Source of the DNA: a virus | Virus record (IMG/VR): IMGVR_UViG_3300020421_000119 | Span: 1 to 26,242 of that record | Reading direction: 5' to 3' (one strand) | DNA length: 26,242 bases | Part shown: piece after piece, positions 1-26,242 of the stretch | Position numbering within the stretch: the first letter of the stretch is position 1 | Layout of the letters: each line of letters opens with the position of its first letter | The notes under the pieces: generated by a model | What the model was told of the DNA's origin: nothing | Database searches by the model: none | The model's input: the letters and a program-made list of their open reading frames with translations, nothing else | Position numbers and translations under genes: made by a program

Positions 1-3000
1 CTAGAATAATCAAAGTTTGGACGTGGGTATGTGTGTCCTGCAGATGCTGCACTTACATTGATTGTAACTGAAGTTGCATTACAATCATCAACTGGAATGA
101 TTTGATCGTATGCATAATCTTTCTTCCATGTAACACCATTTGAAGTAGCACCAACAAATACGTGTGGATCAAGGTTTGTTGAAGGAACTGTTTCAAGAAC
201 CTGTACATCAAATGTATCTGTAGTTACGTTCCATATACGTAACCACTTACCACTTACTGGGTCACTAGCACGTGGATATGTTTTCTCTGCAGCAGCACCA
301 ACTGCACCACCAAATCCACAACTGAATGTTAATGAATCATCTGCAATTTTTATATAATCTCCATTCTTCCAACCATGATCAGCAATGGTCAATGTCATCA
401 CACCAGTTTCTGGAGTGTAAGAACCATCTGTTACTGTCTTCTGTTCAGTATCATTTCTTGGATAACTATGTGTTGTAGCATTATCATCTGCATCACAAGT
501 AAAGTCTAGAACACCAGCTGCTTGGAACTTAATAGCATGAGTTTGTTTTAAAGGAGGAGTTGCACTAACGAAAGTATGTGTGTCTGTATTACTAGAAGGA
601 GTTATATCTAAAATACGAACAGTTAATTCAGTAGAAGTTACATCATAAACTTCCAACCATCTTCCAGATACTGGGTCAGATGAACGTGGATAAGTCTTTG
701 TTTGATTACCAGAGGCAGCACCAACATTAACTGTTATTGTAGTAGCAGTTTGACCAGTTATAGCAAGAGCTGTATTGTATGATGGGTCTGTTGAACGTGG
801 ATAATAATGAGTAGATGCATGACTATCTGCATCACATGTAAATCCTAATTTATCAACACCAATTGTTACTGTATTAACTCCAGCAGTATAACTATGAGCT
901 CCAATGGTAAGTTCTAATGCACCATTAGAAGCATTGTAAGTTGCATCAGTAACATCATACTGACGAGTACCTATTGTAACTGCATTGGTTACTGTTCCAC
1001 TAACATACTTGTGTACTCCACTACCATATGTACAACTGAATGATAATGAATTATCTGGAATCTTAATCCATTGTCCATTATTCAATCCATGTGCACTAGC
1101 AAATGTATATGTTAATGTACCTGTAGTTGTATTGTAATCAACATCAGTTACAGCAGGAGTTGATACAGGAGCATTACTACTATTATTTGCACTAGATTCT
1201 GCTATAACTAACTCACCAGTTAAAGGATTGTAAGTTGTACCAGCTTCTGCATTTTTTAATGAACCACCAGCATCTACACCAGTATAGTAAACGTTTGTAA
1301 CAGTACCACCAACATAAGTGTGATTACCAATAGCACGATCAAGAGCACAGTTAAATATCAGAGAATTATCCGACATCTTAACAAAATCACCATTGATGAA
1401 TGGATGATTAGTAACTGTTAATGTAATCTTACCAACACCTGCATCATAAACAGCATTTGAAACTGTATGCTTACTAAGACCAACATTAGTAATTGCAATT
1501 GACTTACCAAATTGAGGATCAGATGCACGTGGATAAGAATGAATACTTTGATGATCATCCATATCACAAGTGAATGATAATCCACCAGATGCAAGAGTGA
1601 TATGCTTATCAACACCTAATCCATGTTGACCAATGGTAACAACCATATCGCCAGATACAGGATCATAAACTGCATCTGTAGGTTGGAAAGTTTTATCAGG
1701 AGGTGCTATACCAACGTTAACTGTAATAGTATTAGTACCAACAGCAGTTACATTAACTGATCTTCCAGAATATTTGTCGTGGCCAGGACGTGGATAAGTC
1801 TTAGTAGAATCATTACCATCCATTGCACATTTGAATGACAATGAATTATCATCAATAATGACACCAAATCCTGGACTCATATTATGTCCAGCACCAACTG
1901 TAAGTTCTAACTCACCAGTTGCAGGATTATAGGTAGCATCAGTTGGTGTCCACTGTTGATCAGGATCAGAAGTACCTACATTAACTGTAAATGTATCTGA
2001 TGTTGTAGCTGTAACTGCTAAAGAATTGCCATATGCAGTTTGACCTGATTGTGGTAGGTAGTGCTCTGTAGCATTACCATCCATAGCACATGTAAATGCA
2101 AATGATCTTGGTGATAGTCTTATACTATTACTTGTAGTAACACTATGACCAGGAACTGTCATGGTAAAGTTACCATTGGCAGGATCGTAAGAAGCAGTTG
2201 ATGGAGTTAATCTGGCACTAGGTGCAGCAGATGAACTATCAAGTGGAGTATCCCAATCTTCAAATTTAGGAATAGGTGATGTAAGTACAGTTGGGTCATA
2301 TACTAAAATCGTTCCACTTGTTGTAGCACTTACAAATACATGAGTGTTACCAGAAGCAGCTCCAGCAGCACCTACATTACAAGTAATTGTTGTTGATCCA
2401 CCAGAAGATTGAACATTAGTAATTGCAACTGACTTACCAAAAAATGGATCCGTTTCTCTTGGATATGAATCTTGTCCACTACTACCATAATTACAACTGA
2501 ATGTTAAAGAACCTGCTTTAAATGCAATCCTATCACCAGTGGTAGGCATTACAAGAGGATCTGGAATAACAATATCCATAGCACCAGTAGATGCTGTGTA
2601 TACTGCTCCTGTTGGTGTAGTCTCTACATACGAACCATTAGTCCAGTTACGTGATGCAGCAATAGCATAAGTCTTTGCTCTTTGATATGCATATGAAACT
2701 GCAGGTACTTCTGAAACTGGAACACCAGTTAATACATTTCCACTATAATAAGTTTCTGCAGCAGAAACAATACCATGGTTTCCACCAATAACTAAGTCTC
2801 TAAGTAACTGTTTAAGAGTATATTTTATATCTCTAGGACATTTTCTTTCTTCAACATTGCTGTGTCCTAAGAGAGGGAACGCTGCTTTAGTATCTTGATA
2901 TGCTTGGTCAGCAATTAGATCTGCGTTTCTAGCAATTAAGTAACCACCATCAATATAAGCAGTTGCAACCTCATTGGAAATTACATCAACCCATAAGTAT

Positions 3001-6000
3001 GATAATGTGTTAATAGCGTCTCTTACATTAGCACAGGCAGGGTTTCCAGCAGTTGTATTGATAATTGTGGTATCAAAATATCTGTTTAATGAAGAATATT
3101 TTGGAGCATAAACTGGATCTCCTGTAGTTCCATTTCCAGTTCTCCAATTCCTCATTGCAAGGATAGCTAACTGACGTGCATATTCAATAGCACGAATATT
3201 TTGAACTATCTCATCTTCAATATAATTAATTTTATCATCAATAATATATTTTTTAGAACCTTCAATAACATTATGGTTTGTTCCATATTCTAAGTCTCTT
3301 ACAAGAGCATTGATAAAGTGAATAACATCTTGCTTACATTGGTTATCTCCATCATCACCTACATTAGCTCCACTTACAGGAGCACTATATGAAGGGTATA
3401 CTTTGGTTCCAGAAGCACATGATATAAGAATATCAGCTAACTGAACCATACTATCTTCTGTAAGTCCAGTAATCGTTCCTGAGGTAGTTACAGTTGCAAT
3501 ACCAGTAACAGAGTAATCGTATATAAAATCAGTAACGTTGTAAGTTGATCCACCAAATTTTACTGTACCACCACTAACATAGGTATTAATATGATCATTA
3601 GTACCTAAGTAAATTTTAAAATCATTTGCTGATACATCCCATACACGGAAGTAATCACTCTTAAATTCTTCATTGATTCTTCCTAATACTTCATCAGCAA
3701 TAAACTCTCTGTTGTTACGTAGTAAAACACATGCGTCTTGGAATCTTCTACTTACTGGTGTTGATAATGGAAACTTGTTTGGAGAGTTTAGTAGTGATAA
3801 TGTAACTACTTTAGAGTATGACTTAACAGTAGCAAATTGACCTGGATCAAAATTAGCATCAGTAATTGCAGGGTATTTTTTAGGAATTACAAATCTTCTA
3901 GAACGACCATCAGCATCTTCTAAAATTTTGTAAATTCTTTGCTTACCATTTAATTCAGAAAGATCAGGAGCTGATGTTGGAAGACCTTCAATAAGAACTT
4001 CTTGACCTTCTCTATAATTATGAATATTACTTCTACCAACTAATTGGTTTGTATAGAATATAATACCACCACTATCTTCAGCATTACCAAATTGAGCTTC
4101 TTGGAATCCACCTTGAGTAATACTTGGATCACCCTGTAAAGAGAAGTCAATTCTTTGGATAGGCAGTGCTGTATCAAAATCTTCTTCTACTTCTGTAACT
4201 TCACCTTCTGCTCTAATTGATTTAAGACTTGTTGTATCAACACTTTGCTCAACAATATTTGCACCACTCATGGTGATGGTTTCTACTACTGCATTATCCC
4301 ATGACTTAGCACCAAGAATAGGTACAACTTCAATTATCCAATAACCATTAGAAACTTCATAATCATCATCAATTAATTTTACTTGATAAAAACCAGGTGT
4401 AGTTATTGTACTATTATCAGTATCATTCAAATGAATGTATGTTCCTGGAGGAATAAGAGTATCAGGATCAGAATCTACTCTGAACTTATTAGCTCCATCT
4501 GTTTGAGTTATATTAAGAGAAATCGCACTTCCTACTGTTCCACTAACAAGATAGTTAAAACGCTCACCTTCTAGGAAAGAACCACTGGTTAGAGTAACAT
4601 CTAATTTACCTGTAAGATATGCATCAGCTCCAACTGTAGTTGTAAATGAAACATCAATAATTTTTGCTCGTGAACCAGTGTTAACACCATAAACTTCCAA
4701 TCCAGTTTGAAGAGCATTACCTCCAGTGTTCTCTTGGAAATTTACTCGGAATTGATCTGGTCCAAAAACTTGGTGACCAACTGGGAATTTAAGACCAGCA
4801 TCTCCATTAGCATCAAGATCAATGACAACCTTTTGCTTGTCATCAAATACCATTGCATAATCCCAAGTAGCAACAGAATCACCAGTTGAGTCTATTTGGT
4901 CACGATAAGTAACACCAATCACATAGTTCTTATCACCAAACTTAACCATGTGTTTGCCAGGGTTGGCAGGTCTAATGATAACCAAACGTAGGTTGTCACC
5001 AACGATTGATGCATCAGGTGGTAATGAAATTGGGTTATCTTCTACATACTCACCACCAGAAACAATAATTGTTTCTTTAACACCAGGTGTTTCCCATGCT
5101 AATTGTGCCGCTTTCTTAACAGTTCTAACTGGGTTTACAGCAGATCTACCATCGTTAAGGTCAGAACCAATCTGTGCTGAAACATAAACACGACCACCAA
5201 CGTCATTCGTTGCTAGGTTAAGGACGTATTCTGTAGTTGCAATCTTGTCTGTTCTATCTCCCAACAAAGGAGTTATAGAACGTGGATATATACCTGATTC
5301 TCCAGTAGTACCATATCCAAATTCTGAAGCATCATTTGCACGGAAACCAATATGTTTGAAGGTAACTTCACCGTTTAATGCTTCACCATCAACATGTACA
5401 GGTGCAGAAGATCCAGTTTGTCCAGTGTTTAATGCTTGATATATGTTAGCACCGAAAAATCTGTAGTTATCTTTCTGAAGGATAACATTAGCAACCCATG
5501 CAGTACCAGTATTATTTGAAAATGTTTTTAAATTTGGTGCTCTAAAATTAGCATCAGGAGTAATAAAGTTATCAATATCAAGGTTCAGAATTCTTGCAGT
5601 ATCTGAAATGATAGAGGTTGATGTTCTAATAGCACCATTAATATCAAGTTCATAATCAACTGTATCAAGAGCTGAGGTTGCAGTTGCACCACCACCATTA
5701 CCACCAGAAATAGATACGCTTGGTGCTGTGGTATATCCAGAACCTGGATTGTTAACAGCAATATTTACTACTTGACCGTTAAAGATAAATGCGGATGCTA
5801 ATGCTTGTATACCACCTGCTACATCTGGAGCAGTGATATTAACAGAAGGAGGAGTTGTGTAACCAGAACCACCAGAAGTTATCGCTATAACGTTTACTCT
5901 TTCGCCAGTCCTATTAATACCAACACGAGGCAAATCCGTCGCTTCATCCAATTGAGCTCGGATGATCTCTTTCTCAGCAGATCCCGATCCCGCCCTAATT

Positions 6001-6077
6001 GTAAGTTCTTGGTCACCAATTAACGTTGGTTTTTGACCCCTAACGAATTCTTTGTCAGAATTAATATTAAAACTCAT
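1..6077 (-). CDS. Giant tail-fibre-like virion protein, 3' end outside window (at least 2025 aa)
   Basis: I translated this frame by hand from the ATG at 6075-6077 to the left edge and saw no stop codon, so the C-terminus is outside the window. The start is the first possible one: an in-frame TAG lies 12 nt upstream. Residues about 60-125 hold two G-S-G-Y-T-T-x-P beta motifs. About 275-300 has ATTEYV, typical of phage fibres, running into YVSAQIGSDLNDG and a P-x-R-T-V-K-K-A-A stretch, as at the start of pectin-lyase-like (DUF1565-type) beta-helices. About 914-1145 holds two copies of a helical module ending RNW. From about 1190 onward are repeated beta units with F-x-C and YPR signatures. It follows a late-promoter box and is probably transcribed alone in this window. 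I infer a fibre or baseplate-peripheral virion protein; no specific T4 homologue was recognised. No signal peptide or membrane segment is visible. Confidence 0.9.
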   Translation of the reverse strand, partial: MSFNINSDKEFVRGQKPTLIGDQELTIRAGSGSAEKEIIRAQLDEATDLPRVGINRTGERVNVIAITSGGSGYTTPPSVNITAPDVAGGIQALASAFIFNGQVVNIAVNNPGSGYTTAPSVSISGGNGGGATATSALDTVDYELDINGAIRTSTSIISDTARILNLDIDNFITPDANFRAPNLKTFSNNTGTAWVANVILQKDNYRFFGANIYQALNTGQTGSSAPVHVDGEALNGEVTFKHIGFRANDASEFGYGTTGESGIYPRSITPLLGDRTDKIATTEYVLNLATNDVGGRVYVSAQIGSDLNDGRSAVNPVRTVKKAAQLAWETPGVKETIIVSGGEYVEDNPISLPPDASIVGDNLRLVIIRPANPGKHMVKFGDKNYVIGVTYRDQIDSTGDSVATWDYAMVFDDKQKVVIDLDANGDAGLKFPVGHQVFGPDQFRVNFQENTGGNALQTGLEVYGVNTGSRAKIIDVSFTTTVGADAYLTGKLDVTLTSGSFLEGERFNYLVSGTVGSAISLNITQTDGANKFRVDSDPDTLIPPGTYIHLNDTDNSTITTPGFYQVKLIDDDYEVSNGYWIIEVVPILGAKSWDNAVVETITMSGANIVEQSVDTTSLKSIRAEGEVTEVEEDFDTALPIQRIDFSLQGDPSITQGGFQEAQFGNAEDSGGIIFYTNQLVGRSNIHNYREGQEVLIEGLPTSAPDLSELNGKQRIYKILEDADGRSRRFVIPKKYPAITDANFDPGQFATVKSYSKVVTLSLLNSPNKFPLSTPVSRRFQDACVLLRNNREFIADEVLGRINEEFKSDYFRVWDVSANDFKIYLGTNDHINTYVSGGTVKFGGSTYNVTDFIYDYSVTGIATVTTSGTITGLTEDSMVQLADILISCASGTKVYPSYSAPVSGANVGDDGDNQCKQDVIHFINALVRDLEYGTNHNVIEGSKKYIIDDKINYIEDEIVQNIRAIEYARQLAILAMRNWRTGNGTTGDPVYAPKYSSLNRYFDTTIINTTAGNPACANVRDAINTLSYLWVDVISNEVATAYIDGGYLIARNADLIADQAYQDTKAAFPLLGHSNVEERKCPRDIKYTLKQLLRDLVIGGNHGIVSAAETYYSGNVLTGVPVSEVPAVSYAYQRAKTYAIAASRNWTNGSYVETTPTGAVYTASTGAMDIVIPDPLVMPTTGDRIAFKAGSLTFSCNYGSSGQDSYPRETDPFFGKSVAITNVQSSGGSTTITCNVGAAGAASGNTHVFVSATTSGTILVYDPTVLTSPIPKFEDWDTPLDSSSAAPSARLTPSTASYDPANGNFTMTVPGHSVTTSNSIRLSPRSFAFTCAMDGNATEHYLPQSGQTAYGNSLAVTATTSDTFTVNVGTSDPDQQWTPTDATYNPATGELELTVGAGHNMSPGFGVIIDDNSLSFKCAMDGNDSTKTYPRPGHDKYSGRSVNVTAVGTNTITVNVGIAPPDKTFQPTDAVYDPVSGDMVVTIGQHGLGVDKHITLASGGLSFTCDMDDHQSIHSYPRASDPQFGKSIAITNVGLSKHTVSNAVYDAGVGKITLTVTNHPFINGDFVKMSDNSLIFNCALDRAIGNHTYVGGTVTNVYYTGVDAGGSLKNAEAGTTYNPLTGELVIAESSANNSSNAPVSTPAVTDVDYNTTTGTLTYTFASAHGLNNGQWIKIPDNSLSFSCTYGSGVHKYVSGTVTNAVTIGTRQYDVTDATYNASNGALELTIGAHSYTAGVNTVTIGVDKLGFTCDADSHASTHYYPRSTDPSYNTALAITGQTATTITVNVGAASGNQTKTYPRSSDPVSGRWLEVYDVTSTELTVRILDITPSSNTDTHTFVSATPPLKQTHAIKFQAAGVLDFTCDADDNATTHSYPRNDTEQKTVTDGSYTPETGVMTLTIADHGWKNGDYIKIADDSLTFSCGFGGAVGAAAEKTYPRASDPVSGKWLRIWNVTTDTFDVQVLETVPSTNLDPHVFVGATSNGVTWKKDYAYDQIIPVDDCNATSVTINVSAASAGHTYPRPNFDYS
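315..2500 (-). repeat. Nine degenerate protein repeats with one conserved Cys each
   Basis: Within the left giant protein, nine units share F-x-C in a short beta segment, usually preceded by 'DNSL' or a similar turn and followed 9-15 residues later by (S/T/Y)YPR or a decayed form (YLPQ, TYVGG, KYVSG). The Cys codons lie at 2493, 2088, 1827, 1566, 1347, 1032, 834, 495 and 318 (low coordinate). Spacing is irregular (177-405 nt), but two consecutive intervals are exactly 261 nt (87 codons). Two sub-types are visible: C-D/A-x-D followed by His before YPR, and C-x-Y/F-G. Linkers carry T-I-T-V-N-V-G and T-Y-N-P-x-T-G-x-L beta strands. A further YPR lies at about 20-31, so the array probably continues beyond the window. 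Confidence 0.85.
2643..3338 (-). repeat. Pair of helical modules (C-x-x-D ... RNW) in the left giant protein
   Basis: Copy 1 (3144-3338) begins CKQDVIHFINALVRDLEYG and ends AMRNW. Copy 2 (2643-2840) begins CPRDIKYTLKQLLRDLVIGG and ends ASRNW. Between them, near 3035, is a short helix CANVRDAINTL. The same module family occurs twice in the protein at the right edge of the window. The module is about 65-70 residues and predicted mostly helical, unlike the surrounding beta-rich sequence. Its function is unknown. Confidence 0.85.
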
Positions 6078-6114
6078 GGTGCCCGTCTAGCTCCGCCTAA
6101 TTATTCCTCAGTTA

Positions 6115-6122
6115 TATTTAGC
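6115..6122 (-). promoter_or_regulatory. Late-promoter-like box GCTAAATA before the left giant gene
   Basis: On the minus strand the gap between the 166-aa gene and the left giant gene reads GCTAAATA-TAA-CTGAGG, with 37 nt between the box and the ATG at 6077. It resembles the T4 late-promoter consensus TATAAATA, with GC in place of TA at the first two positions. The same box and the downstream CTGAG recur before the 2698-aa gene at the same 37-nt distance, which supports a functional site. A GGCGGAG sequence lies farther than usual upstream of the start and may serve as a weak ribosome binding site. Confidence 0.65.
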
Positions 6123-6123
6123 A

Positions 6124-6624
6124 TCAAGCCCAGGCAATACTGATAACTTGAGTAGAAACAATCCATTTAATGACGTTTGTTGTTCCAGCTCTAGTGGTAG
6201 AATAACTAAAACGATTTGTAGATCCTAGTGGCACTATTGCCCAAGTTTGTCCAGATGGAATATCATCCTTGATAGTAGTAATCATTGAAGCAAGTATACT
6301 AGTTGCTCCATTTCCATCACAGTGTACGGAACTTTCTATTTTTCCTGCATAAACAGTTCCTAATGGATTAACTGCAATTATGTTTCCAGTAATAAAATTG
6401 ATAGTATTGCTGTCAATGGTAATCTGTGTACCAACATCATCTAATTGTAATACAGCAGTATTAATACCTCTTAAAATAAACTGAGATATTTTACTATCTG
6501 CGTAATGTCTGCTCTTAACTTCTAAACTGTTAAGATCTTTTGCATTCCTTAATTCATCTACGACAATAGTCTTGTCAATAGAAAATCCACCAGTGGAATC
6601 AAGTTTTTGTAGTATTCTAGGCAT
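6124..6624 (-). CDS. Small virion-associated protein of unknown function (166 aa)
   Basis: A complete 166-residue ORF starting one base after the TAA of the 1412-aa gene (AAGAAGTAAAATG), so translation is probably coupled; the AAGAAG is the only Shine-Dalgarno-like sequence. The N-terminus has S-T-G-G-F-S followed by a V-D-E-x-R-N-A-x-D-L-N-S-L-E-V-K-S stretch, and the middle and C-terminal parts are predicted beta-rich. A D-x-I-P-S-G-Q-T-W motif near residue 125 and the terminal SIAWA look like a compact beta domain. From memory, proteins of similar size and N-terminus occur in structural clusters of marine T4-like phages without a known role. There is no signal peptide or transmembrane helix. 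Its place between two fibre-like genes suggests a small fibre- or baseplate-associated subunit, but that is inference. Confidence 0.85.
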   Translation of the reverse strand: MPRILQKLDSTGGFSIDKTIVVDELRNAKDLNSLEVKSRHYADSKISQFILRGINTAVLQLDDVGTQITIDSNTINFITGNIIAVNPLGTVYAGKIESSVHCDGNGATSILASMITTIKDDIPSGQTWAIVPLGSTNRFSYSTTRAGTTNVIKWIVSTQVISIAWA

Positions 6625-6625
6625 T

Positions 6626-9600
6626 TTACTTCTTAGTAATATTATTGGTAATTGTAACTTTAACAGTTTGAGTTACCCCAACTGTATCTCCTAATGTAAT
6701 AGTTATACGAATATCGTTAGTTCCAGATATATCAAATGTAGGAACAATCAATTGTTGTCCTGTTCTAACATTACCATATTCAGTATGCCAAACATCAGTA
6801 CCATCATCTAAGAGTCCAAATTCAATAAACTCTGAATCACCTGTAGTTGGGTTCTCTGCACAAACAATTGTTTTAGCACCAAGACCACTTGTGTTATTGT
6901 ATATAACTGATGTACCAACATTATTTGTTCCCTTAACAAGATTAAACTTGTCTGTTAATATTTTAGTATCAGCAAGTTCAAACTCTTTAAGTTCACCATC
7001 AAATACTTTAACACCAGTATATGATCCAGTACCAAATGTAGTATTGAAGTAAACATCACCTTGATTGTCTAATCTCAATACTGGTTCAACATATAAACCA
7101 GAAGATAATCCAAGATCAAAGTATTGTTTTGCAGAATGTAAGAATGTAGTATCTGCTAAAGTGTTATCAAGAGTTGTAGCAGCTGCATCAAATGTCATTA
7201 ATGATGCAGTTATTTCAAGTTCATCTGAAGTTGTAGATACTATTGTATCAACAGTATCAAACTCTAATTGTGTTGTAGTAAGTCTTAATGAATTATTTCC
7301 ATCATTGTAGAAATATAATATGTTCTCGTTAGCACCAGGTGAAGTTTCTGGAATGATGTAAGTATTCTGATCAACGTCTTTAACACCACCAAGAGAACCC
7401 CAGTTAACCCCGTCATAACCTTCAAATAAACTATCAGTTGTATTAAACCTAACAGAACCTTGAGCAGGTGATCCTCTCTCTGCAGTAGTACCAACTGGAA
7501 CTACCAAGGTAGTTTTAATATCACATACAACTTTCTTTCCTGGAAGAGGAGATAGTGTTAAATCATTAACATCAGTTGTGATAATATTATTTTTAAGTCT
7601 TAAATCACCATTAATTACTAAATCAGTATTGCCCAATGGAGCAATTCTAAATTCTTCAATCTCTTCAAAAGTTAATGGAGCAACTGCTGTAGTAGAATAT
7701 CTTAAAGTTGCTGTTCCGTTTGTAAAGTCATTACCAGTAATATCTGTAGGAGGGTTAGCATCAGTTCCAGTCTGACCTCCTGCAACAACAAGGAATAAGT
7801 TATTGCCATATTTTACATAATCATCTGTAGCTACTGGACTATTAGCATTCCAATTAGTATGTGCTGGAGCAGATACGTTTACAGATCTTACTTTCTTTAC
7901 GTTTACAAATTCTTGATAGAACGGTGTAATTCTTATAGTGTTTTGAGCATCATTATAGAAATATAATGTATTATCATTTGCACCAACTGTTTCCTCTGCA
8001 AGAATGTAAGTATTGCCATCTAAGTCTCTAACTCCTCCAAGAGATGACCAAGAAGAAGTATTTGAAGCATAACCTTCATATTGACTTGTATCTGAGTTAA
8101 ATCTAATAGCACCAGCTACTGGACTTGGAGGTCTTTGAAGATCAGTTCCAACAGGAACTATAAGAGATTTTGTAGAATTTATTTTTACATCTTGACCAAC
8201 TGCTGGTGTTAGTTCAATGTCTGTTGTTGCACCACTTGAAATAACAGCATTAGTTATAAGTAATTTATCATTAACATTTATTGAATCTGCAGTCTTTATA
8301 ATACCTTGTGCTGTCAGATTACCATTAGTCCCATCAATACTTAATTTGCCAGGTCCAATATCAACTGAACCAGATAAATTAATATTTAAGTTTGTAGCAT
8401 TAAGAGCAAGGTTTGGTGATACTGAAGTTATAGAATCAGCAGTAATATTCAAACTACTAATAGTATTAGCAGATAATATACCTTGTACTGATAAACTATC
8501 AAACTCACCATCAGTTGCATCAACTGATACTGCTGTCCATTCTCCAGTTAAAATATTACCAGTTATACCAGAAAAAGTATCAATTAAAACTACAGATACA
8601 CTTAATCCAGAACCAAAAGTTACAGGGTTGTTTAGATCTATAGTGATTGTTGCTTCTGCGTTATCAGGACCACCAAGGTCTGCATTCTCACGTGAATAGT
8701 AGTATAAGCTTGGAGTCGTTGACTCAATTTTAATAGTTAATGCAGTATTAGTTCTAGTAACTCCAGTGTTATACTCAACACCAGCAAATGATAAAGTAGT
8801 AGATCCAGATGTTAATGGATTCCTACTTAAAGTAATAGTATTACCGACTACATTAGTTACCGTTGTTCCTGTTACTAATGTTCCTGATCCACCAGCAAAA
8901 GTAACTGTCATACCAACAAGAATTCCCGTGGCATTAGTTACACTTACTTGATTTGTAGTTACATCAAGAGTAGCAGTAAGATTTTGAATCAAACTAGGAG
9001 AATACTTACCATCTCTATATTGAGTAAAAGCAAGAGTCTCAGTTGACATAGAAGGATCTGAAACATCAAATTCATATGTTGATCCAGCATATAATGTCAA
9101 ATCTGGTGTCATTTGTAGACCACCACCAGTATTAACAAAGAATCTATCTTCACCTGAAGAAACAGTTGCTACAGTAACTTGTGTAGTTGCAGCATTTTCA
9201 AAAACATCAGCTACTGCAACAGAACCTTGTGCACCATCTAAGAATATTCTAGTAATATTTCCACCAGCAGTATCAGCTCTTATAATATCAAAACTAACTG
9301 CTGCACCTTCTGTTGGTACTGTTGTAATAGTATCTCCTGCAACTGCCCAACTTGCAGGAACTGTTCCACTAAATGTTACTTCAAGTACAGTCTTTTTAAT
9401 AACACTATATTGAATAGGTTGTACTACATCTTCTGGATCTACTGATAAAGTATTTCCTTCTTCATATCCTGTACCACCTTGTGCTATAGCAATATTATCT
9501 ACAACACCTAAGTTACCAACTGTATATGAAAAATCATCAGCAGGATCACCATATGCTGGTGTAAAGGTTAATGTTGCAGAACCTGCTGTTGTTGGTTGTG

Positions 9601-10864
9601 AAGATATTTGAATTATGTTATTAGCAGAAGCTAATACAGTTGATGCTGCTGCTAATACACCATTACCAGCAGTTTGAGTAACAACATCACCTACAAATAT
9701 AATACTAGAATCAGCAACATCAAATTCATCTAAAGAACCGATGGATGAGAAATCTAATGTTGCAGAACCAGCAACTGTTGGATTTGCTGATAACGTAAGT
9801 TGAGTTCCACTATCAATAGAAAGAACAGTTGTTTCAGCAGCAAGTTGTCCAGTATCAGATCCACCTTGAGTGATACTCATACCTGCAAGTATGCCTGTAG
9901 TATCAGCAATAGTGATTTGTGCTGTGTTAGTAGCCAATGTAGTTGCTACGCTAGCTACAGCACCTCTAAGGGTTGTAGTTATACCTGTCTGTGCTTGTGG
10001 TAGTGTTAGAACATCTCCAGTTTGATAGTTATTACCATACTGAGCTAATACAAAATTGGTTATAATACCTGGGTCTGAAGTTAGTGTCCATGTAAATCCA
10101 CTACCAGAACCAACTCCGTCAAAGTTAGCATTAGCACTTAAAACATCACCATTTACATAACCACTACCTTCTGCAGTAAATACAACCTCAATAACAGCAC
10201 CAGCAGCATCTGTAATAATATCTGCTATAGCACCTGCTCCACTGCCACTAACGTTAGTTATTGGTACATTATTGAAAGTTGTAGAAACAACATAACTACC
10301 ACCTCCAGCAAGAGTACCAGTAGCTAAACCATTAATATCAAAAGATATATTTGCTGCACTACCATTACCCCCTTGTAATAGAACACCAGAAAATGTTCCT
10401 GGATTATATCCAGAACCAAGGTTACTAACTGTTCCAGCATATGGAACAACACCTATGTTACAAGTTCCACTTCTACCAGAACCTCCTGTAAAAGCAATAC
10501 CAGAATAATCACCTGGTTCGTATCCAGAACCTGGATTTAATATTGATATACCAGCAGTTTGAAGTCTATTCTGAGTTAATTGAAAATCTTGAAGAACTTC
10601 TACTTTAAGATTTGAAAGATTTTGTACTCTTTTTCCCGAGCTAACAAAACCAAGTACACCAGATGATGGTCTGTAAAGACCTAAAAGGTTGTCATTATCA
10701 AAAGCAAGCGATGGACTACCAATGGTTCCATCACCTAGTTTTAAATTTCCTGTTGATAAATCAGATCCACCTTCAGTAATACTGAAAATTTGTTGACCTA
10801 TCTGATTAATTTTGACCCTTTGCGATTCAAAGGTGTCAGTTCTTTGTACTGCTACTGCTGGCAT
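6626..10864 (-). CDS. Modular tail-fibre-like virion structural protein (1412 aa)
   Basis: A complete ORF, Met at 10862-10864, overlapping the end of the 73-aa gene by 29 bp; an AGAGAG lies about 11 nt before the ATG inside that gene. Residues 1-95 are a unique N-terminus with F-S-I-T-E-G-G-S-D, likely the attachment end. Residues about 100-470 carry several G-x-G-Y motifs (GSGYEPG, GSGYNPG, GSGYVNG, GTGYEEG). Three copies of a beta module with T-T-G-I-L-x-G-M and S-G-S-T-T-L-x-F lie between about residues 300 and 700. About 900-1205 holds two tandem copies of a fibre module with I/V-R-F-N, EGY, LGGV-x-D, NTYI and LYFYND. The C-terminus is beta-rich and ends NNITKK. Internal R-F-N and EGY motifs are typical of phage fibre shafts. 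I infer a fibre or spike subunit; no T4 gene name is assigned. Confidence 0.9.
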   Translation of the reverse strand: MPAVAVQRTDTFESQRVKINQIGQQIFSITEGGSDLSTGNLKLGDGTIGSPSLAFDNDNLLGLYRPSSGVLGFVSSGKRVQNLSNLKVEVLQDFQLTQNRLQTAGISILNPGSGYEPGDYSGIAFTGGSGRSGTCNIGVVPYAGTVSNLGSGYNPGTFSGVLLQGGNGSAANISFDINGLATGTLAGGGSYVVSTTFNNVPITNVSGSGAGAIADIITDAAGAVIEVVFTAEGSGYVNGDVLSANANFDGVGSGSGFTWTLTSDPGIITNFVLAQYGNNYQTGDVLTLPQAQTGITTTLRGAVASVATTLATNTAQITIADTTGILAGMSITQGGSDTGQLAAETTVLSIDSGTQLTLSANPTVAGSATLDFSSIGSLDEFDVADSSIIFVGDVVTQTAGNGVLAAASTVLASANNIIQISSQPTTAGSATLTFTPAYGDPADDFSYTVGNLGVVDNIAIAQGGTGYEEGNTLSVDPEDVVQPIQYSVIKKTVLEVTFSGTVPASWAVAGDTITTVPTEGAAVSFDIIRADTAGGNITRIFLDGAQGSVAVADVFENAATTQVTVATVSSGEDRFFVNTGGGLQMTPDLTLYAGSTYEFDVSDPSMSTETLAFTQYRDGKYSPSLIQNLTATLDVTTNQVSVTNATGILVGMTVTFAGGSGTLVTGTTVTNVVGNTITLSRNPLTSGSTTLSFAGVEYNTGVTRTNTALTIKIESTTPSLYYYSRENADLGGPDNAEATITIDLNNPVTFGSGLSVSVVLIDTFSGITGNILTGEWTAVSVDATDGEFDSLSVQGILSANTISSLNITADSITSVSPNLALNATNLNINLSGSVDIGPGKLSIDGTNGNLTAQGIIKTADSINVNDKLLITNAVISSGATTDIELTPAVGQDVKINSTKSLIVPVGTDLQRPPSPVAGAIRFNSDTSQYEGYASNTSSWSSLGGVRDLDGNTYILAEETVGANDNTLYFYNDAQNTIRITPFYQEFVNVKKVRSVNVSAPAHTNWNANSPVATDDYVKYGNNLFLVVAGGQTGTDANPPTDITGNDFTNGTATLRYSTTAVAPLTFEEIEEFRIAPLGNTDLVINGDLRLKNNIITTDVNDLTLSPLPGKKVVCDIKTTLVVPVGTTAERGSPAQGSVRFNTTDSLFEGYDGVNWGSLGGVKDVDQNTYIIPETSPGANENILYFYNDGNNSLRLTTTQLEFDTVDTIVSTTSDELEITASLMTFDAAATTLDNTLADTTFLHSAKQYFDLGLSSGLYVEPVLRLDNQGDVYFNTTFGTGSYTGVKVFDGELKEFELADTKILTDKFNLVKGTNNVGTSVIYNNTSGLGAKTIVCAENPTTGDSEFIEFGLLDDGTDVWHTEYGNVRTGQQLIVPTFDISGTNDIRITITLGDTVGVTQTVKVTITNNITKK
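7257..8160 (-). repeat. Tandem duplication of a fibre module inside the 1412-aa protein
   Basis: Two copies, about 7908-8160 (N-terminal) and 7257-7501 (C-terminal), share the order V-P-V-G-T, (I/V)RFN, EGY, W-x-S-L-G-G-V-(R/K)-D, NTYI, E-x-x-x-G-A-N-(D/E)-N, LYFYND, N-(T/S)-(I/L)-R and (Q)EF. They are separated by about 135 codons that include an N-W-N-A-N-S-P segment. The layout suggests duplication of a whole shaft domain. Confidence 0.85.
8780..9962 (-). repeat. Three copies of a 'TxGIxxGM' beta module in the 1412-aa protein
   Basis: Copies at about 9745-9962, 9551-9718 and 8780-8985 share the order T-x-G-I-L-x-G-M (or I-F-V-G-D), a variable Gly-rich turn, T-T/S-V-L/T, L-T-L-S or a variant, and (A/S)-G-S-(A/T)-T-L-x-F. 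The middle copy has lost the opening T-G-I. One related copy occurs in the right-edge giant protein near 24855-24985. Confidence 0.75.
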
Positions 10865-11057
10865 TTTTGATTAACTCTCTAAGCAAGGACTTGATTTCAG
10901 AGACTTCAGTCTTCAACATATTTATGTCGTCCAATGCGGAACCTAGGTGCTTAGACTTACGTCTTGCCTCTATAGCAGAATCATCTAAATTGATGATGGC
11001 ACCTGTCTTTTGGTCTCTTACAAGACCATCATGTCCTTGCACTTTCAAATAACCCAT
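10836..11057 (-). CDS. Small conserved T4-like phage protein with coiled-coil tail (73 aa)
   Basis: Starts 8 nt after the TAG of the 2698-aa gene and overlaps the start of the 1412-aa gene by 29 bp, so all three are probably translated from one message. Residues 3-25 read V-Q-G-H-D-G-L-V-R-D then T-G-A-I-I-N, a signature I recognise from many small proteins of T4-like marine phages with no assigned role. Residues about 40-65 (INMLKTEVSEIKSLLRELI) have heptad-spaced hydrophobics, predicting a coiled coil, and the tail is Ser-rich. There is no clear Shine-Dalgarno sequence, so translation may depend on re-initiation after the upstream stop. The position between two giant structural genes fits an assembly factor or a small structural linker, but this is inference. 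Confidence 0.85.
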   Translation of the reverse strand: MGYLKVQGHDGLVRDQKTGAIINLDDSAIEARRKSKHLGSALDDINMLKTEVSEIKSLLRELIKNASSSSTKN

Positions 11058-11065
11058 GTGCGGAA

Positions 11066-14000
11066 CTAGAAAGATGCTACTGCTCTGATATCCTGAACCT
11101 TTGGAACAAATGCGGGATCAACACTAGTCATTACAATTTTAATAGCAAATGAACTGAATTCTTCTAAGTCAGAAATGCTATATTTAAGATCTTGATATGC
11201 AGATTGTTTCTCTACAACACTAGAAATACTATTCTCACTAGTTGCTAATTCTAAAACATCTGGTAATCCAGTTTCATTGAAGAAAGTCCAATCCAAATCT
11301 TCAAAGTTTTCTTGACTAGATGCTTTCTTTAACTTATAAAGAATCTTTATATCTGATATATCTTTAACAGTAGCTGTAAGATGAACATCTATAGATGTTG
11401 CAGGGTTATTAATTACAACCTCTTTAGTTACATACTTAGCAACAGCAGAACCATTTTTAGATGTATCTTCTCTTACAAAATCAACACCATTTGTATAAGT
11501 TATCTTACCAACTTCTAAGTAACTAGCTTCTTCATCTGGTTGATTAGGATACTTAGCAAAGTCACCTACACGGAAGATATCAACAATTTGATCTGCACTA
11601 ACTGCATTTCTATTGTATAGTACATTTGTATTAATAGAATCTGTGTAGTTGTCATTAATAGGTCTGGTATCAACCCTTAAAGTTAATTCTTGAGTCTGAC
11701 TATTCCATATAGTTGTTTTACCTGTGATAACATTATCATAAGTCTCAAGGATAATAGATGGATTACGTGCTACTACAGTAGAAGCATCACTAATTTGTGC
11801 AAAGACCTGTATTGGATTTGAATCAACTGTAACTGAAGTTAAACCAGTTTGATTTCCTAGATCAACTGTTTCTCCCTTCTGGAAGAATTGTGTAGTCTTA
11901 ACTCTTACATAAACAACACTACCATTAACTCTAGCAATTGTTCCTGTAGTTTTAGATGTTTTTCCTACTATAGTTTGATCAGCTTGTATCTCAGTACCAC
12001 CATTACCAGCAAGTTGGAATTGATATACTGGATAGAACTCAATAATTTGATCTTTTCTACCAAATCTATTTTCAGTACCAACTGGATTTTCTACTCTATT
12101 AGTAACTGTTTTAACAGTTGCACTTGAGAGATCAATAATTGGACTCAAATGAGACGCAGTAGATGAGATAGACATCTTATACATCAATGAACCAGCAATA
12201 CTATTGAGAGTTTCATTAATATCAGAAGCAACTATCTTTTGATTTGTAAAGTAGTGTGGTTCATTTAAGAATGTTTTTTCATAATCAGTTTGTGAGTATG
12301 AAGTATAATTCAATGTTGAAGAATCAACAGGAACTATATTTGTAGTTTTAACATTAGTATCTAATGTTGTACCAGTAAATGTTAGATAATGTATTTGAGG
12401 ATATAAAGTCTCAAATTTTCTATTATGACTTGCGTATACCATACTTCCACCACCAACAGAGTTTCCAGCTGCAGCAGATGGAGAATTGATGTTATAAGTG
12501 TCAACACCAGAATTGCTTATTTGGAATAGGTTGCTATTAATAGTAGATGCAGTAACACCACCTGTTGCTGTAGCAGTTCTATAGAATACATAAGATTTTC
12601 CACCATCTTCAAATCCATGATCTCTATGATTAACTTTCAATATTGCATTATTATTTTTAAATAATTTTGATTGTGAAGCAGAAGAAGAACTTGCATTAGT
12701 TTCTAATGGATTTACATCTAACAGTTCATAACCAACACTATCATTTTTAAGAACTAATTCAGCTGGTCTAGTAATATCAAATTCTGCACGATACAATTTA
12801 AACTTAAGATCTTCAAAATTATCTTCTGTCCAACTTTCGGTATTCTGGGAACGGTATACCGAACCTAAAGATGGTTGAGTTGTGATGACCGTACTAGTTG
12901 CAATATCAACTTCAGACAATCTAGAAACCCATAATTGATAATCAGTGGAATCTGTTTCTACAACTAATGCATATTCTGTATCATTCTGTAGATAAACTGG
13001 GAAGTCAAAACCAAAATGTGATGGTGTAGTAGAGTTTGTAACTTCACCTGCATCGGTTGCTACACCCATTCTAACTGCAGGTGTATCTATTTCTATATAA
13101 GTTTGAATTTCACACCCTCCAGCACCGTTACCAACCCCTTTAACAACAACTGATGGTGCTTCTGTATATCCAATACCACTCAAACTAATCTCAGCATTAT
13201 AAATTTGTCCACCAGATACTTCTATAGAAGCTGTTGCAGTGGATCCACCTGGAAGTTGAGGACTTTCAATAGTTAAAATAGCACTATCATAATTCTGTCC
13301 TGTATTAGTTACTTTAAGACTAGAAACTTTACCACTATCTTTTGCTATTGATAGAACAAGACTTGTTCCATTTAGTGCATTATTTGTGGTTACAGAAGGA
13401 ATAATTAAATCTTCATTAGCTTTAAATGATCTTCCATTATGATTACTTAATACAACTGTGTATACTTGCTCATTAGTAAGACTGTACTTACCAGATGCAG
13501 TAGCAACTAACTCTACATTGTTCTTATCAAATACTTTAAGTATAGGACCAGAAGCAGCAGAGGAAGCACCAGTTACATTTTCATTTTTATAGATTGATAT
13601 ATTACCACTAGCAAAACATCTAATGAAAGTATTTGGTGATAATACTTTTTCACTACCAGGAACAATATTCTTACCTGGTTTTTCAGAATCTACATTAGTA
13701 ATATATGCCTTAACTGGGATATTAGTGCTCTTCTTATTAAAGTAAAGATCTAAACCAGTTACAAAACATCCACCATCTAAATTTTCTACTTTAAATGTCT
13801 GTGCAAGAGGATTAGGTCTTACAGGATTATCAGTATTACTTTCAATTAATTGAACACCTTCATTAGATTTGAAGTAAGATGGTTTTGTGGATACAATACT
13901 TACTGGATTTTCTGGAAGAAGACCAGTAGCATAATATTTAATTTCTGTATAACTATCAACTAGTTCCTTACTTTCATTAGTTTCACTTGATGTAAACCTA

Positions 14001-17000
14001 AATGTTAATACTCCAGATGTTACAGAAACTTCTTCTGCACTAGTATCATATCCAATTGTATTAACATCACCAGTCCATGTAGTATTTTCAAGTGGTGGAT
14101 GACCAGCTGGTAGTATAACAATACCACTAGCATTACCATATTCATCAGTAACTATATCACCATTAAATGCTGACGGTGAGTTACCAGCAATTCCAGTAAA
14201 TCTAAGATCTGGATTAATCCAACGACCAATATTTCTACCCTCTAAGAATGTGTAAATCTTAGTGTTGGGTTTCATTCTCTTAATAACAAACTTTACAGGA
14301 ACACTTCTAGCAAAGAATGAAAGTGATGTAGAAACTAAACTATCCCCAACACTCTTAGTTTGAATACCTTTACCGATTTCATTATTTTGTGGACTAATAT
14401 TAGAAGAACTACCTACAGAAGCACTAGCAACAGAAGTAGTAGCTTCTTGTGTGTTTACTAATCCAAGAGAATTGATTGTTGTAAATGATGTAGAAGTTCC
14501 AACCCAGTTAACTACAAAAGAGTTATAGAGACTTGAGAAACTTTCTTTTACATTATCCTTTGCTAAGAAAATACTAAACAAATCAGTATTTGTATCAACA
14601 ACTAATGGTTCTTCATTTTGATCATACCAATGATCAACAGAAGGAGATACTTCACCATCTCCAACATACTGGAGAACAACAAATGGATTTGGATTTAATG
14701 TCTTAGATGCAAAATCATTTCCAAGTAAAGATAGATGTGTATATGGAAGAGTTACCATATCACCAGACTTCTTGTAACCAGAAACTGATCTCTGATCATT
14801 TCTAACATTAACTTCAGTTAGAGATATAGAATCTTCTTTTGATTGAGGACGTAATACAGACTGTTGACTATCAATAGCACATCTATAATCTAAGGAAGAA
14901 AGATTACCAACTTTATGTGCTTCAAAATTATCTACAAAGAATCCTGATTTGAATCTATCTAATCCAATCTCATCCTTAACCTGCATGTTAAGAGCTTGCT
15001 GTTCTAATATGCTAAGAGTTGTATAGTATTCAAGACGTTCAATACGTTTTTCTAACTTACCAATATCCTTCATCGTATAACGACGATTGTCAACTGGTGT
15101 TATACGTACATCTTTGCTTGTCTTTGTAAATGCTGGAACATATGCATAGAAAAGTGCAACAGCATCATCAATAGGATCTGGTTTTGATGGATTGAGTGAA
15201 GAATTACCTTCTTTAACTAAGAAATTTCCTTTTTTATCTAAGAATATTCCATCAATACGATCCAAGTATTGAACCTGACTGAATGAGAATGTATATTCTA
15301 GATTAGAATCTGGAGCTGGAGTGCTAGAAATTACTGCACCTGCACCAGCAAATGATCCAGTAGTTACTTCTAAAGTAGACTTATCTAAGAAACCTGGAAT
15401 AATTGCATCAGTATCAACCTTAGGTCTAAAGTCAATAACATTCTTAAGTTCTAAATTACCATGAACTGAAGAATTGAATGATGGAATTTCATCTTCTGGT
15501 ACACCTGCATCATGCAAGTAACTATCAATAGTAATGAAATCTCCCTGTGATTGCTCAAAATAATCAAAAGCAATAAGTAACTGACCAGAAGCAGGTTCAA
15601 AACCTGGTTTTAAAACAATACGAGATACATCATAAATTGTATCTCTCTGTCCATTATCAAAAGTATAGTTATTAGTAACGTCAGTTCCTGAAATTAGATT
15701 TCCAGCTGTATCTACAGTTGGTGGTTGACTTGCAGTACCCTCATAAACATATCTAAGTTTATATGCATCAGAATAAGATAGTGTTTCTACAACCTCAGTA
15801 TCGTAATCACCTCCTCTAAATGGAACTACACGATCACCTGCAGATGATATAACAAGTCTCTTATTCTTAATTGCAGTTTTTAATCTTGGTTTTGCATTTT
15901 CAACTTCAAGAGTTGCAGTCAATTTAAGTTTAGGGAACGTACCATTAGATGGAACAGTTCCAAAATAATTTGATGGTAACTGTAAACTAATACTACCAGA
16001 TGTAAGACCACTTGCAGTATCAGTAGAAGAAGTAATTTCTACTGCATTACTATCAACATAAACAATATCACCTTTTATAATATCAGGAGCATCGCCTGGA
16101 TCAAGTACAGTAACTATAAAATTACCTTCAGTAAATGCTGCGAATCTTTGTGTACCAAATGGTAACTGAGCAGCAAACGTAACCATACCACCACCAGATG
16201 AAGCAGTAGTTACAAAATCTCTACGGAAGTAATACTTAATCTTTGTATCATCTCCACCAGCAGAAACTTTTGATACTTGCTTACTTCCTGTTGGATAGAC
16301 AAGACTTCCAGAATTTGTATTCTGTAGCTTTGGACGTAAACGAACAATACTTGTATTAGTTACATCTCCTGGTAATGCTGTGTCAAAATATATTCTACTC
16401 TTAGAAGATCCTTCTTGTTTAGTAGCATACTGTACAATTACACGAACTAAGTTATTTGAATCATCAGAGAATTGAATTAAATCTCCTTGCTGTACCAAAA
16501 TAGAAGCATCAGCACTGAAACTAGTAGATTCAATAAAACTAGATCCCTGTGAACCAAAGAATGTATAATTTGTTACACTCTTAATTTCTGAGAATGATTG
16601 ACTATCTACAACAACATCTGCAGAGAAGTTATTCGCATTTCCTGAACCATAAGCACAACCAATTGATTTCACATTCTGTGGTGTGTATGTAGTTACACTA
16701 TTGCTAAACAATACAGGAACTACAGCAGATGCAGCACTTGGAGTTGCAGCACCATCAGGTTGTTTTACTGTTATAGCAGGAGGTTGTGCATATTTTACAT
16801 CTACTGCACGTCTGTTAACAACAGTTGCTGAATATACTTTACCATCAGTAGACTTTTTAAGCTCAATCTTAGAAGCATCAAACTCAGTTCCATTAATTAA
16901 TAATGATACTCCATCTGCATATCCTAATCCTCTATTCTGAACAACAAAGTGAGAAAGAGTATTGTCAGTAGCAATCCTTACTGTGTTTCCATCTTCATCT

Positions 17001-19162
17001 CTAAGAGTTTCTCCTGATTTAAACTTACCAGAAAGAGTTTTAACAAATAGTATTTGATTTGTGGAATATAAACCACTAGAAGATCCTTCAACAACACCAT
17101 ATGCATTACTACTGATTCCAGTTACATACATACCCTCATCAAAAGGATTAGTACCACTTGGAACAGATTCTAAAATAATTCTAGTAAAGAATTGTGGATC
17201 AAAATAAGAGAATCCAAATGTAGTATTGTATGCAGCAGTACCTTGTCCTAAACGACCTTTTGAAAGAATAATATCAGAATCTGAACTAAAACCAGATCCT
17301 CTTTGTTGTAAGAAGAAATTGCTTGGTTTTACTTTACCAATAATAGGAGTGATTGTATTTTGATAATCTACAATATGACCCCAAGCATCTGCCCCTGATT
17401 GAGCATCCGCTTCTGTAAGATAAATTCTTCTAAAAAATTCAGAATCAGTTGAATCATATTCAATAAGTAATAGCTCTAATTCATTCTTAGGTCCATATAT
17501 TGTTAATTCTAAGAATTGAACAGATGTAGAAGCATTAATTAGTGGTTTATTAATTGTTGCAAATGAAAGAGTCTTGAATGATCCAATAGCAGTTGGTGAA
17601 CCTGATTCACTTCTAGTCTTGATATAATAAAGAGATCCAAATTGACTTTGGAATGTAGCATCTGTTATAGAACCAATAAGTGTTGATGGATTTGTAATCT
17701 GTAAAGTGATTGTTTTTATACCATCATCAACACTAAAGTTTGTACCTCTTCTATTAACAGTTTGTCTATGATCTGCTGGATCCTCAGTATTATTCAATCC
17801 AACAGAACCATCATTAAAGGATGAATATAGAAATACATCAGGATATGCAGTAAGATCAGATCCTTCTTTGTTTAAAGGAACACTACCATAAACATTAGTA
17901 ATATTAAATGTTGGTAGACCTTTACTTTTTAAATTTACATTGTCGCTAGAAAGACTTTCTCTTGCTTTATTAAGTTCAAGATACTTAGTTTCTTTATTAA
18001 CAATCTCATAACCTTTAATATATGCCTTACCTGATCCTATACTAGCAACCATCTTTCTGGAAGCTTCAGAAGCAGTATATCCATTATAAAGATCAAATAT
18101 GTCAGTACCATAAAGACCTCTATTACCATCTTTCTGTGCCCACTCTCTTACATCAACATCAAAATTATCTACAACATAATCTCCAGACTCATCAAATGTT
18201 CTACGAGCAAGAGTTTGTTCTAATACACTAAAATCTGTAGATTCTATCTTTCTCTGAATAACTCCTCTTGAAACTGTTAGGAGTTGAATGAAATTCTTAT
18301 CTGTAATTGCATCAAGAGCAAATTCTTTTAACTCAAGAGATATCTTAAGTCTATGAGCTCCAGGTGCTGTATAGTTTGCTGAACCAATTGAATTGTCATA
18401 TAAAGTTGATTCTTCTTCAGGAGTTACAATCTCCTCTTTAATAGTAAATCCAACTTTTGAAGATGGTTTATCATAATATTCATCAATAACAAGAAGTGCT
18501 TCGTCATTACGAACAAAGTATCCATTAACAAAGTAAATACCTTCTTCTACTTTAACAGCAGAACCATATCCCATTGCAGAACTTTCAAGAGAAGTTACTT
18601 CTCCAGTATCTGGATTAGTTACTTTAATACTTGTAGGAAGTACACTACCGTCTGTACCTACCACAAGTAATGGAGTATTGACACCATCAACAACTTCTAG
18701 AGTTTCACCTTGTCTAAAAGTTGGTTCGGTATTTGAATTACCACTGTTGATATAACTAACGAATAGTGTATCAGCAGAACTTTCTGTTGCTAATTTTGTA
18801 GATAATACTGTAGAAAGAACACCAGAAGTTAAACCTTTCAACTGTTGGCCAACTAGCTGAGAAATATCATACTTCTTATAAACAATATCAGTCCCGTCGC
18901 TAACTGCAACTTCTGAAACAGATGATAGTTTAACGTAATCTAATTTGGTATTTAATCCTACCTCACCAGGAATGACAAGTTCACCTTGTTTAAAGGCATA
19001 CTTACCAAAACTTTCTACTTGGTTCTGTAGAATAGATTGTAACTGTGTTAACTCTCTTGTTTGAATAGAGTATCCTGGACGAAATAGAATTTTATAAAAA
19101 TTCTTATTCGCATCAAAATCCTCGTAATAAGGGCTTACATTCAGGTTAGTCTTCTGAGGCAT
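11066..19162 (-). CDS. Giant DUF4815-type baseplate/fibre-attachment protein (2698 aa)
   Basis: The N-terminus (residues about 7-60) has P-Y-Y-E-D-F-D-x-N-K-N-F-Y-K-I-L-F-R-P-G-Y and T-R-E-L-x-x-L-Q-S-I-L-Q, characteristic of DUF4815 proteins of T4-like phages. Near residues 1300-1410 is the conserved core: YLDRIDGIFLDKKG, then R-R-Y-T-M-K-D-I-G-K-L-E-K-R-I and LEYYTTLSILEQ, then G-F-F-V-D-N-F. About 1785 has NPLAQTF followed by a D-L-Y-F-N-K-K strand, and about 2107 has S-V-Y-R-S-Q-N before L-Y-R-A-E-F. The start is supported by GGTGGAG 5 nt upstream. Gaps between conserved blocks hold G-x-G-Y motifs and 'GxFxxGET' beta modules, which explain part of the great length. It lies directly after gp8, where T4 has baseplate/fibre genes 9-12, so a role in the outer baseplate or in fibre docking is likely. 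Equivalence to T4 gp10 is only positional. Confidence 0.88.
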   Translation of the reverse strand: MPQKTNLNVSPYYEDFDANKNFYKILFRPGYSIQTRELTQLQSILQNQVESFGKYAFKQGELVIPGEVGLNTKLDYVKLSSVSEVAVSDGTDIVYKKYDISQLVGQQLKGLTSGVLSTVLSTKLATESSADTLFVSYINSGNSNTEPTFRQGETLEVVDGVNTPLLVVGTDGSVLPTSIKVTNPDTGEVTSLESSAMGYGSAVKVEEGIYFVNGYFVRNDEALLVIDEYYDKPSSKVGFTIKEEIVTPEEESTLYDNSIGSANYTAPGAHRLKISLELKEFALDAITDKNFIQLLTVSRGVIQRKIESTDFSVLEQTLARRTFDESGDYVVDNFDVDVREWAQKDGNRGLYGTDIFDLYNGYTASEASRKMVASIGSGKAYIKGYEIVNKETKYLELNKARESLSSDNVNLKSKGLPTFNITNVYGSVPLNKEGSDLTAYPDVFLYSSFNDGSVGLNNTEDPADHRQTVNRRGTNFSVDDGIKTITLQITNPSTLIGSITDATFQSQFGSLYYIKTRSESGSPTAIGSFKTLSFATINKPLINASTSVQFLELTIYGPKNELELLLIEYDSTDSEFFRRIYLTEADAQSGADAWGHIVDYQNTITPIIGKVKPSNFFLQQRGSGFSSDSDIILSKGRLGQGTAAYNTTFGFSYFDPQFFTRIILESVPSGTNPFDEGMYVTGISSNAYGVVEGSSSGLYSTNQILFVKTLSGKFKSGETLRDEDGNTVRIATDNTLSHFVVQNRGLGYADGVSLLINGTEFDASKIELKKSTDGKVYSATVVNRRAVDVKYAQPPAITVKQPDGAATPSAASAVVPVLFSNSVTTYTPQNVKSIGCAYGSGNANNFSADVVVDSQSFSEIKSVTNYTFFGSQGSSFIESTSFSADASILVQQGDLIQFSDDSNNLVRVIVQYATKQEGSSKSRIYFDTALPGDVTNTSIVRLRPKLQNTNSGSLVYPTGSKQVSKVSAGGDDTKIKYYFRRDFVTTASSGGGMVTFAAQLPFGTQRFAAFTEGNFIVTVLDPGDAPDIIKGDIVYVDSNAVEITSSTDTASGLTSGSISLQLPSNYFGTVPSNGTFPKLKLTATLEVENAKPRLKTAIKNKRLVISSAGDRVVPFRGGDYDTEVVETLSYSDAYKLRYVYEGTASQPPTVDTAGNLISGTDVTNNYTFDNGQRDTIYDVSRIVLKPGFEPASGQLLIAFDYFEQSQGDFITIDSYLHDAGVPEDEIPSFNSSVHGNLELKNVIDFRPKVDTDAIIPGFLDKSTLEVTTGSFAGAGAVISSTPAPDSNLEYTFSFSQVQYLDRIDGIFLDKKGNFLVKEGNSSLNPSKPDPIDDAVALFYAYVPAFTKTSKDVRITPVDNRRYTMKDIGKLEKRIERLEYYTTLSILEQQALNMQVKDEIGLDRFKSGFFVDNFEAHKVGNLSSLDYRCAIDSQQSVLRPQSKEDSISLTEVNVRNDQRSVSGYKKSGDMVTLPYTHLSLLGNDFASKTLNPNPFVVLQYVGDGEVSPSVDHWYDQNEEPLVVDTNTDLFSIFLAKDNVKESFSSLYNSFVVNWVGTSTSFTTINSLGLVNTQEATTSVASASVGSSSNISPQNNEIGKGIQTKSVGDSLVSTSLSFFARSVPVKFVIKRMKPNTKIYTFLEGRNIGRWINPDLRFTGIAGNSPSAFNGDIVTDEYGNASGIVILPAGHPPLENTTWTGDVNTIGYDTSAEEVSVTSGVLTFRFTSSETNESKELVDSYTEIKYYATGLLPENPVSIVSTKPSYFKSNEGVQLIESNTDNPVRPNPLAQTFKVENLDGGCFVTGLDLYFNKKSTNIPVKAYITNVDSEKPGKNIVPGSEKVLSPNTFIRCFASGNISIYKNENVTGASSAASGPILKVFDKNNVELVATASGKYSLTNEQVYTVVLSNHNGRSFKANEDLIIPSVTTNNALNGTSLVLSIAKDSGKVSSLKVTNTGQNYDSAILTIESPQLPGGSTATASIEVSGGQIYNAEISLSGIGYTEAPSVVVKGVGNGAGGCEIQTYIEIDTPAVRMGVATDAGEVTNSTTPSHFGFDFPVYLQNDTEYALVVETDSTDYQLWVSRLSEVDIATSTVITTQPSLGSVYRSQNTESWTEDNFEDLKFKLYRAEFDITRPAELVLKNDSVGYELLDVNPLETNASSSSASQSKLFKNNNAILKVNHRDHGFEDGGKSYVFYRTATATGGVTASTINSNLFQISNSGVDTYNINSPSAAAGNSVGGGSMVYASHNRKFETLYPQIHYLTFTGTTLDTNVKTTNIVPVDSSTLNYTSYSQTDYEKTFLNEPHYFTNQKIVASDINETLNSIAGSLMYKMSISSTASHLSPIIDLSSATVKTVTNRVENPVGTENRFGRKDQIIEFYPVYQFQLAGNGGTEIQADQTIVGKTSKTTGTIARVNGSVVYVRVKTTQFFQKGETVDLGNQTGLTSVTVDSNPIQVFAQISDASTVVARNPSIILETYDNVITGKTTIWNSQTQELTLRVDTRPINDNYTDSINTNVLYNRNAVSADQIVDIFRVGDFAKYPNQPDEEASYLEVGKITYTNGVDFVREDTSKNGSAVAKYVTKEVVINNPATSIDVHLTATVKDISDIKILYKLKKASSQENFEDLDWTFFNETGLPDVLELATSENSISSVVEKQSAYQDLKYSISDLEEFSSFAIKIVMTSVDPAFVPKVQDIRAVASF

Positions 19163-19167
19163 CTCTA

Positions 19168-19174
19168 CTCCACC
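19168..19174 (-). promoter_or_regulatory. Strong ribosome binding site of the 2698-aa gene
   Basis: GGTGGAG on the minus strand, 5 nt before the ATG at 19160-19162. It is the best Shine-Dalgarno sequence in the window and fixes the start of this giant gene. The other genes here have only weak or distant matches. Confidence 0.75.
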
Positions 19175-19199
19175 AGTTATACTAGTATTCTCTCAGGAT

Positions 19200-19207
19200 T
19201 ATTTAGC
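19200..19207 (-). promoter_or_regulatory. Late-promoter-like box GCTAAATA before the 2698-aa gene
   Basis: The 60-nt gap after gp8 reads GCTAAATA-ATC-CTGAGA on the minus strand, 37 nt before the ATG at 19162. The box and the following CTGAG match the arrangement before the left giant gene. It would drive the 2698-aa, 73-aa, 1412-aa and 166-aa genes, which have no other gap long enough to hold a promoter. Confidence 0.65.
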
Positions 19208-19222
19208 AGAGATGCGAGGGTG

Positions 19223-21037
19223 TTAGAACTCAATAACTAGTTTGATGTCTTCAATTTGGTCTGGAGCACGAGTAATTAGTCTTCTATTTTCAACGTATAT
19301 TACGTTTCCAGAGTTGTTCTCAATCTCAGGAGTAGCAAGACCACTTGCGAAAGTGACACCTAGTAGTGCACTACCATAACTTGTATTTACTGTACCAGAA
19401 GCAGCAGAAGCTTCACCACTAACAGCATTAGAACCATTAGACTCAAATGCTCTTACAACACCTTGATCTGTGTGAGCATCATTTGTTTGGATATACTTAA
19501 GAACACCAGCAGTTGTTGAACCACTATCAAGTGTCCAAGAAACAACTGTACCTTCTGCAGTACCACCCGTTACAGTTTGTGTGATCTTTTCATCAACACT
19601 AAAGTCTGCGGTTGCACCACTGATCTTAAGTGCTTTCAATCCAGATAGTGTATCAGCAGTTGCATATGTTGTTGTACCATAGTTATATGGATCAGCAATA
19701 ATACCAATTCTACGGAAGTCGTTATCTACAGGGAAGTCTCCAGAACCTTCAGCATATGTTAGACGAATGTTTGTCATAACACGCTTACCATTCAATTCTG
19801 TCTCATGATCCTTACCATGACCACCTTCAGGAGGTAGAACGATTTCAATTGCACCAGTAGCAGAAGCACCAGTTGTTACAGCACTTGATAATCCACTGTT
19901 AGAGAATAAGTTACCATTACCTAAAAGAACATTGGCATATGTATAACCTGATCCACGAGCTTCTATCTCAGCAGATGTAATATTACCAGCACCATTAGTT
20001 ACAAACTTAACTTTACCACCTGTACCATCTCCTTTAACTCCAGTGTATAGAGTTTGAGAAGCAGGAAGGTTTGCACCAGCATCTTCAATCAAAGCAACGT
20101 CAACAGCACCAGCAACAGCAGCACCAGTAACAGCAGTTCTAGAAGCGTTAGCTGGAAGAACGATTGGCATAAAGTCTGAAGAAAGGAACTTCAATACATC
20201 ATCAGTTGGGATGGTGTACATATACTTCCAAATATACTTAGCACCAGTTGTCTCTGTATAAAGACCTGTAGCAGAAGCATAGTTACCACCTGCAGTAGTT
20301 GGTTCTTCAGTAGCGTTTTGTCCAGTTGTGTTAGAAGGATCCTCTCCATTATAGAGACACTTGAATACTTCGTATGCGGAATTCACTACATAAAACTTAG
20401 AATCAGCAATACTTGCAGCACCAGATGCTGATTGCTTACCAATTTGACCACCGCCACCTGGTGTGGAAGAATAGTCAGGTTTCCAACTGTCAAACTTAGG
20501 GTTAGCAACTAAATCCCAATTGTAACGACGAATAACAGTTCTTGCAAATGAGTTAGTAATACGCTTGGCAGCAATTAATTCGTCATATAGACTAATTTTT
20601 TCTCTCTGGTTGTCTAGTGGTAGAGGTGGAACATCCTCTGTAGCGTAGCGATATACACCAGACTTAGCAGTGGCACCTGTGTCGGATCCACCAGCTCCTC
20701 CAGTTCTACCTTTAAGGTCTGAACCAAGAGCTGGTGCGGAATTTATACCGTTGCTGCCAAAAACGTCGGTCAAAAGAAGGGCACTATCATAAACTGCAGC
20801 AACTGTGGCACGGAAAGTCGTGGAACCATATGTTCCAATATAAACTTCATTACCAACTACAAAAGCGGTGGAATTTTGGGAATATACTTCCAAATACGCC
20901 TTCCACGGTTGCGGTCTTCCCACAAAAAAGTACATTCTAGATCGCTCTGCACTAGTGTCATTGGGACCTTCTGTGAGAGATTCTAAAAATTGTTTAGCAT
21001 TAAAGATCCTAAACTTATCAGAGATTATAGCAGCCAT
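19223..21037 (-). CDS. gp8: Baseplate wedge subunit gp8 (T4 gp8 homologue, 604 aa)
   Basis: T4 gp8 is a structural subunit of the baseplate wedge. The match to T4 gp8, recalled from memory, spans the whole protein in order: N-terminal A-I-I-S-D-K-F-R (T4 AIVTSKFR); FVGRPQPW at about 38-45 (T4 FGRSEPW); RRYNWD near 168 (T4 RRDWGD); F-K-C-L-Y; YIWKYMYTIP near 266 (T4 YVWEYLFEIP); F-R-R-I-G-I-I-A-D-P near 441 (T4 FRQISIITNP); and C-terminal VIYVENRR then D-Q-I-E-D-I (T4 MIYMENRP, DQTEEI). It is about 270 residues longer than T4 gp8 (334 aa); the extra length is mainly between 300 and 435, including a G-S-G-Y module, and between 475 and 575, with an acidic beta segment. A tandem late promoter lies 39 nt upstream. 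There is only a weak GGA ribosome binding site. Confidence 0.93.
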   Translation of the reverse strand: MAAIISDKFRIFNAKQFLESLTEGPNDTSAERSRMYFFVGRPQPWKAYLEVYSQNSTAFVVGNEVYIGTYGSTTFRATVAAVYDSALLLTDVFGSNGINSAPALGSDLKGRTGGAGGSDTGATAKSGVYRYATEDVPPLPLDNQREKISLYDELIAAKRITNSFARTVIRRYNWDLVANPKFDSWKPDYSSTPGGGGQIGKQSASGAASIADSKFYVVNSAYEVFKCLYNGEDPSNTTGQNATEEPTTAGGNYASATGLYTETTGAKYIWKYMYTIPTDDVLKFLSSDFMPIVLPANASRTAVTGAAVAGAVDVALIEDAGANLPASQTLYTGVKGDGTGGKVKFVTNGAGNITSAEIEARGSGYTYANVLLGNGNLFSNSGLSSAVTTGASATGAIEIVLPPEGGHGKDHETELNGKRVMTNIRLTYAEGSGDFPVDNDFRRIGIIADPYNYGTTTYATADTLSGLKALKISGATADFSVDEKITQTVTGGTAEGTVVSWTLDSGSTTAGVLKYIQTNDAHTDQGVVRAFESNGSNAVSGEASAASGTVNTSYGSALLGVTFASGLATPEIENNSGNVIYVENRRLITRAPDQIEDIKLVIEF

Positions 21038-21076
21038 TGTTTTTCTGTTCCGACGATTTGTAGTTTGTGCCTGAGT

Positions 21077-21090
21077 TATTTATATTTATA
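21077..21090 (-). promoter_or_regulatory. Overlapping double late promoter (two TATAAATA) before gp8
   Basis: Two perfect copies of the T4 late-promoter octamer TATAAATA lie at 21083-21090 and 21077-21084 on the minus strand, sharing two bases. The downstream copy is followed by ACTCAGG and is 39 nt from the gp8 ATG. A GCTAAATA at 21095-21102 overlaps the TAA stop of the upstream giant gene, giving three candidate boxes within 26 bases. Confidence 0.8.
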
Positions 21091-21097
21091 GCAATAT

Positions 21098-24000
21098 TTA
21101 GCTAATTTGATACGGAATGATAGTCGCATTGTTTTCAATGCTTGTACTTCCGCTTTCTACAGTGCATCCAGTAAACTGTGTCGCTGTCTTTCCTGTATAT
21201 TTTATAATGCTGAGTGAACCGAAACTATCATGTAAAAGATAGCCTTCATCAGCAAAGTATGAAGTTGTTGCTACAACTAGAGAACCACCAATAGTACCAG
21301 AAGCACTTGATGAGAATGCAACTGGGTTTTGAATAGATGGAGGAACTAAGTTAAACTTATCTCCAGCAAGACTATAACTAGAATCTGCTCTCTCAGTAAA
21401 GTCAGCAATAGTTATAGTTGGGAAGTATTGGTCCATTAATCCCAAACTTAATCCAGAAACCCTAGCAGTACCATCATCAAATATACCATCAAAGAATGAT
21501 ATAGTATGTCCTGCATTAGTCTTAGTATATTGACCAATGTATTCAGATGTTATTCCAAATACTGCGTTGATAATTTCTATTTGAGTACCATCTCTCTGAT
21601 CAACATAATATCTATCTGCAACATCAATAACATCAACAGCATTACCATTTCTCTGAACAATAGGATCAGTAAGATATACTGTTTCTTCATATCCATCAAT
21701 CACACCACTTGGAGGTGGGATAATAACAACTTCAGTTGCTTCTCTTGTTACAGAGAAATCAGCAGGAGTTTCAATTTGTCTGAACGTCTTTCTTTCAACG
21801 CCACCAGCAGAAGCTGATGCACTTACCATAGTAACATCGCTTTCAGATTCAACTGTTACTACACCACCAAATGCAACTGTAATCTCAGGAATCTGTCTGA
21901 GGTAGGTACCTGCAGGCCATGTTTGAGGAGTTGTATTTTGACGACCTCTAAGAAGTCTTAAGAATCTATCTTCTAATTTACCATTATACTTAACAACCTC
22001 ATTACCAATCATCAACAATCCATAACCATCAAACTTAGTTGTATCAGCAACGTATGCTACATGTTCATTAACTTGTAGATCAACATCAAGTAATGCTGCA
22101 TTTTCAAAGTAGTTAACATTATCTAATGAATTATTTTCAATCTCAATATTAATATACTCAACTATTTGTCTACTCATTGTTTGAATAGAGTTGAGAGATA
22201 CAATATCCTGTACTTCAGCTTTAAGAACACTTTCAGAACCCTGAAGTTTTAATACACCACCTTCTCCTTCATACTGAACAGGTTCTGGTTCAATGTAAAC
22301 AATTTGAGCACCTTCAGTTGGAGGTTGTGACACATCATCAGTTGGCATAGTGCCATCAGAATCAGCAGCAATTACATTAGGTTTACCAGTTTGAATTATG
22401 TCATGAATATGACGGTCTACATCTGCTGGACTATCAATAGGAACAGAACTAATTGAATCAACACCTGCAACTTGATTAGCAAGAATATTGATTGTTGAAA
22501 TTGCTGACATTCCACTGATATTAACATCAGGGTTAACTCCAATATAGATTAGAGATACACCAATGTCTCTTTCAGATAAAATATCATATCTTCTAGATAC
22601 AATTACTTTTGGAGCTGTAGAATAACCGTCACCACCATTGATTAGATCAACACTGATAACTTGACCCTTACTGACTAGTACATTTGCACTAGCACCACCA
22701 CCATTACCATCAGCAGGAATAAACTCCAATACTGGAGGTGTTTCATATTGATATGCAGTTGGTTGAGTTAGTGGATCATAGCTACGTTGGTTCCATGTTA
22801 GTTTAGTAATGGATCCATTCTCAATAGTGGCGACTACTGAGAGACCCTCTCCTCTCGTGATTCCAGTATAAGTCTCAACTGAGACAACACCGTAAATATC
22901 ATCTGTTAATGTCTCTTTATTTCTACCATCCTTACTTGTAGCTTCATTAGGTAGTGTTTTAATTTTTCTAAATCCTTCTTCACCTTCTATTCTTATCTTG
23001 TCATTGTTAGCAAGATATGCAAATGGATACTTGTGTGTTTTACCTAAGAAAGTTCCAAACCATAAAGAATTATCATCAGTTAATATCTTTCTTCCTACAG
23101 AATCTAATTGGAAATCTAATAGTTCATTACTAATATCTTCAATGCTAAAGGTATATGTTCTGTCATATGCTCCTTTAACAGCAAATACAAAAGGTCTACC
23201 AGATTCAATTACAGTATTCTGACACTTCAAATCATATCCAACATTATTTCCAGATCTAAATGGATTTGATATCTCACCAATTATATTAATAGTACCATCT
23301 GCCATTGGTTGCCATACATGAACAGGACTACCAATCTTATCACCCATCCAAGCATACTTAAAGTAATCATTTAATGCAGATGTAGTTGCAGTAAATGTAA
23401 ATCTAGCTTTAGCAAAATATGTATCTGGAGCATAATCAAAGATATTAAGAACCTGACCAACATCTCTACCATAGAGATATCTAATGTCAACCTTCATCTC
23501 TTTCAACATAGGAACATTGAAAGTGATGTTAGGACCAGAAACTGTATATGAATACCCTTTTCTTTGAAGGATACCATCTATGAAGACATACATACTGTCT
23601 TCAGATTCAATACTTTGTACTGTGTTATCTTCTACGTCTAAAATTAAGAAAGGACCGTTTCTAACACCATCAACTAAATTATAGTCAATAGTAAGTCTCT
23701 TATAATTACCAACACCAATACCAACTACTTTCTCAACTGCAGTCGCTTCACCAAGTGTCTTAGCTCCAAAATCTTGATCCCAAATAGGAGCAACATCAAA
23801 TTTAATCTTGTTAGGAATGACCGTCCTATCTATTACATAAGAATCAAATAATGGATATGATTCTGTATACTTAGGACGTTGAAGTACAGCGTTAATTGTT
23901 AAGAATAAGTCTTCATCTATATCAGTATCAACTTCAGTATTATCATCCCAATATAATTCAAACTCTTTAGATTCACCATCAACAAAATCTGGTAATGATC

Positions 24001-26242
24001 TAGTTACAGACTTCTCTAAAATATTATCACTTAAATTATCATAAAGAGAATCAATTGCAGATATAACATTATTACATTCTTGGTCTATTAATAGTGGATC
24101 AAGAATAATATTATAATTTGAATATGTTAATGTGGGAGTCCAATTACCTCTCTTATTAGAATCTTGAGGTACCTTCTGTACTAAACCTTTACCTTCAGTA
24201 AGGATTGTGTTAAGAATTCCATTAAATGTATTAAGTGCACTTTCAACTTCAACACATGCTGGACTTTCACTATCAACAATAACATCAGGATCAGTTGTTG
24301 GTAACTGATTTCTCATTGCTTGAATCATTAGATCCTTAGCATAAGAGAATACAGCAAGTGTTTCTGTTAATTGTTCAGTAATGTAACTTACCTTTTCTGT
24401 ATCTGGATAGTCATCCTTTGTATAATAAAGTTGAGCAGCTTCAACAATTTTTTCATTACCACCAAATTGAAGATGATAAACATAAGCATCAAGAATTATT
24501 CCTAGATCTCTCTCACACTTAGTAGATGAAGCACCCCAATTAAGTGATGGGTATGTTGTTTGTGCCCAGTTTAATGATGTGGAAAGAATATATGCTCTAT
24601 TAAGTGCAATAAGTTGACCTCCCTTATAGAACTTTCCTCTTTGTACACCACTCCAAGAGAATGTTGCTTGTCCAGTACCAGTAAATGAAGTTGGAACTGT
24701 ATAAGTAGCACCAACAGCTACTTGGAAACTATTACCTGGTTCAACTATAGCAGTGCTAGTTGGGTTGCTTCCAGTTGCAACATCAGTACCAGATATACTA
24801 GTTTCTCCTACAGGTGCACCACCAGATTGACTTGAATTTGCTAATGCAACATTGGATAAAGTAACCTGAGTAAGTGAATCAATTGATATAATCTTAGTTC
24901 CTGAAGTAAATGCAGTACCAGAAGTTATAAACATACCAACAGCAAGATTGCTAGTATCACTCACTGTTACTGTATTAGATCCACCAAAATAGAGAACAGT
25001 TTGATCAATATAATCCCAATTTCTAATAGCAAGTTTTGCTAATCTAGTTGCATAACTAAAGACATCATTTGATTTTGTTTTATTATTCTGAATATACAAA
25101 TAATCATCATCACTATTAAAAATAGCAGAATAATCAACAGTCTTGATGTTACCACCAAATCTAATATCATGTTGATAAGCATCTAAGATTGCTCTGATAT
25201 CTGCTTCGTAATCATCTTGTTTGGTTGCCCAATCTAATGATGTATGAGTCTCTTTACCATAACCAACAGTTTCATTAATAATAAACTCTGCATTTCTTTC
25301 AATTTGATTTGCAGCATCAATCCATCTTCCACTACGTTGGAAAATATTTCTAAGTTTCTTTAAGTATTTTGTATTATATTGATCATCTTTAAACTGGAAT
25401 ATCTTACCGTAGAAAGTAACTCCTTTATAAGTAGAACCATTTTTAGTTCCTTCTCCTAGTGGAGGATTAGCAAATATAATCTGATCACCACTAATAGTAT
25501 AAGCAACTTCTGGTTCTTGAATAACACCATCAAGAGTAACTACAATCCCTTTAGCTGATGCAGGTGTAAATGCTGTACCCTGATCATCAAGAATTTGGAA
25601 TTGTGTGGTTCCTTGTAATCTACCATCAGTATCATAGTAACCATCAAATGTACCATTAATACTAAATTCAAAAGCACGATTTTCGTTAAATAAGAATTCA
25701 CTATTAGATGCTGATCCAACACCCTTACGAATTCTTGTATTCTCTACTTTCTGTGTAGTTTGAGTTAATACATGAGTTGTATTCTCAACAGTAATCCTAT
25801 TCTTTGCAGGATCCCAGAGTTGTATAACACTGAAATGTGATGCCTTTGGAAGTTCCTCAGGCATTGATGCTGTAGCATCAGTTTCAATATCTACTTGTCC
25901 AAATAGTTTAAATCCAGCTGGATGAGTAGTAGACTTTATTAAATCTCTCCACTGTTCAATAGGAGTTTTAGATTTAATAACATATGAATAATCTTGATAG
26001 AAATCACTATCTAATAGTTTCTGATTAGATACACCTAAACGTCCTTTATCAGAATTATAATAACCTAAGTTATCATAGAAACTAGTAATCTCTTCTGCAA
26101 ACGTAGTAACAAATATAGTTTTTACTATTGATAATACATTACTTCTTAATGTACTTTGTATAAAAACATTCTCTCTAATAGTACCATCTATCTCTCCTAT
26201 TTTAAGAAGGTTAGAACCCTTTCTGTATTCTACTACCTTTGC
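21098..26242 (-). CDS. Giant virion structural protein in the gene-7 position, 5' end outside window (at least 1714 aa)
   Basis: The first Met in the window is at 25862-25864, but the frame stays open for 126 more codons to the right edge, and that extension (with KTPIEQWRDLIKS and H-P-A-G-F-K-L-F-G) reads as normal protein. The true start is therefore outside the window. Residue numbers here count from the Met at 25864. About 105-137, 653-695 and 756-788 carry 'DGxLQ ... ITF' beta modules. About 219-283 and 450-520 are helical modules with FGGN and AxRN. A 'NLAVGM' beta module lies between them. G-G-D-G-Y is near residue 1070. Two 'GYLL / IxYxGK' modules lie toward the end, the last finishing IPYQIS. 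T4 gene order places gp7 immediately before gp8, so a baseplate-wedge role is plausible, but I see no direct T4 gp7 sequence match. Confidence 0.9.
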   Translation of the reverse strand, partial: AKVVEYRKGSNLLKIGEIDGTIRENVFIQSTLRSNVLSIVKTIFVTTFAEEITSFYDNLGYYNSDKGRLGVSNQKLLDSDFYQDYSYVIKSKTPIEQWRDLIKSTTHPAGFKLFGQVDIETDATASMPEELPKASHFSVIQLWDPAKNRITVENTTHVLTQTTQKVENTRIRKGVGSASNSEFLFNENRAFEFSINGTFDGYYDTDGRLQGTTQFQILDDQGTAFTPASAKGIVVTLDGVIQEPEVAYTISGDQIIFANPPLGEGTKNGSTYKGVTFYGKIFQFKDDQYNTKYLKKLRNIFQRSGRWIDAANQIERNAEFIINETVGYGKETHTSLDWATKQDDYEADIRAILDAYQHDIRFGGNIKTVDYSAIFNSDDDYLYIQNNKTKSNDVFSYATRLAKLAIRNWDYIDQTVLYFGGSNTVTVSDTSNLAVGMFITSGTAFTSGTKIISIDSLTQVTLSNVALANSSQSGGAPVGETSISGTDVATGSNPTSTAIVEPGNSFQVAVGATYTVPTSFTGTGQATFSWSGVQRGKFYKGGQLIALNRAYILSTSLNWAQTTYPSLNWGASSTKCERDLGIILDAYVYHLQFGGNEKIVEAAQLYYTKDDYPDTEKVSYITEQLTETLAVFSYAKDLMIQAMRNQLPTTDPDVIVDSESPACVEVESALNTFNGILNTILTEGKGLVQKVPQDSNKRGNWTPTLTYSNYNIILDPLLIDQECNNVISAIDSLYDNLSDNILEKSVTRSLPDFVDGESKEFELYWDDNTEVDTDIDEDLFLTINAVLQRPKYTESYPLFDSYVIDRTVIPNKIKFDVAPIWDQDFGAKTLGEATAVEKVVGIGVGNYKRLTIDYNLVDGVRNGPFLILDVEDNTVQSIESEDSMYVFIDGILQRKGYSYTVSGPNITFNVPMLKEMKVDIRYLYGRDVGQVLNIFDYAPDTYFAKARFTFTATTSALNDYFKYAWMGDKIGSPVHVWQPMADGTINIIGEISNPFRSGNNVGYDLKCQNTVIESGRPFVFAVKGAYDRTYTFSIEDISNELLDFQLDSVGRKILTDDNSLWFGTFLGKTHKYPFAYLANNDKIRIEGEEGFRKIKTLPNEATSKDGRNKETLTDDIYGVVSVETYTGITRGEGLSVVATIENGSITKLTWNQRSYDPLTQPTAYQYETPPVLEFIPADGNGGGASANVLVSKGQVISVDLINGGDGYSTAPKVIVSRRYDILSERDIGVSLIYIGVNPDVNISGMSAISTINILANQVAGVDSISSVPIDSPADVDRHIHDIIQTGKPNVIAADSDGTMPTDDVSQPPTEGAQIVYIEPEPVQYEGEGGVLKLQGSESVLKAEVQDIVSLNSIQTMSRQIVEYINIEIENNSLDNVNYFENAALLDVDLQVNEHVAYVADTTKFDGYGLLMIGNEVVKYNGKLEDRFLRLLRGRQNTTPQTWPAGTYLRQIPEITVAFGGVVTVESESDVTMVSASASAGGVERKTFRQIETPADFSVTREATEVVIIPPPSGVIDGYEETVYLTDPIVQRNGNAVDVIDVADRYYVDQRDGTQIEIINAVFGITSEYIGQYTKTNAGHTISFFDGIFDDGTARVSGLSLGLMDQYFPTITIADFTERADSSYSLAGDKFNLVPPSIQNPVAFSSSASGTIGGSLVVATTSYFADEGYLLHDSFGSLSIIKYTGKTATQFTGCTVESGSTSIENNATIIPYQIS
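21101..22053 (-). repeat. Two copies of a 'GYLL ... YxGK ... F' beta module at the C-terminal end
   Basis: Copy 1 (about 21937-22053) has F-D-G-Y-G-L-L-M-I-G-N-E-V-V-K-Y-N-G-K and R-G-R. Copy 2 (about 21101-21262) has F-A-D-E-G-Y-L-L, I-I-K-Y-T-G-K-T and F-T-G-C-T. Both share Gly-Tyr-Leu-Leu, a Lys-Tyr strand, a Gly-Lys turn and a following Phe. Confidence 0.65.
24074..25210 (-). repeat. Pair of helical modules (FGGN ... AxRN) plus two C-x-x-V helices in the right giant protein
   Basis: Copy A (25016-25210) begins YEADIRAILDAYQHDIRFGG and ends AIRNW. Copy B (24305-24517) begins CERDLGIILDAYVYHLQFGG and ends AMRNQ. They are followed by C-V-E-V-E-S-A-L-N-T-F (Cys codon at 24254) and C-N-N-V-I-S-A-I-D-S-L (24074). 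A 'TSNLAVGM' beta module is inserted between copies A and B. These match the pair at 2643-3338 in the left giant protein. Confidence 0.85.

Follow-up and report, generated by a model that had tools for sequence, protein, structure and literature searches.

Phycobiliproteins (PF00502; phycocyanin, phycoerythrin, and allophycocyanin α/β) are free antenna subunits of 160-180 residues found in cyanobacteria and algae. Their distant paralogues include the bilin biosynthesis-associated globins (BBAGs), of which BBAG-1 and BBAG-3 need no lyase to bind bilins and carry CXRD, the motif through which bilin-binding globins attach the pigment (PMC10151467). The T-type lyase site is Cys-β153/155 (PMC10452541), and the role of the cyanophage member of this enzyme class, CpeT, has been called unresolved (PMC3037559). 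Here, we describe units within two giant structural proteins of a T4-like cyanophage that, judged from sequence profiles and a globin-like predicted fold, are almost certainly homologous to the phycobiliprotein family. They are encoded on a 26,242-nucleotide viral contig (IMG/VR record IMGVR_UViG_3300020421_000119; hereafter, the window), which is only a fragment of its phage. We found no published report of phycobiliprotein domains in phage tails.

The initial annotation of the window had reported four copies of a 65-70-residue helical module, two in each giant. We found that these four copies (L1 and L2 in the left giant, R1 and R2 in the right) are real and all lie on the minus strand (Table 1). 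Every pair of copies outscored shuffled sequences in Smith-Waterman alignments (2,000 shuffles each; z 4.6 to 19.4, with p 0.002 for the weakest pair, L2-R1), and phmmer connected the four with E-values of 2e-4 to 8e-9. These scores reject the objection that the similarity is that of generic amphipathic helices. No credible copy was detected by phmmer in the other four proteins of the window. The module as first delimited is real but forms only the middle part of a larger unit, which begins approximately 35-45 residues upstream of the core with a helix of the form D-A-A-x-x-I-x-x-N-x-x-x-I. Likewise, the "second helix type" (C-x-x-V-x-x-A-I) described near the module is present, but as the last helix of the same domain and not as a separate element. 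No such helix follows L2 within the window, and a further C-x-x-V helix in the right giant is possibly the last helix of R1, with R2 nested inside R1. Phycobiliproteins use an N-terminal helical hairpin, helices X and Y, in α-β pairing; in the AF2 model of R1, a single additional helix precedes the conserved one, and no such helix is clearly visible in the other units. The β domain inserted in L1 comprises ~85 residues.

Table 1. Coordinates of the giant proteins and their units in the window.
Feature	Position	Strand	Evidence and remarks
Left giant protein (2,025 aa; window border truncates its 3' end)	3..6077	-	Tail-fibre family phrog_5342; carries L1 and L2
L1 upstream helix (DACVLLRNNREFIADEV..)	3666..3746	-	Sequence; AF2/DSSP helix 2-28 in the model of window:2487-3749
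L1 inserted β domain, between upstream helix and module helix	3396..3653	-	AF2 strands 33-118
L1 module core	3138..3338	-	C-K-Q-D, with Cys (codon 3336-3338) and Asp retained but no Arg
L1 last helix ("second helix type")	2979..3035	-	Conserved Cys C239 at its N-terminus
L2 unit: upstream helix and module core (2637-2843)	2637..2963	-	C-P-R-D; Cys codon 2838-2840
Right giant protein (1,714 aa; truncated at its 5' end)	21098..26242	-	Structural protein, gp7 position in relatives; carries R1 and R2
R1 unit: upstream helices and module core (25010-25213)	25010..25384	-	PF00502 match 25265-25372; bilin-type Cys replaced by Tyr (DYEAD)
β domain separating R1 from R2	24656..25009	-	Predicted strands 156-275
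R2 unit: upstream helix, module core (24305-24520), last helix	24191..24634	-	C-E-R-D, Cys codon 24515-24517; last-helix Cys C409, codon 24254-24256
Further C-x-x-V helix	24020..24076	-	Cys invariant in 55 sequences

The family extends far beyond the four copies first noted. We collected 313 distinct copies from cyanophage loci, and module-bearing phage genomes hold between 2 and 13 copies each. A genome scan revealed no cellular reservoir; the sole matches were three contigs from one Rhodobacteraceae bin, which are probably cyanophage contamination. The proposal of a genuine folded domain common to both giants, in a baseplate and tail-fibre cluster, holds: gp8 and DUF4815 proteins are neighbours, and relatives show the order gp25-gp6-giant-gp8. 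By gene position, the right giant corresponds to T4 gp7, since it lies between gp6 and gp8 in S-WAM2, S-RSM4, and Syn1 (where a small structural gene precedes gp8), and some of its relatives are annotated as gp7. Units occur in PHROG families 5342, 4406, 701, 18802, and 4527; these families cover whole proteins, their annotations go no further than tail fiber or virion structural, and they do not name the unit domain.

Searches with single cores of 65-72 residues against Pfam and PDB, or with whole giants against Pfam, returned nothing clear, and a core-only profile reached phycocyanin at E 0.07. The family emerged clearly with the extended unit. When a profile built from 15 units was searched against 177,635 PDB sequences, every one of the 60 top-scoring sequences was a phycobiliprotein (lowest E 3.2e-6); the best Pfam E-value was 4.2e-6, and an NCBIfam search also named phycobiliprotein subunits. 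Of 29 phage records, 16 had PF00502 matches where the module lies, and each of these 16 is module-bearing. Its curated Pfam cut-off of 22.2 bits was exceeded in S-WAM2 (26.6 bits) and S-RSM4 (22.5 bits), and in S-PM2 once pieces were summed. Units of the window score below this cut-off (R1, 14.3 bits), with a match upstream of R1 at E 9.6e-4 for this record. HHalign against six phycobiliprotein sequences, two of which were checked (176-201 bits with PF00502), gave 95.9% for full units, 93.6% for L2, 81.1% for R2, 64.9% for R1, and 1.3% for L1, with controls at or below 0.4%. The PDB, Pfam, and NCBIfam searches are independent of these six sequences. Moreover, in Foldseek searches with two AF2 models, phycobiliproteins occupied ranks 2-50 for the right giant and nearly all matches with a probability of at least 0.96 for the left giant. 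For the right model, the top-ranked structure was 8eci, aligned over 64 columns; we disregarded this partial match, which presumably involves a β domain, and F1-ATPase matches of the left model were rejected (probability mostly <0.3, rmsd ~26 Å).

Kinship with phycobiliproteins changes the probable meaning of the conserved Cys and Asp, as the C-x-x-D of the module corresponds to their bilin-attachment motif C-x-R-D. Over 15 diverse units, the only invariant residues are this Cys and Asp, one Asn, and one Tyr. C-x-x-D is kept in all 63 L1-type copies, where the Arg is absent, and in 176 of the 192 other copies; the complete CxRD is found in 147 of 192 copies outside the L1 and R1 types. In the window, the complete motif stands in L2 and R2; L1 keeps C-x-x-D without the Arg, and R1 has DYEAD in place of KCxRD. 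A second invariant Cys opens the last helix; it is topologically similar to Cys-β153/155 and shows no significant alignment with Cys-β155.

We surveyed 26 cyanobacterial myoviruses and found CpeT in 18 of 19 module-bearing phages versus 0 of 7 module-less ones; the ACG-2014f CpeT scores under the Pfam cut-off. The exception, S-SKS1, has the module without CpeT, and no CpeS lyase was found in S-SKS1 or the other phages. On a gp23 tree, however, the association between CpeT and the module reflects only 2-3 independent changes, so shared descent could explain it, and we therefore rejected the correlation as independent evidence. In a 2017 JBC paper, phage CpeT reportedly bound PEB but did not transfer it to the host subunit. 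Bilin reductases were present in 4 of the 19 module-bearing phages (3/3 from Prochlorococcus and 0/14 from Synechococcus); wherever their coordinates are available, they lie at a distance from the giants. We discarded them as partner genes of the module, as they do not track it overall and are present in module-less P-SSM2 and S-SSM7. No BBAG-type gene cluster, consisting of heme oxygenase and a pre-PcyA-type bilin reductase, was found in the module-bearing phages. The S-type lyase cpcV is carried by marine strains of another phage cluster (PMC10665884); the module is absent from S-B68, which we assigned to that cluster.

Together, these observations suggest a model in which a phycobiliprotein-type domain would have been incorporated repeatedly, and long ago, into giant proteins of the baseplate and tail fibres in marine T4-like cyanophages. 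Phage CpeT, a T-type lyase, would attach phycoerythrobilin or phycocyanobilin, linear tetrapyrroles supplied by the host or by phage PebS/PcyA, to cysteines of the units in the cytoplasm, either ahead of tail assembly or in its course, and the virion would carry a set of pigmented domains. The simplest role for the bilin would be to stiffen the domain and to gate assembly, by analogy with chromophore attachment in phycobilisomes. To our knowledge, bilin has been seen on no phage structural protein to date. The full statement, that a phycobiliprotein-family domain built into cyanophage tail and baseplate giants is loaded with bilin by phage CpeT, has in our judgment very nearly an even chance of being correct. 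Loading of the domain cysteines by CpeT during infection, yielding a virion with pigmented domains, is a possibility that falls a little short of even, and the broader notion that the tails and baseplates of marine T4-like cyanophages are chromoproteins, with bilins attached by phage CpeT, is put forward tentatively. Light-dependent adsorption has been reported for several marine cyanomyoviruses (PMC2984593), but we think it unlikely that the bound pigment is the light sensor behind it.

The main rival to bilin loading is that the fold was reused without bilin, purely to give long tail proteins a robust helical spacer or a means of oligomerisation, with Cys, Asp, and Tyr serving folding or packing and CpeT acting, as is usually assumed, on host antennae. 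This explanation is a serious one, only somewhat under an even prospect: R1 units persist although their module Cys is absent in 55 of 55 aligned sequences, S-SKS1 lacks a lyase despite its module, common descent may account for the CpeT correlation, and the β domains, one inside L1 and one separating R1 from R2, suggest that the units serve as building blocks. The Arg-less L1 and six R2 orthologues without C-R-D were also counted, with R1 and S-SKS1, against bilin. An apo scaffold does not readily account for a pigment-site Cys and Asp that are conserved above nearly all core positions, nor for R2 copies that lose C together with R and D, a pattern that fits loss of a site and not of a packing residue. 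Alternatively, the module-helix and last-helix cysteines could bond in the extracellular virion as a disulfide or metal pair, with no role for bilin, given that both are invariant in L1 and lie within 110 residues of each other in 165 of 313 copies. However, the phycobiliprotein fold places the two cysteine sites far apart, all 55 R2 sequences have the last-helix Cys, including the six without a module Cys, and the L2 Cys is kept in 59 of 59 sequences though the window shows no C-x-x-V helix after it; we regard such pairing as improbable.

Two further explanations concern the origin of the similarity itself. An unrelated helical phage domain could by chance or convergence share a short C-x-R-D helix with phycobiliproteins; the significant alignment covers only ~60 residues, single Foldseek E-values are 0.04-0.3, and L1 alone gives no HHalign signal. 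Nevertheless, two helices match in order and spacing, the PDB, Pfam, and NCBIfam searches return one family first, structure searches agree, and shuffled and reversed controls fail, making coincidence highly improbable. The sharing of the module by two adjacent structural proteins had been read as exchange between paralogous genes or as a common docking surface; the module is also found in further giants. We consider recent exchange between the neighbouring genes, or a docking surface for one partner, unlikely. In a tree of 61 copies, these group by position and not by genome: R1 forms one clade across phages (support 100/99), as does L1 (99/85), the R2 clade is weak (79/60), and two changes are required for L2. 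No shared docking partner is known. Old duplications that have since been kept apart appear to fit these sequences best.

Compared with phycobiliproteins, the units have in common the helix order of the predicted fold, the upstream helix, and a C-x-R-D attachment helix with its G-G/G-D ending. In contrast to free antenna subunits, the phage units are repeated, very diverged parts of tail proteins that can reach thousands of residues, with a putative bilin site, β domains sometimes inserted, and one position, R1, without the Cys. BBAGs, as described, are stand-alone bacterial proteins clustered with heme oxygenase and pre-PcyA, whereas the units are domains of phage structural proteins; cyanophage CpeT (PF06206) is a proposed partner enzyme and not a homologue of the module. 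Phycobiliproteins have been known as antenna proteins with a few bacterial relatives, and repeated tail domains would extend the fold to a new location and a new use. The units also suggest an acceptor for cyanophage CpeT; if this is true, pigmented tails would explain the phage lyase and, in Prochlorococcus phages, the bilin reductases.

The four module segments that the initial annotation had marked in the two giant proteins (L1 and L2 in the left giant, R1 and R2 in the right giant) proved to be real and homologous: all pairs scored above shuffled sequences, and phmmer joined them across both proteins; the remaining four proteins of the window yielded no similar segment. The window, a virus record of 26,242 bases, covers part of a T4-like marine cyanophage baseplate and tail-fibre cluster, and gene order in S-WAM2, S-RSM4, and Syn1 (all Kyanoviridae) largely matches it. 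The end of the left giant holds a diverged repeat series with a recurring F-x-C-x-x-D/G...H-x-Y-P-R, spaced by 261 bases in part. By eye, the beta domain between R1 and R2 resembles parts of the 1,412-residue structural protein, and thus further domains may also be common to proteins of the cluster.

Genes and module-related segments of the window, in which all genes lie on the minus strand
Feature	Position	Strand	Remark
Right giant	21098-26242	minus	cut; bears R1, R2
PF00502 match	25265-25372		helix upstream of R1
R1	25010-25213	minus	module copy
Beta domain	24656-25009		VTVSDTSNLAVGMFITSG...IISIDSLTQVTLS
R2	24305-24520	minus	module copy
gp8	19223-21037	minus	PF09215
DUF4815 protein	11066-19162	minus	
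Structural protein, 1,412 residues	6626-10864	minus	parts resembling the beta domain: ITIADTTGILAGMSITQG...VLSIDSGTQLTLS
Structural protein, 166 residues		minus	
Left giant tail-fibre protein	3-6077	minus	cut; bears L1, L2
L1	3138-3338	minus	module copy
L2	2637-2843	minus	module copy
Repeat series	46-2613		end of left giant

An iterated profile recovered 25 copies, spread over the window plus five of the six phage loci. Over a larger locus set it gave 345 matches (262 distinct), and whole-genome matches raised the distinct copies to 313. Among complete phage genomes, 13 of 20 records carried 3 to 13 copies each, and six of eight further genomes carried 2-3. The open frames that hold the significant copies measure 928 to 7,312 residues; where these frames are annotated, the label is baseplate wedge, tail fibre, short tail fibre, or structural protein. 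The module was not detected in T4, pelagiphage HTVC008M, or Ma-LMM01, and a non-exhaustive scan of sampled cellular genomes with one subfamily found it only in the phage-like contigs of one bin. These three contigs (L171, L172, L173), which carry the cyanophage module, belong to an assembly named 'Rhodobacteraceae bacterium Water_Bin34' and are probably mis-binned phage contigs. In S-PM2 (locus L008), the RefSeq record has 16 tRNA genes within the short tail fibre gene of 11 kb (L008:18557-23384; NC_006820 168556-173383); ARAGORN found none within that gene and nine just upstream (L008:13383-15303), and the RefSeq tRNA annotation looks shifted.

Recent exchange between the two giants, as had been proposed, found no support in a tree of 61 copies, which grouped R1 and L1 by position in well-supported clades and R2 in a weak one, with L2 requiring two changes. 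This pattern is best matched by ancient duplications that stayed in position. The unit is larger than first noted: a conserved helix, D-A-A-x-x-I-x-x-N-x-x-x-I, precedes the module and had been overlooked, and the "second helix type" described near the module follows it as part of the unit. A beta domain interrupts the L1 unit between this upstream helix and the module. In the right giant, a beta domain divides R1 from R2 and two C-x-x-V helices come after, a layout that could be read as R2 nested within R1.

The first clue to the identity of the module came from its core profile, which, searched against all PDB sequences, matched the bilin-attachment helix of the alpha chains of phycocyanin and phycoerythrin (best E 0.07). 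A second clue, from a part of the protein other than the core, was the PF00502 match upstream of R1 (E 9.6e-4, calculated for this record alone). With an extended profile of 15 units searched against 177,635 PDB sequences, all 60 best matches were phycobiliproteins (best E 3.2e-6). Pfam named PF00502 in five of the 15 units (best E 4.2e-6) and other families in one unit apiece, at E 0.06 or worse; NCBIfam returned phycocyanin, phycoerythrin, and allophycocyanin subunits and one flagellin match. Of 29 phage records scanned with PF00502, 16 gave matches; every one of these carries the module, and the matches fall on module positions within the giants. None of ten module-less phages matched, and the curated cut-off was exceeded in S-WAM2 and S-RSM4, and in S-PM2 only with pieces summed. 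Aligned by HHalign with six phycobiliproteins, 109 full units reached 95.9% (E 5e-9) over a 63-column stretch that takes in C-x-R-D, with at most 0.4% for a reversal and twelve column-shuffled controls. By group, L2 reached 93.6%, R2 81.1%, R1 64.9%, and L1, where an insertion separates the upstream helix from the rest, 1.3%. The module is thus homologous to phycobiliproteins, and the case is strong with extended units.

AlphaFold models of the R region (50 sequences; pLDDT 77.8, pTM 0.68) and L region (59 sequences; pLDDT 84.6, pTM 0.79) predict a phycobiliprotein-type fold in both regions. Foldseek against the PDB placed phycobiliproteins at ranks 2-50 for the R model (probability 0.99-1.00; one labelled just "bacterial fluorescent protein"). 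For the L model, matches listed with probability of at least 0.96 were all phycobiliproteins except one short G1-ATPase and one designed fluorescent protein; the remaining listed matches were F1-ATPases and similar (probability below 0.3, rmsd at least 25 Å). Individual E-values were modest (0.04-0.3), and the matches belong to whole-region models rather than single units.

The C-x-x-D first seen in the module is the motif C-x-R-D known from bilin-binding globins (PMC10151467). Among 15 units with 23-48% identity to the first, invariance was limited to four residues: the Cys, the Asp, one Asn, and one Tyr. C-x-x-D was present in 63 of 63 L1-type copies, in 176 of 192 other copies (147 with CxRD), and in no R1 copy. 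Six R2 orthologues (L067, L071, L073, L075, L077, L079) have lost the motif (KCxRD), five lacking Cys, Arg, and Asp together. Five read YYPxQMR and one has FYPLQMR or LCEKLIG types nearby, the last-helix Cys is still invariant, and the six are natural site-loss variants for comparison. The last helix opens with this invariant Cys (C239, C409, C469, model numbering), which may be topologically equivalent to Cys-153/155 of beta subunits, the site on which T-type lyases act (PMC10452541); this equivalence is only putative because sequence profiles did not extend confidently to that helix.

Cyanophages carry the T-type lyase CpeT, whose role has been called unresolved (PMC3037559). Among 26 cyanobacterial myoviruses, CpeT occurred in 18 of 19 module-bearing and 0 of 7 module-less phages (Fisher p ~1e-5), with S-ShM2 called only from summed pieces and ACG-2014f from annotation and tblastn. 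The phages are related, and module and CpeT labels need just 2-3 changes on a gp23 tree, so the association is suggestive rather than independent proof. cpeT lies a few kilobases or less from a module-rich giant in S-PM2, Syn1, S-WAM2, and S-RSM4, and tens of kilobases away in P-HM1, P-SSM4, and others. Overall, the presence of bilin reductase did not parallel that of the module across phages; in a small sample of related module-bearing phages it was found in 3/3 from Prochlorococcus and 0/14 from Synechococcus (two of unknown host excluded).

The attachment motif is kept in a module that sits in giants annotated as virion proteins, and phage CpeT may attach bilin to module domains inside the infected cell. 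The main alternative is a pigment-free scaffold, in which the module serves without bilin. It stays alive because R1 copies have lost the Cys and because S-SKS1 (L229), the sole exception to the CpeT association, has the module in a 928-residue frame (NC_020851 17466-17663) with neither CpeT nor CpeS detected. Searches of an open-access library, which covers few subscription papers, yielded no account of phage structural proteins with phycobiliprotein domains, a negative that falls short of proof. Under CpeT-mediated attachment, the pigment would stabilise tail parts or gate their assembly; for phycobilisomes, assembly is described as requiring the attached chromophore (PMC2327270).
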